Positions 1 through 64,000 of a stretch of DNA of 64,000 nucleotides are shown here, piece by piece. How positions within the stretch are numbered: position 1 is the stretch's first letter; every line of letters starts with the position of its first letter. The stretch is from NCBI GenBank assembly GCA_026390815.1, contig JAPLFH010000059.1, forward strand, positions 1 through 64,000. Direction: 5' to 3'. Below the pieces are notes generated by a model. It was not told where the DNA came from and did not search any database. It saw only the letters and a program-made list of their open reading frames with translations. The stretch comes from Ignavibacteriales bacterium (GTDB taxonomy: Bacteria; Bacteroidota; Ignavibacteria; Ignavibacteriales; SURF-24). The position numbers and the translations under genes were made by a program.

Positions 1-168
1 TTAAATCCCAAACCGTTAGGTAACGAACTACACTCTGTTTATTTTTATGATGAATTGAACGGATGGGCATTCGGCGGATCATCCGTATTAAGAATGCGTG
101 AAGGTTCACCAAACTTTACCATTGTTCCAACAGAATGTATATTATTTGAAAACAATATATCCCGGTAG
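1..168 (+). CDS. C-terminal fragment of a YCF48/BNR-repeat protein (partial)
   Basis: The frame is open from the first base of the window and ends at TAG 166-168, giving the last 55 residues of a longer protein. The stretch HSVYFYDELNGWAFGGSSVLR matches the repeat seen in YCF48-like and BNR-type beta-propellers, where a hydrophobic strand is followed by NGWA-G and a short loop. In this lineage such proteins are usually secreted or periplasmic and are built of many such blades. Only one blade and a short tail are visible, so the full domain order, any signal peptide and any role cannot be judged. A gene on the same strand follows after 39 bases. Confidence 0.6.
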   Translation, partial: LNPKPLGNELHSVYFYDELNGWAFGGSSVLRMREGSPNFTIVPTECILFENNISR

Positions 169-207
169 AGAAGCAACAAAAAGATATTTAAATAGAGAGG
201 AATAGAA

Positions 208-477
208 ATGAAATATTTAGATAAAGAAGAAAAAGATTTAATTGAATCTTACGAAAAAGGTGAATGGAAAGCCATCAAAAAGAAAAACCAAAAGAATTAT
301 ATAATAGCAGCAAAAGAAAGCATATCTAAAAACAAACGAATAAACATTCGATTGACTTCAAAGGATTATCACGATATTCAAGTGAAAGCAATAGAACAAG
401 GAATTCCCTATCAAACATTAATTTCCAGCATAATCCATAAGTATAATAAAGGGGAATTAAAATCTTCAGCAATATAG
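208..477 (+). CDS. CopG-like antitoxin of a type II toxin-antitoxin system
   Basis: This 89-residue protein fits the CopG_antitoxin family. It has an acidic, lysine-rich N-terminal arm (DKEEKDLIESYEKGEW) that would contact a toxin. It then has a ribbon-helix-helix core, with the DNA-binding strand NKRINIRLTSKD near residues 42-53 and the helix pair QVKAIEQGIPYQTLISSIIHKY near 57-78. The start has an AGAGAGG-like ribosome site (GAGAGGAAT) just upstream. Family members normally repress their own operon and neutralise a small RNase-type toxin encoded beside them. No intact toxin is present on either side here. The only toxin-like sequence nearby is a MazF remnant on the opposite strand (727-897), so this looks like an orphan antitoxin. 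Confidence 0.8.
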   Translation: MKYLDKEEKDLIESYEKGEWKAIKKKNQKNYIIAAKESISKNKRINIRLTSKDYHDIQVKAIEQGIPYQTLISSIIHKYNKGELKSSAI

Positions 478-937
478 TGTCAATGGTATAATACAGTGTC
501 GGAAAGAAAACATTCAAACTGAAGGCAAACTTGTAATGATGAAGCCAAAATTCAATCCGCTAGTTTTATGAAAATTAAGATGAAGAATTTTGTTAAGCCA
601 GTCATTAACCGGGAAGTTATTTTATTATTTGTAATTGCGTTTTTACTTTCTTGATTTTAGTGGCAGCAACACTGTATGCCGTTATACCGGTAGCTTCAAA
701 TTCGAAAAATATCCTTTTATGAATTATTAAAGAGAAAGAGAAATCTTTAATGCTTTATCTATTTCACTCATTTTTGATTTACTTAATGAACCATATTTGG
801 TGATTAATCTTGCGTCTTTGTCAACAGTTCTAATTTGTCCACAATCAACGTAGCTTTCTTCCTTTAAAACGCCCTCACCTTTTTCAATAAATATCATAAT
901 GCATGAAACAATTTATTTATAATTTGAATTCAACTTA
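478..937. other. Intergenic stretch with decayed sequence
   Basis: Apart from the MazF remnant (727-897, minus) this gap holds nothing I can name. A 28-codon frame at 568-654 has a hydrophobic end (ILLFVIAFLLS) but no family signature. The stretch after it (about 660-720) could encode a further hydrophobic piece in another frame. Together they look like a decayed membrane-protein gene or chance sequence. Confidence 0.4.
727..897 (-). pseudogene. MazF/PemK toxin remnant (C-terminal half only)
   Basis: On the minus strand the frame closed by TAA at 729-727 encodes a segment with the hallmark MazF C-terminus: KGEGVLKEESYVDCGQ, then IRTVDKDARLITKYGSLS, then MSEIDKALKISLSL. In MazF/PemK toxins this is the second half of a roughly 110-residue mRNA interferase, including the C-D-Q-I-R-T-V strand. 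Here only 56 codons follow the first ATG, and the frame is stopped a few codons upstream (913-915). The N-terminal half with the catalytic arginine region is missing, and I could not find it in other frames nearby. This is therefore a 5'-deleted toxin gene. The cut end lies close to the Pho box of the phosphate operon. Recognition is by sequence pattern only. Confidence 0.72.
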
Positions 938-976
938 TTAACAATTTGTTAATGCTGCCTTAACATTAACTTAACA
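938..976 (+). promoter_or_regulatory. Putative Pho box: four TTAACA-type repeats with 11-bp period
   Basis: TTAACA occurs at 938-943, 960-965 and 971-976, with the near match TTAATG at 949-954. All four start points are exactly 11 bp apart, one helical turn. PhoB/PhoP-type response regulators bind direct repeats with this spacing; the Bacillus PhoP repeat is TTAACA-like and the E. coli Pho box also repeats every 11 bp. A TAATTTTAG stretch follows at 986-994 and may be the -10/-7 element, about 10 bp past the last repeat. The first gene of the phosphate operon starts at 1024. Binding by a PhoB-like protein is inferred; no phoB/phoR is in the window. Confidence 0.72.
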
Positions 977-1023
977 TTCATAAAGTAATTTTAGACGAGA
1001 ATTTTTTTAAACAAGGAGTATCT

Positions 1024-2067
1024 ATGAAAAATTTGTTTTTACTAATTGGCTTTTTTGTAATCTCATTATTTAAACTGCAGGCGCAGGATGTAAAAGAAAA
1101 TGTAAAATTTAGCGGCTTAATGTTCGGCGACTACTTTTACAACATTGATAATTCGGATATAACCAAGAAGGATTTAAGCGGATTTCAATTTAGAAGAATA
1201 TACATTACCACTGACTATAATATTGCAGAAAATTTTGAAACTCGTTTCAGATTGGAAGCTGATCAGGGTGCTGGATCATTAACCGCCGGTGGAAAAATTG
1301 GCGTTATGGTTAAAGATGCATATTTAAAATGGAAAGGAATTTTCAGCGGATCGGATATGATTTTTGGTATTTCTCCTACTCCCGCTTTTGATGTATCCGA
1401 AGGAGCTTTTCAGTATCGCGCAATAGAAAAAACTATTATGGATCTATTCAGTATCGTTCCTTCAAGAGATTTTGGAGTTGATCTAAAAGGTAAATTAACA
1501 GAAAGCGGTTCTGTAAATTATTGGTTTAAAATTGCTAATAATTCCGGCAACGCTCCGGAAACAGATAAGTATAAAAGATTTTACGCGCAATTTCAGTTGA
1601 AACCTGTTGAAGGATTTATAGCTACTTTTTATGGTGATTTTGCATCGAAGGCAAATAAACTTGATAAATTCGATAACCAGACAAAATCAAACGATCAGGT
1701 AGTTGGGGCAGTATTTCTGAATTACAAAAACAAGGATAATTTTTCGATTGGAGCCGAATCATTTTACAGAAGTATTCAGAATAATTTTAGTAAAACCTCC
1801 ACTCAGGCGTTGCAAAACCAAAATAGTTTTGGAGTTTCTTTTTGGGCTTGGGCTTCTTTGTCGGAAAAATTTAGAGTGGTTGGAAGATTTGATAATTATG
1901 ATCCTAATTCTGATAACTCAAATGATGCCGTGTTATTATTACTTGCCGGTATCGATTTTAGACCTGTTAAAAATGTAAGCATTATTCCAAACTTTGAACT
2001 ATTCAAATATGAAGGAAAAGATCCAAAAGATTTAGTCGGTAGAGTAACATTTTATTATCAATTTTAA
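1024..2067 (+). CDS. Outer-membrane phosphate-type porin (OprO/OprP-like)
   Basis: This 347-residue outer-membrane protein has a signal peptide (MKNLFLLIGFFVISLFKLQA, cleaved before QDV) and then a series of alternating beta strands. Strands such as FQFRRIYITTDYNIAENFETRFRLEAD and the C-terminal GRVTFYYQF, ending in aromatic F, are typical of porins. It is the first gene of the pst operon, 13 bases ahead of pstS, and has a good AAGGAG ribosome site (1013-1018). By position it would let phosphate cross the outer membrane to PstS, as OprO/OprP-like or short-chain porins do in other bacteria. Substrate choice is inferred from context; the sequence alone supports only a porin-type barrel. Confidence 0.75.
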   Translation: MKNLFLLIGFFVISLFKLQAQDVKENVKFSGLMFGDYFYNIDNSDITKKDLSGFQFRRIYITTDYNIAENFETRFRLEADQGAGSLTAGGKIGVMVKDAYLKWKGIFSGSDMIFGISPTPAFDVSEGAFQYRAIEKTIMDLFSIVPSRDFGVDLKGKLTESGSVNYWFKIANNSGNAPETDKYKRFYAQFQLKPVEGFIATFYGDFASKANKLDKFDNQTKSNDQVVGAVFLNYKNKDNFSIGAESFYRSIQNNFSKTSTQALQNQNSFGVSFWAWASLSEKFRVVGRFDNYDPNSDNSNDAVLLLLAGIDFRPVKNVSIIPNFELFKYEGKDPKDLVGRVTFYYQF

Positions 2068-2080
2068 TAAAGGAGTGAAA

Positions 2081-3124
2081 ATGAAATTTCGAATAATCAT
2101 ATCAACACTATTAGCCATTTACTTTTCTTCAACTTCAATTGCGCAATTACAATTGAATGGAGCAGGTGCAACTTTTCCTTTTGTTATATATTCTAAATGG
2201 TTTGATGAATACAAAAATGCGACTGGTGTTCAATTCAATTATCAATCAATTGGCAGCGGTGGTGGCATCAAACAAATTATTGAAGGAACTGTAGATTTTG
2301 GTGCAACTGATGGACCTATGACTGATCAACAATTAGCTGATGCTAAAACTAAACAGGGTACAGATATTCTGCACATTCCAACTGTAATGGGAGCGGATGT
2401 TGTGTGTTATAATTTACCTGGTGTTGCCAAAGGGCTTAAGTTCGACGGTGAAACCCTATCGGCTATATTTTTGGGAAAAATTACAATGTGGAACGATGCC
2501 GGTATTAAAAAACTAAATCCAAAATTAAATCTTCCTAATAAAGCAATTATTGTTGCGCATCGTTCTGATGGAAGCGGAACCACTTATATTTTTACAGATT
2601 ATTTAACAAAAGCCAGCAAGGAATGGGAATCGAAAGTTGGTAAAGGAACTTCAGTTAACTGGCCTGTTGGTTTGGGTGGAAAGGGTAACGAAGGTGTTGC
2701 CGGTTTGGTAAAGCAAACTGAAGGATCAATCGGTTATGTTGAATTAGCTTATGCAGTAAAAAATAATATTGCATACGCTGATATGAAAAATAAAGCCGGT
2801 AAATTTATCGAAGCAACTTTTGCTTCAGTTAGTGCGGCTGCCGAAGGCGCTTCCAAAAATATGCCTTCAGATCTACGCGTTTCAATTACTGACGCGGACG
2901 GAAAAGATTCTTATCCAATTTCAGGATTTACCTGGTTGCTTATTTATCAAAATATAAAAGATGATGCAAAAGCTAAAGCATTGGTAAAATTCTTAAAATG
3001 GGCAATGAATAAAGGACAATCCTATGCTACCGGGCTTTACTATGCTCCACTTCCAAAAGCCGTAGTTAAGCTGTGTGAAAAGAAAATCAGTTTAATTACT
3101 GTGAATGGCAAAAAAATTAAATAG
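2081..3124 (+). CDS. pstS: Phosphate-binding periplasmic protein PstS
   Basis: PstS captures inorganic phosphate in the periplasm for the PstCAB transporter. The 347-residue protein has a signal peptide (MKFRIIISTLLAIYFSSTSIAQ). It also has the phosphate-binding signatures: GAGATFPFVIYSKW, YQSIGSGGGIKQ, VDFGATDGPMT and the loop HRSDGSGTTYIFTDYL. The ATG at 2081 is preferred over the GTG at 2075, because the AGGAG at 2071-2075 overlaps that GTG but sits at normal distance from the ATG. It lies between the porin and pstC in an operon with complete transporter and regulator genes. Length and motifs are ordinary for the family. Confidence 0.96.
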   Translation: MKFRIIISTLLAIYFSSTSIAQLQLNGAGATFPFVIYSKWFDEYKNATGVQFNYQSIGSGGGIKQIIEGTVDFGATDGPMTDQQLADAKTKQGTDILHIPTVMGADVVCYNLPGVAKGLKFDGETLSAIFLGKITMWNDAGIKKLNPKLNLPNKAIIVAHRSDGSGTTYIFTDYLTKASKEWESKVGKGTSVNWPVGLGGKGNEGVAGLVKQTEGSIGYVELAYAVKNNIAYADMKNKAGKFIEATFASVSAAAEGASKNMPSDLRVSITDADGKDSYPISGFTWLLIYQNIKDDAKAKALVKFLKWAMNKGQSYATGLYYAPLPKAVVKLCEKKISLITVNGKKIK

Positions 3125-3140
3125 TGCTTGTAAGTGATTA

Positions 3141-4109
3141 TTGGATAGTGTTGAAATTAAAACAGCTAAAAAAAACATAATAAAAAAATTCTTTTCATCG
3201 TACAACTTCGGCGATTTCATATTCGAAAGACTGACACTACTCTTTGCGATGTCAGTCTTTCTTCTTGTTTTGTTGATGGGTTACGAGATGTACCAGGGTT
3301 CCAGAATTTCCATTGAAAAATTTGGGTGGAGTTTTTTAACCAACTCTACATGGGATCCGGTTAGGGAAATTTATGGTGCTTTGCCTATCATTTATGGTAC
3401 TCTGGTATCTTCATTCCTATCTTTAATCCTGGCATTACCACTTAGTATTGGAGTGGCAATTTATCTGTCAGAAGTAGCTCCACCCTGGTTAGAGAAACCT
3501 CTTTCATTTTTAGTGGAACTTCTGGCAGGTATTCCAAGTGTTATCTACGGTTTATGGGGAATTTTTGTATTAGTTCCTTTGATACGAAATTATATTGAAC
3601 CTTATTTATCGGATAAGCTTGGATTTTTACCATTCTTCCGCGGTGCACCTTATGGATTTGGAATGTTAGCCGCTGTTTTGATTTTAACAATTATGGTGCT
3701 GCCAATAATTTCTTCCATTACCCGTGACGTGTTAAAGTCTGTTCCACATTCCCTGCGAGAAGCTGCATTAGCGCTTGGTGCAACTAAATGGCAATCCACT
3801 ATTATTATTTTAAAGGATGCTAAATCCGGAATACTTGGCGCAACCATGCTTGGTTTTGGAAGAGCAATTGGAGAAACAATGGCTGTAACTATGGTTATTG
3901 GCAACAGAGCTTTAATTTCTCCATCCTTATTTGATCCATCTTACACAATGGCAAGTTTAATAGCAAATGAATTTACTGAAGCAACCTCGGATATGTATAT
4001 GAGTGCATTGATTCAGCTTGCGCTGGTTCTTTTTATAATTACAATAATTATTAATGCACTTGCAAGGTTCCTGGTTTGGAGTATGAGCAGGAAATGGAAA
4101 ACGATATAA
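3141..4109 (+). CDS. pstC: Phosphate ABC transporter permease PstC
   Basis: This is one of the two inner-membrane permease subunits of the high-affinity phosphate transporter. It has about 322 residues and six or more membrane spans. The EAA-type coupling loop is visible as SLREAALALGATKWQSTIIILKDAKSG (split here: SLREAALALGA, then TKWQSTII), followed by GFGRAIGETMAVTMVIGN, which is diagnostic of PstC/PstA. No ATG lies near the expected beginning. TTG at 3141 is the first possible start after an in-frame stop at 3135, and its ribosome site is weak, so the exact start is uncertain. The stop codon overlaps the ATG of pstA (TAATG), which suggests translational coupling. Confidence 0.93.
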   Translation: MDSVEIKTAKKNIIKKFFSSYNFGDFIFERLTLLFAMSVFLLVLLMGYEMYQGSRISIEKFGWSFLTNSTWDPVREIYGALPIIYGTLVSSFLSLILALPLSIGVAIYLSEVAPPWLEKPLSFLVELLAGIPSVIYGLWGIFVLVPLIRNYIEPYLSDKLGFLPFFRGAPYGFGMLAAVLILTIMVLPIISSITRDVLKSVPHSLREAALALGATKWQSTIIILKDAKSGILGATMLGFGRAIGETMAVTMVIGNRALISPSLFDPSYTMASLIANEFTEATSDMYMSALIQLALVLFIITIIINALARFLVWSMSRKWKTI

Positions 4110-4960
4110 TGAATTCAAAATTTTTCTTTTATAGAAAAAAAATAACAAGCACAATTATGATGTCTTTGACATTTGTTGCTGCATTGGCAGCAATTGTTCC
4201 GTTAGTTTTCATTTTCTATTATACAATTTCTAAAGGCATTACTTATTTCAATTTTAGTTTTTTTATTTCCATGCCCAAATCGGTTGGTGAAACTGGTGGT
4301 GGAATGGCTAATGCAATTGTTGGTACATTAATTTTAATTGGTATTGGTGGCGCAATTGGAATTCCCGTTGGCATAATGACAGGAACATATTTATCAGAAT
4401 TTGGTAATAACAAATTTGGGTTTTTAGTAAGGTTTTTAACTGATGTATTAAGCGGCATTCCTTCTATTGTTGTTGGTGTAGTTGCTTACACTATGATTGT
4501 AGTTCCTATGAAGCATTTTTCTGCATTTGCTGGTGGGGTTGCTCTGGGAATTTTAATGATACCAACAATAACAAGAACAACAGAGGAAATGATAAAGCTG
4601 GTTCCTCATTCTTTGCGCGAAGCTGGGTTAGCATTAGGAATACCGAAATGGAAAACTACTACTGCAATTATTTTGCGTACGGCATGGAAAGGAATTGCGA
4701 CCGGTGTTTTACTTGGTTTATCAAGAGCTGCCGGAGAAACCGCTCCTTTACTTTTTACTGCTTTAGGTAACCGTTTTTGGTCCACCAATGTTGGGCAGCC
4801 AATTGCTTCATTAACAGTATACATTTACGATTATGCCAAAGCTCCTTTTGAAGATTGGAATCAACAAGCCTGGACTGGTGCGTTAGTGCTGATATTGCTA
4901 ATCTCAATTTTAAGTTTGTTGTTTAGAATTATAACTCGATCAAAATATAAATCAAATTAA
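4109..4960 (+). CDS. pstA: Phosphate ABC transporter permease PstA
   Basis: This is the second permease subunit, partner of PstC. With the ATG at 4109 the protein has 283 residues, the usual family size, and begins MNSKFFFYRKK before the first membrane span. The coupling loop SLREAGLALGIPKWKTTTAI and the signature GLSRAAGETAPLLFTALGN are both present. A longer reading from 4076 would overlap pstC by 34 bases. The 4109 start shares its A with the pstC stop and has GGAAA about nine bases upstream, so I prefer it. The next gene, pstB, starts 15 bases downstream. Confidence 0.94.
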   Translation: MNSKFFFYRKKITSTIMMSLTFVAALAAIVPLVFIFYYTISKGITYFNFSFFISMPKSVGETGGGMANAIVGTLILIGIGGAIGIPVGIMTGTYLSEFGNNKFGFLVRFLTDVLSGIPSIVVGVVAYTMIVVPMKHFSAFAGGVALGILMIPTITRTTEEMIKLVPHSLREAGLALGIPKWKTTTAIILRTAWKGIATGVLLGLSRAAGETAPLLFTALGNRFWSTNVGQPIASLTVYIYDYAKAPFEDWNQQAWTGALVLILLISILSLLFRIITRSKYKSN

Positions 4961-4975
4961 ATCTTCCGGATAAAA

Positions 4976-5725
4976 ATGGATATCAAATTATCAATTAAAA
5001 ACTTAGAAGCGTATTATGGCAAAAATAAAGTTTTAAAAGACATCTCAATGGAAATTCCCAAAAATAAAGTTGTGGCAATTATCGGTCCTTCTGGATGCGG
5101 TAAATCAACATTTATAAGATGTCTTAATAGAATGCACGAAGTTGTTGGCGGTACAATTAAAGGATCAATTTTACTTGATGGAGAGGAACTAACAAAAACT
5201 GACCCGGTACTATTAAGAAAAAGGGTGGGGATGGTATTTCAGAAACCAAATCCTTTTCCGACAATGTCTATTTTCAATAATGTTGCCGCAGGATTAAGAT
5301 TAAATGGAATCCGAAACAAAAAATTAATTACGCCAATTGTTGAAAGGTGTTTGCAGCAAGCTGCACTTTGGGATGAAGTAAAAGATAATTTAGGTGATTC
5401 CGGAGCAAATATTTCCGGCGGACAGCAGCAAAGATTATGTATTGCCAGAACGCTCGCCGTTGATCCGGAAATAATTTTAATGGATGAGCCGGCAAGTGCA
5501 CTGGATCCTATTTCAACTGCCAAGATTGAGGAGCTTATTTTTAAATTAAAAAAGAACTATACAATTGTTATTGTTACACATAACATGCAGCAGGCTGCAA
5601 GAGTAAGCGATTACACCGCCTTCTTCTATTTAGGTGAACTTATTGAATATGACGTGACTAAAAAAATATTTACAAACCCGGCAAAAAAACAAACCGAGGA
5701 TTATATAACCGGCAGGTTCGGTTAA
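4976..5725 (+). CDS. pstB: Phosphate ABC transporter ATP-binding protein PstB
   Basis: PstB is the cytoplasmic ATPase that powers phosphate uptake through PstCA. The 249-residue protein has Walker [10 protein letters not shown] (37-45), the ABC signature ISGGQQQR (146-153), Walker B IILMDEP (166-172) and the switch histidine in VTHNMQQA. The PstB-specific phrases [14 protein letters not shown] and EYITGRFG-like C-terminus (EDYITGRFG) are present. Length is normal. It is followed after 43 bases by phoU, completing the operon. PstB also takes part in phosphate sensing with PhoU in other bacteria. Confidence 0.97.
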
Positions 5726-5768
5726 GCAATAAAACTGACTTAAAAGTATTACAAACCAAAAGGTAAAA

Positions 5769-6434
5769 ATGCTTACACAATTTGAAATAAAAATTGAAGA
5801 AATAAAGAAGAACATTTTAGTGATGGCAAGTATTGTGGATGCAATGGTAGAAGATGCCTTTGCAGCAATTGAAAAAAATGATGCAGAATTCATTGCATCA
5901 ATAAAACTACGTGATAAAACAGTTGATGAGTATGACATTCTGATCCAGGAAAAGTGCGAAGGTGTTTTAGCGTTGTTCCAACCAGTTGCAACAGACCTGA
6001 GGTACATCATCACAGTGCTGATGATAAATAATCAACTTGAACGATGCGGTGATATTGCAGTAAATATTTCTCAAAGAATTAAAAAACTGGGTGATGCTAA
6101 AAATCTTTTCCGTGAATCTGAAATAATTGATATGGGGAAACAAGCCCGGTTAATGGTAAAAGAAGCAATTGATTCATTTATTAATGAAGATATTTCGCTT
6201 GCCAGAACTATACGTGAAAAAGATAAAATTGTTGATTCTTATAACAAAACAATTTTTAATTTTCTTGTGGAAAAAATGCAGGCGGATAGTTCTGTTATAA
6301 ATCCAGCTTCTCATATGATAATAATTTCCAAACATATTGAACGGCTGGCTGATCACGCGAAGAATATTGCAGAAGAAGTTGTTTTTTTAATTGATGCAGA
6401 AATTGTTGTGCATAGGAAAAATTTAAAAGAATAG
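5769..6434 (+). CDS. phoU: Phosphate signalling protein PhoU
   Basis: PhoU is a cytoplasmic helical protein that links the Pst transporter to the PhoR kinase and keeps the Pho regulon off when phosphate is plentiful. The 221-residue sequence has the two three-helix repeats of the family. The first repeat has the metal-binding segment EKCEGVLALFQPVATDLRYI and ends NQLERCGDIAVNI. The second has the parallel segment SSVINPASHMIIISKHIERLADHAKNIAEEVVF. An AAAAGGTAAAA site precedes the ATG. It is the last gene of the operon and ends only 26 bases before a convergent gene. I saw no clear hairpin terminator in that gap. Confidence 0.96.
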   Translation: MLTQFEIKIEEIKKNILVMASIVDAMVEDAFAAIEKNDAEFIASIKLRDKTVDEYDILIQEKCEGVLALFQPVATDLRYIITVLMINNQLERCGDIAVNISQRIKKLGDAKNLFRESEIIDMGKQARLMVKEAIDSFINEDISLARTIREKDKIVDSYNKTIFNFLVEKMQADSSVINPASHMIIISKHIERLADHAKNIAEEVVFLIDAEIVVHRKNLKE

Positions 6435-6460
6435 TAATATTACGCAGGCCATCTAATTAT

Positions 6461-7456
6461 TCAATTTCCAAGTTGGTTCAGTTTCCAGATATCTTTCTGA
6501 TTGATCCGAAGTACCGGTGAGATTGCGAGAATACCAGTCTTACCAATATTTTTCTTAAGATATTTTAATTCGTTTAGTTTTTGTTGTACATCTTCATCTT
6601 TATTAACTGCAAACCCACTTTCAGTTAGCAGCAAATTGCTTTTTGCTCTTAAAGATAATTCCAGGTATAAACGAATATAGCAAATCATATCAATAATAAT
6701 TTCACCTGGAAAGCGATCCTTTATTGAAATTATATACCTACCACTTTTGGTTTGGGAAAATTGCCCGCTCTTTGCCATATTTAGTAAACGCAGCTCGGTA
6801 TCAAATTCTATCTCCAACCATTTCCTCAACGATTTTTCATTCTGCTCGAAGATTAAAATAATTATGAATGGAACACTGACGCAGATAACTAATGTTGAAA
6901 TTAGCGGTGACACAATAAACTGGTTGTAAATGGAATGCAGAACTACAGCCGCAATTAAGCCCGGAAAAAACAAATAAAATCTAAAAGATTCTTTTTGACT
7001 AAACATATTCATAAAAATGACTGAAAATATTAATGTGCAGCTACCATGCATTAATGCTGTTCCAAATCCGCGTACAATCCAGATTGTTAAATTACTGCTG
7101 TCAATCATATTCAGATAATAAATATTTTCTACAAACGAAAAGCCGGCGCCAATTGCAAAACCTAAAACTGCTCCATCAATTAAAAATCCAATTCTGCCCC
7201 GGTACATTAGCAAAATAATTATTGATGCTTTCAAAGTTTCTTCTATCAGCGGGGCAATATATTTTGAGTAGGTAATAAAACTTATTTGCAATTCGTTTAA
7301 GAGAAATGAATTTATTAAGTAAGATATTCCGGCACTAATCATTCCCCAAATCAAGCAGGAAATTAAATCAAAGTACTTAACCAGCTTAAAGCTGTCTATG
7401 TAAATTAGAAAAAGTAGAAATATAAATACCGGTATTAAAGCAACTATAAAATTCAT
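6461..7456 (-). CDS. PrsW-family intramembrane metalloprotease with extra C-terminal domain
   Basis: The first roughly 205 residues are a multi-span membrane domain with PrsW motifs. These are the glutamate pair in PLIEETLKA (72-73), FSFVEN (106-111), and histidines in ALMHGSC (137) and VVLHSIYNQ (174). PrsW proteases cut substrates within the membrane; in Bacillus the target is the anti-sigma factor RsiW. The remaining 125 residues form a hydrophilic tail (from about FEQNEKSLRKW) that I do not recognise; it contains an amphipathic region near RLYLELSLRAKSNLLL. The gene ends a minus-strand run that also encodes a membrane anti-sigma factor (11598-12371), so a similar substrate relationship is possible but unproven. 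Confidence 0.82.
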   Translation of the reverse strand: MNFIVALIPVFIFLLFLIYIDSFKLVKYFDLISCLIWGMISAGISYLINSFLLNELQISFITYSKYIAPLIEETLKASIIILLMYRGRIGFLIDGAVLGFAIGAGFSFVENIYYLNMIDSSNLTIWIVRGFGTALMHGSCTLIFSVIFMNMFSQKESFRFYLFFPGLIAAVVLHSIYNQFIVSPLISTLVICVSVPFIIILIFEQNEKSLRKWLEIEFDTELRLLNMAKSGQFSQTKSGRYIISIKDRFPGEIIIDMICYIRLYLELSLRAKSNLLLTESGFAVNKDEDVQQKLNELKYLKKNIGKTGILAISPVLRINQKDIWKLNQLGN

Positions 7457-7469
7457 TTCTGGTTATCGC

Positions 7470-10430
7470 TTATAAAAGTTTTAGTGATAACATTACTTCA
7501 TCAGATGGTTTCTGATATTTATTGAATGCCTTTCCATAACCAACAGAAATGGTTGACTTCAGAAGGGAGAAAAGCACAACTTCAAAATCGAGTTGAGTGC
7601 CGACATTTAAATACTGCTGACGTAAATCGCTTTTATCAAAATTTGTAATTAGTCCAGAGGAAAAGAAAGCAATTCTTGCAAAGGTTGAATAGAAAGATAG
7701 AAATCCCATTTCTCTAAATCTTAAAGCAGGTAAATCCCACTCAATTAAACATTTGCTAAAGTTAGTTCCACCAAGTGAATTTAATTCCATTCCGGGAAAG
7801 CTGTAATAGGTTCTATATCTTCTAACTTCCTGGTAATCAACATAGTTATTTCCGAATCCGCCGAAATAAAAATTAGCAAACGCATCAGCCCTGTTATTTG
7901 CAAAAGAATTTCCTACCGAACCTCTAAACCATATTGATGAATGATTCCACGGAGTTAAGAACCCATAATTCAAATTTGCCCATACACGGGGATAAAAATT
8001 CTTATTAACATAATTATTTTTTGAATTGAACTGGAATGAGAAACCAGCTTCGTCATCAACACTACCAAGTGATTTTCTAAAGCGTGAATATTTTATGTCT
8101 CCGCTTAATGAGTAAAGTTTATCGAATGAAGCCGCCACGTTTTGATAATCAGGTACTCTTTCCAAATCTCCAAAAGCTGCTGCACGGATTGTGTAATCCA
8201 TTTTTTTTGGCGTTTCATCAATTAACATTTCATTGTATTGCAAAAGAAAGGAGTAACCAGCCCGGCTTGTTTTTGTTGGTCCAAACAAATCATAGAAATC
8301 CGCATGATTATATTCTGCCTCAAACTCCCAGTTCCAATACCGCATTGCTAATCCTAAATGTATTCTCTGCTTATTCTGAATTAATTTATTCGGCGAATAA
8401 GAAGCCGACATTGATATTGAGGAAAGTTGGATCGGATCCTGTAATTCCAATCTTAAACCATAGGATGGAAAAACTTTGTATCCTTCAACTATCGGGTAAA
8501 GGGAAGTGAACCGTAAATAATTGAAGGGAGCATACCCACCATTATATATTGTTAAAGAATCAATTTTTATTTGAGCGGGTGAGCCGGCTTTCCACGATTC
8601 CAGTACCGGATATTTTTCAATAACTTTTTGTCCAAGGTAATTTATTGCATTTACATCTTCCAATACTTTCTCCTTGAATAATACCGGTGAAAATCCCTTA
8701 CCGGAATATTTAAATGCGAGGATTGAATCCGTACTAATTTTTATTGGTCTAAAGAAACCGGTTTCCGTATTGCTTATCGTCTGCATATCCTTTTTTTCAA
8801 AATCATAGCGGAACGTATTGGATACTCCGGTCAAATAGGAAGTACCGTACAAATATTTTCCATCTGGTGAAAAAACAAAATTTGAAGCGGAGTTATTTTC
8901 AAACTCATAAAGCTCTTCAAAATCAAGCTTACCTTTAATTGCATTTTGAATATCAATCCTGACGAATTTTTGTTTTCCGCTTATTTCCGATTTAGTCCCG
9001 GTCAAATATTTCCCATCAGGAGAAACATCAATATCAAAAAGATCCTGCCCATAAGTAATTGAATAGATTGTATTCCAGCTTTCATAAGGAAACGGAATAT
9101 GCACCAACAAAGAAATTCCATTGTTATGCTGCATTCCCCAAAGAGATTTATCTGCTTTATCAAATACTAAATCGCCAATCCTTGCTCTCTCAATTAGAGT
9201 TTTAGATTCATCAGTTACCAGATTGTATGAATTTATTGTTCTCCAGTTTTGGCTGTTATTGGTTGTGTAAAATAAAGTTGATGACGAATCATCGTAAGCA
9301 AGCGAGGTAACATAATACAGTGCTGGCGAAGGCATATCTATCAACTTTTCAATCTTTCCATCTGTTAAACTTATGGAAGAGATTTGAGCAAGCTGCCCCG
9401 GATAATTTATTCCAGCGTAAATTTTATTTTCTTTCCTGTTGTAAAACTGCCGGGAGACTGAGCCCAGAGTTTCCGTCCCAATTTTTTTAAATTCGGTAGT
9501 TGGATTCTCTCTTATCAATTTGATGTTGTCATTCTGCAAATCTTGCTCGAATGAAATCCATTTATCCCACTCGTTTCTTATTGTTGTTTTATATACTTCT
9601 TTGAATTGTGAATCATAAAGAGTGTAACTATCATCAGTTCTTTTGTACCAATTTAAAAGTTTCTCCGGTCCATATTGATAAGAAAGATAATTAACGAATC
9701 TTGTTCCGTATAAATAAGCATTCATACCAACTTGGAAATCTATTGTGGTTCCTTCCGATTCCAATCCCACAGCATTATAAAAATAACTGCTGTCATTTAC
9801 CATTGATCTGAAAACCATTTCATCATAACCACCAAGAGCCCGTCCAACACCGCCGGCCATCCAGGTTTCCATAAATACAGCTATGCCCTCGTGGTACCAG
9901 CGTGGTGAGTAACGGCGCGGGCTTGCTAAAAAACTGTAAAGCAAAGAAAGTGGCTGCTGATTTGTTGAAGAAACTTTTCCGGAAAATAGTGATCGGAAAA
10001 ATCTATCGCGGTTGTTGGGTTTATCGCACATAACTATGTGTGTTAATTCGTGATTCATCAACCAGTTCATTCTTTCATTAGCCGGCATTACATCGTATGC
10101 ATAATCAAATGGTTCAATTGCTACAATTAAAAGGTTGAATGGAATATTGATTGCACCGGCATAACCCCAATCACCAAAATCGTGGAAAAGCACCGCAAGC
10201 TGTTCATCTGATTTGTAATCCCATAGTTTATTGTGAAAACTCATTGCGTTTTCAAAACAGCTTGCAAGATGAGGAATTAAATAATACTGTCGCTGATCAA
10301 CAAAAATTGTGTTTAGATTTTTAGTTTGAAAGGAATTAAGTAGCTGTGCATTAGCAAAACCAGAAAGCAAAAAAAATGTAATGAACAAAAAATATTTTAA
10401 TGATGCGGCAGCAACAGTTGTTTTTTTCAT
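7470..10430 (-). CDS. Predicted gluzincin metallopeptidase with beta-propeller and outer-membrane barrel
   Basis: This 986-residue exported protein has a signal peptide (MKKTTVAAASLKYFLFITFF...FANAQ). A zinc-protease motif HELTH lies at 127-131, and a candidate third ligand, Glu181, is in WYHEGIAVFMETW; this HExxH plus about 50 residues plus E layout is that of gluzincins. Residues of roughly 340-640 hold TolB/WD40-like blades (SPDGKYLTGTKS, SPDGKYLYGTSY, TLFYTTNNSQNW). The last 300 residues are amphipathic strands such as YSFPGMELNSLGGTNFSKCLIEWDLPALRF, resembling an outer-membrane barrel of the surface-antigen type. ATG at 10430 was chosen because it starts the signal peptide; a longer reading to 10490 adds a non-signal extension. 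The substrate is unknown. Confidence 0.72.
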   Translation of the reverse strand: MKKTTVAAASLKYFLFITFFLLSGFANAQLLNSFQTKNLNTIFVDQRQYYLIPHLASCFENAMSFHNKLWDYKSDEQLAVLFHDFGDWGYAGAINIPFNLLIVAIEPFDYAYDVMPANERMNWLMNHELTHIVMCDKPNNRDRFFRSLFSGKVSSTNQQPLSLLYSFLASPRRYSPRWYHEGIAVFMETWMAGGVGRALGGYDEMVFRSMVNDSSYFYNAVGLESEGTTIDFQVGMNAYLYGTRFVNYLSYQYGPEKLLNWYKRTDDSYTLYDSQFKEVYKTTIRNEWDKWISFEQDLQNDNIKLIRENPTTEFKKIGTETLGSVSRQFYNRKENKIYAGINYPGQLAQISSISLTDGKIEKLIDMPSPALYYVTSLAYDDSSSTLFYTTNNSQNWRTINSYNLVTDESKTLIERARIGDLVFDKADKSLWGMQHNNGISLLVHIPFPYESWNTIYSITYGQDLFDIDVSPDGKYLTGTKSEISGKQKFVRIDIQNAIKGKLDFEELYEFENNSASNFVFSPDGKYLYGTSYLTGVSNTFRYDFEKKDMQTISNTETGFFRPIKISTDSILAFKYSGKGFSPVLFKEKVLEDVNAINYLGQKVIEKYPVLESWKAGSPAQIKIDSLTIYNGGYAPFNYLRFTSLYPIVEGYKVFPSYGLRLELQDPIQLSSISMSASYSPNKLIQNKQRIHLGLAMRYWNWEFEAEYNHADFYDLFGPTKTSRAGYSFLLQYNEMLIDETPKKMDYTIRAAAFGDLERVPDYQNVAASFDKLYSLSGDIKYSRFRKSLGSVDDEAGFSFQFNSKNNYVNKNFYPRVWANLNYGFLTPWNHSSIWFRGSVGNSFANNRADAFANFYFGGFGNNYVDYQEVRRYRTYYSFPGMELNSLGGTNFSKCLIEWDLPALRFREMGFLSFYSTFARIAFFSSGLITNFDKSDLRQQYLNVGTQLDFEVVLFSLLKSTISVGYGKAFNKYQKPSDEVMLSLKLL

Positions 10431-10446
10431 TTGGCAGCCCGATATG

Positions 10447-10486
10447 TTTAAAAATAAACTATGCCATACATTGTAAGTATGGCATA
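10447..10486 (-). terminator. Hairpin terminator after the ECF sigma operon
   Basis: TATGCCATAC (10460-10469) and GTATGGCATA (10477-10486) form a perfect 10-bp stem with a 7-base loop. Read on the minus strand it is followed by GTTTATTTTTAAAC, a U-rich run. It lies just past the stop of the gene at 10554-11576 and before the next minus-strand gene. Confidence 0.65.
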
Positions 10487-10553
10487 TCAATTAATAATGA
10501 GAAGATTATTTCTAATTATCTTAGGATTTAATGCTATCCCTAACTGATTATCT

Positions 10554-11576
10554 TTATGGCGTCATTAGTTCCATTCCCAATTGTTCATTACTATTCATAA
10601 CAGCAAGTCCATAAGGAGCACTCGAGTTAAACAAAGAACCAAGTGGACATAAGTTGTTTAAGCTGGATGACCCTAACTGAGAACTTCCAAAAGCCATTGC
10701 AAATGATTTATCCTTATTATTAAAAGCAAACAAGCCAATTAAATTCTGGCTTCCGAAAGATGCATTTGTACCAAGCACTTTGGATTGAAGTTGTTCTTTA
10801 TTACCAGATACTTTATTAGTCAGTTGTTCTTTATTTCCAGGAACCACCGTACTCGTTCCCATTTGCACATTATAATAAATTCCAAGTGCCATATCTTTAT
10901 TAAAGTTAACATTTTCTTTGTTTGAATAAACACCAAGGTTTCCTTCCTTATTAAGAATTATAATACCCATTACATTATCTTTATTTCCAATTATTCCCGG
11001 TTGTTTATTTAGGAGTAAAGCGTTATGCACATTTGGAATTGCATCCACCATCTTCAGAAATCTTTCCGCAATTTGAATACGGAAATTTTCATAATCATTT
11101 AATGTTTTTTCAATTTCCAGGTTTTGATTAACAGTATCCTTTTTGCTTATTTTGGAAAGTAGAGTAATGGTGTTATCCAATGTACTCATATTTTGATCGA
11201 TGTAGGATTTGAATTCATCAAATACTTTAGAATTCTTTTTTAAAAGATCAGCTCCCTTAATAATATCTTTTTCGTTTTTAGTAAGTGATAATATTTTATT
11301 TGTCCAATTACCTAAATCCTTGTTTATATCTGTGATGAAAGCTTTATAATCACTTAACTGGGTAATGGAAGCATTAAGCGATTTTTCATCACTCAGCATA
11401 ACGTTTTTCAGTTTTACATCTTTCGCACTTATCTGCCCGGCATTATATTTTTTTACTTTACCTATAGTTCCGCTTGTTTCATCAACTGTTGCCGGCGGAA
11501 ATAAGTAAGAAATAACTATTATTGTTGCTACTATAACTACAACCACCACTAAAACAAGTTTCATATTCTTTTTCAA
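10554..11576 (-). CDS. Membrane-anchored protein of unknown function in an ECF sigma operon
   Basis: I do not recognise a family. The 340-residue protein starts with an uncleaved-looking membrane anchor (KLVLVVVVVIVATIIVISYLF). A helical, probably coiled-coil region follows (about 45-180). The last third carries short repeats in which NKE/NKD recurs (GNKDNVMG, SNKENVNF, GNKEQLTNKV, GNKEQLQSKV, NNKDKSFA). Translation probably starts at TTG 11576, because AGGAGG lies six bases upstream of it, whereas ATG 11564 is too far from that site. It is the third gene after an ECF sigma factor and its anti-sigma factor, 21 bases downstream of the latter, and is closed by a strong hairpin. Its place suggests a product controlled by, or controlling, that sigma factor. 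Confidence 0.6.
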   Translation of the reverse strand: MKKNMKLVLVVVVVIVATIIVISYLFPPATVDETSGTIGKVKKYNAGQISAKDVKLKNVMLSDEKSLNASITQLSDYKAFITDINKDLGNWTNKILSLTKNEKDIIKGADLLKKNSKVFDEFKSYIDQNMSTLDNTITLLSKISKKDTVNQNLEIEKTLNDYENFRIQIAERFLKMVDAIPNVHNALLLNKQPGIIGNKDNVMGIIILNKEGNLGVYSNKENVNFNKDMALGIYYNVQMGTSTVVPGNKEQLTNKVSGNKEQLQSKVLGTNASFGSQNLIGLFAFNNKDKSFAMAFGSSQLGSSSLNNLCPLGSLFNSSAPYGLAVMNSNEQLGMELMTP

Positions 11577-11597
11577 GTTGTCCTCCTGTTAATATTA

Positions 11598-12371
11598 TTA
11601 ATGCGTATTAATTAAATTTTGGTAAATCTCTTTTGAATCAGCAAAAATTTTAATTGATATTTTTTCCTGTAATTGATTGCTGTTAAATAAAATTAGAAAA
11701 CTATTATCACCCTTATTAACTATCTGAACGAGGTTTTTTGCAGATACAATCCTGGAATCATTATTCTGAATTAACGGTTTTAACGCGTAAAGTTTTAATT
11801 TGTCCTGGTTAAAGCCAAGATTTATTTTTACTTCCTCTGTAGAAGCGATTTTTAATTTTGCTATTACCCGGTCAGCCAGGAACTGTGAATTAAATGTTGC
11901 TTTAACTTCTGGTATGTCTATGGAAACATAATCCGCTTCCTTAAAATCACCATATGTTTCAATGCTGCCCATAGTACCGGAAAGTCCGGAACCTGTTGAA
12001 CTAATATCGCCCGAAGTATTTTTATATACGAGCGACAGAACAATAAAGCAAGCAATTGCTCCTAACGCAAATGAACCTACATAACGAACTTTTGGTGAAT
12101 TAAAATAGAATAAGAATGATTGGAATTTAATTTTCTTTCTGGATTCAAATTTTTTATTTCTTAGTTTAGAAATTACTTGATCAGAAAGATCAATATCATA
12201 TTCTTCCGTTTTTTTTCTGGCAAGTAAGGTAAAGCAAGTTTTCATTTCATCATAGTATTTCTTTGCTTCGGGATTAGTGCTCATTTCTTTTTGAAGAATT
12301 TCTTTTTCTGTCACATCGATAATATTATCCAAATCTTTGTTTACCAATTCCACCAATTTATTTTTATCCAT
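11598..12371 (-). CDS. Membrane anti-sigma factor (putative)
   Basis: The 257-residue protein has a cytoplasmic N-terminal helical region (DKNKLVELVNKDLDNIIDVTEKEILQKE, given in parts) with acidic and leucine-rich helices. A single membrane span follows near residues 96-114 (VGSFALGAIACFIVLSLVY), and the C-terminal domain of about 140 residues is outside the membrane. This layout, and its position one base after the ECF sigma gene with a GGGAGAG ribosome site, fits an anti-sigma factor. No zinc-binding HxxxCxxC motif is seen, so it would be a non-ZAS type. Sigma release would probably need proteolysis or a conformational signal; a PrsW-like protease is encoded on the same strand at 6461-7456. 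Confidence 0.65.
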   Translation of the reverse strand: MDKNKLVELVNKDLDNIIDVTEKEILQKEMSTNPEAKKYYDEMKTCFTLLARKKTEEYDIDLSDQVISKLRNKKFESRKKIKFQSFLFYFNSPKVRYVGSFALGAIACFIVLSLVYKNTSGDISSTGSGLSGTMGSIETYGDFKEADYVSIDIPEVKATFNSQFLADRVIAKLKIASTEEVKINLGFNQDKLKLYALKPLIQNNDSRIVSAKNLVQIVNKGDNSFLILFNSNQLQEKISIKIFADSKEIYQNLINTH

Positions 12372-12372
12372 C

Positions 12373-12912
12373 TTAAAACTCTCCCAATTGCACTAAAATA
12401 TTTTTAAGCAGATGTCGCGCAGTAAACAATCGAGATTTAACTTTGCTAACCGATATATTCATTGTTTCAGCAATCTCCTCGTACGAAAATTCCTGGAAGT
12501 GTTTAAGTATTATAAGTGTTTTCATATCATCTCTTAGATTGGAAATTGCAGCGTTTATTCTTTCCGATTCTTCCATTTTCAATAATTTATTTTCTGGAGT
12601 TGCAAGATCGAAGAAATTTGATTCATCGATTTCATCATTAAATTTTCTTGAATTCCGGAAGTTAATGGATTCATTAACTCCAATCCTGTAAATCCAACTA
12701 AAGAATTTGTACTTATCATCATATAAAGAAAGATTTTCATAAGCTTTAATAAACACGTTTTGTGTTACATCTTTGGCATCTTCAAAATTTTGAATCATTC
12801 TAACTACCAGGTTAAAAATTGGTTTTTGATATTTCTGGATCAACTCTTTAAAGGATGAATCATTTCCTGCAAGAATTTCTTCAACCAGAAGGTTATCAGA
12901 TTTCTCATTCAT
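12373..12912 (-). CDS. ECF-family RNA polymerase sigma factor
   Basis: This 179-residue sigma factor has region 2 (SSFKELIQKYQKPIFNLVVRM... then DAKDVTQNVFIKAYENL and FFSWIYRIGVNESINFRN) and region 4 (LRDDMKTLIILKHFQEFSYE, then EIAETMNISVSKVKSRLFTAR). The two are joined by a short acidic linker, the normal ECF plan. It directs RNA polymerase to its own set of promoters when released from its anti-sigma factor, here the next gene. The gene begins 40 bases after the end of the ABC ATPase gene, with no obvious terminator between. It may therefore have its own promoter or be read through from the large signalling operon upstream. Confidence 0.93.
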   Translation of the reverse strand: MNEKSDNLLVEEILAGNDSSFKELIQKYQKPIFNLVVRMIQNFEDAKDVTQNVFIKAYENLSLYDDKYKFFSWIYRIGVNESINFRNSRKFNDEIDESNFFDLATPENKLLKMEESERINAAISNLRDDMKTLIILKHFQEFSYEEIAETMNISVSKVKSRLFTARHLLKNILVQLGEF

Positions 12913-12952
12913 AAGTACAGTTGGAATTTAAAAAAGTTTATTCCTTAGTTAA

Positions 12953-13765
12953 TTAAAAATATTCTCTTCTTAACTGTTCATAAATATCATCGGTTAATCC
13001 TTCTTTCTTTCTCAAGTCCGCGAATTTATCCAGCAAGTCATTTACAGTTAACCTGTTCTTTTCTTGTTCCGGAATATCTTCAATAATTTTTCCCCGGTAC
13101 ATCATTATTGTTCGTGTTCCTAACTCCAGCGCTTGCTGCATACTGTGCGTTATCATAATTGTTGTAAGATTATTAAATTCAACAAATTTCCTTGTCAGTT
13201 TAACCACTTGCAAAGCAGTTTTAGGATCAAGTGCTGCTGTATGCTCATCCAGTAGAAGCAGCTTTGGTTTATTAATAACAGCCATTAAAAGAGTTAATGC
13301 CTGGCGCTGCCCTCCGGAAAGAGAGCCGATTAAATTATCTAACCTGTCTTCCAACTGCATTTCCAACAGGGAAACCTCCTCTTTGAAATAATTTAAAAGA
13401 GGTTTGTTCAGGTTTATCTTCGGTGTTCTCTTCTTACTTCGGTTATAAGCTATCAATAGGTTTTCAGCAATTGTCATATGCGAGGCTGTACCGCTAAATG
13501 GATTTTGGAATACGCGGGAAACGTAGGCTGCTCTTTCAAAATCTTTTTTTCTTGTTACATCTTTTCCATCAATCTCAATTTTACCTTTATCAGAAAATAT
13601 AGTACCAGAAATTATATTAAGAAGAGTTGATTTCCCTGAGCCATTTGTTCCAATAAAAGTAAGGAATTCACCATCGTGCACTTTCAAATTTATTTTTTCT
13701 AAAGCAACAACTTCATTTATCGTTCCTGGATTAAAAATTTTTTCTGCATCGATTATATTTATCAT
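12953..13765 (-). CDS. ABC transporter ATP-binding protein (TrpZ-like family)
   Basis: This 270-residue ABC ATPase has Walker A GTNGSGKST (39-47), signature LSGGQRQ (149-155), Walker B LLLLDEH (169-175) and the switch histidine in MITHSMQQAL. The family is the one paired with BPD_transp_2 permeases and ABC_sub_bind lipoproteins (the TrpX/TrpY/TrpZ type, also called uncharacterised ABC transporters). The gene lies 28 bases after the permease-binding-protein fusion and is the last of the thirteen-gene block. Domain order and length are ordinary. Substrate is not predictable from the ATPase; relatives carry aromatic amino acids or unknown ligands. Confidence 0.93.
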   Translation of the reverse strand: MINIIDAEKIFNPGTINEVVALEKINLKVHDGEFLTFIGTNGSGKSTLLNIISGTIFSDKGKIEIDGKDVTRKKDFERAAYVSRVFQNPFSGTASHMTIAENLLIAYNRSKKRTPKINLNKPLLNYFKEEVSLLEMQLEDRLDNLIGSLSGGQRQALTLLMAVINKPKLLLLDEHTAALDPKTALQVVKLTRKFVEFNNLTTIMITHSMQQALELGTRTIMMYRGKIIEDIPEQEKNRLTVNDLLDKFADLRKKEGLTDDIYEQLRREYF

Positions 13766-13793
13766 AAAGCAAACTGGAAAAGTTTTTTGATTT

Positions 13794-16631
13794 TCATTTA
13801 ATAATTAATGCTGCTTGTTTTATAACAGATTCCGGAATTTGGATTTCTAACCTTTTAGCAAGCGTTAGGTTTAAGGCAAGCTTTTCCGGAACATATTTTT
13901 CAATGGGAATTTTTATAATTTGTTCTCCATCTAAAAATCTTGTAAAAAGTTTTGCAGCTTTCACTCCAACGTCATGGTAATCTGCTCCCAGAGAAATTAA
14001 TGCGCCGGCATTTACATCATCCGGTGTGTTTGTGAAATATGGGATTTTATTTTTAGCCATCATTTTGGCAATTGAAGGAACAACCATTGTAACTGTAACA
14101 TCACCTGAAGTAAGGAACAAATCAACTTTTTTATTTATCAAGGATTTTACAGCTTCGTCAATCTCATTGGAATTGGTGATAGTTCTTTCAATTAATTCAA
14201 ATCCATATTTGGAGGCAGCATTTCTTGCCATAATTGTACAGAACTCGGAATTCGATTCTGCCGGATTCCACACAATTCCAATCGTTTTTGCATGTGGAAA
14301 TATTTCACGCATTAATTTAATTGTTGATGCTACCGGTTGCGGAGTTGCTAAACCGGTAACGTTTTTAGCGTGAGTAGTGTATGATTTTGCTAATCCAGAT
14401 TTAATTGGATCTGTAACCGCACAAAAAATATGTGGAATTATTTTATTATTGTTTGCTGTTATCTGCGTTGCAACTGTAGAAACTGAAATGATGTAATCAT
14501 ATTTTTTACTAACAATATCCTTGGCAACAGATTGCGCTACTCCAAAATCTCCGTTGGCATTTTTTTTATCAACTACGATATTAAATTTTTTCAGCACACC
14601 GGAATTTGTTAGCTCGTCCAAAACACCCTGCGCAGTAGCATTTAATAAACTATTATCTGTGAACTGAAACAATGCGAGTTTTTTAAGAGTAACTTGATTT
14701 TCTTCTGATGGAAAAATTTCTACTTTTTTAGTAATAATCCCATTTTCAAGTTTTGCTGTTGCCTGGTTTAAAACATCATCTGGAATTTTAATGTTCAGCT
14801 TTTTTGCTTCATCCAGGTTTACACCAACTGTTGTTATTTTATAATTTTCGTAAGGAATTTCCGCCGGACTTTTACCTTTGATAATTTTGTCAACCATCCA
14901 CGCTGCCTGCATTCCGCTTGAAAGATATTCATAACCATAAACTATAAGTGCGCCATCCTGCATTCTTTCAACATCATTAGAAAAGATTGGAATTTTTTTT
15001 GCTCTCGCAGCTTTTACAATCGATTCGAAAGATGCATAAACATTTATGTCGGGGATAAGGAAAAAAGCATCAATTGATTTGGCGGTTAAAGACTGTGCTG
15101 CCTGGTAGACTTCGCCCGAACTGGTAATTGTTGCGCCTGCAAAGGAAATATTTTTATCTTCGGCAATATATTTTTTCAATTGATTTATATTATGGACAGA
15201 ATTGGGAAAAGCAGCATTCCAGATTGCTCCAAGTTTTAATTTCCCACCGTAAATTTTTCTAACTATTTGTAGAAGTTCTTTCATCGGCGCAGTTCCATAT
15301 ACTCCGGTTACGTTTGCAGGGTGATCCGTATTTGTTTTGCCAACTCCAATAATAAACGGATTTGCAACTGTTGCAAATACAATTGGTTTGTTCTTTATTT
15401 TTTTAACCGCAGTTTGTGTGCTTGGTGTAGAAATAGTAACATAAATATCAATATTTTGATTAATATAATTATCGATAATGGTGCTTAACGTTGGAATGTC
15501 TCCATTAGCATTTTGCTCGATGATCTTACAATTCTTGCCATCCTCATAACCAAGTTTTTTCATCTCTCTAATAAAACCATCACGGGTTAAAGTTAAGATT
15601 TCAGCATCGTTTGGAATTACGATTCCTATCTTTACAAACTTAGTTTCGTTATTATTAATGAAGAATAGCTTAGACATTAAAAGAACAATTAAAACAAGAA
15701 CAACTATTGATGCACCAGCCAAAATACTTTTCTTTTTTCTTTGAAAGAATGATTTGTTCAATTTCAATTTTTTTAGTCCGAATGCACCCGAAGCCACAAG
15801 TGTAAATAAAACAAAAACAGCTGTAATTAGTTTTAAATCATTTGGATCCAAACCAACAAAAAGAGCAAGTGCAACCATCAGGCGGAAAATTATTGAGCCA
15901 ACTATTACGCTTAACACCTTAATGTAAATTGAACGGCTTTTCAGAATTGCTTCACCAATAATTACAGAAGCCAAGCTGAAAACAATTGCGCCGACTCCCA
16001 TTCCGATATCTGAAAACCCTTGGTATTGTGCAACAAGTCCACCGGAAATTCCTACAAGTCCGTTTGCCATTGATATTCCAAATACTTTCATAAACTCAAC
16101 ATTAACACCAGAAGCTGAAACCATAATTGGGTTATCACCGGTTGCACGCATTGCAATTCCAAAATCAGTTTTAAAGAAAAGTGAAACAATAATCCATATC
16201 AAAATCATTATGCAAAGAAGACATAAGCATAACCAGAGTTCGGGATTCAGATTCGGATTAATGCTGTCAAAAAATGAAATGAAACTTGGACTATTTAATA
16301 GTGGAATATTAGACTTACCCATTAATCTTAAATTGATGGAGTAAAGCCCGGTCATCACCAAAATTCCGGAAAGCAATCCATTTATTTTAAAACGGGTGTG
16401 AATGATGCCAGTTATAAATCCAGCAGCGGCTCCAGCCAAAAATGAAATTGGTAAAACAAGAAAAGGATTCATACCGGAAATTATCAATACAGAAGCAACC
16501 GAAGCGCCGGTAGTAAAACTTCCATCAACTGTAATATCCGGGAACTCGTAAATTTTATATGTTATAAAAACGCCAAGAGCCATAAAGCTGTAAAGCAGTC
16601 CTAAGTTAACAGCACCAAGCCATAATTCCAT
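13794..16631 (-). CDS. ABC permease fused to two tandem substrate-binding domains
   Basis: This 945-residue fusion has three parts. Residues 1-285 are a BPD_transp_2 permease with many membrane spans and the loop FGIAMRATGDNPIMVSASG typical of TrpY-like permeases. After a basic linker (KKLKLNKSFFQRKKK) an extra membrane span at about 304-324 places the rest outside. Residues 333-630 and 651-945 are two ABC_sub_bind (TrpX-like) domains, related to each other: both have NANGD, VTISTPST/ISVSTVAT, an FATVANPF/FCAVTDP strand, NVTGVYG/NVTGLAT and GAIWNAAFPNS/GIVWNPAESNS. Family members are normally separate lipoproteins. A permease dimer would carry four binding domains. Start ATG overlaps the previous stop by one base. 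No frameshift is visible in the long frame, so the fusion looks real. Confidence 0.9.
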   Translation of the reverse strand: MELWLGAVNLGLLYSFMALGVFITYKIYEFPDITVDGSFTTGASVASVLIISGMNPFLVLPISFLAGAAAGFITGIIHTRFKINGLLSGILVMTGLYSINLRLMGKSNIPLLNSPSFISFFDSINPNLNPELWLCLCLLCIMILIWIIVSLFFKTDFGIAMRATGDNPIMVSASGVNVEFMKVFGISMANGLVGISGGLVAQYQGFSDIGMGVGAIVFSLASVIIGEAILKSRSIYIKVLSVIVGSIIFRLMVALALFVGLDPNDLKLITAVFVLFTLVASGAFGLKKLKLNKSFFQRKKKSILAGASIVVLVLIVLLMSKLFFINNNETKFVKIGIVIPNDAEILTLTRDGFIREMKKLGYEDGKNCKIIEQNANGDIPTLSTIIDNYINQNIDIYVTISTPSTQTAVKKIKNKPIVFATVANPFIIGVGKTNTDHPANVTGVYGTAPMKELLQIVRKIYGGKLKLGAIWNAAFPNSVHNINQLKKYIAEDKNISFAGATITSSGEVYQAAQSLTAKSIDAFFLIPDINVYASFESIVKAARAKKIPIFSNDVERMQDGALIVYGYEYLSSGMQAAWMVDKIIKGKSPAEIPYENYKITTVGVNLDEAKKLNIKIPDDVLNQATAKLENGIITKKVEIFPSEENQVTLKKLALFQFTDNSLLNATAQGVLDELTNSGVLKKFNIVVDKKNANGDFGVAQSVAKDIVSKKYDYIISVSTVATQITANNNKIIPHIFCAVTDPIKSGLAKSYTTHAKNVTGLATPQPVASTIKLMREIFPHAKTIGIVWNPAESNSEFCTIMARNAASKYGFELIERTITNSNEIDEAVKSLINKKVDLFLTSGDVTVTMVVPSIAKMMAKNKIPYFTNTPDDVNAGALISLGADYHDVGVKAAKLFTRFLDGEQIIKIPIEKYVPEKLALNLTLAKRLEIQIPESVIKQAALIIK

Positions 16632-17845
16632 TATCCTTCCTCCAGCTCAATTATGGCAAAAATTCCATTCTTGAACATTGATTTTCCCAGTGTGTGCTGA
16701 ACTTTAAGAATCTGAAGTTCGGTTAAAACACGATTAAGTTCGCTATCAAATTCTTTGATGTTTTTGTTTATCGATCCTTTCTCAAAAACATTTCCATGAA
16801 AATGAAAATTACTATCACCGGTAAAAATGGCGGCTGTGTTTTCAATTAGTTTTGATTTATCCTTTACAACTACACCAATAGCGGATATAATATTATTTAC
16901 ATTCGAAGCTTCAATTGGAAAATCAACCCACTCAGTAAAATTTTTCTGATCAAAAATATTTTCACCGGCAATTTTATTTTCGCTAATTGGAATTTTCCTT
17001 AAGTGCATCCCCAAAAATCCAGCGCTTTCTGCAAGGAGAACTATTCCAAAAAGATTTGCAGTTGAAAAATCGCGGGCAATTGAAACGACTTCATTAAGTG
17101 TTGCTGGATTATTTTCTCTTCCAAATTTAATTACTGCTGAATACGAACCGTTGAATCCAAATCCATATAAAAAATTGTACATAATTTTGGAATCAGATTG
17201 ACCAAACAGCATAAAATCCACAAATGAATTTTTCCTTGCTGGAAAGGAAAAGAAATTTCTTTTAATTACCAGGGATTCTCCGAATAAATTTTTATAATCC
17301 TCGTAAGATTCGCCAAGCGCTGCCAAACCGGCGCCATATTCTATTTCATTTGCGTTTATACTTATTACATCTTTTGAACTATAATCAGAGGAGCTCAATT
17401 TAGATTGATTTCCAATATTAAAAAGTTTTCCTGGCAGGGAAGTGTACTTTAAATATTCGATCGGGATATCATTTAGTTGCAGCTTTCCGGATTCTTCCTT
17501 TTCACTCAAATCAATTATTTCTGGAAGTTCATTTTTTGATTTTGCCAATCGGAAGACCTGGTTTAATCCGCTTATCCGGAAAACATCCAGAACTGAAGGA
17601 GTTAGAGAAAACAAAATTAATTCCCCGCCAATTTTTTTTAGATTTTTTTGAGTGCCCACGAAAATACGCAATCCAGCGCTGCTAATATAGTTTACACCTG
17701 TAAAATCAATTAGTAAAGTTCTTTCCCCTTTGGAAATTTGTTTTTCAAATTCCATTTCAATGTCGTAGGCGGTTATTCCATCAATTCTTCCTGTAGGTTC
17801 TAATGTTTTGTAATTGCCAAGTTGAGTAATACTAATTTGCAGCAT
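16631..17845 (-). CDS. STAS-domain protein with an unrecognised C-terminal domain
   Basis: Residues 1-110 form a STAS domain like anti-anti-sigma proteins, with the phosphorylation segment NYISSAGLRIFVGTQ and the strand TLLIDFTGV. The remaining 290 residues are not a family I know. They include EYGAGLAALGESYEDYK, a segment rich in aromatic residues (IKRNFFSFPARKNSFVDFMLFG) and glycine-rich NFLYGFGFNGSYSAV, and end in ELNRVLTELQILKVQHTLGKS. No signal peptide or membrane span is evident, so it is probably cytoplasmic. The stop overlaps the ATG of the permease fusion by one base (TAATG), which argues that STAS protein and transporter are made together. Stand-alone STAS and RsbW-like genes lie a few kilobases upstream in the same operon. 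Confidence 0.75.
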   Translation of the reverse strand: MLQISITQLGNYKTLEPTGRIDGITAYDIEMEFEKQISKGERTLLIDFTGVNYISSAGLRIFVGTQKNLKKIGGELILFSLTPSVLDVFRISGLNQVFRLAKSKNELPEIIDLSEKEESGKLQLNDIPIEYLKYTSLPGKLFNIGNQSKLSSSDYSSKDVISINANEIEYGAGLAALGESYEDYKNLFGESLVIKRNFFSFPARKNSFVDFMLFGQSDSKIMYNFLYGFGFNGSYSAVIKFGRENNPATLNEVVSIARDFSTANLFGIVLLAESAGFLGMHLRKIPISENKIAGENIFDQKNFTEWVDFPIEASNVNNIISAIGVVVKDKSKLIENTAAIFTGDSNFHFHGNVFEKGSINKNIKEFDSELNRVLTELQILKVQHTLGKSMFKNGIFAIIELEEG

Positions 17846-17872
17846 GATTTGTCCGTTTATAAATCAAATAAA

Positions 17873-18673
17873 TTATATTTTTCTCATCAAAATTATTTTC
17901 CAGTCGATTCCATAAAGATTCATTTTCTTCCAGAAAATTTCTTTCTTTTTATTCACCGTTTGTTTAACAGGGAAATCCAATTCACCGCTTCCTTCATTCT
18001 GGGAGATGATGTTTTTAACTGATTTAGTAAAACTATCCTTGTAAGAAAAAGGATCATCTTCAATTAAATTCTTTCCAATTAAAGTGGGGAGACTATTATA
18101 AATTATCTTTCCGGTGTTTTCTATTATTAAAAGATCAATTGATTTATTCTGAATAGAAACTTCCTGTAAATTTTTAAGAAATGATTCCGGACGAATTAAG
18201 ATACTGATTGCACCAAGATGCTTATTATTTTTTAATGCCGGGTATTCAAAGTCCAATGCATAAAATCCTTCCACAGCCTTAAATAAGTTACTTAAAACCG
18301 GCTGCCTGGTATCTCTCAGACGGAACACCTGTTCCTGTTTACTTATATCGGCGCCTTCAAATTCTTTATAAGTTTTCGGCTCAAGGAATTTCATTTTGCC
18401 ATCTGGAGTAACAAATGCACAATCGATGCAATAAATAAAATCATTGTAAAGCTCAATTAGTTGTTCCCGGGTTTCTTTTTCATCAATGTTAGAATTGGCA
18501 ACAGCTTCTGCTTTTTTTGCAATTTCAATTTTCATCGATTGGAAAACTGAATCAATGGATTTTTCAACGTTAGAAAAAGTTAAATTTATTTCTTTATCAG
18601 GCTGGATAGATTTTTGGCAACCGGCGGAAAATAAAACAAAAAAAATAAATAGTGCTGAAGTAGTTTTTCCCAT
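17873..18673 (-). CDS. Lipoprotein with a Cache-like sensor domain
   Basis: The 266-residue protein begins with a lipoprotein signal (MGKTTSALFIFFVLFSAGCQ; cysteine 19). The mature part resembles a single Cache extracellular sensor: a long helix (IDSVFQSMKIEIAKKAEAVAN), then strands and loops such as FIYCIDCAFVTPDGKMKFLEP, GFYALDFEYPALKNNKHLGAISILIRPES and IDLLIIENTGKIIYNSLPTL. Such domains normally sit between two membrane spans of kinases or chemoreceptors; here the domain is held by a lipid instead and lacks any signalling output. ATG 18673 was chosen because GGAG lies nine bases upstream and the lipobox follows directly. It lies between the GNAT and STAS-fusion genes and may pass a signal to a membrane partner. 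Confidence 0.72.
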   Translation of the reverse strand: MGKTTSALFIFFVLFSAGCQKSIQPDKEINLTFSNVEKSIDSVFQSMKIEIAKKAEAVANSNIDEKETREQLIELYNDFIYCIDCAFVTPDGKMKFLEPKTYKEFEGADISKQEQVFRLRDTRQPVLSNLFKAVEGFYALDFEYPALKNNKHLGAISILIRPESFLKNLQEVSIQNKSIDLLIIENTGKIIYNSLPTLIGKNLIEDDPFSYKDSFTKSVKNIISQNEGSGELDFPVKQTVNKKKEIFWKKMNLYGIDWKIILMRKI

Positions 18674-18716
18674 TGTAAGAATCTCCAGAATGCTAATTTG
18701 TTGTTCGATAATTTTC

Positions 18717-19553
18717 TTATCCAAGCTCAAAAGTTGTATTTCCAAAAACCTTGTTCAGATTAATCTTTGGTTCACCTTTGTAGTACATTCGTGCGCATTC
18801 AAAAACATATTTCATATTGTACTTACGCACAAGAGCGGTAGCAAAATCATTTGCTTCCGGAATATCAAGATAAATTTCTTTTCCATCAGCAAACTCAGCA
18901 AGACTTAGAAATAATTTTTCAGCAGCGTTAGCATTTTCTGCAAATAAAGGTCCAATCTTAAATCCAACCCGGCACGGACGAATTACTCCGTATCCAATGA
19001 TTTTGTTTTCCGCCAAAATTACTTTTGCAGAAATATTCGGCTGAGTAAGCCAGCATTTTAAAAATGTTGGACGAGGGGCGGGAAACATTTCGTTATCATA
19101 TTTTAAAACATCCTCAAACGGAACATCATTCAAATCAATTACATCGCTGTATGTTTTTCCAATTAAATTATTAGCTACATATCTTAACTGTCGATAGGCA
19201 AATTTGTATCCTGATTTTTTATAATTTACTTGCTGTTCTACAACGCCATCCATTCCGGATGTTAATCCACCTAAATAGTTAAAAGCATGTTGCCAGATTT
19301 TAATTCCGTATCCTTGTGCGCGATATTTTTTTTTTACAATGTAGAAACCCATAAATCCAAATTTGTTTCCATACTTAACCGCAGATTTGCATGCAATAAT
19401 TTCTCCATCAAGTTCACCAACGAAAAATCCGTTTGGATCTGTTTTAAAAAAACAATCGCCATCGTTTAATCCAGGATTCCATCCTTCCTGTGCTGCCAGT
19501 TCAATGGCAAAATCCATTTCTTCAGATTGTAAATTTCGTACGATAAAACTCAT
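18717..19553 (-). CDS. GNAT-family N-acetyltransferase with YitH/HsdM-type C-terminal domain
   Basis: Residues 1-135 form a GNAT fold with the acetyl-CoA-binding turn YRAQGYGIKIWQ and strand KFGFMGFYIVKKK. Residues of about 145-270 form a second domain with GYGVIRPCRVGFKIGPLFAEN and IYLDIPEANDFATALVRKY, the arrangement of YitH-like two-domain acetyltransferases. The enzyme would transfer an acetyl group to an amine; the acceptor is unknown. It is embedded in the signalling block, 18 bases after a histidine kinase gene and 43 bases before the Cache lipoprotein. Nothing in the sequence says whether it modifies a signalling protein or a small molecule taken up by the transporter. Confidence 0.87.
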   Translation of the reverse strand: MSFIVRNLQSEEMDFAIELAAQEGWNPGLNDGDCFFKTDPNGFFVGELDGEIIACKSAVKYGNKFGFMGFYIVKKKYRAQGYGIKIWQHAFNYLGGLTSGMDGVVEQQVNYKKSGYKFAYRQLRYVANNLIGKTYSDVIDLNDVPFEDVLKYDNEMFPAPRPTFLKCWLTQPNISAKVILAENKIIGYGVIRPCRVGFKIGPLFAENANAAEKLFLSLAEFADGKEIYLDIPEANDFATALVRKYNMKYVFECARMYYKGEPKINLNKVFGNTTFELG

Positions 19554-19571
19554 TTCTAATTCTCAAACCAT

Positions 19572-20756
19572 CTAAGCAAATTTTGGTAAAGATATTCTAA
19601 AAGTTGCACCTTCATTTATTTTACTTTTAGCTTCGATTGCTCCGCCATTCTTTTCTACAAGTTCCTTTACAATTAACAATCCTAAACCGGTTCCTTTTTC
19701 CTTATCAGTTCCTAAAGTTGAAAGATGCTTATCCAATTTGAATAGATTTGTTATATCTTTTTCCTGGATACCAACACCGGTATCTTTAATGCTTATTACT
19801 ACCTTATCCAATGCTTTAGACAAACTGATAGTAATTTTGCCGTCCCTCGGAGTAAATTTAATTGCATTCGATAGCAGGTTTTGTATTATGGAGTGAATCA
19901 TCGTTTCATCTGCATAAATGTAAAAAGTATCTTTGTAACGAAAGATGATATTGATATTTTTGGCAGCCGCATTCGGTGATAAAAGATTTATAACTTCGTG
20001 AATAAGTTCGGTTATATTTATTTTACACGGATTAAATGATTGTTTTCCAATACTAATCCAGGACCATTGCAGCAAATTATTTAAAAGTTTAAAAATTGCA
20101 TTTGCCGAATTATGAATTTCCCTGGAATAATTCCGCAGTTCATCAGTTGTTAAAGAATTAAATTCTTCATTTAGCATTTGTGAAAAACCAAGCAATCCTG
20201 TAAACGGGCTTTTCAAATCGTGGGCTATAATTGAAAAGAATTTATCCTTGCTGGCATTCAGTTCCCCAAGTTCATCAGAGAATTTTTGTATTTCTTCTTC
20301 ATGTTTCAATCTTTCGGTAATATCTCTAAAGTTAGTACAAACAGCTTTTTCATTTCCCCATTCAATAATATTTATTGTTAAATCCATATTGCAGAAAGCA
20401 CCATCTTTTTTAAGAACTTTTCTGGCTGCAAGTACGGACCCAAAAATTTCCAAATCATTTAATTTTTTTTCTGGAAACTGATTTATTGGTTCGGGTAATA
20501 AAACAGAGTAATGCTTTCCAATTAATTCTTGTGGATTGTAACCTAAAAGTATTTTGGAGGATTTGCTGATATCTAAAATTTTGCCAGCTTTACCATCGGT
20601 AATCATTACAACATCCAGCGACCCATCAAAAATAATTTTATATTTTTTAAGTTCGTTTGAGATTGCAATATTAGAAAACTCCAAATCTTTAAATTGTGTT
20701 TCTAATAGCTCAATTTTAGATTTTAATATTTCAATATCGTCAACTATAAAAGACAT
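19572..20756 (-). CDS. PAS-domain histidine kinase
   Basis: This 394-residue cytoplasmic histidine kinase has no membrane span. Residues 1-45 are a coiled coil (IEILKSKIELLETQFKDLEFS, in part). A PAS domain follows (about 46-165; IFDGSLDVVMITDGKAGKILD... NFRDITERLKHEEE). The HisKA helix has the phosphorylated histidine in FSIIAHDLKSPF (near 180). The ATPase domain has NLLSNAIKFTPRDGKI, DTGVGI and GTGLGLLIVKELVEKNGG. The start at ATG 20756 gives MSFIVDDIE; a TTG four codons upstream is less likely. No receiver is adjacent, but a stand-alone receiver and a receiver-PP2C protein are encoded upstream in the same operon and are possible partners. It follows the LivK-like lipoprotein gene by 25 bases. 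Confidence 0.93.
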   Translation of the reverse strand: MSFIVDDIEILKSKIELLETQFKDLEFSNIAISNELKKYKIIFDGSLDVVMITDGKAGKILDISKSSKILLGYNPQELIGKHYSVLLPEPINQFPEKKLNDLEIFGSVLAARKVLKKDGAFCNMDLTINIIEWGNEKAVCTNFRDITERLKHEEEIQKFSDELGELNASKDKFFSIIAHDLKSPFTGLLGFSQMLNEEFNSLTTDELRNYSREIHNSANAIFKLLNNLLQWSWISIGKQSFNPCKINITELIHEVINLLSPNAAAKNINIIFRYKDTFYIYADETMIHSIIQNLLSNAIKFTPRDGKITISLSKALDKVVISIKDTGVGIQEKDITNLFKLDKHLSTLGTDKEKGTGLGLLIVKELVEKNGGAIEAKSKINEGATFRISLPKFA

Positions 20757-20781
20757 TTTAAAAACCAAAGTTTAATTTAGA

Positions 20782-22017
20782 TTAATCAAGCAGTACCCAT
20801 TTATATACATCACCTTGTTTTCGAACACCCCAGTAAGCATAATAACCAAACATTCTATCACCGGCGTTATTCAATGTGGTTGCCCCGGTTAATCCATAAT
20901 ATGAGTTAGCAGTTTGCTGAAAAACTTTTTTTAAGAATTGAAAATCATCGGCTCCATCTATCGATAAATAAGCAATTGCAACTATCCAAAGCGCATCATA
21001 CGCAGCTAAACCGAAAGCATCCGGCTGATAACCAATTTCACTTTCAATTTGATTTACTATTGGTTGCCATTTGAATTTGTTTGATTGGTCAAGTCCATAT
21101 GTTGGACATGGATACTTCGTCATTTCCGCAAATCGAGCGGCAGTTGTATCAGCAATTAGTTTTTCATTTAAAACCATCCCATCACTTCCATACCATTTTA
21201 CAGAATTTAAGACTGTATCCGTAATTGCCTGCTTAAAAATATTTATTACCGCATCAAAACCGGTGATGTAAACACCAACACCTGCTTTACCATACAATGC
21301 TTGTTGTTGAAGTATTTCCGCCCTTATAGTTTGAAGATAAGATGCAAAATTAACCGTGGCAGGATCATACACAACACCTTGCGTAACGGTGCCGCCAAGA
21401 TTTATAAAACTGGCTTTTGCTGCAATTTGTAATCCCTGGTTACCGGCATCATTTCCACCAAAAGGAATATATGTTTTCATTCCTTCACTCCACATAAGCT
21501 GTGCTATCGCCGCTCCTTCAATAGAATCGGAAGGACAGAACCGGAAAATATTATCGCCGGGTATTGCTAAGTTACCGGCAGTGCTTCCCTGGCTTAAAAC
21601 CAAAATGTTATTTTGGTCAGCAAATTTTTTAATTGCAGAAACTTCTTTACTGGATTGCGGTCCGATTATAAATCTTACTCCTGAAGCAGAAAGACTTTTA
21701 ATTTTTTGTAAAGCAATGGTTGTATCAAGTTTGGTATCTTCAATTTTTAATTTTAACCGAATGTTTGAAGAAATTGATGCGAGGTAGTTGTTAATATCTT
21801 TAGTTGCAATGTTTAATGCTGCTTCGCTTGCTTTACCTAATGAAGACCAATCGCCGGTTAAAGATAGTAATGCACCAACAGTTATTTCTTTATTTCCAGT
21901 TGATTGGATAGGGGATGTATTTTCATCTGAGCATGACAAAAAGTTGATTGTAATAAATACAGCCAAAACCAGTAAAGAAATCACCTTAACTTTTAAAAAT
22001 GAAATAATTCTTTTCAC
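20782..22017 (-). CDS. LivK-type substrate-binding lipoprotein
   Basis: This 411-residue lipoprotein of the Peripla_BP_6 (branched-chain amino-acid, AmiC-like) fold has a signal peptide ending in lipobox INFLSC. The core strands are EITVGALLSLTGDWSSLGKAS, VRFIIGPQSSKEVSAI and VLSQGSTAGNLAIPGDNIFR, followed by DAFGLAAYDALWIVAIAYL. Translation most likely starts at GTG 22017, six bases after GGAG; the frame is open further upstream but without a signal-like start. No LivH/LivM permeases are nearby, so this protein probably works as a ligand sensor for a neighbouring kinase, or feeds the unusual fused permease. It lies between the STAS gene and the PAS kinase gene. Confidence 0.88.
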   Translation of the reverse strand: MKRIISFLKVKVISLLVLAVFITINFLSCSDENTSPIQSTGNKEITVGALLSLTGDWSSLGKASEAALNIATKDINNYLASISSNIRLKLKIEDTKLDTTIALQKIKSLSASGVRFIIGPQSSKEVSAIKKFADQNNILVLSQGSTAGNLAIPGDNIFRFCPSDSIEGAAIAQLMWSEGMKTYIPFGGNDAGNQGLQIAAKASFINLGGTVTQGVVYDPATVNFASYLQTIRAEILQQQALYGKAGVGVYITGFDAVINIFKQAITDTVLNSVKWYGSDGMVLNEKLIADTTAARFAEMTKYPCPTYGLDQSNKFKWQPIVNQIESEIGYQPDAFGLAAYDALWIVAIAYLSIDGADDFQFLKKVFQQTANSYYGLTGATTLNNAGDRMFGYYAYWGVRKQGDVYKWVLLD

Positions 22018-22097
22018 GTTGGACTCCTTCTTTATACCAATTGAATAAAAATTTCCTTTAAGCGAACTAAGATTATCATTAGTAAAAATCAAAAAGA

Positions 22098-22430
22098 TTA
22101 AAGTTGATTTAATGCCGCAGATAAATCGGGGTAAATTGGAAATATGGCAGTAAAGCCAGCTATTTCGAAAACCTCTTTAATATAATCTTGCAGAGAACAA
22201 AGAATAATTTTTCCGTTTGCATTTTTTAGTTTTTTAGCACCAACTAAAAGAACTCTTAATCCTGCGCTGCTAATGTAATCCATCTTGGAGCACTCAATCA
22301 CAATCTTCAGAGTTCCGCCATCAATTTCCGCAATCAGCTTTTGTTCTAAAGGTGTTGAAGTATTTGAATCGAGCTTACCGTGTATCTCCAAAATTAGAAT
22401 ATCATTTTTTTTACTTTCAACTATTTCCAC
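22098..22430 (-). CDS. Anti-anti-sigma factor (STAS domain, SpoIIAA/RsbV-like)
   Basis: The 110-residue protein is a bare STAS domain. Ser54/Ser55 in MDYISSAGLRVLLVGAKKL is the usual site phosphorylated by the partner RsbW-like kinase, which is encoded next to it (22454-22876). In partner switching, the unphosphorylated protein binds the kinase and frees its target, classically a sigma factor. Dephosphorylation is done by a PP2C phosphatase, and one is encoded at 22879-24048. A GGAG-like site (AAAAGGAG) lies upstream of the ATG. The full three-protein switch is thus contiguous. Confidence 0.93.
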   Translation of the reverse strand: MEIVESKKNDILILEIHGKLDSNTSTPLEQKLIAEIDGGTLKIVIECSKMDYISSAGLRVLLVGAKKLKNANGKIILCSLQDYIKEVFEIAGFTAIFPIYPDLSAALNQL

Positions 22431-22453
22431 TTTATAAACTCCTTTTAAGAATT

Positions 22454-22876
22454 TTAGATAATTTTTTTCTTCAGAATCGTAATATTTTTATTCTCTTTCC
22501 TTTCATATTTAATTTCATCAATTAATGTCCGTACCAGGTGAAGACCCAGTCCTCCAATCGGTTTTTCGTCTAATGGTATATCGGGCTTTACTTCAGTGCT
22601 TTCCAATATATTAAAAAGATTGGCATCATCTTGAACGGTAGCTATAATATAACCATCGCTTATTTCCAGCTTAAGTAAAATCTGGTGGACTGAGTCATCT
22701 GAATAACCGTATGATATTGTATTTGTGATAATTTCATCGAGTGATAAATTTATTGTATTAATTAATGTTGCAGGTAAGTTATAAGATTTACCAAAATCAT
22801 CTATAATTTCACCCAACCTGGTAATTTCATTTATGTTGTTTGAAAAAATAGTTTCAATAAATTTTTCGTTTGCCAT
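22454..22876 (-). CDS. RsbW/SpoIIAB-like serine kinase (HATPase anti-sigma factor)
   Basis: The 140-residue protein has a single GHKL ATPase domain: INLSLDEIITNTISYGYSDD carries the N-box (E, N), VQDDANLF stands in for the G1 box, and EKPIGGLGLHLVRTLIDEI is the G2 region. It fits the RsbW family that phosphorylates STAS proteins on serine and binds an alternative target. The G1 box differs from the usual D-x-G-x-G, which is common in this family. It starts two bases after the phosphatase gene ends and is followed by the STAS gene 23 bases on. The target it would release is not identified; neither ECF sigma factor in the window is an obvious partner. Confidence 0.93.
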   Translation of the reverse strand: MANEKFIETIFSNNINEITRLGEIIDDFGKSYNLPATLINTINLSLDEIITNTISYGYSDDSVHQILLKLEISDGYIIATVQDDANLFNILESTEVKPDIPLDEKPIGGLGLHLVRTLIDEIKYERKENKNITILKKKII

Positions 22877-22878
22877 CT

Positions 22879-24048
22879 TTATGCATTCCCAAGATACTTA
22901 ATTGCAAGTACAGTTATATCATCTGATTGCTGTACACCAACAGAATAATTATGAACATCTTTAACAATAAATTTACACAAGTCAGTTACATTCAGATTGA
23001 AATTTTCCTCAAGTCTGGAGATCAATCTTTGCTCGGAATACAAATCTTCCTTATAATCGAAGGCTTCTGTAACCCCATCCGTAAAGAGAAATAAACTATC
23101 ATTTGGTTTTAGAGTAATTTTCTTTACAGCAAAAGGAAGGCTCTCAATTATTCCAAGTGCAATTCCACCTGTCATTTCAAGTTCTTCAACTTTACCTTCA
23201 TTCCAAATTATGTATGGTGGGTTGTGTCCGCCATTTGCATATTCAATTTCACCGGTAGTAGTATTTAGTATGCCATAAAAAAGTGTTACAAACATAGAAG
23301 CAATACTTTCCGGGCAAAGTAAATTGTTAACGTGTGCAATACAATCTCCGGGTGAAAGTCCCTTTAAAGCGGTAGCTTTTAATAAAGTTCTGCTTACTGC
23401 CATAAAAATGGCAGCCGGAACGCCTTTTCCGGACACATCAGCAATTACAAATCCAAGTCTGTTATTGTCAATCATAAAAAAGTCAAAGAAATCACCACCG
23501 ACTTCTTTTGCTGCGTTCATAGAAGCAAATATTTCAAATTCTTTTCTATCAGGAAAGGGAGGAAAAACCTTTGGTAATATTGCTTCCTGAATACTGCGGG
23601 CAATTGTTAGATCGTGCTGGATTGCAATTAACTGGTCATGTTCCTTTTGAAAATTTCTTAGCAAGTCAAGTTCCAGAATCGTTTTATTTATTGTAGTTTC
23701 CAGGTCAGTAAAATCAACTGGCTTTGTTACAAAGTCAAAAGCGCCGCGGTTCATTGCAGTTCTAATATTATCCATATCACCATAAGCAGAAACAATTACT
23801 GTTCGAAGAGCAGGGTTTTTTAATTCATTCAATCTTGCCAGCAAAGTCAATCCGTCCATTTCAGGCATATTAATGTCTGTAAGAATAAGTCCAATGTCCG
23901 GGTGTTCTAATAATTTAGTAAGAGCTTGCAAACCGTTGTATGCAAAAACAAAATCATATTCATTATCCCGAATCTTTTTTCTGAATCTTTGTCTTATTAA
24001 CGATTCCAGATCCGGTTCATCATCAACAACCATAATTTTTTCGGGCAT
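22879..24048 (-). CDS. Response regulator with PP2C (SpoIIE/RsbU-type) phosphatase output
   Basis: Residues 1-125 form a receiver domain with phospho-acceptor Asp58 (LILTDINMPEMDG), the threonine/serine switch region (TVIVSAYGD) and the lysine in DFVTKPVDF. After a helical linker, residues of about 185-387 form a PP2C phosphatase of the SpoIIE type: AAKEVGGDFFDFFMI, GFVIADVSGKGVPAAIFMAV, ANGGHNPPYI and LFLFTDGVTEAFD carry the metal-binding aspartates. This is the RsbU/RssB-like fusion by which a two-component signal dephosphorylates a STAS protein. ATG 24048 was chosen; a GTG codon precedes it directly. It lies between the stand-alone receiver and the RsbW-like gene. Confidence 0.95.
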   Translation of the reverse strand: MPEKIMVVDDEPDLESLIRQRFRKKIRDNEYDFVFAYNGLQALTKLLEHPDIGLILTDINMPEMDGLTLLARLNELKNPALRTVIVSAYGDMDNIRTAMNRGAFDFVTKPVDFTDLETTINKTILELDLLRNFQKEHDQLIAIQHDLTIARSIQEAILPKVFPPFPDRKEFEIFASMNAAKEVGGDFFDFFMIDNNRLGFVIADVSGKGVPAAIFMAVSRTLLKATALKGLSPGDCIAHVNNLLCPESIASMFVTLFYGILNTTTGEIEYANGGHNPPYIIWNEGKVEELEMTGGIALGIIESLPFAVKKITLKPNDSLFLFTDGVTEAFDYKEDLYSEQRLISRLEENFNLNVTDLCKFIVKDVHNYSVGVQQSDDITVLAIKYLGNA

Positions 24049-24061
24049 CACTTCCTCGTAT

Positions 24062-24436
24062 TTATGTATTTATAGAAATTATTGCATTTTTCAATTCATC
24101 AAAGTCGATTGGTTTTGTAAGGTATTTATCGGCTCCGTACCGGATGGCTTTACTGTGTTTTTCTTCATCATCGTAAGCGGTAATCATAAATACTTTCAGG
24201 TGCGGAAATTTTTCTTTAATAACTTTCAGTAATTCCAAACCTGTCATACCAGGCATGTTAATATCTGAAAGAATAAGAACCACTTCGGCAGAACTTGTTG
24301 AGTTTAGGAATTTGATTGCGTCTTCGGCAGAAAATGCAAAGCAAAATTCTATTTTCTCATCTTTCAATTCATTCTTAAATTTTTGCTTAAACAACGATTG
24401 AATATCAAGTTCATCATCGACCACTAAAATTTTCAT
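24062..24436 (-). CDS. Stand-alone CheY-like response regulator
   Basis: The 124-residue receiver domain has no output domain. The acidic pair DDE (7-9), phospho-acceptor Asp58 in LILSDINMPGMTG, the switch region FMITAYDDEE and the lysine in KYLTKPIDF are all present. It starts six bases after the end of the large sensor kinase gene, which is its likely phosphodonor. It may act as a phosphate sink, a relay to the next gene product, or by protein contact. Its close similarity in sequence and length to the receiver of the next gene suggests a duplication. Confidence 0.94.
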   Translation of the reverse strand: MKILVVDDELDIQSLFKQKFKNELKDEKIEFCFAFSAEDAIKFLNSTSSAEVVLILSDINMPGMTGLELLKVIKEKFPHLKVFMITAYDDEEKHSKAIRYGADKYLTKPIDFDELKNAIISINT

Positions 24437-24442
24437 TATTTA

Positions 24443-27061
24443 TCACGTTAAGTTTTTGGGTAGAGTAATTATAAATTCTGCAAAACTGCCTTCATCCGAT
24501 TCAACTTTTATCTCGCCTTTGTGCTCCTGTACAATAATATCGAAGCTGAGAGATAATCCTAAACCGGTTCCTTTTCCTGTTGGCTTTGTGGTAAAAAACG
24601 GGTTGAAGATTTTATCCAGAACTTCTTTTGGAATTCCTTTCCCGTTGTCGCGTATTCTCACTTCAATTTTATTATCGAGATTTTTGGTGGTTATTGTTAA
24701 AGTTGGAGAATAGTTATCTCTTTTTTCTTTTTTCTTTTCGTTTACTGAGTAACAGGCATTGTTGATTGTATTCAAAAATACTCTGCTTAAATTTTGGGGA
24801 ACAACATTTATTTGCTCAAGTGTTTGATCATAATTGGTTTCTATTTTAACATTGAATGCAGAATCCTGAGCCCGGAAACCGTGGTAAGCAAGATTAACAT
24901 ATTCTGCCAAAAGATTATTGATATCAGTTTTTTGAAATTCCCCTGACTTACCACGTGAATGCAGAAGCATTCCTTTCACAATACTATCAGCTCGTTTACC
25001 GTGTTCATTAATCTTTCTTACGTTCTGCTCTAAATCGTTTAAAATCTCATTTACATACTCAACTGTTTTTGTTTCAATGTTATCCTTCTGATTTTCAAAT
25101 TCCACTCTAAGTTCCTTCGCAAGATCGATTGAAAGTTCGGAGAAATTATTTACAAAGTTCAGCGGATTTTTAATCTCGTGCGCAATACCTGCCGTTAACT
25201 GCCCAAGCGAAGCCATCTTTTCAGCTTGAACCAACTGAGCCTGAGCTTCTTTTAATTCTTTATGTGCTGCATTAATAGCTTCATAGGCAAAAGCATTATC
25301 CAATGCAATAGCGGTATAAGTGGCAAGGTTATTCATTATATCATAATGGATTTGATCATATACATTTTTTTCAAAGCTTTGAACAGAAATAGCTCCTATA
25401 ACTCTATTTTCAACTACCAATGGAAAGTAAATCATTGATGAGGAATAACCGCCAACCTTAGGTTTAACTCTTTGTGGAATGTAGCGAGCATATTCTTCAT
25501 CTACATCATTCATAAAAACTGGTTTACGATTATCCACACACCAAACTGCAAACCTGTTTTTATCTTCCATACTAAAACTGAATTGTGGAAGTGTTTCTCC
25601 TCTTTCTATGGAGAGTTTGCATTCAAGTTGATTTTCTTTTTTGTTGTAAACTAAAATCAGGAATATAGTTGCATCCAGCAATGAGTTTACGCTTTCATAA
25701 ACCATGTTAAAGATCAGTTCAAGGTTAAGAGTTGATGTAATTTTCTGACCAATCTCACTAAGTGTTTTAACATTTTTGTATGCGGAATCGAGTTTAAGAT
25801 TTTTATCTTTTAACTCAATTGTTCTTTGTTCAACTTTTTCTTCCAACGTGTGGCTATAATCTTCTAATTCATCATTTGCAGTTTTTAATTTCTGGATTGT
25901 ATCTCTAAGCGCTTTCTGCATAGAAATGAAGGACTGGTTAAGTTTGCCAATTTCATCCCTGGATTTTATTTCTGGAAGTTTAACATCAAAGTTGCCGGCA
26001 GAAAATTCCTTTGTTGCTGTTGCAAGCTGTCTTAATGATCCGGTTATTGAACGGGAAATGAGGATAACCACAATTAATAAAAATAATCCTCCGCCAACAC
26101 CCAGGATAAAAACGGTTTCACTTAGATTTGTAACATCAGCTGTCAATTCATCAATTGGGTATACAATCCCCAATGACCAGCCATTTACAGTTATAGGCGC
26201 ATAAGAAATCCAACTTGCCTTTCCACTCTTAAGACTTTTATAATCCGGCTTTTCAAATCCAGTTTTACCCTGAATCATTTTTCTTCCAATTTCTCTTAAG
26301 GCTGGATAATTCCGATCTTCGGCAATACTAAAAATGGTTTCATTCATTATTGTTTCTTTAATAGGATGAGTTACCAACTTGCCGGTTTTAGAAATCATAA
26401 ATCCATACCCGGATTTGGATACTCTAATGGAGGAAACAATTTTCTGAAGCCAATCGAGAGAAACATCCGCGGTAATTATACCAATAAATTTCTTTTCACC
26501 TTTAATAGTTTTGTAAATTGGAACGGCATAAGTGGACATTACAATATTACCACCACCTTCATCTAAATAAGGTTCGCTCCAGATTGGTTTGTTAAGCTCT
26601 TTTGGTATTTGGTACCAATCCATATGTGGATAATCATATGAACCATCGCCAAGGTTGGTGTATTTTATTTGTTCGTTGTATTTATAATAATAAGGGGCAA
26701 AGTATTTTATATTCCGGGAAAACTCATACGGTTCAAAAGCAATTGTTACACCAAATATTTCAATATTGTTTTCAACTATCAAGCGAATAGTTTGAAGAAG
26801 ATTTTCTTTAGAGTAATTTGAATTTTGAATAAGGATGGCAAAATTGTCCGGAACTTTTGCTACGGAATTTAGCACTTTCTCTAACTTAACAACCGTACTT
26901 GATGTAAAATTTCTCGCATTCTCTTCAATGTTTTTTTCAATTATGTTTTTGGAAACTTTGTAGTTATATAAAAAAATTACTGCAAAAACGAGTGAAATAC
27001 TGGAGAAGATCAGAAGGATCATCTTAAAAGCTAATCCTCTGTTAATTAAAATCTTTTTCAT
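24443..27061 (-). CDS. Membrane histidine kinase with Cache, HAMP and GAF domains
   Basis: This 872-residue sensor kinase has a first membrane span at about 11-33. An extracellular dCache domain follows to about 310 (IEIFGVTIAFEPYEFSRN, YDYPHMDWYQIPKELNKPIW, then SYAPITVNGWSLGIVYPIDEL). A second span lies at 312-335 and HAMP at about 335-390 (FSAGNFDVKLPEIKSRDEIG). A coiled coil comes next, then GAF at about 440-590. HisKA has its histidine near 629 (AGIAHEIKNPLNFVNNF). The ATPase domain has NACYSVNEKK, DNGKGI and FFTTKPTGKGTGLGLSLS. It probably binds a small molecule outside the cell and phosphorylates the receiver encoded six bases downstream. An NMT1-like binding protein gene lies 13 bases upstream and may supply the ligand. 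Confidence 0.94.
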   Translation of the reverse strand: MKKILINRGLAFKMILLIFSSISLVFAVIFLYNYKVSKNIIEKNIEENARNFTSSTVVKLEKVLNSVAKVPDNFAILIQNSNYSKENLLQTIRLIVENNIEIFGVTIAFEPYEFSRNIKYFAPYYYKYNEQIKYTNLGDGSYDYPHMDWYQIPKELNKPIWSEPYLDEGGGNIVMSTYAVPIYKTIKGEKKFIGIITADVSLDWLQKIVSSIRVSKSGYGFMISKTGKLVTHPIKETIMNETIFSIAEDRNYPALREIGRKMIQGKTGFEKPDYKSLKSGKASWISYAPITVNGWSLGIVYPIDELTADVTNLSETVFILGVGGGLFLLIVVILISRSITGSLRQLATATKEFSAGNFDVKLPEIKSRDEIGKLNQSFISMQKALRDTIQKLKTANDELEDYSHTLEEKVEQRTIELKDKNLKLDSAYKNVKTLSEIGQKITSTLNLELIFNMVYESVNSLLDATIFLILVYNKKENQLECKLSIERGETLPQFSFSMEDKNRFAVWCVDNRKPVFMNDVDEEYARYIPQRVKPKVGGYSSSMIYFPLVVENRVIGAISVQSFEKNVYDQIHYDIMNNLATYTAIALDNAFAYEAINAAHKELKEAQAQLVQAEKMASLGQLTAGIAHEIKNPLNFVNNFSELSIDLAKELRVEFENQKDNIETKTVEYVNEILNDLEQNVRKINEHGKRADSIVKGMLLHSRGKSGEFQKTDINNLLAEYVNLAYHGFRAQDSAFNVKIETNYDQTLEQINVVPQNLSRVFLNTINNACYSVNEKKKEKRDNYSPTLTITTKNLDNKIEVRIRDNGKGIPKEVLDKIFNPFFTTKPTGKGTGLGLSLSFDIIVQEHKGEIKVESDEGSFAEFIITLPKNLT

Positions 27062-27074
27062 TTTTTCCGCTACG

Positions 27075-28037
27075 CTAAAATGGCTGATAGAATAAATTAA
27101 AATCCGGAATCTTTTTTATTAATTTGTTTTCCAATAATTTGTTTGCAACAAATTCGTAATCTTTTTGAGAAAGCATTTCAAATTTTTCATAAACCTTTTT
27201 TGGAAAGATTAAGTCCTTCATCCTGTTCAACATCCAACGTTCGTGCGCACGGTTAACTGGCTGTTTAGCTGCTTTCATATATTTGGTAACAATGTTTAGT
27301 GCTTCCTCCGATTTTTCAAATGCTAACTTCCAACCTTCCAAAGTTGCAAGGATGAAATCTTTGCAAAGCTTCGGATCTTTTTTAAAAGTAGATTCTAAAC
27401 AATAAATGCCTTCTTCAGGAAAATTCAATCCGTAATCCGCAAAAAAGAAAGTTGAAAGTTCATCTTCATTTAAGCCGGAATTAATAATTGTATGATATTC
27501 ATTATACCACATTGCAGAAGTAACATTAACACCATCCATTAAAAAAAGATTTATAGAACTTCCCTGTGGAATTATTTTTACATCAAGGTTAAATTTTTTG
27601 AAAAATGCCATCGGTTGGATTTGAAAATCGCCACCCCAGATTCCAATTTTTTTTCCATTCATATCTTGCGGAGTTTTAATTCCGCTAGATTTTTTTGCAA
27701 TTAGCATTAAAGCAGATTTATTGACTAACTGAGAAATGTTGATAACCTTAATTCCTTTATCGCGTAACTGGATTGCGTTAGTAAGCCAGAGAGAAGCAAA
27801 GTCGACCTTACCTTTTTCTATTTCTACCGATGAAGGATTATTTGGACCACCCGTTAATATTTTCAAATCGATGCCGTATTTTTTATAAATACCTTTTTCG
27901 TAAGCCATAAAATACCCGGCAAATTGTGCTTGTGGTATCCAGTGTGGAATGAAAGAGATTTTCTTCAAATCAGATTGTGTAAATGCAACAGCAGAAGTAA
28001 ACATAATTAGAACAAGTATCGATATTAATACCCTCAT
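27075..28037 (-). CDS. NMT1/THI5-like periplasmic substrate-binding protein
   Basis: The 320-residue protein has a signal peptide (MRVLISILVLIMFTSAVAFTQ) and the NMT1 fold: FIPHWIPQAQFAGYFMAYEKGIYKK, then GIDLKILTGGPNNPSS, VDFASLWLTNAIQLRDKGI and MNGKKIGIWGGDFQIQP. Family members bind thiamine-pyrimidine precursors, sulfonates, riboflavin or unknown organics. No permease or ATPase gene of the matching SsuB/SsuC type is nearby and no TPP riboswitch is seen. It is the first gene of the block, just ahead of a Cache histidine kinase. This suggests a periplasmic sensor role. ATG 28037 is chosen because AAGGAAA precedes it and the signal peptide begins there. Confidence 0.88.
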   Translation of the reverse strand: MRVLISILVLIMFTSAVAFTQSDLKKISFIPHWIPQAQFAGYFMAYEKGIYKKYGIDLKILTGGPNNPSSVEIEKGKVDFASLWLTNAIQLRDKGIKVINISQLVNKSALMLIAKKSSGIKTPQDMNGKKIGIWGGDFQIQPMAFFKKFNLDVKIIPQGSSINLFLMDGVNVTSAMWYNEYHTIINSGLNEDELSTFFFADYGLNFPEEGIYCLESTFKKDPKLCKDFILATLEGWKLAFEKSEEALNIVTKYMKAAKQPVNRAHERWMLNRMKDLIFPKKVYEKFEMLSQKDYEFVANKLLENKLIKKIPDFNLFYQPF

Positions 28038-28691
28038 AATTTCCTTAAAGATTGTCAAGAAATTCATCTGCTACTTAAACAAAATAAATTAGGATGTCAA
28101 GATAATTTAGAAAAAGAAATCGGGCATTTAGAGTTGGGAAACTGGTATTCAATAGTAATTCCAACGTATAATTTTAACAATTGCTTAGCGTAATTACAGA
28201 TGTAGAAAATTGTAACTGAATTTTGAAATATTAATTTGTAATTATCCATTTACTTTCAGGTATGCAATTAATCCAGGAACTAAGATCTTTGGTGATTAAA
28301 ACAAAAGAGCCATTAGTGATTTAATGGCTCAATTTGAGGTTAAGGGGTCTATGGTTTATTGAGGGTTTCAATTTTCCATTAGAGAGAAGATTTTTGTAAG
28401 AACAAATTTTACGTTAATTTCGGCTATAATTATTTGATGTAAATTCTATTTATAAACTATAAATATTATGCCATTATAATTTAATCTGATTTTCCAATAT
28501 AATTCTAACTACAATCCAAAATTACTGGATTGTTGTGGTAGAAGTTACCTGAAATAATTTCAATTTTACTATAATATTCTTCCAACAATTTCTTCCAGAA
28601 TATTTGGTTTTATTAATGCAGCAAAATATTTTTTAAAGAAGTTTTCTTCAATCTTATGTTTTTTAATTTAAAGATGATCAAACCGGTTAAA
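28038..28691. other. Divergent intergenic region upstream of the signalling block
   Basis: This gap of about 650 bases separates the minus-strand signalling block from a plus-strand lipoprotein gene. It is very AT-rich and has no reading frame I would support. It must contain the promoters of both directions, but I could not pick a clear -35/-10 pair. Its one strong element is the minus-strand hairpin at 28294-28330, which lies about 260 bases ahead of the first signalling gene. Confidence 0.5.
28294..28330 (-). terminator. Rho-independent-type hairpin in the leader of the signalling block
   Basis: GAGCCATTA (28307-28315) pairs perfectly with TAATGGCTC (28322-28330) around a 6-base loop. Read on the minus strand the stem is followed by TTTTGTTTT. 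No minus-strand gene ends upstream of it, so it would end either a small RNA made from about 28331-28650 or a leader transcript of the block (attenuation). Confidence 0.6.
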
Positions 28692-29195
28692 ATGTATTTA
28701 TTAAAAAAAATCATTGTTTTTATTTTTTGCATGTTTGCCTGTGGGTGTTCAAATCTTTTTCAATCTACAAAGCCAATCGAGGTAATAGATTCTAATAAAG
28801 ACGCTGAATTAAAAATTATTATTAAAAACACCGGAATATTCATAGAAATATTTAGCAAAAGTGGTTTAGGATATTCTACCTTTAGAAAAAATGATTCGCT
28901 TAATACTTGCAATTTAGTGTTTCAATTTCATCTAAAAGGATTAGAGGAATTAAAGTTTATTTATAACAATAAATGCTCCACTGTTTACGTTTCAAGTATT
29001 GATAAATATATCGTTCACCAACAAATTACTGATTTTGAATTTCCAGATAAAGCAATCGAAATAACTGATAATGAGCCGAATTGGTTTCCAATAAACTTTA
29101 TTGAAGATGGATTGATCGAGGTTAAAGTTCCTACAGATTTTTTAAGGAATATTTATAATCAGTTCGAAATCAGGTGGATTGATTTTTATCGATGA
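28692..29195 (+). CDS. Lipoprotein of unknown function
   Basis: The 167-residue protein has a lipoprotein signal (MYLLKKIIVFIFCMFACGC, cysteine 19). The mature part is beta-rich with no family I recognise (LKIIIKNTGIFIEIFSKSGLG, CNLVFQFHLKGLEELKFIYN, FEIRWIDFYR at the end). ATG 28692 starts the signal peptide; two in-frame ATGs upstream (28656, 28674) would put extra residues before it. The gene stands alone between two long gaps. It is the first plus-strand gene after the signalling block and 100 bases ahead of sppA. Envelope location is well supported; function is not. Confidence 0.65.
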   Translation: MYLLKKIIVFIFCMFACGCSNLFQSTKPIEVIDSNKDAELKIIIKNTGIFIEIFSKSGLGYSTFRKNDSLNTCNLVFQFHLKGLEELKFIYNNKCSTVYVSSIDKYIVHQQITDFEFPDKAIEITDNEPNWFPINFIEDGLIEVKVPTDFLRNIYNQFEIRWIDFYR

Positions 29196-29295
29196 TTGAA
29201 ATTAATAATAAAATCTGTGTTTCTTAATTCTATTTGCTTTACAAACAGATAATTTTATAATAGCTTTGTAATAAGACAAACAAATTTAATTTTTT

Positions 29296-31068
29296 ATGAA
29301 ACAATTTTTAAAATTCACACTTGCCTCTATGCTGGGGGTATTTTTAAGCTTCATCTTTGTTTTTGTTATCTTCGTAATTTTTATGACAGTTTTAATTGCA
29401 GGATTACAAACTACAAAGGTAGAAGAAATTCCTCAGAATTCAGTTCTTGAAATTAAATTGAACTATTTTATTCCAGAAAGAAGTTTTCAATCTCCGCTGG
29501 CAGTTTCATCATTCCCATTTATTTCACTTAGAAAGCAAATTGGTTTAAATGAAATTATAGATAACATTCGCAAAGCCAAAACTGATTTTAAGGTGAAAGG
29601 AATTTATATAAATCTAAACAACTTTACTGGTGGTGGTATAGCAGTAATTGAGCCTATTAGAAGAGAACTATTAGATTTTAAAAAGTCGAAGAAATTTATA
29701 ATTGCATTTGGAGATAATATTTCCCAGCGGGCTTATTATTTAGCTTCTGCTGCTGATAAGATTTATATGACACCGGAAGGCAGCCTGGATTTTAGAGGAT
29801 TAAGTGTGGAAATGATGTTCTTTAAAAACACGCTTGATAAATTAGAAATTGAACCACAAATATTTCAGGCTGGTGAATATAAAAGCGCCACGGAGTCATT
29901 TAAGTCTGATAAAATGAGTGAGCCGAACAGACGGCAGATTACTGAGCTTTTAAATTCAATCAACGAACATTTTTTAAAGGAATTAGAAACAACGAGAAAA
30001 ATTCCCTATGATTCTTTGAAATTAATCTCTTCCAATTTCCTGGTACGCACACCGGAAGATGCCAGGAAATACAAGTTGATTGATGAATTGATTTACAAAG
30101 ACCAGGTGTTTGATGAAATGAAGAAAAAAGCTCGTACCGACAGAAATAAAAAACTTAGTACAGTTTCAATTGAAGATTATACCAATGTTAATGTCGATGG
30201 TGGAACTTCAAACTATAACAGGATTGCTGTAATATATGCTGTTGGAGAAATTGCAAATGTTTCCGGAAATGAAAGCATTATTGGTACTGAAAATATTACA
30301 GATGCAATTAAAAAAGCCAGAGATGACGAACGAGTAAAAGCTATTGTCATGCGGGTAGCTTCTCCCGGTGGAGATGCATTAACTTCTGATATTATTTGGC
30401 GCGAAGTTGCTTTGGCAAAAAAGAAAAAACCATTTATTGTTTCGATGAGTGGAGTTGCTGCATCCGGAGGTTATTACATTTCTTGTGCTGCTGATTCAAT
30501 TGTTGCAGAGCCCAATACAATTACAGGCTCAATTGGTGTGTTTGGAATAATTCCAAATATGAAAAACTTTTTTAAGAATAAATTGGGAATTTCATTCGAC
30601 CGCGTGAACACGGGTAAATTTTCGGACTATTTTAATGTTAACCGCCCATTGACTGTTGAGGAGAAAAAAATTGTTCAGTCAGAAGTTGATAGAATCTATA
30701 AATCTTTTGTTTCTAAAGTTTCTGTAGGAAGAAGAAAATCTTTTGAAGAAATTCAAAAGATTGCACAAGGACGTGTTTGGACTGGTTTGCAAGCTAAAGA
30801 AAATGGATTGGTTGATGAAATTGGAGGTTTAAAAGATGCAATTCGTATTGCAGCTGCAAAAGCCAGGGTTAAGCAATACTCGATTGTGGAATATCCAACT
30901 CTTAGAAGTATAATGAAAACTTTATTAGAAGATTTTTCAGCAGATGCTGAATTATCATTTTTAAAATTGAAACTGGGAGATAATTTTAGAGCGTTCGACC
31001 AATTAAAGCAGGTTGGAAATTTGAAAGGTGTTCAGGCAAGATTACCAGTTGAGCTTGATATTAATTAA
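29296..31068 (+). CDS. sppA: Signal peptide peptidase SppA (67K type)
   Basis: This 590-residue inner-membrane serine protease digests cleaved signal peptides. It has an N-terminal anchor (about 8-36) and two S49 domains, as in the long E. coli-type enzyme. The catalytic lysine is expected at 196 (GEYKSATESFKSDKMSEP) and the serine at 390 (MSGVAASGGYYISCAAD), matching K209/S409 in E. coli. Oxyanion and substrate-groove segments VMRVASPGGDALTSD and TGSIGVFGIIPNMKNFF are present. No frameshift or lost residue is seen. It has no operon partner; an imperfect hairpin follows at 31132-31171. Confidence 0.95.
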   Translation: MKQFLKFTLASMLGVFLSFIFVFVIFVIFMTVLIAGLQTTKVEEIPQNSVLEIKLNYFIPERSFQSPLAVSSFPFISLRKQIGLNEIIDNIRKAKTDFKVKGIYINLNNFTGGGIAVIEPIRRELLDFKKSKKFIIAFGDNISQRAYYLASAADKIYMTPEGSLDFRGLSVEMMFFKNTLDKLEIEPQIFQAGEYKSATESFKSDKMSEPNRRQITELLNSINEHFLKELETTRKIPYDSLKLISSNFLVRTPEDARKYKLIDELIYKDQVFDEMKKKARTDRNKKLSTVSIEDYTNVNVDGGTSNYNRIAVIYAVGEIANVSGNESIIGTENITDAIKKARDDERVKAIVMRVASPGGDALTSDIIWREVALAKKKKPFIVSMSGVAASGGYYISCAADSIVAEPNTITGSIGVFGIIPNMKNFFKNKLGISFDRVNTGKFSDYFNVNRPLTVEEKKIVQSEVDRIYKSFVSKVSVGRRKSFEEIQKIAQGRVWTGLQAKENGLVDEIGGLKDAIRIAAAKARVKQYSIVEYPTLRSIMKTLLEDFSADAELSFLKLKLGDNFRAFDQLKQVGNLKGVQARLPVELDIN

Positions 31069-31131
31069 TAGCAACGCACAAATTAAAAGAGTTAAAGGAT
31101 TTTTTTTATTTTACCCTGAGATATTTTTATT

Positions 31132-31171
31132 GGCTCAATTCAGAAATAAAAATTTGATTTCTGCTATAGCC
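31132..31171. terminator. Imperfect hairpin between convergent genes
   Basis: GGCT...CAGAAAT (31132-31135, 31141-31147) pairs with ATTTCTG...AGCC (31157-31163, 31168-31171), with a small internal loop. It lies between the ends of sppA and the VIT1-like gene and could end transcripts from both sides. No long U-run follows, so support is modest. Confidence 0.35.
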
Positions 31172-31197
31172 AAATTTAATAACTCATAACATTTTTA

Positions 31198-32313
31198 TTA
31201 AAACAATTTCATTATCCATTCACCAATAAAATAGCCGGCTGCGGCAACACCAAATCCAACTACGAACATATCAAAACCGCTGCGGAAAATACTGCGCCCG
31301 GTAAAAAAACTTCTTGCAGCGCCTACACCAAAATGGGTAATCATTGCAAGCAGAAAGGAAGTCCAGATTGCTTTCGTTCCAGTAAGAAAAAGAAAAGGCA
31401 AAACAGGAATGAAAGCTCCAACGGCGGTTGCTGTTCCTGTTATCCATCCTTCCTTAAGTGGGCTTCCGCCAGCTTCCACAATTCCCAGTTCGTCTCTTAC
31501 AGATTCATCCAATGCTTGTTCTGGATTTTTAATTATTTCATTTGCTAAAGCCTTAGCTTCTATTTTGCTCATTCCTTTTGCTTCATAAATAATTGCCATT
31601 TCTTCAGCTTCAAGTTCCGGCATTAAGCGGATTTCTTCCTTTTCCATATTCCGTTCATAATCAAAAACTTCTTTCTGGCTTACAGCAGCAAGATAACCGG
31701 ACGAACCCATTGAAAGTGAATCAGCTACAATTCCAGCTATTCCTGAAATTAAAATAATATGGGGTGCCGAAGCAGCACCGATCATTCCGGCAATTAATCC
31801 AAAGTTAGCGGTTAATCCATCATTAAAACCATAAACAATATTGCGCAATAATCCGCCGGATTCCGAACTATGCCATGGTTCTCCTTTTATTCCGAATGTG
31901 TTCATCAAGGTACCGGCATGATTTGCAGAATCTTTTGCCAGTTTTAATGCAATGTTCTTTGTTGAACTGACATTGGATGAGCGATATAATCCCATATAGG
32001 ATTTAACCTCATTCGCTTCTTCCCGAAGTTGAAGCTTAGATAGCATAACGGTTCCGAATTTTCTGGAATACCAGGCAAGAAACCGGGCTTTTATCGATGG
32101 CTTTAATTCAGCCAGTTTAAAATCATATAATTTCATTTGCTCTAACCAAATTGCAATATGTTTATCTTCTATAATCGCAAGCTGATTATAAATATCCTTC
32201 TCTTTTTCATCTTTAATAAGAGCAACTAAAGTGCGATAAAGAAATGCAGCATCAACTTCATCCTGAAGATGCTTGATCCAAATGGCAGCAGTTTTTTTAT
32301 TTACCGTCATCAT
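31198..32313 (-). CDS. VIT1/CCC1-family iron/manganese transporter with N-terminal ferritin-like domain
   Basis: This 371-residue membrane protein has two parts. Residues 1-140 form a ferritin/rubrerythrin-like helical domain with metal-ligand glutamates and histidine in HLQDEVDAAFLYRTL and AIIEDKHIAIWLEQ. The rest is the VIT1/CCC1 membrane domain: LLRNIVYGFNDGLTANFGLIAG, IAGIVADSLSMGSSGYLAAVSQ, and the cytoplasmic metal-binding helices EEIRLMPELEAEEMAIIYEAKGMS. Proteins of this build (MbfA-like) export iron or manganese from the cytoplasm, with the ferritin-like domain collecting the metal. An AAAGGA site sits just before the ATG. It is a single gene, convergent with sppA. Confidence 0.92.
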   Translation of the reverse strand: MMTVNKKTAAIWIKHLQDEVDAAFLYRTLVALIKDEKEKDIYNQLAIIEDKHIAIWLEQMKLYDFKLAELKPSIKARFLAWYSRKFGTVMLSKLQLREEANEVKSYMGLYRSSNVSSTKNIALKLAKDSANHAGTLMNTFGIKGEPWHSSESGGLLRNIVYGFNDGLTANFGLIAGMIGAASAPHIILISGIAGIVADSLSMGSSGYLAAVSQKEVFDYERNMEKEEIRLMPELEAEEMAIIYEAKGMSKIEAKALANEIIKNPEQALDESVRDELGIVEAGGSPLKEGWITGTATAVGAFIPVLPFLFLTGTKAIWTSFLLAMITHFGVGAARSFFTGRSIFRSGFDMFVVGFGVAAAGYFIGEWIMKLF

Positions 32314-32411
32314 AATCCTTTCAATTATAATTTTGCAGTAAGGTTCATTTAAATTAAATTTGTGTTGTTCAAAAATATCAAAACAATTTTACAACATACA
32401 GTAAACTAATT

Positions 32412-33149
32412 ATGAAATACGAACGGGAATATTTTATCCATTATTACGATTGTGATACTAATCTGAATCTTAATATAACAAGTTTGTTAAAATACTTTGA
32501 AGATATTGCCATCCTTCAAAGTGAAGATGCCGGAATAGGTTTGAAATACTATGAAAAGAACAATGTTGCCTGGATGCTTTATAAGTGGGACGTAATTATA
32601 AATCGTTACCCTAAATATAAAGAAAGAATAAAAATAATAACTGAACCAGTTTCATTTTTCCGGTTTTATGCTTATAGATCGTTTGAAGTTAAAAATTTGG
32701 CAGGCGAAACGCTGGCTACCGCAAATACACTTTGGTTTTTTATTGATACAAATTCAAGAAAACCAACAAAAATTATCGAAGAAATGTTCAGTGGTTATGG
32801 AATTAGTACTGAAGAAAAAAGAGAGTTACCAATTGATGAGATAAAACCGTTTGGTAAGATTGATTATGAGAAGGAATTTTTTGTGCGGCAGAGTGACATT
32901 GATACAAATGACCATGTAAATAATATTAGTTATCTTGCCTGGGCTCTGGAGGTTGTACCTGATTTTCTATTTAAGGATTCCATTTTAAAACGGTTAAAAA
33001 TCTATTATAAAAAAGAAACTCACTACGGCAGTAAAATAAAGTCATTAGTTGGAATAAATAACGAATTAAGCAAAAAAATATGTTCCCATAAGATTTCTGA
33101 TGGAGGAGATGATATTTGTCTATTAGAGACTCAGTGGGAAGTCAAATAA
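32412..33149 (+). CDS. Acyl-ACP thioesterase (hotdog fold)
   Basis: The 245-residue protein has two hotdog domains, as in bacterial acyl-ACP thioesterases of the FatA-like family. The first domain has YDCDTNLNLNITSLLKYFED, AWMLYKWDVIINRYPKYKE and ANTLWFFIDTNSRKPTKI. The second has VRQSDIDTNDHVNNISYLAWALEVV, in which DxNxHVNN is the catalytic signature. It releases fatty acids from acyl carrier protein; in bacteria it is often used to set lipid composition. It stands alone, starting 98 bases from the divergent VIT1-like gene. Confidence 0.9.
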   Translation: MKYEREYFIHYYDCDTNLNLNITSLLKYFEDIAILQSEDAGIGLKYYEKNNVAWMLYKWDVIINRYPKYKERIKIITEPVSFFRFYAYRSFEVKNLAGETLATANTLWFFIDTNSRKPTKIIEEMFSGYGISTEEKRELPIDEIKPFGKIDYEKEFFVRQSDIDTNDHVNNISYLAWALEVVPDFLFKDSILKRLKIYYKKETHYGSKIKSLVGINNELSKKICSHKISDGGDDICLLETQWEVK

Positions 33150-33248
33150 TTCAAGACTAAAATATAATTTGTTTATATATTTTATTATTGTATATTTCAT
33201 ACGGACAAAAAGTCCAAATATTTTTTAATTTTTTTTAGAGGTACTTTC

Positions 33249-33500
33249 GTGAGCACTAAACTTTTTGTGGGAAGTCTCCCATGGTCAATCGACGACAAAA
33301 CATTACAAACCACTTTCGAGGCTTATGGAACAGTTGTTTCAGCCAAAATTGTTATGGATCGCCAAACCGGCAGATCAAGAGGATTTGGTTTTGTTGAAAT
33401 GGAAGATTCTTCCGATGCCAAAAAGGCAATGGCTGCATTGAACAATTCCGAACTTAACGGTCGTAATATTCTTGTCAATGAAGCAAAATCAAAAATATAA
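33249..33500 (+). CDS. RRM-domain RNA-binding protein
   Basis: The 83-residue protein is a single RNA-recognition motif. RNP2 is KLFVGSLPW (about 4-12) and RNP1 is RGFGFVEM (about 44-51), with conserved aromatics for stacking on RNA. Small glycine-poor RRM proteins like this are cold-inducible RNA chaperones in cyanobacteria and Bacteroidota. The start is GTG 33249; GAGGTAC lies six bases upstream. The leader contains GGACAAAAAGTCC (33202-33214), a small hairpin, and a T-rich stretch; whether this gives temperature control is unknown. A strong terminator follows. Confidence 0.94.
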   Translation: MSTKLFVGSLPWSIDDKTLQTTFEAYGTVVSAKIVMDRQTGRSRGFGFVEMEDSSDAKKAMAALNNSELNGRNILVNEAKSKI

Positions 33501-33525
33501 GCGGTAATACAATTTATTCGTATTG

Positions 33526-33555
33526 AAAAGCGCTCTTTCGGGCGCTTTTTTTTAT
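33526..33555 (+). terminator. Rho-independent terminator after the RRM gene
   Basis: AAAAGCGC (33526-33533) pairs with GCGCTTTT (33542-33549), with further C-G/U-G pairs inside, and the right arm runs into a T8 stretch. It directly follows the RRM stop and could also serve the convergent gene that ends at 33552. Confidence 0.9.
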
Positions 33556-34463
33556 TTAAACTCGTTTGCTACATTTAGAAAAGGTTGAAGAGTTTTTAGT
33601 GTAAGATTTGATACGAGGAGGAAAAGTTTGTTTTGGTTGATCATTTTTATAAAATAAAACTTACCTTCGATAATCCTTTCACATTGCACTTCTGGTTCTT
33701 TTAGTTTACACCCAACTTGTTCTTGAAAGCTAACAAGTTCATTTGAAGTTTGGAAATTAATCTCTGCTAATTGAATGTAACCATCTGGAAGTTCAATCGG
33801 CAAAATGTACAGAGAATAATTTTTTACACTATCAAACTTTTCCAGCCAATCCGGAAACCCGTTTTGCAAACCCAATATTCCATTAATAAATTTCAAATCT
33901 TTTTTATAGCTTACAAATAATTTATTCTTAAAAAAGGACGGAATAGTAAAGTCATCCAGTTTAATCTTTCCGAGAATTATTTTGATAAGATTATAGCTTA
34001 TTGCTTGCGTCTCAGTTGTTCCTTTTTCATTTAGAATTTGGAGATAAAAATTAGATTTTATTGCCAGGATTTGGAATAATGAAACACAATTAAATTTTGA
34101 TAATGAATCATTGTTTTCACATTTGAATCGGGAGATAGAAAAAATTCCAAATGCTGCTTCCGGATTCTTCATCTCATAAATATTAATTATGAAATGAGTC
34201 CCTTCCAGATCAATTTCCTGAACCAGCAGCTTTTGAAAACCGTATTCCAGGTAAACATCTGCACCACCATCAATGTAACCGTAGAGAGAAGATCCGTCAT
34301 AAAATTCCGATTTAATTATCTTTGCACCCGGGATTTCTCCATCCGTAATCTGTGGAAAAGTTACTTCTGCATTAACATTAGTTATTAGCAGTAGAAGCAA
34401 TAATAAAAACATTTTTATTCGTTTGTTTATCAAAATCATTTTTAGTTGATTTAAATTTTTCAC
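33552..34463 (-). CDS. DUF6599-family exported protein
   Basis: The 303-residue exported protein has a hydrophobic signal (RIKMFLLLLLLLITNVNA, cut before E). The family signature SEFYDGSSLYGYIDGGADVYLEYGF (in two pieces: SEFYDGSSLYGYIDGG, ADVYLEYGF) is followed by the strand pair HFIINIYEMKNPEAAFGIFS. The function of this family is not known; members occur widely in Bacteroidota, often beside DUF362 genes. The start is uncertain: GTG 34463 lies six bases after the DUF362 stop, while ATG 34439 and ATG 34412 are also possible; none has a clear ribosome site. It probably forms an operon with the DUF362 gene. Confidence 0.78.
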   Translation of the reverse strand: MKNLNQLKMILINKRIKMFLLLLLLLITNVNAEVTFPQITDGEIPGAKIIKSEFYDGSSLYGYIDGGADVYLEYGFQKLLVQEIDLEGTHFIINIYEMKNPEAAFGIFSISRFKCENNDSLSKFNCVSLFQILAIKSNFYLQILNEKGTTETQAISYNLIKIILGKIKLDDFTIPSFFKNKLFVSYKKDLKFINGILGLQNGFPDWLEKFDSVKNYSLYILPIELPDGYIQLAEINFQTSNELVSFQEQVGCKLKEPEVQCERIIEGKFYFIKMINQNKLFLLVSNLTLKTLQPFLNVANEFK

Positions 34464-34469
34464 ACTTAC

Positions 34470-35633
34470 TTATTTGATTTCGATCTTTTCTAATTTGATC
34501 TTTTCAATATCTGCCACGCCAAGCTGCAAGTTTTGGGCAAGCTCTAAAAAAAATCTTCCTTTCGGAGAGTCTTCTTTCTGAATTTTTTCTTCAAGTCTTT
34601 TCTTTAAAATAATGTCGTAACCAATTCTGTCTACTGCAACAGGATCACTTCCAATTAAAATAGTTTTGAAGTTGGTTATAAATTGTGGATTAGCACCCGG
34701 ACCGCCCTGGAAGCAGCCTTTAATTCCATCTACAATATTTAAAACAACTTTATCCCGCAGCGGTGGAAAAGCGCAAACTTCGGCGCAGGTTTCTGCCCAA
34801 AGTTCTTTATGTAATCTGCCGGTGTTGGAAATACTTCCGTAGGCAAGATTTTTTAGGCAAAGTGTAATTGAGCTTCCGGCATTTTTAAGGATAGGAATGT
34901 TAATAATCTTATCTACCATCTGGGTGGCAATTTTGGTAAAGTAAGAATACTTTCCTTCGTTAATCATGTACGGAAGAGTTTCAGCATCATATTTTTCTTC
35001 GCAGTCGGCAAAGTAATACCAATTCCTATCGATCATTTCTTCACCATAGAGTTTTCCATCTGCATTATAAAAGGAACCATTTTTATCTTTTCTTTCCGTT
35101 CCAATAATTTTTATGCCTGGAAAATTTTCGTCAGTAAATCCAACTTCATTCAACTCAAATTCTCTTCTATCCCAAATGATCAGATTTTCTTTTGGTATAT
35201 CTGCTGCTTCTAATTGCTTGATAATAGCTTTAACAACTTCTGGACTTGTGGAGAGCAATGTTCCAGCAACGGGATTTACTTTCAAACCAATTTTATCTTT
35301 TGGTGAAACAAACATGCGCCACGCTTCGTTAATATCATCTTTTCCGGTAAGTGAAAGCATTCCGCGTTTTATCATTTCATCAATTTCGGATTGATCAAAT
35401 TTATTTTCTACAATGCTTTTTTCATTTAGAATCTGTACCACTTTACCAGGAAATTTTCCGGGCATTGATTCTGAGGTTCGTGGATACTTTAAAGCATCTT
35501 TGATGTTAGTTGAAGGTTTTTCCGGTAATAATTTTTTTGCCAGAATATTGTTTTTTAGTAATGGTGATAGGGCAGCACCTGCACTGGTTAACCCAAATAT
35601 TTTAAAAAATTTGCGGCGATCCATTTTATTCAT
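34470..35633 (-). CDS. DUF362 protein with twin-arginine signal
   Basis: The 387-residue protein begins MNKMDRRKFFKIFGLTSAGAA, a twin-arginine export signal (RRKFFK), so it is probably exported folded. The body is a DUF362 domain: KIGLKVNPVAGTLLSTSPEVV, NLIIWDRREFELNEVGF, ITLCLKNLAYGSISNTGRLH and PVAVDRIGYDIILKKRL. DUF362 proteins often carry ferredoxin-type cysteine clusters; here the obvious CxxCxxC pattern is absent, although several single cysteines remain. The biochemical role is unknown. GAGGA precedes the ATG. It lies 71 bases from the TPR-like gene and six bases from the DUF6599 gene. Confidence 0.88.
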   Translation of the reverse strand: MNKMDRRKFFKIFGLTSAGAALSPLLKNNILAKKLLPEKPSTNIKDALKYPRTSESMPGKFPGKVVQILNEKSIVENKFDQSEIDEMIKRGMLSLTGKDDINEAWRMFVSPKDKIGLKVNPVAGTLLSTSPEVVKAIIKQLEAADIPKENLIIWDRREFELNEVGFTDENFPGIKIIGTERKDKNGSFYNADGKLYGEEMIDRNWYYFADCEEKYDAETLPYMINEGKYSYFTKIATQMVDKIINIPILKNAGSSITLCLKNLAYGSISNTGRLHKELWAETCAEVCAFPPLRDKVVLNIVDGIKGCFQGGPGANPQFITNFKTILIGSDPVAVDRIGYDIILKKRLEEKIQKEDSPKGRFFLELAQNLQLGVADIEKIKLEKIEIK

Positions 35634-35704
35634 TTGTTCCTCAATTAAAATATGAATGAAAGCACCGCCCGCAAATTAACAATTTGTAGTTTTAAAATCC
35701 GAAA

Positions 35705-36376
35705 TTATTTTTTCTTGTTTTGTTCAACACCTTCAGAAGATTCTAAGCCTTTCAAAATCCCTTCCACTAAATTTTTTCCCCAATTAGGTGAAATTGAAGT
35801 TTCAGGGACAAACTTATTATACTTTTCAAATGATTCTTTTAATATTGGAAGAGCTTTTTGTTTACCTCCACCAAAAGCTTCTGGAGTATTAAGAATAGTT
35901 TGCCCAATTAGAAATATGGGACGAGGGTTTTCCGGATTTAATTTTTTAGCTTTCTGGTAAAGTGAATTAGAAAGCGTACCATATTTCTGCCAGCGTTCCA
36001 TTGGCGCAACAACCATTCGTGCTTGTGCAGAAAATCCTTTTAAAGTTAATATCTCCGAATCATCAGGTTTAAGAGAATCAGCATTATTAATTAATAAATC
36101 AGCTTTATCTAAATAAATATCTTTTTTTGCAACCACTGTATCAATAAAACTGGAAATCAAAAGACAGTAAGCCGAATAATAATACGGCAGCCATTTACTT
36201 TTTTCAGCATTTGCAATTCTTTCAAATGTATTTGAAAGCTGCTGGAAGTCCGAAGCAGATTTAGCCGAATCCATCATCACCATGTTTTTTTTGATTGCCG
36301 CTGTATATTTATCATCCTGGGCGTTTAAGTTGATGATAAGAATTAATATGCAAAAAAGATTTAGAATTGTTTTCAT
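35705..36376 (-). CDS. TPR-like exported protein paired with a TonB receptor
   Basis: The 223-residue protein has a signal peptide (MKTILNLFCILILIINLNA, cut before QDD). It then has helical pairs resembling tetratricopeptide repeats (KSASDFQQLSNTFERIANAEKS, WLPYYYSAYCLLISSFIDT, PDDSEILTLKGFSAQARM, NPENPRPIFLIGQTIL). Such proteins are commonly encoded directly after CarboxypepD_reg-type TonB receptors in Bacteroidota, as here (32 bases after the receptor gene). A periplasmic scaffold or assembly role is likely but not shown. An AGGAG ribosome site precedes the ATG. Confidence 0.72.
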   Translation of the reverse strand: MKTILNLFCILILIINLNAQDDKYTAAIKKNMVMMDSAKSASDFQQLSNTFERIANAEKSKWLPYYYSAYCLLISSFIDTVVAKKDIYLDKADLLINNADSLKPDDSEILTLKGFSAQARMVVAPMERWQKYGTLSNSLYQKAKKLNPENPRPIFLIGQTILNTPEAFGGGKQKALPILKESFEKYNKFVPETSISPNWGKNLVEGILKGLESSEGVEQNKKK

Positions 36377-36407
36377 TTTTTCTCCTATTATTTATTATTT
36401 CTGCCAA

Positions 36408-38519
36408 TTAAAATCCACTTACATTTTCTCCAAGGGAGATGAACATACCGAAGAAAACAGATCTTAAAACTGGTGCACCTACCACTTCTTTTACCTTTCC
36501 ATCCGTAGAAAAACGGTAAGTGTAAACATTATTAAATCCCAAAATATTTTCTACTGATACAAAAAACACTGTGAAATTACCAAAAATATTTTTGAAAAAA
36601 TTATAATTGATGCTAAGATTATTATATTCCTTTGTTTTGTCCTCAAGAAATATTGGGTTATTGGGATTAAAATATGGTCTGCCTGTTGCAAAGGAATAAG
36701 TAAAGCTGAGCATACTATTAAGATTGGGTAAGAATTGTTTGAACACCGCAGAAAAAGTATGCGGAGTTGCAAAAGTTGGTTCTGCTAAAGTTGGATAATC
36801 TTTATACTCTCGTTTCGTGTCAAGGTATGAATAAGAAATCCAGCCATCTCCATTTTTTAAAATACCGTTTGCTCTAAAGAAAATATCAATTCCTTTTGCA
36901 TATCCTTTGCCTAAATTGGATAAAATAATTGCTGGGTTATCGCTCTTCTTTACAAGATATTTATATTGTTTGTAGTATCCTTCAATCCGGAAAGTTATCT
37001 TGTCTCCCAGGTATTGATAGTTAAAAATGTAGTGGTCTGCTCGTTCATAATTCAAATTTCTTGTTTCAAAAAGAAATTCTTTTTCCGGAGTTTGATAAAA
37101 AATTCCATATGCAAAGTTTAGTTGATCAAACTGCCCAAGTCGGTAAGCAATTGAAGCGCGGGGAGCGAAATTAAATTTTTTAATAATCCCTGAATTTTCC
37201 ATTCTGGCACCTACACGTGCTGCCAAATCATTACTTAGAAAAATATCTGTTTCTGCAAAAGCGGCAGCATAAACATCGTCCAGTTTTCTATCATATTCAT
37301 TAAATCCTTCACTATTAATTAAATTTTGAACTTCACCACCGAAAGTAATGAAAGAACCATCAACAATCTTTCTTGAGAGAGTTAACTTAGCTTGAAGCAT
37401 TTTATCATCTATTTTAATTTTATCAAGGTTCAAGTCAATCATATCATGTTTCCGGCTATAGGAAGCACCGGCAAATAAAGCCCATTCCTTGGCTAACACA
37501 TCAGAAAAACTTGTTTGAAGGAAATAATTATTATTTGTTAAACCGTATTTGTCTCTTAATTCAAGATGATCTAAGTTTTTTAAATACAATCTTGAATAAG
37601 ATTCCTCATAAGAAGTGTAAACCTTAAAAATTCCTGTTGTAGAAGTTTTATGACGGAAGATAACCTGTCCCTCACCGGAAGAAGGAGCTTTATCCCAATC
37701 CAATCGTTGTTTTTGAAGTTTAAAAATTGGTGACAAATTATAATAACCGCCTTCAAATGCAAGCGAAGTATTTTCCCATCGTTGAACATGAGATCCTCCC
37801 AATCCAACAACCATTAGGTTTATCGAACTTCTGGTATCAGGTGCAAGATCAGTGCTTTTAAGAATCAAAGCGGAAGAAAGAGCCTGTCCATATTGCGCTG
37901 AATAACCACCGGTACTAAACATTGTTCCCTTAAAAAGGAATGGAGAAAATCTTCCTCGTGATGCAACATCTGGAACTGTACTATAAAACGGTGATTGCAC
38001 AATCATCTCATCAATTATGGTTTTAGTTTCAGAAGCGGAACCGCCTCTTACAAACAATCCTTCGGTTTCCCCAATGTGTTGGGCGCCAGGTAGAGTATTT
38101 AGAGCGGTATAAATATCGGCAGTTGTTCCGGTTGTAACAATATCCAGAGGTTTAAGAATAACAGCTTTGTTTTCATCGCTTGCTTCAAAAGAACCAGCGG
38201 AAATTACAACAGCTTTAAGTGAAGACGTTTCTTCTTCCATAATAAAGTCTTCTCTTATCTCTTCTTTTTTAATATTAATGTTTCTTTCTTGAGCTTTGTA
38301 ACCAACATAGCTTACAATTAAAATCTTATCTCCGGTTTCTAAAGTTATGAACGAATATTTCCCTTCCGGATTAGTCGAAGCGCCATCGTAAGTGTTTTTC
38401 AGATATACATTAGCTGAGCGAAGAGGATCTCCTTTTTTATCTTTAACATTCCCACTTATTTTTATTTGCGAGTATGCAGTTGAAGAAATGATTAATAAAA
38501 GAAGTAATAATCGATTCAT
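36408..38519 (-). CDS. TonB-dependent outer-membrane receptor with carboxypeptidase-regulatory-like domain
   Basis: The 703-residue receptor has a signal peptide (MNRLLLLLLIISSTAYS). Residues of about 20-105 form a CarboxypepD_reg-like beta-sandwich (ISGNVKDKKGDPLRSANVYL, SYVGYKAQERNINI). The plug domain follows (VTTGTTADIYTALNTLPGAQ, GLFVRGGSASETKTIIDEM). The long barrel region ends in FFGMFISLGENVSGF. It imports an unknown ligand across the outer membrane using TonB energy. No TonB box is obvious. The frame is open to a GTG at 38528, but ATG 38519 directly begins the signal. The TPR-like gene follows. No SusD-like partner is present. Confidence 0.93.
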   Translation of the reverse strand: MNRLLLLLLIISSTAYSQIKISGNVKDKKGDPLRSANVYLKNTYDGASTNPEGKYSFITLETGDKILIVSYVGYKAQERNINIKKEEIREDFIMEEETSSLKAVVISAGSFEASDENKAVILKPLDIVTTGTTADIYTALNTLPGAQHIGETEGLFVRGGSASETKTIIDEMIVQSPFYSTVPDVASRGRFSPFLFKGTMFSTGGYSAQYGQALSSALILKSTDLAPDTRSSINLMVVGLGGSHVQRWENTSLAFEGGYYNLSPIFKLQKQRLDWDKAPSSGEGQVIFRHKTSTTGIFKVYTSYEESYSRLYLKNLDHLELRDKYGLTNNNYFLQTSFSDVLAKEWALFAGASYSRKHDMIDLNLDKIKIDDKMLQAKLTLSRKIVDGSFITFGGEVQNLINSEGFNEYDRKLDDVYAAAFAETDIFLSNDLAARVGARMENSGIIKKFNFAPRASIAYRLGQFDQLNFAYGIFYQTPEKEFLFETRNLNYERADHYIFNYQYLGDKITFRIEGYYKQYKYLVKKSDNPAIILSNLGKGYAKGIDIFFRANGILKNGDGWISYSYLDTKREYKDYPTLAEPTFATPHTFSAVFKQFLPNLNSMLSFTYSFATGRPYFNPNNPIFLEDKTKEYNNLSINYNFFKNIFGNFTVFFVSVENILGFNNVYTYRFSTDGKVKEVVGAPVLRSVFFGMFISLGENVSGF

Positions 38520-38612
38520 AGGTTTCACTAATTAGCACTCCAAAAATTTTTATAATACCAGGTTAATTAGTTCGATACTGATTTCTTTATTACGATTTAA
38601 TACTAAGTTAAG

Positions 38613-38652
38613 ATATAAAAAAGCAATCCCGCAGAATTGGTAAATGGGATTG
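38613..38652 (-). terminator. Terminator after the coiled-coil lipoprotein gene
   Basis: On the minus strand CAATCCC (38652-38646) pairs with GGGATTG (38630-38624) around a 15-base loop and is followed by CTTTTTTAT. It lies 23 bases past the stop of the gene at 38676. Confidence 0.68.
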
Positions 38653-38675
38653 TCAAACATTTTTAATTTTTAAAT

Positions 38676-39746
38676 TTATCGGTTATTAAGATTGAACTCA
38701 TTTTCAATATCTTTCCCGAAGTGATCTTTGTACATTTTTTTATACTTATCGAAAAGTTTGTCTTCAACTTTTTTCCCATCAACTTTCATTTCATTTTTGG
38801 AAATATTTATATCAACATCTTCACTTGTATTTTTAATTAAGCCATCGTTCACCATTTCGCTTTTTAAATCTTTTATAAAAGCATTTAGCTTTTTCATTTC
38901 TTTGTTCAATTCTTTCATATTAAAGTCTAAGTTCTCCATGCTTTTTTCCAACCCGCTCATATCAATCTCTGGTATATCAATATCCATTTCAGGTATTTCA
39001 ATATTTATTTCTGGAATATCAGGCATATCAGGAATATGAATATCAATATCAGGTACATGGACATTAAAATTACCCGAAGCCCACTTTTGATGCTTTAGTT
39101 CTTCGCTCATCTTTTTCATATTCTCGCGGAATTCTTCTGTGTCCATATCAATTTTAGGAGGATGAATTTTCAGATCTTTTAATTTATTCTTTAATTCTTT
39201 CATTTGATTTTTAAATTCTTCCTTATCAAAATAAACATCAATTTTCTGCTGCTTAAGATTACCCATCTCTTCCCTCAATTTTTCCATTTCAAGTTGAAAT
39301 TCTTCATTATCAAAATCGTAAATGTTTCTTTGATTTTTAAGATTTTCCTGTAACTCTTCCATTTGCTTTTCAAACTCTTCTTTATCAAAGGGAAAATTAT
39401 TCAAGTGGATGCTGAATTCCTTCTTGGCAGGTTGCAATTCTTCAATTTTATTATAAACCAAATCTTCGTAGTCTTCAATTTCATCATTTGGAATTCGCTT
39501 TCCATTTTGATAAAGTGTAACCAACTCATCATCTTTAAAAACAGCTTTCCAGCGTGATAATTTTCCATTTTCGTAATTATCAAAAGTAAAAGTGGATTTC
39601 CCTTCTTCTGATTTATAAGAATGTTGATATTCTCCATCATATTTGCTGTGGTATAATGAACTACATCCAAAAACGGAAAGTGAAAAGATCATTATAAAAG
39701 AAAATAAAATTATTTTCCTTTTCTGATTCATATAAATGATTTTCAT
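38676..39746 (-). CDS. Coiled-coil lipoprotein with an isoleucine/proline/aspartate repeat
   Basis: I recognise no family. The 356-residue protein has a lipoprotein signal (KRKIILFSFIMIFSLSVFGC). An N-terminal part (YDGEYQHSYKSEEGKSTFTFDN) may be a MORN-like or Imelysin-unrelated beta region. It then has three or four helical repeats of the form D-x-E-E-F-x-x-x-M-x-x-L (FDNEEFQLEMEKLREEM, FDKEEFKNQMKELKNKL, MDTEEFRENMKKMSEEL). After these comes a low-complexity stretch with alternating I and D (IHIPDMPDIPEINIEIPEM, DIDIPEIDMSG), and then another coiled coil and a C-terminal helix. GAGG five bases upstream supports ATG 39746. It stands alone between terminators. Confidence 0.62.
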   Translation of the reverse strand: MKIIYMNQKRKIILFSFIMIFSLSVFGCSSLYHSKYDGEYQHSYKSEEGKSTFTFDNYENGKLSRWKAVFKDDELVTLYQNGKRIPNDEIEDYEDLVYNKIEELQPAKKEFSIHLNNFPFDKEEFEKQMEELQENLKNQRNIYDFDNEEFQLEMEKLREEMGNLKQQKIDVYFDKEEFKNQMKELKNKLKDLKIHPPKIDMDTEEFRENMKKMSEELKHQKWASGNFNVHVPDIDIHIPDMPDIPEINIEIPEMDIDIPEIDMSGLEKSMENLDFNMKELNKEMKKLNAFIKDLKSEMVNDGLIKNTSEDVDINISKNEMKVDGKKVEDKLFDKYKKMYKDHFGKDIENEFNLNNR

Positions 39747-39910
39747 AATTGCCTCGTGTAAAATACTTCAAATGAATGTTCTTTTTTTGTTAAGACGGAT
39801 AGAATTGAAAAGGGTTGCACATAAAGCAAATTTTTATAGTCGGGAAATCAAATACCATCTGATTGGGGAGGATTGGATTCCTTTTAGAAAATAATGGTTT
39901 CCTTCGGTAA

Positions 39911-39939
39911 AAAAATCCCCTTACAAAAAGGGGATTTTT
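39911..39939. terminator. Bidirectional terminator at the end of the M28 peptidase gene
   Basis: AAAAATCCCC (39911-39920) and GGGGATTTTT (39930-39939) form a perfect 10-bp stem with A- and T-runs on both sides. It lies 20 bases past the stop of the minus-strand peptidase gene. Confidence 0.85.
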
Positions 39940-39959
39940 ATTAATGCAAAATACTGTTT

Positions 39960-41633
39960 CTATTTAACAGGATTCAGTTTTCCTTCGCTATTTGCAATTT
40001 GCCAAACATCCATAAAGCCAAGCTTAATTATGTTTGTCATCTTTTTAATATCGGCTTTGTCGGCTGTGTCGCCAGGTTGGTGGTAATCGTTATGCCATCC
40101 AGCCATAAAATAAAATATCGGAATGTTCTTTTCAGCAAATGGAGTATGGTCACTTCCACCACCAGGTTTTTCTTCAGCTTCGAACTCAATCTTTAATCCA
40201 AGATTCAAATCCTTGTTGAATTTCTCATTCATATCTTTTAATTCCGGGTAGGCTTTTGTGTAGGTCATGCTGCATTCAACACCAAGAGAATCATTTACAC
40301 CATCCCGCGAGATCATATCGTAGTTTAAACAGGCAATTGTATTTTGTACCGGTTTAATTGGATGCTCAACAAAATAATATGAACCGAGCAATCCTTTTTC
40401 TTCACCTGTCCATAAAGCAAATACGATAGTTTTTTTAGGTTTGATCTTTGCTTCTGCAAAAGCCTTAGCCAAAGTCATTACAGCAACACTTCCGGAAGCA
40501 TTATCATCAGATCCGTTCCAGATATAACCCTTTACCATACCAACGTGATCGTAATGCGCACCGATAACAATTACCTCATCAGGATTTTCTCCTTCAATAG
40601 TTCCCAATACATTTCTTGTACTTACCAAATTAGATTTTACAGTTGTTTTAAATGAAATGGTTTTGTTTTCAATTTCCAATGAGTTCGGTTTAATCTTTTC
40701 CTGGGCAGATTTTTCAAATTCAGAAAAATTGATCCCGCAATTTTTAATTATTTCATTAGCAAGTCGGTTGGTTATATAGACAGTCAATATTCCGGATCTA
40801 AGTGTATCACCAGGAATACTCATTCTTCTGAAAAGTCCAGCGCGAAGTTCAGAATCACCCTCATAATTATTTATGTTGAAGCGGAAAGGAATATTTGTTA
40901 CCCAGTCATTAGAAATATTTTTTTCGGGATTGACTTCAATTATACCAACTGCGCCAAGTTCTTCTGCCCATTTATTTTTGTCTTTGGATAAATTCCACTC
41001 CGCCCATCTTCCCTCAGGTTTAAAAAGTTTGTATGCTTTTGATGACGTATCTTTATATCCAGGATAACCTGCAAGACGTAAGATTATTTTTCCTTTTACA
41101 TTAACTCCGTTAAAATCGTTGTAACCTTGTTTGTCATTTTTATATCCATATCCAACGAACACAATGGGCGCTTCAAACTGTTGACCAATGCTTGCTGGGT
41201 TGAGATAAAAATCTGTTTTATAAACAAAGTTGGTTATTTTTTTTGAATTTTTTTCGTTTGTAATTAAAGCTAATTCCTGTAAATCGCCAGGTTCATAATT
41301 TAACAGGTTGAAATTTTGGAAGTAACTATTATAGCTTTCAGCTTTCTTTCCTTTCATTCTCTCTTCACGGGATTGGAATTTTCGTTCAATATCTCCGGCA
41401 GGATTTACACCGTACACTTTAAACATACTTGCAATGTAATCACCAGCCATAAAATTTCCTTTGGTGCCGGTTTCTCGTCCTTCCATCCAATCAGATGAAA
41501 GAAACTCTAACTGAGCTTTGATTGCTTCTGGTGTAATTACATCTAAGCCTTTTTTTACAGCATCACTTTGTGCAAGGAATGTTGACTGAAAAAATATGAA
41601 TGTCAGGAGGGGAAATAACTTATAGGTGTGCAT
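39960..41633 (-). CDS. M28-family aminopeptidase with PA domain
   Basis: The 557-residue exported zinc peptidase has a signal peptide (MHTYKLFPLLTFIFFQSTFLA). The M28 domain supplies two-zinc ligands: H360 in GAHYDHVG, D376/377 in NGSDDNASG, catalytic E411 in WTGEEKG, D439 in NYDMISRDG and the last histidine in HNDYHQPGD near the end. A protease-associated (PA) insertion is present at about 150-340 (FVGYGYKNDKQGYNDFNG, GKIILRLAGYPG, ELGAVGIIEVNP). It cleaves N-terminal residues from peptides outside the cytoplasm. The order M28 N-terminal part, PA, M28 core is usual for this family. Single gene with its own terminator. Confidence 0.94.
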   Translation of the reverse strand: MHTYKLFPLLTFIFFQSTFLAQSDAVKKGLDVITPEAIKAQLEFLSSDWMEGRETGTKGNFMAGDYIASMFKVYGVNPAGDIERKFQSREERMKGKKAESYNSYFQNFNLLNYEPGDLQELALITNEKNSKKITNFVYKTDFYLNPASIGQQFEAPIVFVGYGYKNDKQGYNDFNGVNVKGKIILRLAGYPGYKDTSSKAYKLFKPEGRWAEWNLSKDKNKWAEELGAVGIIEVNPEKNISNDWVTNIPFRFNINNYEGDSELRAGLFRRMSIPGDTLRSGILTVYITNRLANEIIKNCGINFSEFEKSAQEKIKPNSLEIENKTISFKTTVKSNLVSTRNVLGTIEGENPDEVIVIGAHYDHVGMVKGYIWNGSDDNASGSVAVMTLAKAFAEAKIKPKKTIVFALWTGEEKGLLGSYYFVEHPIKPVQNTIACLNYDMISRDGVNDSLGVECSMTYTKAYPELKDMNEKFNKDLNLGLKIEFEAEEKPGGGSDHTPFAEKNIPIFYFMAGWHNDYHQPGDTADKADIKKMTNIIKLGFMDVWQIANSEGKLNPVK

Positions 41634-41788
41634 AGTTCCTCTTATAATTTTACAAAGGATTTAATTACCTCCGCAAAACTAATAAAAGTTTTCAATTTAT
41701 ATTCAAATAGAAATTAATAAATATAAGATTGAACTTTAAGTAAAACTGTACTCACCAATTCTAGTTAAAAGATTGTTATCAACGATTC

Positions 41789-42442
41789 TTATTTCTTCAA
41801 TTTATCCTTAAATACTTTTTCAAACTTCTCAACTTTAGGACCGATAACAAAGGAACAATAACCTTGGTGTGGATTCTGATTAAAATAATTCTGATGGTAA
41901 TCTTCTGCTCTGTAAAATTTGATGAATGGAGAAATTTCTGTTATTACCGGATCTTTCCAAGCACCAGATTTATTTAATTCTATTTTGAAATGTTCGGCAA
42001 GTTTTTTCTGTTGATCATTATGATAAAATATTACAGACCGGTATTGTGTTCCTGCATCTGCCCCTTGGCGGTTAAGAGTGGTTGGGTCATGAGTCTTCCA
42101 GAAAACCTGGAGAAGTTCATCAAAAGAAATTACTTTTGGATCATAAGTAATCTGGCAAACTTCCGCATGCCCGGTTTTACCGGAACAAACTTGATCATAC
42201 GTTGGATTTTCCTTTGTTCCTCCGCTATATCCAGAAGCAACAGATTTAACGCCTTTTAGCCTTTGAAATATTGCCTCGGTACACCAGAAACATCCGGAAC
42301 CGAAAGTAGCAGTATCTAGTTGAGCATTTGTTTCCATATTCACTTTCTTTTTTGTTTCACCTAATGAATTATTTCCTTTGCAACCCAATCCCGAAATTAT
42401 TAAAAAAAGAATCGGGATAATTTTTATGGATAATCTTACCAT
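41789..42442 (-). CDS. msrA: Peptide methionine sulfoxide reductase MsrA, lipoprotein form
   Basis: The enzyme reduces the S-form of methionine sulfoxide in oxidised proteins. The 217-residue protein has a lipoprotein signal (MVRLSIKIIPILFLIISGLGC, cysteine 21) and the MsrA active site GCFWC (50-54; catalytic Cys51). EAIFQRLKGVKSVASGYSGG, GHAEVCQITYDPKV and the C-terminal YHQNYFNQNPHQGYC are also present. The lipid anchor means it acts in the periplasm, repairing envelope proteins. ATG 42442 starts the signal; upstream ATGs exist but lack it. MsrB is not nearby. Confidence 0.95.
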   Translation of the reverse strand: MVRLSIKIIPILFLIISGLGCKGNNSLGETKKKVNMETNAQLDTATFGSGCFWCTEAIFQRLKGVKSVASGYSGGTKENPTYDQVCSGKTGHAEVCQITYDPKVISFDELLQVFWKTHDPTTLNRQGADAGTQYRSVIFYHNDQQKKLAEHFKIELNKSGAWKDPVITEISPFIKFYRAEDYHQNYFNQNPHQGYCSFVIGPKVEKFEKVFKDKLKK

Positions 42443-42608
42443 TTTATAATCTTTCTTATGTTTATGTAGTGATAACATCAAATTTTTGTAAAAGGTTTAC
42501 TTTAGTAATACTATCTACTCTTTAAAGATCATTTTAAGAAATTCCTTTCTTTTTCATAATTTGCATTTAACCTTTTCTATTTTACGGCGTATCATTAATA
42601 AATAAAAA

Positions 42609-43181
42609 ATGAAAGAATTGTTTAAAGCTGAAGAACAAATATCCGAAGAAATTTTACATCGCTGTAAAAGCGGCGATACAATGGCATTCAGGGAAATTGT
42701 AAAGAAGTACCAGAAGTATGCGTTTATTTTAACTTTCAAAATTTTGTTGAATGAAGATGACGCCAAAGATGTTGTTCAGGAAACATTTATAAGAATCTGG
42801 AAGCACATTTCAGTTTATAACAGTCAAATAAAATTTACAACCTGGATTTATAAAATAGTAACAAATCTTTGCTATGATAAACTAAGATCAGATAAGCGAA
42901 AAGAAAAAATTATGGATAATAAATTGGAAGTTGAAAATCTCCTTGTAGCAGTTAAAGATAGCAATGAACTGATAATGGAGAATAAGCAGCTTGCAGGAAT
43001 TATAGAAAACCTTGCCGAGGAACTATCACAAAAGCAAAGAATGGTTTTTATCTTACGCGATCTTCAGGATTTGTCAATCAAAGAAGTATCATCAATTCTT
43101 GATATGCCAAAGAGTTCTGTAAAAACAAATCTTATTTTTGCGCGGAAAAACATAAAAGAAAAGTTAGAGAAGTATTTGTAA
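42609..43181 (+). CDS. ECF-family RNA polymerase sigma factor (second module)
   Basis: The 190-residue sigma factor has region 2 (DTMAFREIVKKYQKYAFILT, DAKDVVQETFIRIWKHIS, TTWIYKIVTNLCYDKLRSD) and region 4 (LSQKQRMVFILRDLQDLSIK, EVSSILDMPKSSVKTNLIFAR). It is followed 15 bases on by a zinc-finger anti-sigma gene and then by a membrane protein overlapping that gene. This gives the same three-gene layout as the module at 10554-12912, but the sequences differ and the anti-sigma factor is of another type. Confidence 0.94.
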   Translation: MKELFKAEEQISEEILHRCKSGDTMAFREIVKKYQKYAFILTFKILLNEDDAKDVVQETFIRIWKHISVYNSQIKFTTWIYKIVTNLCYDKLRSDKRKEKIMDNKLEVENLLVAVKDSNELIMENKQLAGIIENLAEELSQKQRMVFILRDLQDLSIKEVSSILDMPKSSVKTNLIFARKNIKEKLEKYL

Positions 43182-43196
43182 TGAAGGAAGATTAAT

Positions 43197-43967
43197 ATGA
43201 ACTGCGAATCAGTAAATAAAATAATTTATTTGAAAAGTGAAGAGTTGTCCAGAAGCGAATCACGAACACTTTATAATCATCTTTCTGTTTGTAATTTCTG
43301 CCGAATTGAAAGACATAAATTTGAAGCGGCAAATGAAATAATCACCAAACTAAAAAAGGTGGAACCAGCTTTTGAAAATCCAACTCTTTGCGAAGACATT
43401 ATTATAGAAAGGATTCAGCAAATTAAAAAAGATATACCTGAATCAATCTTTAACAAACTTTTCAATAAGCTGGCGGACTTTTTTGAAATATCTTTTGTCC
43501 GCTACTCGCTGATTTCTGTTCTGCTAATTGCATTCAGTTTGTTTTTCTATGAAGAAGCAACAACAGTAATTGACATATCAAGGTTGGAAGAAAGTACAGC
43601 GGTAAACTTTAATAATGAAATTACTGCCGGGGGAATATTTGAAGATCAAACAAAAATGCTGAATACAATCTCTGAGTTGTGCAAACTATTTACCAGTAAA
43701 AGGAATATTGCAAAGCTTACAGACGATTGGATAGTTATGAATAAAGCAGAATTGCGATCTTTCTTACAACTTAACAGCAAATTAAATGCGATTAAAACAA
43801 CTCTGCCTTCTAATTTTAATGTGAAATATCCTTTGCTGGCAAAATATATAAATATGGAATTAAGTGATAAGCAAGTAGAAGAATTTATAAATCAAAAGGA
43901 TGAAATAATTGTTGAGCTTAATAAATTTCTTAAAGAGGGAGAGCTGAAAAATGAAATTCCTAAATAA
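43197..43967 (+). CDS. Zinc-finger-type anti-sigma factor (putative)
   Basis: The 256-residue protein has an N-terminal zinc-binding anti-sigma pattern. Cys3 (MNCESVN) and the H-x3-C-x2-C motif in LYNHLSVCNFCRIERHKF are the expected ligands. A likely membrane span lies near 99-116 (FVRYSLISVLLIAFSLFFY), and the C-terminal part is extracytoplasmic and helical. It would hold the preceding sigma factor at the membrane. Its end overlaps the next gene by 17 bases, so the two are probably translated together. The C-terminal region shows no known sensor domain. Confidence 0.8.
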   Translation: MNCESVNKIIYLKSEELSRSESRTLYNHLSVCNFCRIERHKFEAANEIITKLKKVEPAFENPTLCEDIIIERIQQIKKDIPESIFNKLFNKLADFFEISFVRYSLISVLLIAFSLFFYEEATTVIDISRLEESTAVNFNNEITAGGIFEDQTKMLNTISELCKLFTSKRNIAKLTDDWIVMNKAELRSFLQLNSKLNAIKTTLPSNFNVKYPLLAKYINMELSDKQVEEFINQKDEIIVELNKFLKEGELKNEIPK

Positions 43968-44964
43968 ACTGAGTTTTCTTTTATTGGTAGTTACTTTGTT
44001 AACTCTATCCGGTTGTTATGATAAAAACTATTCTGTTAAAACCAAAGTTTATCCTGATGGATCTTTTGAGCGAATGTTTATTATTGAAAAAGATGATTCG
44101 GCAAGTGTTTATGAAAATCCTTTCCCGATAGCGTTTGATTCATCCTGGAAAATGGAATTGAAGAAAAATAATGATAGCATAAAAACTTATACTTTTACCG
44201 CTAAAAAACATTTTTCTTCTCCAGAAGTTTTCCGTAAAGAAATTGTTCAAACTAATGAATTAAACAAACTAAACCTTTCCTTTAAGCTGGAAAAGCAATT
44301 CCGATGGTTTTATACTTATTTAAATTACCAGGAAATTTATAATGGGAATAATCTTTGGAATTATATCCCGTTGGAAAAATTCTTTTCACAAAAAGAAATT
44401 AAGCAGCTTTATGCTGATTCAATATCAGAATCTCTGAAGAAAAAAACGGAAGAGTGGCAGCAACGGAATATTTTCGAGGAATATTTTCAAGCGTTGGTTA
44501 AAGGTGCAGAAGAATTGAATGACCCCAGCTTTAACGTAACTATGCTCAATTTAAAAAAAGAGCAGCTATTTAAAGCACTGATTGAAGCTGACGCTAATGG
44601 AGAAATTATTCTGGCAACTTTTGAGAAAATCCTTGGTACGAAAGCAGTATGGAAGTTAAAAAGTAAATTTGATGAATTAAAAAATTCATTGCAGAATAAA
44701 TTTGAGCTAATAATGAGTCTGGACGGAAATTATAGCAATGAAATTATATTACCTGGAATAATCCTAAGTACAAATGCAAAATCAGTTGAAGGGAATAAGC
44801 TTACCTGGCAATTCCCAACAGACAAATCTTTTCTCTTGCATCGCGAAATGCACGCACAATCCCGTGTTATAAATACCTGGGCTTTTGTAGTAACGGGTGC
44901 TTTGATAATATTGATTTTAGCTGGTCTTGCAATTCCAATTATTAGAAGAAAGAAATTGGTTTAA
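43951..44964 (+). CDS. Membrane-anchored lipoprotein of unknown function in ECF module
   Basis: The 337-residue protein has a lipoprotein-like signal (MKFLNKLSFLLLVVTLLTLSGC, cysteine 22), a large extracytoplasmic part and a C-terminal membrane span with basic tail (WAFVVTGALIILILAGLAIPIIRRKK). The middle is mixed helix and strand (SVKTKVYPDGSFERMFIIE, KLEKQFRWFYTYLNYQEIYN, FEKILGTKAVWKLKSKFDE). I know no family. A lipid anchor at one end and a span at the other is unusual. It overlaps the anti-sigma gene and may sense envelope stress or act on the anti-sigma factor. An element with inverted ends begins 17 bases after the stop. Confidence 0.65.
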   Translation: MKFLNKLSFLLLVVTLLTLSGCYDKNYSVKTKVYPDGSFERMFIIEKDDSASVYENPFPIAFDSSWKMELKKNNDSIKTYTFTAKKHFSSPEVFRKEIVQTNELNKLNLSFKLEKQFRWFYTYLNYQEIYNGNNLWNYIPLEKFFSQKEIKQLYADSISESLKKKTEEWQQRNIFEEYFQALVKGAEELNDPSFNVTMLNLKKEQLFKALIEADANGEIILATFEKILGTKAVWKLKSKFDELKNSLQNKFELIMSLDGNYSNEIILPGIILSTNAKSVEGNKLTWQFPTDKSFLLHREMHAQSRVINTWAFVVTGALIILILAGLAIPIIRRKKLV

Positions 44965-44980
44965 CCTTACCTGAACTTAA

Positions 44981-45106
44981 TAAGTCACCTTAGGCAAAGA
45001 ATTGTAATTGTCATATTGAGCGGGGCGAAATATCTCAAACCAGTTTGAAATCGAGGTGTCGAGATTCTTCCCTCCATTCAAGAACAATTTTGCGTAAGGT
45101 GACTTA
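44981..45106. repeat. Small inverted-terminal-repeat element, copy 1 (MITE-like)
   Basis: A 126-bp stretch has ends TAAGTCACCTTA (left) and TAAGGTGACTTA (right), with the match continuing inward for about 23 bp (GGCAAAGAATTGT against ACAATTTTGC). The centre contains a GTCATATTGAGCGGGGCGAA...GAGATTCTTC-like segment that resembles another dispersed repeat seen in related genomes. It carries no gene. It sits directly after a plus-strand gene. A second element with the same ends but another centre is at 59815-59932. Confidence 0.72.
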
Positions 45107-45302
45107 ATTATATATTCCAGTTATCAAAAAAAATGAATTACTTCCTCTTGCTTGATTTTTACAAAAATAGTTTCTAATATATTAATGTAAAGGGCACATT
45201 AATATTTATCCACAAATTTACTTTTACAAAATCAGTTAACCCAAAAGGTAGAAAACTGATATAAATAGTTATAATTTATAAAAATTTTTAAGAGGCTTAT
45301 AT
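45107..45302. other. Gene-free stretch before the cytochrome gene
   Basis: Together with the preceding inverted-repeat element this makes a 338-base gap. Past the element the sequence is AT-rich and holds nothing recognisable other than the presumed promoter of the cytochrome gene and its AAGAGG ribosome site at 45289-45294. Confidence 0.4.
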
Positions 45303-45899
45303 ATGAAAAAACAAATGGCTTTTGTTTTCATGGTCTGTACTTTCTTCATTCTGGTTCTATTGCAATTTAATTGCTCTACAAAAGAAGAAAAGAAATCAAT
45401 GACAAGTGAAGAAATGGTTGCCAGGGGAAAATATCTTGTTAACATTGGCGGTTGCAATGATTGTCATTCGCCAAAAGTATTTACTAAAATGGGTCCGATG
45501 CCGGATACTACCCGACTTTTATCCGGATTCCCCGCTGATAGCAAACTTAATATGATCGATACTTCTATCACTAATTCAAAATGGGCATATGGCAGTATGG
45601 ATTTAACAGCTTGGGTTGGTCCGTGGGGTGTTTCCTTTGTTGCAAACTTGACCCCCGATGAAGCCACCGGACTTGGAAACTGGACTGATGAAATTTTTAT
45701 TAAAGCTATGAGAACGGGGAAGCATATGGGATTTGGAAGAGAAATTCTTCCACCAATGCCATGGTTTAATGTTGCTGGTTTAAAAGATGAAGATTTGAAA
45801 GCAGTTTTTTCTTATCTAAAATCTTTACCACCGATTAAGAACAGGGTGCCAGATCCTATTCCGCCAAATATGATTGCGCAAGTGGTAAATAAGAAATAA
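45303..45899 (+). CDS. Cytochrome c lipoprotein, mono-heme
   Basis: The 198-residue protein has a lipoprotein-type signal (MKKQMAFVFMVCTFFILVLLQFNC, cysteine 24) and one heme-binding motif CNDCH (51-55). A candidate axial methionine, Met152, is in ILPPMPWFNVAGL. GLKDEDLKAVFSYLKSLPP is the usual C-terminal cytochrome helix. It most resembles the small c-type cytochromes that follow dehydrogenases or electron-transfer modules, but no such genes are adjacent. Periplasmic electron transfer is certain in outline; its partners are unknown. Confidence 0.92.
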   Translation: MKKQMAFVFMVCTFFILVLLQFNCSTKEEKKSMTSEEMVARGKYLVNIGGCNDCHSPKVFTKMGPMPDTTRLLSGFPADSKLNMIDTSITNSKWAYGSMDLTAWVGPWGVSFVANLTPDEATGLGNWTDEIFIKAMRTGKHMGFGREILPPMPWFNVAGLKDEDLKAVFSYLKSLPPIKNRVPDPIPPNMIAQVVNKK

Positions 45900-45937
45900 T
45901 AATTATCTGATTTTTAATTGTGTGAATTGGATGATAT

Positions 45938-46029
45938 AAAGAAGCGGAGAGCGGGGGAACCGGTGAATGGGAGATAGAGAGAATTAAAATATTTTCACTT
46001 CTCCATTTCCCCGGTTCTCCGTTTCTTTT
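45938..46029. repeat. Intergenic inverted repeat
   Basis: The segment AAGAAGCGGAGA...GGGGAACCGG...GGGAGA (left) is repeated in inverted orientation as TCTCCATTTCCCCGGTTCTCCGTTTCTT (right, in parts), separated by about 25 AT-rich bases. It lies between two convergent genes and may double as a terminator. It has no similarity to the 44981 element. Confidence 0.6.
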
Positions 46030-46053
46030 AAAGAGTGATATAGGAAAAAATTA

Positions 46054-46758
46054 TTATTTACCTTGTGTAACCGATGACCCGCCGCTTAAATCAGAGTGCC
46101 CATATTCTGCTTTACCATAAAAAGTAACTTCGGAACCACCACTTGCATCAACATTAAGTTTTCCATTCATATTAATTGTAACTTCGCTACCGCCGGAAAG
46201 ATCAGCGTTAACATTGGAAACTAAAAATTCTTTTAGCTTAATTTCACTTCCACATGAGCCTTCAATTTTCAAATCTTTTGCATTGCCAGATAAACTAACT
46301 TCACTTCCACCGGAAAGATTTACAGAAATATCAGCACATTTTAATTCACCTTTAAGAGCGGAGCCGCCAGATAGCTCACAATCAAATGGTTTTTCCGAAG
46401 CATCCATTTTAATTCTTCCTTCCGAACCACCGCTTAACTCTAAACCAATTAACTCAGGAGTTGTTATTGTAATATAAATATCATCTCTTGGATGCCAGTT
46501 CCTTTTGTCGATGTAAAATTTTAAAGTCTCATGTGATTTTTCCACTTTTAAGTATTTAAAATCGGATTCATCAGCTTTTACTTCCACACTATACAAATTT
46601 GATTGATTGATTTTAACATGCATTCCCCAACCCACTTCAACTTTCTTGAAATCCTTATAATCGAATTTTTCTGTTTTGTCCTCAGCTAAGGAACTTGCAT
46701 AAGTGATAAGAATGGTTGTTATGATAAAACTAATTATTACAAAGTTTTCTTTTTTCAC
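46054..46758 (-). CDS. GIN-domain (DUF2807) exported protein
   Basis: The 234-residue exported protein has a signal peptide (KENFVIISFIITTILITYASSLA). The repeats ELSGGSEGRI, ELSGGSALKG, NLSGGSEVSL, DLSGGSEVTI, DASGGSEVTF and DLSGGSSVTQ mark the beta-helix of the head-GIN family. Members are common in Bacteroidota and are thought to be cell-surface or periplasmic; function is unknown. The repeat run GGS(E/A) is well conserved and regularly spaced. It is a single gene, convergent with the cytochrome gene. Confidence 0.9.
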   Translation of the reverse strand: MKKENFVIISFIITTILITYASSLAEDKTEKFDYKDFKKVEVGWGMHVKINQSNLYSVEVKADESDFKYLKVEKSHETLKFYIDKRNWHPRDDIYITITTPELIGLELSGGSEGRIKMDASEKPFDCELSGGSALKGELKCADISVNLSGGSEVSLSGNAKDLKIEGSCGSEIKLKEFLVSNVNADLSGGSEVTINMNGKLNVDASGGSEVTFYGKAEYGHSDLSGGSSVTQGK

Positions 46759-46879
46759 TAAATACCTCCAAAAGATTTTGTTTGTCTGTTTAGACTTAAC
46801 AAATAAAAGAAAGTTACCATCCGATCAATTTTTCCATCGACCGCTAAAAATAAACTAATGAAACTTACCTTCATTTAAT

Positions 46880-49800
46880 TTATTTTAGAACAACCATTTT
46901 TTTGGTCTGAATAAATTTTCCAGCACGTAAAGTATAAAAGTAAATTCCACTTGTTAATCCCGCTGTGCGGGAATTTGCATTAAACTCAACCGAGTATTTC
47001 CCGGCTGGTTTTTCTTCATTTACCAAAGTAGTAACTTCTTTTCCAAGAACATCAAATATTTTCAAGGTAACAAATCCGCTAATTGGTACAGCATAATTAA
47101 TTGTTGTTGATGGATTAAAAGGATTTGGGTAATTCTGCCACAAGCGAAAATCTTTTACTATTTCATTTTGAAATTTCTTTAAGGTTTCATTTACAAATTT
47201 TTCCGTTCCAATAATCATTCTATATGAATGCTGATTAGAATTGCCGATGCTAATATTTTTTAAATCGAGCAGTTTATTATTTTCAATATCAAAAATTACA
47301 GATTGATATTCTTTTGGAAAGCTACCAAACATTTCCGGTTTAATACTTATTGAATTATTCTTAATTGTGTTTCCAATTATAAAATCCCAGGTTGCTCCTT
47401 CAGCATTTTGTTTTATACTAACGTCGGATTTAGTGTTCAATATTTCGTTAGTTATATAAGCCTCCAATCCATTTTGCAATTTTGGGGGAATTAAATATTC
47501 ACTTTTTACCAAACCAGATTTTGAAAGTTTATTATTGGAGTTGAAGACTGAGAAAAACAATTCATTTGAGGTTGTTTCATCTGCAATGGTTAGCTTAACG
47601 AACCATCCAATATCAGCTAAAATTTTTGGAAAGTATAGTGGATTATATTTCCCAAAAGTTTTTAATTTAATTCTTTTTACTTCCGGTTCAACAAAGTATC
47701 CTTCGCCGGGTTTCATAATATTAGTCATCTTATAGCTTTTATTATTTGGGTCATATTTCCGTAAGATCAAAGTCGTATCAATTTGAACATCAAAAAAGTA
47801 AGGTGATGAAATTGTCTTCCAGCCATTGCTATTAAAAGTTAAAACGTTATCAGCTAATTTTCTGCTCCGGATATTCTGTGGATACAAATAAGAGATTTTG
47901 AAAGTATCAACCAGAGATTGTGCAGCAAAATAAGCAGAGGTTTCTTTAAAGTAGTAATTGTTGAATAGCGAAAAAGAATCTGGTGCAGAGGGATTGTATT
48001 CATAAACAACCCATTCACCATCCTTCATATTTTTAATTCCACCAAAGTATTTGAAAACAGAATCAGCGACAACATCTTCAAATGGAAAACCAAACATAGT
48101 CCATTTCACATTAGCATTTTGCGAATTTTCTGCTGCTTTAGAACGTGGTACTGAAATGCTTACTGTTTTTAATTTTGGGATAATTGTCTGCACATCAATT
48201 GAATCAAAAACTGAAATGGAATCTACAATTAAACCATTGATGTTTCTTGAAATCAAATCGCCAAAGAAAATTAATCCCTTGTCCGTAATGTCTGATTTTG
48301 GAATTATGAAATTGTAGTTTCCATCATTGTAGGAATAATGTTTTACACCGGGTCCGCCGAGGTAATATATAATTCTGAAATCCAGATTATTCTGGAAAGT
48401 AAACAACGATGGATTTAGAGTTAATGTAACCGCTTGATTAACTTCAAGTATTTTAAGAGTAGAATTGAATGGTTCATTATTAAAACGCAAATTGCTTTTT
48501 AGTTTTATAACAGATTGAAGGCTATCAATCCCACCATCGATTGGAAGATAAATAGTGTCTTTGCCAAAGCCATTATGAATGATGCTTAAAGTGTCAATGC
48601 TTACTTTGTCAAAATTTGGAGTTAAATATTTTATTCCTACTGTAATTGTATCATTCGGTTTTAGGCTAAAAGTGTTTTGGAAATCATTTGTAACTTTAAA
48701 TCGTTTTTTAGGAAATTTGATAGAACAATTCAACCAGTCGTTCCCAATATTTCTAAAGAATATTTTTTTATTGTTGTTATTAAATGTTTCAAAAGTATCA
48801 GCCATAACTTTATTGATAGCTGTAATCGATTCAGGTGATAATTCACCTCCAATTCCGGTTCCAACTAATAATACTGTAAAGTTCTTTACCGGGTAGGAAT
48901 TAGTTTGTAATTGAATTAGAGCCTGGTGCTTCCCAGGTTTAAATGGTTTGAATTCAACATTGAACGAAACGCTATCATTTGCCTTAATCACTTTTACCGG
49001 CTTTATCAGTTTGTAAGAATTTGTGTCGGTCCCTTCAATAAATATTTTATTAACTACTAATGGATAATTCCCACCAATGTTTTTAATTGTTAAAATTTTA
49101 TTTGAAAGATGGGAAGCAGCAGTATTATCAAATATTAAAGTATCGCTGTTTAGTCCGACTTTTGATTGCTTTAAGGTAAAAGCTAATTCAAGCTTTAAAG
49201 TATCTCTTCCCGATAAATTGTTTGTCCTAATCAGGTAAAGCATTGCACGGTTTAATCCGGTATCCGCTTTGTGTGTGTTAAATCTTAAAAGAAATTTTGA
49301 AATAGAATTTGGTTGAATGACCGCATTCTTTTGACTAAGGAAAAAAATGGAATCAGGTTTAATTTTAATCGAATCAATTACATACTGGTTTACACCTGCA
49401 TTTGATATTATGATTGTTCCGATAGTATCCGAAGAACTTACAGAAAGATTTATGCTTTTCTTTAGTGAATCCTGAATAATTAAAATTGAAGGTCTTGTTC
49501 TAAATCTATAAATTTTTGACCACAGGCTTGAGTCTTCACCCAAATTATTTGCTCTAATTCTCCAGAAGTACAAAGAATCAAAAGCCAAGTGGGATGGTTT
49601 AAAAGTAACTTTAGTTATGGATGTGTCTATAAGTGGTTCTGCAAATAATGGATGATCAGATAATTGTAATTTATAGCTGGTTGCACCTGGTATTGCAGCC
49701 CACGATAATGTTAAATTAAGCTGATTATTCCTGGAGCTGTCTTTTGGAGAAATCAACAAAGGTGTAACCAGTCTTGTTTTAAAGTAAGATGTATCGGACC

Positions 49801-52096
49801 AATAACTTGAATCTTTATTTTTATTGCTTGCCAAAACTTTCCAGAAATATTTTTTAAAGTATAATAGAGAATCGATTTTAATCTGAGTTACTTTTAAATC
49901 CTTTTCAAAAAAGATATTTGCAAACTTATTATCTTCAGCAACTATAAGTTTATATTTATCGGCGTTTTCAATTTTATTCCAAACTAATGTTATAACTGTA
50001 TCAAGGTTTAAAGTGCTGTCTATGGGTGATAGTAACCGAGGATTAGAAAGCCTTGTTTTGAAGTTGTAGACTTTCGACCATAAAGAAGAATCACCAGTAT
50101 TGCTATGAGTCATCACTCTCCAGTAAAAGCGAGTATTGGTTTTAAGCGAATCAAACTTATTTGATGTAGCACTCAGCTTTTTGTCAAATAAAATAGAATC
50201 TTGCTGGAAATAGTTTGATAGGGACAATTGTAATTTGTAAAACTTTGCAGCATCAACTGGATTCCATTTTAAAACCAAAACAGTATCCAGATTTCTTGCG
50301 CTATCTGTTGGCGCTATACTCCAGGGCGAACCCAACCTGGTTTTAAAATGCCGTATAGTTGACCAACCGCTGGAATCTTTATTTTCATTTCTTGCACTAA
50401 TCCGCCAGTAATAATCAGAGATATATTTTAATCCGGTAATTTTAATTGTTGTAGTATCAACAAACTTTTCAAGGAAAAGTGATTTGAATAAATTATCCTT
50501 CGCAATTTGTATACGATAACTTTTTGCTGAGTCAACTTGACTCCAGGCAAATCTTAAAGTAGTGTCAGTATTTTTCAGATTGTTTGCTGGTGAAAGTAGA
50601 ATTGGTTTTGCCAGTTTTGTTTTGAACGAAAAAGTATTTGACCAGGAACTGGAATCTTTAGATTTATTTGTCGCAAGAATTCTCCAGAAATATGATTTAT
50701 TATACGCGAGTGAATCCAATAAATATTCTGTTGTGGAAATTTCTTTATTTAAAAGAAGGTCTGAATCTATAAAATCATTTTTTATGGAAAGCTGTAATCT
50801 GTAACTGTACGTAGAATCAACCGGATTCCATTTTAAAACTAAAACTGTATCCAGATTTCTTGCGCTATCTATTGGCGCAATACTCCGGGGCGAACCCAGC
50901 CTGGTTTTAAAATGTCGTATAGTTGACCAACCGCTGGAATCTTTATTTTCATTTCTTGCACTAATCCGCCAGTAATAATCAGAGATATATTTTAATCCGG
51001 TAATTTTAATTGTTGTAGTATCAACTAATTTTTCAAGGAAAAGTGATTTGAATAAATTATCCTTCGCAATTTGTATACGATAATTTTTTGCTGAGTCAAC
51101 TTGATTCCATACAAAAACTAAAGTAGTGTCAGTATTTTTCAGATTGTTTGCTGGTGAAAGTAGAAATGGTTTTGCCAGTTTTGTTTTGAACGAAAAAGTA
51201 TTTGACCAGGAACTGGAATCTTTAGATTTATTTGTCGCAAGAATTCTCCAGAAATAAGATTTATTATACGCGAGTGAATCCAATAAATATTCTGTTGTAT
51301 AAACTTCTTTATTTAAAAGAATATCTGGTTCAATAAAATCCTTTTTTAACGAAAGCTGCAATCTATAAGTATCGGCTGAATCAATCCTGCTCCATTTTAA
51401 AGTTACAGTAGTATCAATGTTGTGAGCATTATTAAACGGCGAAAGGAAATTGGGTTTACCCAGCTTTGTTTTGTATTTATAAACTGAAGACCATTGGCTG
51501 GTTTCAAAATCAGCATTTAATGCTTGTACCCGCCAAAAGTAAACTGTGTTAGCATCAAAATAGTAAACCGGGGCAGCAGTATCCCTGGAAGAAACATTAG
51601 CTTCAAAACTTGTAAAGTTAGAATCGAGAGAAATTTGTAAAATGTAACTCTTATTTACTTCATTATAATTCCATATAAAATCAAGCGAATCAATATTGTT
51701 TTTAGAATTGTTCGCTGGCAAAAATAAAACAGGTTGTATTGGTTTTCCGGTTGTTCTAAAGTTCCAAATGTCCGACCATAAAGAATCGGATGCTTCTGTT
51801 TTTACACGCCAATAATATATCGTGTCCGGAGCAAGTTCCGAAATCGTGAGCGCATTCCCACCAAAAGATAAATCCTCTTCTATTTTAATAAATTTTGGGT
51901 CGAACGAATATTGACACCGGTATATATCAACACCTGCAATTGATTGCCAGACTAACTCAAGGTTCTTTGTTTTTTGAAATCTTGAATTATTTAAAGGTGA
52001 AACCAATACAGGTTTTTGATCCTGTGCTGATAGTATTGTAAAATCAACTTGACTAAAGAATATAAAAAGTAAAACGATGGATATTAATTTTTTCAT
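46880..52096 (-). CDS. Giant FN3-repeat surface protein with T9SS sorting domain
   Basis: The 1738-residue protein has a signal peptide (MKKLISIVLLFIFFSQVDFTILSA). Nine fibronectin type III-like domains span residues of about 27-866; each has a SPANN/SP-like first strand, WxxVDSAxxYRLQLS, YFWRI and a final W-(x)n-FKTR. Three abnormal-spindle/choice-of-anchor D-type domains follow (about 870-1120; TIIISNAGVNQYVIDSI, ILTIKNIGGNYPLVVNKI). A less defined region ends in the type A T9SS sorting domain (about 1652-1738, LWQNYPNPFNPSTTINYAVP). It is exported by type IX secretion and probably anchored on the surface, perhaps as an adhesin or matrix protein. Domains 4-5 and 6-7 are a near-identical DNA duplication. 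Confidence 0.93.
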   Translation of the reverse strand: MKKLISIVLLFIFFSQVDFTILSAQDQKPVLVSPLNNSRFQKTKNLELVWQSIAGVDIYRCQYSFDPKFIKIEEDLSFGGNALTISELAPDTIYYWRVKTEASDSLWSDIWNFRTTGKPIQPVLFLPANNSKNNIDSLDFIWNYNEVNKSYILQISLDSNFTSFEANVSSRDTAAPVYYFDANTVYFWRVQALNADFETSQWSSVYKYKTKLGKPNFLSPFNNAHNIDTTVTLKWSRIDSADTYRLQLSLKKDFIEPDILLNKEVYTTEYLLDSLAYNKSYFWRILATNKSKDSSSWSNTFSFKTKLAKPFLLSPANNLKNTDTTLVFVWNQVDSAKNYRIQIAKDNLFKSLFLEKLVDTTTIKITGLKYISDYYWRISARNENKDSSGWSTIRHFKTRLGSPRSIAPIDSARNLDTVLVLKWNPVDSTYSYRLQLSIKNDFIDSDLLLNKEISTTEYLLDSLAYNKSYFWRILATNKSKDSSSWSNTFSFKTKLAKPILLSPANNLKNTDTTLRFAWSQVDSAKSYRIQIAKDNLFKSLFLEKFVDTTTIKITGLKYISDYYWRISARNENKDSSGWSTIRHFKTRLGSPWSIAPTDSARNLDTVLVLKWNPVDAAKFYKLQLSLSNYFQQDSILFDKKLSATSNKFDSLKTNTRFYWRVMTHSNTGDSSLWSKVYNFKTRLSNPRLLSPIDSTLNLDTVITLVWNKIENADKYKLIVAEDNKFANIFFEKDLKVTQIKIDSLLYFKKYFWKVLASNKNKDSSYWSDTSYFKTRLVTPLLISPKDSSRNNQLNLTLSWAAIPGATSYKLQLSDHPLFAEPLIDTSITKVTFKPSHLAFDSLYFWRIRANNLGEDSSLWSKIYRFRTRPSILIIQDSLKKSINLSVSSSDTIGTIIISNAGVNQYVIDSIKIKPDSIFFLSQKNAVIQPNSISKFLLRFNTHKADTGLNRAMLYLIRTNNLSGRDTLKLELAFTLKQSKVGLNSDTLIFDNTAASHLSNKILTIKNIGGNYPLVVNKIFIEGTDTNSYKLIKPVKVIKANDSVSFNVEFKPFKPGKHQALIQLQTNSYPVKNFTVLLVGTGIGGELSPESITAINKVMADTFETFNNNNKKIFFRNIGNDWLNCSIKFPKKRFKVTNDFQNTFSLKPNDTITVGIKYLTPNFDKVSIDTLSIIHNGFGKDTIYLPIDGGIDSLQSVIKLKSNLRFNNEPFNSTLKILEVNQAVTLTLNPSLFTFQNNLDFRIIYYLGGPGVKHYSYNDGNYNFIIPKSDITDKGLIFFGDLISRNINGLIVDSISVFDSIDVQTIIPKLKTVSISVPRSKAAENSQNANVKWTMFGFPFEDVVADSVFKYFGGIKNMKDGEWVVYEYNPSAPDSFSLFNNYYFKETSAYFAAQSLVDTFKISYLYPQNIRSRKLADNVLTFNSNGWKTISSPYFFDVQIDTTLILRKYDPNNKSYKMTNIMKPGEGYFVEPEVKRIKLKTFGKYNPLYFPKILADIGWFVKLTIADETTSNELFFSVFNSNNKLSKSGLVKSEYLIPPKLQNGLEAYITNEILNTKSDVSIKQNAEGATWDFIIGNTIKNNSISIKPEMFGSFPKEYQSVIFDIENNKLLDLKNISIGNSNQHSYRMIIGTEKFVNETLKKFQNEIVKDFRLWQNYPNPFNPSTTINYAVPISGFVTLKIFDVLGKEVTTLVNEEKPAGKYSVEFNANSRTAGLTSGIYFYTLRAGKFIQTKKMVVLK
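50255..51382. repeat. Tandem 564-bp duplication inside the FN3 gene
   Basis: Matching landmarks lie 564 bp apart, for example CGTATAGTTGACCAACCGC at 50352 and 50916, and GAACGAAAAAGTATTTGACC near 50629 and 51193. 564 bp is 188 codons, two FN3 domains, so the repeat keeps frame. The two copies differ by scattered substitutions only, whereas the other FN3 domains have diverged strongly, so the duplication is recent. Confidence 0.88.
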
Positions 52097-52126
52097 ATTT
52101 GTTCAAAAGTTTAATAATAGTTTATT

Positions 52127-52540
52127 TTATCTTGGAGGTAATGGTTTACCAAAAGTCATTGATGTTTTTGGAGCTATTTCCTTTTCTGGCCAAAGTAAAT
52201 ATACCGTAGCTGCAACTACAGCCGTTCCAAGAAAATAAAAAAAATCATTTTTGAAGAATGACTTATCCTCTTTTTTATCTTCATCTGCATTTGCATTAAA
52301 GTTTATGGTTGCAAGCTCAGAGCTGCCATTTTGCAACAATGTGTTTGCAAAATTAATTTGTATTACACCATTCATTTTTTCATTATCAGCTAAATAATTT
52401 TTTGGATTCCGGATATTATATTCAAGCGATAGCTTACTTGAATTTTTTAAGTTTACTGATATGGAATCAGTTGATTGTGGGAGGATAATTCCCGCACATA
52501 TAAAAACGAAACACATTTTTAATGTAATTGATGATCGCAT
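52127..52540 (-). CDS. Small exported membrane protein of unknown function
   Basis: The 137-residue protein has a signal peptide (MRSSITLKMCFVFICAGIILP), a beta-rich middle (SISVNLKNSSKLSLEYNI) and, near the end, a charged stretch (NADEDKKEDKSFFKND). A single membrane span follows (FFYFLGTAVVAATVYLLWP) with a short basic tail. AGGAAC precedes the ATG. It lies 30 bases ahead of the FN3 gene and 64 bases after the TonB-receptor-like gene, so it probably shares their transcript. The span could anchor it in the inner membrane facing the periplasm. No family is recognised. Confidence 0.62.
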   Translation of the reverse strand: MRSSITLKMCFVFICAGIILPQSTDSISVNLKNSSKLSLEYNIRNPKNYLADNEKMNGVIQINFANTLLQNGSSELATINFNANADEDKKEDKSFFKNDFFYFLGTAVVAATVYLLWPEKEIAPKTSMTFGKPLPPR

Positions 52541-52604
52541 TTGGGTTCCTTTTAAATCTTCTTATTGAATAAAAGAACTTTTAAAACAAAATATTCCTAT
52601 TTAA

Positions 52605-54572
52605 TTACTCTGGTAACGAATCGAAATAAAACCGCACTTGAACATACCATCGTAAGTTCATGTTTACTCCGATAGGATAATAATTTTCCGGTTTATTGAA
52701 AATGTTTCGGAAAATAATATTTGTCCAAATAATTTTTCCGCCAAACCATTTTTGTATTGAAATATCATAATTGATTCTTGATTTTGTAATAAACGAATTA
52801 CTTGTAGACGATTGAGCCGGGTAGTATTGATATTCCAACCATTTTGTTGGACTAACATATTTTAATCTTGTGCTAATGCTAAAACTTTCTACTGGTTTAT
52901 AATCAAATATCCAAACCAAACTGTGTGTTGGAAATGCTTTCCATGCATTTCTAAAATCATCATTTCCCCAAAAATCTTTCTGGTAATAGTAAAACAACTT
53001 CTGCTTTATATTCGATGACATTTTAACTTCAATTCCTACTTGTCCACTAATAACCTTAAGTGAATTGTTAGGTGAAATTTCCACCGCGGAATTGAACGAA
53101 GAAGTGTTTTCCGAGAATTGGAAAATTTGTTTCTCCAGATAGTAGTTGGAAAAATGTCTAAAGTTGCCACCGGCTTTAATTGATAAAGTGGAATCAAATT
53201 TATAAACATAGTTCAAGTCAGCAGTGTACAAAGTGCTTTTATTAAAAATTCCATTTAGATTATAAACGGTTCTATTTTCATTGGAAAAAGTATAACCTTT
53301 CTCAAACCAGGTCCAGTAATTCAAATCCTCATTTAATAGATGCTGGGAATAAGTAAAAGAAGTATTTAGTGAATGAAACGCATTTAATTTCCAATAATTA
53401 TTGATAACGCTTTTAAGAGACCAATTTTTATCATTCCTTAACAAATAAATACCAAAAGATTGACTAAAAGATTTTGAAATATCGAAATTCATATTTCCAT
53501 AGAATTTTCTGAAAATCAATTCATTTCCTTCTATCTGTTGTTTTGTTTCAATAGAATATTTTTCAAAGTCCAAACCCAAAATCATTTGAAAGGATTTGGC
53601 AGAATATATTCCATCAATTTTTGCCGATAGGTTATTCAACTTGAAATCGAAATCAAGATTTTGTTTGTTCTCCAATTTTTCCAGATTGGTGCCGGATAAT
53701 TTTAATGAATAATTTAAAGTTAAATTCGATGTTGGCTGAACATTTCCATTTAATCCGACGTGGTGAATTACCTGCGAAACCGGAATCTCATTTCCATAAG
53801 GTTTAAAAAAGAAAAAATCCTTGCGATCTGAAACACCCACAAAAAAATTATGATTTCCGGTTAAAGCATTTACAGATAATTTTAATGAGAAAGAATTAAG
53901 CACAGCTTTATTATAATCAACGGATAAATTTGAAATTCTTTTTTTTAATTCTGGATCAGTCAAAAAGTTTTCGTCCCGATTAAAGTGACCACTTAAATTC
54001 CAATTTGAACTCCCATAAAATACTGTAGTAGAAAGCAAGTAATTGATGTGGTCCACATTTGGCGAAGTGTATTGTGTGTATTTATATGGTCCTGGATCAC
54101 CGGTTTTATCTCCGGTAGTGTAATTAAAGTGGGCAGAAAGTTTTTTAACCGGATTTTTAGTGTGGAAATGAATCAGCCCTCTTTCTGTAAATTCCCCAGC
54201 ATAAATTTGAGGAGAGTTGATAAGTTCCACATAATCTATTTGGTCAATAGTAATTGGCAGCATATTTAAATTTTGTTGGTCAAAAAAATTCATATCAATT
54301 CTTTGTCCATCAAGCATAACAATAAAATTTTGTCTTTGGTATGGTGATAAATTATTTGCATTAGCATACCAGTTTGAGCCATCTATTGTGTATGAATTCC
54401 ATTTTTCAGCTAATAAAAAAATATCAGAAAGATTAACAATTCCGGAATCAAATATTTCTTTTGAATTTATTATTTGCTTGTCGATGTTTTCACCTTGCTG
54501 GCAAATGCTACAGATCTGAAATGCAAATAAAAAAAATATAATGTATTTCAATACAAAAATTCCTTTAACCAT
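52605..54572 (-). CDS. TonB-receptor-like outer-membrane protein
   Basis: This 655-residue protein has an N-terminal signal (KYIIFFLFAFQICSICQ) and a plug-like domain (IFDSGIVNLSDIFLLAEKW, RQNFIVMLDGQRIDMNFFDQ, IDQIDYVELINSPQIYAGEF, TERGLIHFHTKNP). A long beta-barrel region ends in MNLRWYVQVRFYFDSLPE. Unlike classical receptors it has no visible TonB box or CarboxypepD_reg domain. The gene overlaps the upstream gene by 25 bases, which points to coupled translation. It sits in an operon with a barrel protein, a small membrane protein and a T9SS-secreted FN3 protein, so a role in surface assembly is as likely as transport. The exact start is uncertain. Confidence 0.8.
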   Translation of the reverse strand: MVKGIFVLKYIIFFLFAFQICSICQQGENIDKQIINSKEIFDSGIVNLSDIFLLAEKWNSYTIDGSNWYANANNLSPYQRQNFIVMLDGQRIDMNFFDQQNLNMLPITIDQIDYVELINSPQIYAGEFTERGLIHFHTKNPVKKLSAHFNYTTGDKTGDPGPYKYTQYTSPNVDHINYLLSTTVFYGSSNWNLSGHFNRDENFLTDPELKKRISNLSVDYNKAVLNSFSLKLSVNALTGNHNFFVGVSDRKDFFFFKPYGNEIPVSQVIHHVGLNGNVQPTSNLTLNYSLKLSGTNLEKLENKQNLDFDFKLNNLSAKIDGIYSAKSFQMILGLDFEKYSIETKQQIEGNELIFRKFYGNMNFDISKSFSQSFGIYLLRNDKNWSLKSVINNYWKLNAFHSLNTSFTYSQHLLNEDLNYWTWFEKGYTFSNENRTVYNLNGIFNKSTLYTADLNYVYKFDSTLSIKAGGNFRHFSNYYLEKQIFQFSENTSSFNSAVEISPNNSLKVISGQVGIEVKMSSNIKQKLFYYYQKDFWGNDDFRNAWKAFPTHSLVWIFDYKPVESFSISTRLKYVSPTKWLEYQYYPAQSSTSNSFITKSRINYDISIQKWFGGKIIWTNIIFRNIFNKPENYYPIGVNMNLRWYVQVRFYFDSLPE

Positions 54573-55156
54573 AACGGCATATTAATGGTATAATTTAAAC
54601 CTGCTGTAATGATGAACAGTTTAATTTTTCTATGGAAAAATATAGTAATAAAATCCGCTTCTAATTTAAAATTTATATTTGAGTACATCTTTATATTGAT
54701 GCCAGTATTAAATGATAAAGCCAACTCCGATTCATTTTTTTCCTCTGTGGCTACAGAATCAACCTTAAAAAATGTAAAATAAGGACCAGCCCTAACCTGA
54801 CTATTAAAAGTTATATTTAACGGAAGCCTGATATCTTTTCCCCAACCAAGGAATATATAAAGACTTTTAAAATCTGGTGAAACTAATTCGTTTCCCTTAA
54901 AATTAAAATAAAAAACACCTGTTTGAATATTACCATAATAAAATGGTGAGGAAACATATCCAAAATACCCTGTACTTGGTTTATAAAAGTTACTAATAGA
55001 ATACTCTCGAATTTTGGAAATGCCAATACCAAAATTTAATTTATCAAAAGTAGCGTTGCTTTCTTGCGCAGATAATTTTGGCGATTCCCAAAGGAAAAAT
55101 GGAATAAGTAAAATCAATTTATATGTTTTTAATAATCCCAAAAGTTTAGAAAACAT
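54548..55156 (-). CDS. Outer-membrane barrel protein of unknown function
   Basis: The 202-residue protein has a signal peptide (KTYKLILLIPFFLWESPKLSA, cut before QES) and alternating strands (LNFGIGISKIREYSI, GYFGYVSSPFYYGNIQTGVFYF, LNITFNSQVRAGPYFTFF, NINFKLEADFITIFF, FIITAGLNYTI). The pattern is that of a small eight- to ten-stranded barrel. It is the first gene of the surface operon and its 3' end overlaps the TonB-receptor-like gene. No family is recognised. Confidence 0.65.
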   Translation of the reverse strand: MFSKLLGLLKTYKLILLIPFFLWESPKLSAQESNATFDKLNFGIGISKIREYSISNFYKPSTGYFGYVSSPFYYGNIQTGVFYFNFKGNELVSPDFKSLYIFLGWGKDIRLPLNITFNSQVRAGPYFTFFKVDSVATEEKNESELALSFNTGINIKMYSNINFKLEADFITIFFHRKIKLFIITAGLNYTINMPLWLKEFLY

Positions 55157-55449
55157 TTTGTACCGTTAATCATTCGTTTGTGAATGATGATTTGAATTCA
55201 ATATTTAAAAACTATTTAGCTTAAGATAAATTATTATTTCTTATTTGTAAAATATTATATGGAAATTCTCTTTAAAGTATTTAAGCGTTTATGATATTAC
55301 ATTGAGATTGATATTTATTTAGCTTGAATATAATATTTTTTATAATTTAGCAGAAATTTAAAAACCTTTGTGTTTATTTAATAACCAGACTGATCTAATT
55401 TGGTTCTTATAAAATTAGCTTGTTGAATTTACTTAGAAAATAAACTGAG

Positions 55450-56853
55450 ATGAAATTAAAATTTATCACCAGCGCTAAAATCATTTTTATAGTTTTTATT
55501 ATACTAATCATAATAGTTATCTTATATAATCATGGAGAGAAGGGGAATCGGTTTAATTCAGTTGATCGTTTGAGGGATAAGGTAGTTGAGAAAATTAAAA
55601 CTGATTCAAGTAGAATTACAGAAATAAAAGCAGAAAACAAGAATACATTTCTAAATAAAGAGAAGCACAACAAAATCCAAAAGCATTTAGAGAATTGTCA
55701 ATCATCTGGTATTCCAGAAGAACTACATATATTAGATGATTCAAGTTCAACAAATAAGATTATAGAAAAAGATTCTTCTTCAAAGGAAATTGTATCTTTA
55801 GAAATCATTCATAATCCAACCTCACCTAAAATAATTCAGATTCCATCGCAAGTTATTTTACAAGGTGAAAAATTTATATCTCTCGATTTGAACATGTTTG
55901 TTATTGATTCAATAGATAAACCGGAAGAAATAAAGTGGACAGTTAGCAACAGTAAAAATTTAAATGTCAAAATAAGTCTATCTAATAAATTGATAATCGA
56001 TGTAATTAATAAAGATTGGTTTGGCGTTGATACAATATTATTAACTGCCGTTAATAGTGCAAATCTTTTTTCATCAACAAAAATTGTTTTAGAAGTTAGA
56101 GAGGTTGAACTTATTGATCGTTATCCAATTAAGCCAATTAAAGATGTACTCGTTATTGGAGTTGAAGATGTTTTATCTTTAGTAATAAATCCGGTAAAGT
56201 GGAATACAGAAGATATTATTTTTGCGTCTTCAATACTGGCTGGAACTTTAGCCCTTACAACACTGGATAAGCGAGTTCAGGATGAAATTATTAAAAATGG
56301 AAGTTACAGTAAAAACACACTATTGGATGTCGGAAAATTCTACGGGGAAACATATACATCTCAACTTGCTGGTGTTGGAGTTGCTTTGTATGGAATTGCT
56401 TCCAGTGATAAAAAAGCGACCAGAATTGGGTTGGAGATATTTGAATCATACTTGATAGCAGACCGGATAAATTATTTGATTAAGCATATGTTTGGAAGAG
56501 AAAGACCTTTTACTAACAAAGGCGAGTTGACATTTAACTTATTTACATCGCGCTCAAACAGTTATAACTCATTGCCCTCGGGGCATGCTACTTTAGCTTT
56601 TTCGCTATCTACTGTGTTATCTTCCTGTACTGATGATTATTATCTGAAAGCATTAATTTTTGCTCCAGCAGTTTTATCCGCTGTTTCCAGAGTATATCAA
56701 AATTACCATTGGGCTTCCGATGTTTTTCTTGGTGGTGCCGTTGGTTTTATAGTCGGCAATTATTTGGTGAACAGACACAACAATATTATTTCAAACAAAC
56801 TTTCATTTGGATTTGATGGGCAGGGAAGAGTTGGTTTTGTTTATAGATTTTAA
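55450..56853 (+). CDS. PAP2-family phosphatase with N-terminal Ig-like extension
   Basis: The 467-residue protein has one N-terminal membrane span (8-27). A charged linker of about 90 residues follows, then a beta-sandwich resembling an Ig/cadherin-like domain at about 125-220 (SQVILQGEKFISLDLNMFVIDS, then SSTKIVLEVREVEL). The PAP2 phosphatase domain comes last. The three PAP2 motifs are K-x6-RP in KHMFGRERP (345-353), PSGH (376-379) and SR-x5-H-x3-D in SRVYQNYHWASD (413-424). It would remove phosphate from lipid phosphates such as undecaprenyl pyrophosphate or phosphatidic acid. The long extension is not part of typical PAP2 enzymes. It ends 14 bases before the amino-acid permease gene. Confidence 0.9.
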   Translation: MKLKFITSAKIIFIVFIILIIIVILYNHGEKGNRFNSVDRLRDKVVEKIKTDSSRITEIKAENKNTFLNKEKHNKIQKHLENCQSSGIPEELHILDDSSSTNKIIEKDSSSKEIVSLEIIHNPTSPKIIQIPSQVILQGEKFISLDLNMFVIDSIDKPEEIKWTVSNSKNLNVKISLSNKLIIDVINKDWFGVDTILLTAVNSANLFSSTKIVLEVREVELIDRYPIKPIKDVLVIGVEDVLSLVINPVKWNTEDIIFASSILAGTLALTTLDKRVQDEIIKNGSYSKNTLLDVGKFYGETYTSQLAGVGVALYGIASSDKKATRIGLEIFESYLIADRINYLIKHMFGRERPFTNKGELTFNLFTSRSNSYNSLPSGHATLAFSLSTVLSSCTDDYYLKALIFAPAVLSAVSRVYQNYHWASDVFLGGAVGFIVGNYLVNRHNNIISNKLSFGFDGQGRVGFVYRF

Positions 56854-56867
56854 AAGGAAATTTCTTA

Positions 56868-58220
56868 ATGGAAAATTTAGAACCTAAAAGACAACTTAAT
56901 TTAGTCCAGACTACTTCAATAATAATCGGAGCTGTGATAGGTTCAGGAGTTTTTCTGAATATTCCTATTGTAGCAAAGTTTGGTGGTAGTCCAGGAATAT
57001 CTGTCTTAATTTGGCTTTTGGGTGGAGTTCTTTGGCTACCTCAAATTATAATACTTGCGGAGATGGGTACTGCATTCCCAGCGCAAGGTGGTCCCTATTA
57101 TTATCTTTATAAAGCGGGTTCACCTTTCCTTGCATTTCTTTATACATGGACAGCATTTCTTACGAGTGATACTCCAACAATTACAATTATTGGATTAACC
57201 GCTTCTTCTGTATTAACTTTCTTTTTTCCTATTTTAGGAATGCCCCTGTACGCTAAACTTTTTGCCGCAGTTTTAATTTTTTCCCTTGCATATATTCAAT
57301 ATAGAAGTGTTAAAACCGGAAGTAACTTTCAGATAGTTTTAACGACGGTAAAACTCCTTCCATTGTTTGCAATTGTTTTTATAGGATTTTTTTATCTTAA
57401 CTCCGGAAATCTTTTTCTATTTCCCAAAGGAAATATTTCCACAAAAACAAATTCTGTTTTCAATAATTTTACAGCCGGCGTTTCTGCTACTCTTTGGGCT
57501 TATGCTGGATTCATTAATATTTTATATATGGCAGGTGAAGTAAAAAATCCAAATAAAATTTTACCAAAATCTCTAATGGGATCTTTGTTATTTGTAATGA
57601 TAGCTTACACTTTAATTAGTCTTTGTACAAGTGCAATTGTACCGTTTGATAAACTTGTTGCTGCTGAAGGTTCATTTATAAATCCATTTGTTTACCTAAA
57701 TTTCTTTGCAAAATATGCCGGTGGATTTTTTGCTGTGGCTGCCTTCATTTCTATGGTTGGAGTTTTAAATTCAGTAATTATGACTCAACCCCGACTTGAA
57801 TATGCAATGGCGAGAGATGGTTTGTTCTTTAAAATTTTTGGCAAATTGCATCCGAAGTATTTAACACCGCATTATTCTATTTTCATCCAAGCAAGTTTAG
57901 CAGTTATTCTTTTTCTTCTTGGTGATATAAATACAATGCTTGGATATTTTACTTTATCGTATGTTTTACAAAATGCTTTAGTATACAGTGCAATTTTCTT
58001 TTTAAGGAAGAAGCCAGATTATCAACCAACCTACAAAGTAAAATTTTGGTTTTTAATGGCAACTCTTTCAATTGCTATTCAGCTTTATATTGCGTGGGGT
58101 ACTTTCATTGCATATCCAACCGCAGGAGTTTTAGCATGTGTATTTTTAATTGGAACTGGATTTCCTATTTATTGGTATTTCTATAAAAGGAAACCAGGAG
58201 TGCCATGTTCCCCCAACTGA
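56868..58220 (+). CDS. APC-superfamily amino-acid permease
   Basis: The 450-residue inner-membrane transporter has about twelve spans. The family motif IIIGAVIGSGVFLNIP lies in the first span, and GGPYYYLYKAGSPFLAFLYTW and TLWAYAGFINILYMAGEVKNPNK in the early and middle part. The closest type is the LAT/APC amino-acid exchanger or permease. AAAGGAA precedes the ATG. It shares a transcript with the PAP2 gene upstream, by the 14-base spacing. Substrate cannot be read from the sequence. Confidence 0.93.
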   Translation: MENLEPKRQLNLVQTTSIIIGAVIGSGVFLNIPIVAKFGGSPGISVLIWLLGGVLWLPQIIILAEMGTAFPAQGGPYYYLYKAGSPFLAFLYTWTAFLTSDTPTITIIGLTASSVLTFFFPILGMPLYAKLFAAVLIFSLAYIQYRSVKTGSNFQIVLTTVKLLPLFAIVFIGFFYLNSGNLFLFPKGNISTKTNSVFNNFTAGVSATLWAYAGFINILYMAGEVKNPNKILPKSLMGSLLFVMIAYTLISLCTSAIVPFDKLVAAEGSFINPFVYLNFFAKYAGGFFAVAAFISMVGVLNSVIMTQPRLEYAMARDGLFFKIFGKLHPKYLTPHYSIFIQASLAVILFLLGDINTMLGYFTLSYVLQNALVYSAIFFLRKKPDYQPTYKVKFWFLMATLSIAIQLYIAWGTFIAYPTAGVLACVFLIGTGFPIYWYFYKRKPGVPCSPN

Positions 58221-58609
58221 AGCAGCAAAATAATTTTTTCATTTATAAATTCAATTAACGTTGAACATGTATTGATAAAGGGAGCGGATGATAATGTCAA
58301 GATTAATTGAGAACAAATTTAAAATATTTTCATTAGTTTGTAGTTCGTTAACAAAAAATTTTACAGCGGGAAATATTTAGTAATGTCATTTATTCCTTTT
58401 TTAAATGAGTCTGTTCTAAAAAGGTCATTCCCATTAAGACCTGCTTGCTGCAGGAAAGCGGGAATCTAAAAAACCTAAAATTTTGAATACATTCCCACTT
58501 CAGTCAACTGCTGGCAGGTTTGTGGGATTGACAATTTGAGCACTTGGACTTTTTATAGTGAACTCATAAATGTAAAACTAAATACAAACTAAATTAATAT
58601 AAACTACTG
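58221..58609. other. Intergenic gap with an inverted-repeat element
   Basis: No gene is visible. The main content is an element at 58424-58532 (separate entry). The 200 bases ahead of it are AT-rich and hold no clear hairpin terminator for the permease gene. Confidence 0.45.
58424..58532. repeat. Inverted-repeat element with GTCATTCCC-type ends
   Basis: GTCATTCCCATTAAGACCTGC at the left end (58424) matches in reverse complement the right end CAGGTTTGTGGGATTGAC (ending 58532). The centre contains GCGGGAATCT-like sequence. The pattern GTCATTCCCGC...GCGGGAATC is a familiar dispersed intergenic repeat in many bacteria. It carries no gene; copies differ from the 44981/59815 type. Confidence 0.6.
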
Positions 58610-59806
58610 ATGAATAAAAAAATAAAAATTTTTCTGCTTTGTTTCTTTACTTTCATTTTCCTGTGCCAGGGTTTAATCTCCGCACAAATTAATTTAGAAT
58701 TACCCAACATATCCGGACAGAAAGGACAATCTGTCGAGGCGGGATTAGTAGTGAGTGATCTCACAGGAAAAAATATCACTGCATTCCAATGTACATTATA
58801 TTACGATAAAAATATTATTAGGATAAATAAAGCTTCAATCGGGGAGCTGGATGGAATGAGTGGTGGATTCTTTACTTATACAACTGATACTGTGAATGGG
58901 CAAATAACTGTGGCATTTGCGTCTGCGTTTCCTTTAGCCGGTTACGGCAAACTTTTGAACTTTCATACAGATTTAATTAATTCTGGAATTACAAAATTAA
59001 GTTTTACAAATCCATTGAACTCAAATAAAACTTTTATTTTCAACGCCGGTGAACTTTCAACTAATATTTTAGATGGACAAATTATCGTCTCAGGCTTATC
59101 AATCAGCATTGCAAATGTTAGTATTACAGATACAATGTTCGGGTTAGTTAATATACCAATTAGCGTTACTGATTTTAATGATATTGGTGCTTTTTCATTA
59201 AGGATTTTTTTTAATGCATCAGTTGTTGAATTTTCTAGTATCAATAATATAAAAGATAATCTTTCAATTATTACAAGTTGTTCAAATGGTATTTTAACTT
59301 TAGGTTGGTTTGATATAACAGGAAACTCTCCTTTGAATTTTTCAAACGGGAAGTTATTAGATATTAATTTCAGATATTTGGGTGGATATACAAATTTATC
59401 TTTTAGTAAAACTGAATCAGAAATAGATGATTCATTTGGTAAAAAGTTAGAAGTAAATTATCTGGATGGAAGCATAACCTCTGTAGTATCAGTAAAAAAT
59501 AACAGCATCGGAAATATTGATGAATACAAACTGGAACAAAACTATCCAAATCCTTTCAACCCGGTTACATCAGTGTTATTTTATTTGCCAGCAGATTCGT
59601 TTGTAGATATTTTTATTTGTGATATTCTAGGTAAGGAAATAGTATCTCTAATAAGTGAGGAAAGAAACAAAGGCATTCACAAAATTATTTTTGATGGAGA
59701 AAATTTCTCTACGGGAATTTATTTACTTAAATTGATCGCGAGAAATATCAACAATAAAAACGATATTATTTTTATTGATTCGATTAAACTTTTATTGATG
59801 AAATAG
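58610..59806 (+). CDS. Cohesin-like secreted protein with T9SS sorting domain
   Basis: The 398-residue protein has a signal peptide (KIFLLCFFTFIFLCQGLISA). Two cohesin-like beta-sandwiches follow: about 28-150 (NISGQKGQSVEAGLVVSD, FQCTLYYDKNIIRINKA) and about 165-300 (INIPISVTDF-like NIPISVTDFNDIGAFSLRI, LTLGWFDITGNSPLNF). A type A T9SS sorting domain closes the protein (about 310-398, LEQNYPNPFNPVTSVLFYLP). Cohesins bind dockerin modules; in Ignavibacteria-like proteins this fold is often a carbohydrate-binding or structural module instead. It is expected on the cell surface. The MITE-like element starts nine bases after the stop. Confidence 0.9.
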   Translation: MNKKIKIFLLCFFTFIFLCQGLISAQINLELPNISGQKGQSVEAGLVVSDLTGKNITAFQCTLYYDKNIIRINKASIGELDGMSGGFFTYTTDTVNGQITVAFASAFPLAGYGKLLNFHTDLINSGITKLSFTNPLNSNKTFIFNAGELSTNILDGQIIVSGLSISIANVSITDTMFGLVNIPISVTDFNDIGAFSLRIFFNASVVEFSSINNIKDNLSIITSCSNGILTLGWFDITGNSPLNFSNGKLLDINFRYLGGYTNLSFSKTESEIDDSFGKKLEVNYLDGSITSVVSVKNNSIGNIDEYKLEQNYPNPFNPVTSVLFYLPADSFVDIFICDILGKEIVSLISEERNKGIHKIIFDGENFSTGIYLLKLIARNINNKNDIIFIDSIKLLLMK

Positions 59807-59814
59807 TATGTTAG

Positions 59815-59932
59815 TAAGTCACCTTTCGCATCGTTAGATATTTGAGCCAAAGAACACATCTCCTTAGTCCCCTTCTCTTTCAAAGAGAAGGGGATTTGGG
59901 GTAGAGTTCAAAATGCTGCGTAAGGTGACTTA
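59815..59932. repeat. Small inverted-terminal-repeat element, copy 2 (MITE-like)
   Basis: The 118-bp element has ends TAAGTCACCTTTCGCA and TGCGTAAGGTGACTTA, the same as the copy at 44981-45106. Its centre differs: it holds CCCCTTCTCTTT (59869-59880) and its exact inverse AAAGAGAAGGGG (59882-59893), a near-perfect palindrome. It carries no gene and lies right after a plus-strand gene. Confidence 0.75.
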
Positions 59933-60668
59933 GTAAGATTTTTTTATTTTACCTGAAATATTTTAGTACCTAAAATTAAAATTTGTATAATATTTGGCAG
60001 TATATTATTTTTTAATTAGAACATCGAATATGGGACCAGAAATAATGAATGATGAAGTTTTTCCCATTCTAAATTCTACATTCTTTGTTCGTTATTCATT
60101 TTTCACTTTTGGGTTCTGGCTTCGTCTGGTTAAGGTTAGCAAATAAGTAATATGGTGTTTTGTTTCACTTTTAAAAATTACTTCTTGACAAGGAAGCCTA
60201 AATAAATTAAATTGTGCCAGAAATAAATGAAAATAGTTTTTTAAGTGGTTTTTGCAGGCACAATAAATTCCACATCTTTAATATAAATTGTTACAGTTTT
60301 TTTAGGAGTTTACAAACAATTTCAAAAAATATTGATAAAAATATTTCTCATAATAGTTTGCAATAATAATAAATATGCTTGTGTTTTTTATTAAAATATT
60401 CTATGTTTCGTTAAAATATTTGCAGACAAATAAAAATAGAGCTGCCTTGGGTGGTGAAAGTATTCTTAATCGTATAAAAAATAAATTTAATTTTATATGT
60501 TACGTTAAATAATTTTTATTTTTAATTATGACAATTTTATTGCTTTTAAAGTAATTTAACATATATTTGGACGAAGAAATAATATTTCCTAATAAATTTA
60601 ATAGATTGTGAACATAATAGACTACAATAAAAATCATATTTTAGCAATAACAAATCGGAGGGAAATTT
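59933..60668. other. Long AT-rich gap before the giant surface-protein gene
   Basis: No reading frame with family support is present on either strand. An inverted repeat ATTGTGCC/GGCACAAT (60211-60218, 60257-60264) and a mixed segment at about 60020-60120 with ATAATGAATGATGAAG near one end and TTATTCATTTTTCAC near the other look like further remnants of dispersed elements. The promoter of the downstream gene must lie in the last part, but I could not define it. Confidence 0.45.
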
Positions 60669-60714
60669 ATGCAAAAATGTTTACCGCCTTAAGGTCGCAT
60701 TTTCCATCCTTAAG
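60669..60714 (+). promoter_or_regulatory. Candidate leader peptide and overlapping hairpin
   Basis: CGGAGGG, a strong ribosome site, lies six bases before ATG 60669, which opens a 7-codon frame (MQKCLPP) ending at TAA 60690-60692. The stop lies inside the left arm of a hairpin: CTTAAGG (60688-60694) pairs with CCTTAAG (60708-60714), followed by TTTTTATA. This layout resembles a transcription attenuator. The giant surface-protein gene begins 75 bases downstream. Confidence 0.4.
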
Positions 60715-60789
60715 TTTTTATAACTTACAACGTGATGTACAAATTCTTTTAGTTAAAAAATTATTTTGAAATATTTTTCGGAGAAAAAT

Positions 60790-63700
60790 ATGAATCTTAA
60801 AAACCTTCTTAAAATTAGTTTCCTGCTTGTTTTCCTTGTTGGATTCTTTACAAGCTACTCACAAGCGCAAACTACAAGATACTTGAACGTGACAGATGGT
60901 GACGATCAGTATGATGGAACCAATCCTACGCACACAGGAGGTCTGGTTGGTCCGAAAAGAACAATATCTGATTGCTATGCCAAGTTTGATGATGGCACCA
61001 TCGTAATGACTGCTGCTGGTGAATATTACAAGGATCAATCAGGAATTGGCGGTGGTAACGATGCCGATGGTCTCCAATTAGCCGGAACCAAGAGCATGAG
61101 GTTTATCATTCAAACCTATAATTTGTCTAACGTTTTATATCTTGACGGCGGAAACGGCGTTAACCGAGATTTAACAATTGATGTTTCGGCAGGTAAAACA
61201 ATTACTTTCGAAGCCGAAAACCCCGGCGTTCAAAGTGTTAGTACTGCTTTAGGTCCATTAGCAACTGCTGCTGGAATGTTGGGTTATAATAAAATTGATT
61301 TACAAAGTGGCAGTCTAAGCCTTGTAAGTTTAGCAAGCTTTGATGTTGCCGCTTCTATCGTTAATATCGAAAGAACAGATGGTAGTTTAACCGGTACGTT
61401 TGCATATAGTGCTGCTGCCAGAATTTTTACTTATAATGGTGCAGTAACTCCACAGGTTACCGGCGGCGAATTACCAAACACAATAGCTGGTGGAAGCATT
61501 ATTAGTACACGTGGCGGTGGCACATCGTTAACTGTTGCCAATGCACCATTTATTACTTTTACTACCGGCGGTGTTATTCAAAATAACGGTGCTGGTGCTG
61601 TAACTTTTAGTGGACAAGTTGCTGTTTCTAATAATGCAGGAGCCTTAACTCGGATACTAAATAGTTTAAATGGAACGATGACTTTCAACAACAATGTAAC
61701 ATTTACACTTCAGACTGGTAATTTTAATCCAGCTGCTGGACCAGTTGTTGAAAACGCTACAAATGGTACTTTAACGTTCTTACAAACATTAAGCTTTGTT
61801 GATTCTAAAACAACGGCGGGTCCTGGTGATCACTTAGCTTTCGTTCAAAATACAGATAACGGTACTATAAATGTTTCAGTTGTAACCTCTACTTCTGGTG
61901 GTCTTACTGCTACTCCAGAAAGAGTATGGGTTAGTTTTATTAATGATGCAACTGGTCCTGGTGCCGGCGCAGGTGTTATGAACGTTGGTAATTCTTCTAC
62001 CGCTTCAAATATCAGTATGGATTTAATTAATGATAATGGCGGTACAGTTAATTTACTTGGTGACTTAACTGTTGGTACAGTACCTTCAGCTGGTCCTTCT
62101 CAGGGAAGGTTATCAAATGCTAATGCTACATCTTTGATTGCCGTAAATGGCAACACTCTTAAATTAGCTTTAGATGTAGCTGCAGGTTCTCATAACAATT
62201 TAGGCTCTGTTACAACAACTGCAATTGGAGTTGGATTGGTTGACTTTACAAATACTACTAACTTAATTACAGTTAATGGTAATGGTACATGGCCAAATAT
62301 ACGTACAGGCGGCGGCGCCGTTACATTTTTGGCTTCTACACAATTTAATGGTAATGTTACTGTTAATGGAACTGGTAACTTAATTCTTACGGCTGCAACA
62401 TCTATTGCTGGTTCGCTATTTATTCAGAACAATGGTAATGCTACTTTAACAGCATTAACAACTCTAAGTGGCAACCTTACAATGTCTGGTGCAGGCGATG
62501 CTATTTTTAATGCAGGTACTAATGCTACAATACAGGGTAGTGTTACTATGTCTGGTAACGGTGCTTTGTTACAATCCATTCTTGCTCCTCAATCAATGCA
62601 AATAAATGGAACTGTTAATATTAGTAATGCGGGTTCAATTTTTGAATTACGCGGTGACGTAATTGTATTTGGTGTATTTACAGAAACTAATGGTACTGTT
62701 AGGTTTACAGGTTCTCCTGTACTTAATATGAAAAATAATTTCTTTAGAACTACCGGTCAATTTGGTGTAAATGCTGGACTTGTTTACAATGGAACATTAC
62801 AGTTTAGTTCCGGCGGACAAGGACAAGTTTTATCTGGTGGTCCTAACTTTAAAGTTGATAACTTAGTAGTTAGTTCTGTTGGTACTGGCGTTAGTTTAGT
62901 AAACGGTTCTGTTGAGGTTATTACTACCGCTACTATAAATGCCAATACTACAATGGCTCTTGGTACATTAAATATAAGAATGGTTGGTCAAGCTGGTGTG
63001 TTTACAAATGGTGGACAATATACTGCTACCGGAGGCGGTGGAGTTATATTTGAAGATCCTTCAGTTGGTGCTGTTCCACAAATGCAAAAAATTGGTGGAA
63101 CTGGTATTTATTCTAACGTAGAAGTTAGAATGGCTGATGAAACACATACAGTAGATGTTTCTGCTGCTACAGTGGTAACATTATCGGGTGTATTGCAATT
63201 AACCCGTGGTGGAATAAATATTCCAACCCCTGCTGAGTTCTTTAATTTAAGCATAGTGATTGTTCCAGTGCCAACAATTAAGATGAACTTAAATGATACT
63301 GGTGTTGCTGGAACAGATGGAAAACCATTTGTTGGCATCCCAGCTAATTTCAATACAACAAATGTTTCTTACGATCTTGAATACTTTGGAAACCTGACTG
63401 CTACTACTCCAACTCCTCCAGTTGGAACAGAATTCCAGGTTAACAGAGTAAGAAATCTTACTATCGGTTCTTTAATAAGTGCCGGTCAATATGTACAAAA
63501 TACAACAACCAAAACTATCTCTGGTAGTTTAAATGTTGTACCAGGTGCAAGATTTCATTTGAATGGCGGCAATTTAATAGCCAATGGAACTGCTTATGCA
63601 AATCAAATTGGCGGCTTGGTTTCTTCTGCTGCAAACACTGATATCCTTATCTTAACAGGTAATGGAAGCACGACTGGCGGAAGCGGTGTTGCCCAGGTTG

Positions 63701-64000
63701 AAAACATGCAGATTAATTCGGCTGCTGGTGTTAATGATGTAACCGATTTAAAGGTTATTGGTAAAGATGTTGCTGGCTATCGATTATTAGTAACTGCTGG
63801 TACTGTAAACCTTGGAATGAAAACAACTGCTGGTAACCCTGGCGACATTTTGAATTACATTCAGAATGGTGGTGTTGTAACATTAACAAACAATGTTGAA
63901 TTCCCACTTGCTGCAATTCAAGGATTTTCTTTAACTGCTGGTACTTTTGATTTCGCCAACTTTAACGTTTGGTGGAGCGATGATGGTCTATTCTCAGCTA
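60790..64000 (+). CDS. Giant repetitive secreted protein (N-terminal part; runs off the window)
   Basis: The frame is open from ATG 60790 through the last base, giving at least 1070 residues with no stop. TTTTCGGAG precedes the start. It has a signal peptide (MNLKNLLKISFLLVFLVGFF, ending near SQAQ). An opening motif, TRYLNVTDGDDQYDGTNPTH, resembles the first strands of parallel beta-helix proteins with right-handed repeats. The body is rich in Gly, Asn, Thr and Val with few charged residues (GNGTWPNIRTGGGAVTFLAS, NATIQGSVTMSGNGALLQ), as in beta-helical passenger or adhesin proteins. A T9SS sorting domain is expected at the unseen C-terminus, like the neighbouring cohesin protein. Function cannot be read. 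Confidence 0.85.
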   Translation, partial: MNLKNLLKISFLLVFLVGFFTSYSQAQTTRYLNVTDGDDQYDGTNPTHTGGLVGPKRTISDCYAKFDDGTIVMTAAGEYYKDQSGIGGGNDADGLQLAGTKSMRFIIQTYNLSNVLYLDGGNGVNRDLTIDVSAGKTITFEAENPGVQSVSTALGPLATAAGMLGYNKIDLQSGSLSLVSLASFDVAASIVNIERTDGSLTGTFAYSAAARIFTYNGAVTPQVTGGELPNTIAGGSIISTRGGGTSLTVANAPFITFTTGGVIQNNGAGAVTFSGQVAVSNNAGALTRILNSLNGTMTFNNNVTFTLQTGNFNPAAGPVVENATNGTLTFLQTLSFVDSKTTAGPGDHLAFVQNTDNGTINVSVVTSTSGGLTATPERVWVSFINDATGPGAGAGVMNVGNSSTASNISMDLINDNGGTVNLLGDLTVGTVPSAGPSQGRLSNANATSLIAVNGNTLKLALDVAAGSHNNLGSVTTTAIGVGLVDFTNTTNLITVNGNGTWPNIRTGGGAVTFLASTQFNGNVTVNGTGNLILTAATSIAGSLFIQNNGNATLTALTTLSGNLTMSGAGDAIFNAGTNATIQGSVTMSGNGALLQSILAPQSMQINGTVNISNAGSIFELRGDVIVFGVFTETNGTVRFTGSPVLNMKNNFFRTTGQFGVNAGLVYNGTLQFSSGGQGQVLSGGPNFKVDNLVVSSVGTGVSLVNGSVEVITTATINANTTMALGTLNIRMVGQAGVFTNGGQYTATGGGGVIFEDPSVGAVPQMQKIGGTGIYSNVEVRMADETHTVDVSAATVVTLSGVLQLTRGGINIPTPAEFFNLSIVIVPVPTIKMNLNDTGVAGTDGKPFVGIPANFNTTNVSYDLEYFGNLTATTPTPPVGTEFQVNRVRNLTIGSLISAGQYVQNTTTKTISGSLNVVPGARFHLNGGNLIANGTAYANQIGGLVSSAANTDILILTGNGSTTGGSGVAQVENMQINSAAGVNDVTDLKVIGKDVAGYRLLVTAGTVNLGMKTTAGNPGDILNYIQNGGVVTLTNNVEFPLAAIQGFSLTAGTFDFANFNVWWSDDGLFSA

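Follow-up and report, generated by a model that had tools for sequence, protein, structure and literature searches.

Importers carrying their receptors on the channel itself include GlnPQ and OpuA, both built on channels of the BPD_transp_1 type, with other binding-domain families than those described here. OpuA, where a binding domain of a single type is covalently attached to the channel subunit, is regulated osmotically via domains on its ATPase. GlnPQ from L. lactis features two different binding domains per channel subunit, with four sites per dimer (PMC8025302). In importers of the TrpXYZ/CD0873 type, which combine PF04392 receptors with PF02653 permeases, the binding proteins, such as S. 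suis TrpX and C. difficile CD0873, are separate. The S. suis TrpX residues A127, T108, T129, D152 and N233 are common to the pneumococcal, V. cholerae and C. difficile proteins, while Q273 is a mark of tryptophan binders (PMC9382623; PMC6816091). A different kind of control is found in MlaFEDB, where the STAS protein MlaB binds the ATPase MlaF: a 25 residue C-terminal extension of MlaF touches MlaB, MlaF stability requires MlaB, and a phosphomimetic residue at Thr52 weakens the binding (PMC7367683).

The window analyzed here is a stretch of 64,000 nucleotides from an Ignavibacteriales bacterium; the fused gene, STAS-X, the ATPase, the sigma and anti-sigma genes and the partner-switching genes described below lie on its minus strand. 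A fused permease/binding-protein gene, identified by Pfam and by its homologues, occupies positions 13794..16631: from an ATG start, a single stop-free frame encodes a protein of 945 aa. Pfam locates BPD_transp_2 at aa 8-276 (107.5 bits) and, behind it, two ABC_sub_bind stretches (366 bits summed), which a genome-wide profile search finds, within the same frame, at 14757-15632 and 13809-14678. The preliminary description had reported one uninterrupted 945-codon frame joining a permease, a membrane span and two ABC_sub_bind domains, and both the ORF and Pfam confirm it. No RNA family or tandem repeat was found in the region.

The permease part (aa 1-285; 15777..16631) was delimited by Pfam, by hydropathy and charge of the loops, and by the helices of a low-confidence model; it is predicted to be N-out, with its final basic loop in the cytoplasm. 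An extra helix follows at aa 297-328 (15648..15743), indicated by the predicted model and by a hydropathy peak at aa 307-325, which comes after the basic loop KKLKLNKSFFQRKKK (seven Lys/Arg); the first binding domain starts a few residues on. An equivalent peak is present in all of the 12 fused proteins discussed below. Because a basic loop is followed by a span, the positive-inside rule would place the binding domains outside the membrane, the extra helix probably carrying the chain out to them.

The first of these domains, of type a (aa 331-628; 14748..15641), was assigned by fold match and by its position in a tree, the second, of type c (aa 648-944; 13800..14690), by the tree; a linker of about 20 residues separates them. 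In the fold search, the domain a model matches 3lkv, 3lft and 6hni with Z values of 30-32 (32.2 over 293 residues for 3lkv); the predicted model of the fusion, which rests on three sequences, is poor in the membrane part and adequate for fold matching in the binding part. The adjacent ABC ATPase (12953..13765; 270 aa) features Walker A, LSGGQ, DEHTAALD and H-loop motifs. Permease, receptor and ATPase thus occur together, every one above Pfam cut-offs. The best NCBIfam match is NF041285, the ABC_SBP_TrpX equivalog, with 365.2 bits summed over the two domains, below the cut-off of 390; the earlier assignment to the TrpXYZ type agrees with this match, within that limit.

The locus therefore shares its permease, binding-domain and ATPase families with TrpXYZ/CD0873-type importers, but its receptors are fused in one frame instead of forming a separate lipoprotein, come in one to three types across the fusion family, have altered ligand-holding residues and are accompanied by a STAS-containing partner, here called STAS-X. 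In layout it resembles GlnPQ, where two unlike binding domains are also found in tandem on the channel subunit, and, for the covalent attachment itself, OpuA. It differs from both in containing in these regions, according to Pfam, only BPD_transp_2 and ABC_sub_bind, in the extra membrane span and in having three-domain relatives; the single domain type of OpuA is a further difference.

The two binding domains of the window are 30% identical. A tree of 56 binding domains unites the first domains of all 12 fusions in one clade, type a (support 100/100). Type c (99/98) collects the last domains of the window, G001, G018, G1018, G267 and G1017; type b (100/100) the second domains of G455, G353, G359, G267 and G1017. 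As judged from this tree, three old domain types are combined in the orders a, a-c (as in the window), a-b and a-b-c; a recent tandem duplication, as the source of the two domains in the window, is rejected by the same tree. The difference between the two domains, already noticed in the preliminary description, is thus refined into a difference between old types, within a family that also has one- and three-domain forms. Three of the 12 fusions contain one binding domain (G338, G332 and G427, the latter ending 57 bases from a contig edge, yet with its own stop); seven contain two (window, G001, G018, G1018, G455, G353, G359); G267 (1247 aa) and G1017 (1253 aa) show three stretches each by Pfam. 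A dimer would accordingly display two, four or six receptors, and the four suggested earlier for the window would follow from the presence of a single permease gene. The a-b-c order may be ancestral or may have been assembled by transfer. Three adjacent ABC_sub_bind genes are found in another locus (L085, 24-4585), one of which encodes a protein of 775 aa whose two domains group near the fusion types c and b.

At the positions corresponding to T108, A127, T129, D152, N233 and Q273 of S. suis TrpX, domain a features T, T, A, G, I and Y, and domain c T, A, T, T, V and Y. The domain a pattern, T-T-A-x-G, is constant in all 12 fusions where it could be read. Since the residues holding the aromatic ligand in TrpX, CD0873 and VC_1101 have partly given way to others in every type, tryptophan, tyrosine or phenylalanine, as the name TrpX would imply, are unlikely ligands on sequence grounds. 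D152 is gone from types a, b and c, and is also missing in places from the separate binding proteins of the family: the evidence hence disfavours aromatic amino acids, and names no ligand. In G001 (L014, 10341-15089), the fused gene is separated from the ATPase by genes for a Xan_ur_permease, a 5TM-SpoIIE protein, a STAS protein and a Schlafen AlbA_2 protein; the nucleobase permease may be a hint at the ligand.

While correct as to the fused receptors, the earlier reading had missed three elements of the locus: the STAS-X partner, the tail of the ATPase and the partner-switching genes. STAS-X (16631..17845; 404 aa) is encoded by a gene sharing one base with the fused gene. Its STAS domain (aa 1-106; 17528..17845) is supported by Pfam, fold search and alignment; the rest, named C-domain (aa 109-404; 16634..17521), belongs to no recognised family, as its approximately 300 residues have no sequence match in Pfam, NCBIfam or PDB. 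Plasmid matches to STAS-X cover the STAS part only, none extending over the C-domain, and the predicted model of the C-domain, resting on three sequences, is too poor to use (mean pLDDT 39.5). A search with the C-domain retrieved 20 of 391 genomes of the class, with one copy each, in all 20 immediately next to the gene of a permease of this type; the permease/STAS-X pairs of G210 and G247 were also confirmed by reading the loci. In all 12 fused loci a relative of STAS-X is encoded ahead of the permease, with a gap of at most 11 nt (L079 contains just the end of this gene); relatives also occur in split systems, which encode the binding protein separately. Permease loci without STAS-X are split systems (L004, L086, L088, L098-L105, L142). 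As read from gene order, the linkage to STAS-X is tighter than the fusion itself.

The ATPase provides a second correlation. Wherever a STAS-X locus includes an ATPase gene (20 cases of 20), the protein extends 66-67 residues beyond the H-loop and ends in a common tail (12956..13009 in the window, LTDDIYEQLRREYF). Among the ATPases from nine loci without STAS-X, eight end sooner and one carries a tail of unrelated sequence. A tree of the ATPases with their tails left out is compatible with one common origin for the STAS-X loci (p-AU 0.374, no rejection), and repeated independent gain of STAS-X plus tail finds no support there; the co-occurrence may thus reflect one inheritance, and repeated co-evolution is not claimed.

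Within the STAS domain, S55, S56, A57 and G58 are invariant across 18 aligned STAS-X proteins. Ser56 corresponds in the alignment to the first Ser of the SpoIIAA DSSG motif, the phosphorylated Ser58, and the SSxG switch position is kept. By fold search, the nearest STAS domains are those of SpoIIAA and RsbV, with MlaB lower in the list. SpoIIAA and RsbV, to which the locus is also akin for the kinase and phosphatase genes in the cluster, are lone domains controlling sigma factors, whereas STAS-X has the additional C-domain and is genetically linked to an ABC permease. The resemblance to MlaFB lies in the association of a STAS protein with an ABC ATPase bearing a C-terminal extension, and in a Ser/Thr at the STAS switch position (PMC7367683); the parallel between the tails is functional, resting on the presence of an extension and not on similarity of tail sequences. 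MlaB is the lone short STAS domain of a lipid transporter, while STAS-X has a 300-residue extra domain, and, at variance with MlaFB, a SpoIIE phosphatase gene is found near the window locus and 13 other STAS-X loci. By analogy, the system of the window is GlnPQ-like in receptor layout and perhaps MlaFB-like in control, being a member of neither family.

These features suggest a multi-receptor fused importer, whose pump would be set by an MlaB-like, possibly phospho-switched STAS-X, a reading towards which the evidence leans slightly. The importer would be a homodimer of the 945-aa fused subunit, with two copies of the ATPase; each fused chain would tether class I binding domains a and c in the periplasm, so that, with two unlike domains per chain, one channel would have four receptors around it, all competing for docking as those of GlnPQ do. 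Types a and c probably bind different small molecules, other than the usual aromatic amino acids. STAS-X would lie on the cytoplasmic side, its STAS domain binding the ATPase with the aid of the ATPase tail, as MlaB does with MlaF, and would set assembly or activity of the pump. Ser56 might be phosphorylated by an RsbW-like kinase and freed by an RsbU-like phosphatase. Of this picture, the sequences themselves show the fusion, the domain types, the linkage in the operon, the common tail and the conserved serine, whereas topology, dimer, ligands, the contact of STAS-X with the ATPase and phospho-control are deduced.

The C-domain may also be read differently. Ten of its residues are invariant in the 18 STAS-X proteins (G, G, GE, D, P, E, HxH, H), and the GE, D, E, HxH and H among them form a pattern frequent in enzymes; the domain, as said, is without a known family. 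The locus could then encode a plain uptake transporter, STAS-X being an unrelated enzyme or sensor that shares operon and substrate, with the invariant Glu, Asp and His as the site, catalytic or metal-holding, where the imported compound is acted upon. This is rather unlikely, as the STAS domain keeps the switch serine, the ATPase tail tracks STAS-X, and STAS-X is never found away from the permease in the 20 class genomes.

Genes for the partners that an MlaB-like, phospho-switched STAS-X might use are found upstream of the fused locus, on the same strand, their order matching that in G001 (L014): an RsbV-like STAS protein (22098..22430), an RsbW-like kinase with HATPase_c_2 (22454..22876) and an RsbU-like receiver-SpoIIE phosphatase (22879..24051). 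They are part of a larger signalling cluster (19572-28067, one strand), mostly retained in G001 (L014), which also encodes an NMT1/THI5-like binding protein, a dCache-GAF histidine kinase, a lone receiver, a Peripla_BP_6 protein and a PAS histidine kinase. Between the PAS kinase and STAS-X, a Cache-type sensor and a two-domain acetyltransferase (17873-19553) are not shared by G001. Of 23 STAS-X loci, 14 (window included) have a SpoIIE-type gene within the stretch fetched, versus none of 12 other permease loci, counts that come from related, non-independent genomes and from stretches of unequal length. An RsbW gene is found near fewer STAS-X loci, and neither an RsbU nor an RsbW gene occurs in the fetched stretches of L015, L080-L084, L140 and L141. 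Against phospho-control of STAS-X, the separate RsbV-like protein of the window could be the only partner of the kinase.

Downstream of the ATPase lie an ECF-type sigma factor gene (12373..12912) and, judged by position only, a gene for a likely anti-sigma protein (11598..12371; 257 aa, no Pfam match). The surroundings of the fused gene may also be taken to indicate a sensor rather than a pump, the state of the ligand passing via the transporter to STAS-X, and from there to the partner-switching and ECF sigma circuit. The two histidine kinases, the lone receiver, the RsbU/W/V-like proteins and the sigma gene, the latter retained in G001 and G018, would fit this, as would a protein of 633 aa from the same genome, where ABC_sub_bind (G000 contig 56, 87009-87746; L003) precedes a histidine kinase (HisKA, HATPase_c), indicating that the binding fold doubles as a sensor. 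Yet all catalytic motifs are kept in the ATPase, and several families have the trio without nearby kinase or phosphatase genes: a purely sensory role appears improbable.

The fusion is carried by 12 sampled genomes from four families, window included. Full-length homologues were found in G001, of the same family (72% identity), and in G018, of another family of the order (55%); within the order, 3 of 164 genomes have the fusion, and nine more came from class-wide and family-wide searches, all genomes searched being samples. The fused permeases cluster in a tree, with moderate support (84/79). An assembly artefact or a chance read-through of separate genes, for which only the general risk of draft genomes speaks and which the preliminary description had named as able to undo its claim, is practically excluded by the homologues in other genomes: the fusion is real and old.

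The same description had considered that the architecture might be common and already described. Beyond the 12 fusions from the class samples, none was found outside the class among 395 genomes of the phylum, where matches are short and in separate frames, and none, by frame length, in 245 Bacillota genomes, among the matches listed. No description of the fusion was found in the open literature, subscription papers being largely outside this scope. A scan of genome contigs gave one distant relative, unfused. Plasmid matches spanning the whole query correspond, in annotated records, to separate permease and binding-protein genes, and were rejected. So was a long frame from Bacillota (L142, 1346-3238; 630 aa), in which permease and ATPase are joined, the binding protein being encoded separately further upstream.

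GlnPQ and OpuA are the best-known cases of fused receptors; in the loci described here a further ABC family has the same feature, combining three receptor types as a, a-b, a-c and a-b-c, and for two genomes six receptor sites are predicted. In a wider form, STAS-X would be a dedicated phospho-switched subunit of a whole ABC importer family, which gains and loses receptor types, up to six per dimer; this generalization is possible, and should be regarded as tentative. The study of MlaFB raised two questions, namely whether further ABC transporters are under STAS control and whether phosphorylation occurs at the switch residue (PMC7367683). As these loci combine a STAS-ABC couple with genes for a kinase and a phosphatase, both become testable. 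If the proposed role of STAS-X is true, partner switching would act directly on membrane transport, and the STAS-X loci offer a test case for on/off control of such pumps.
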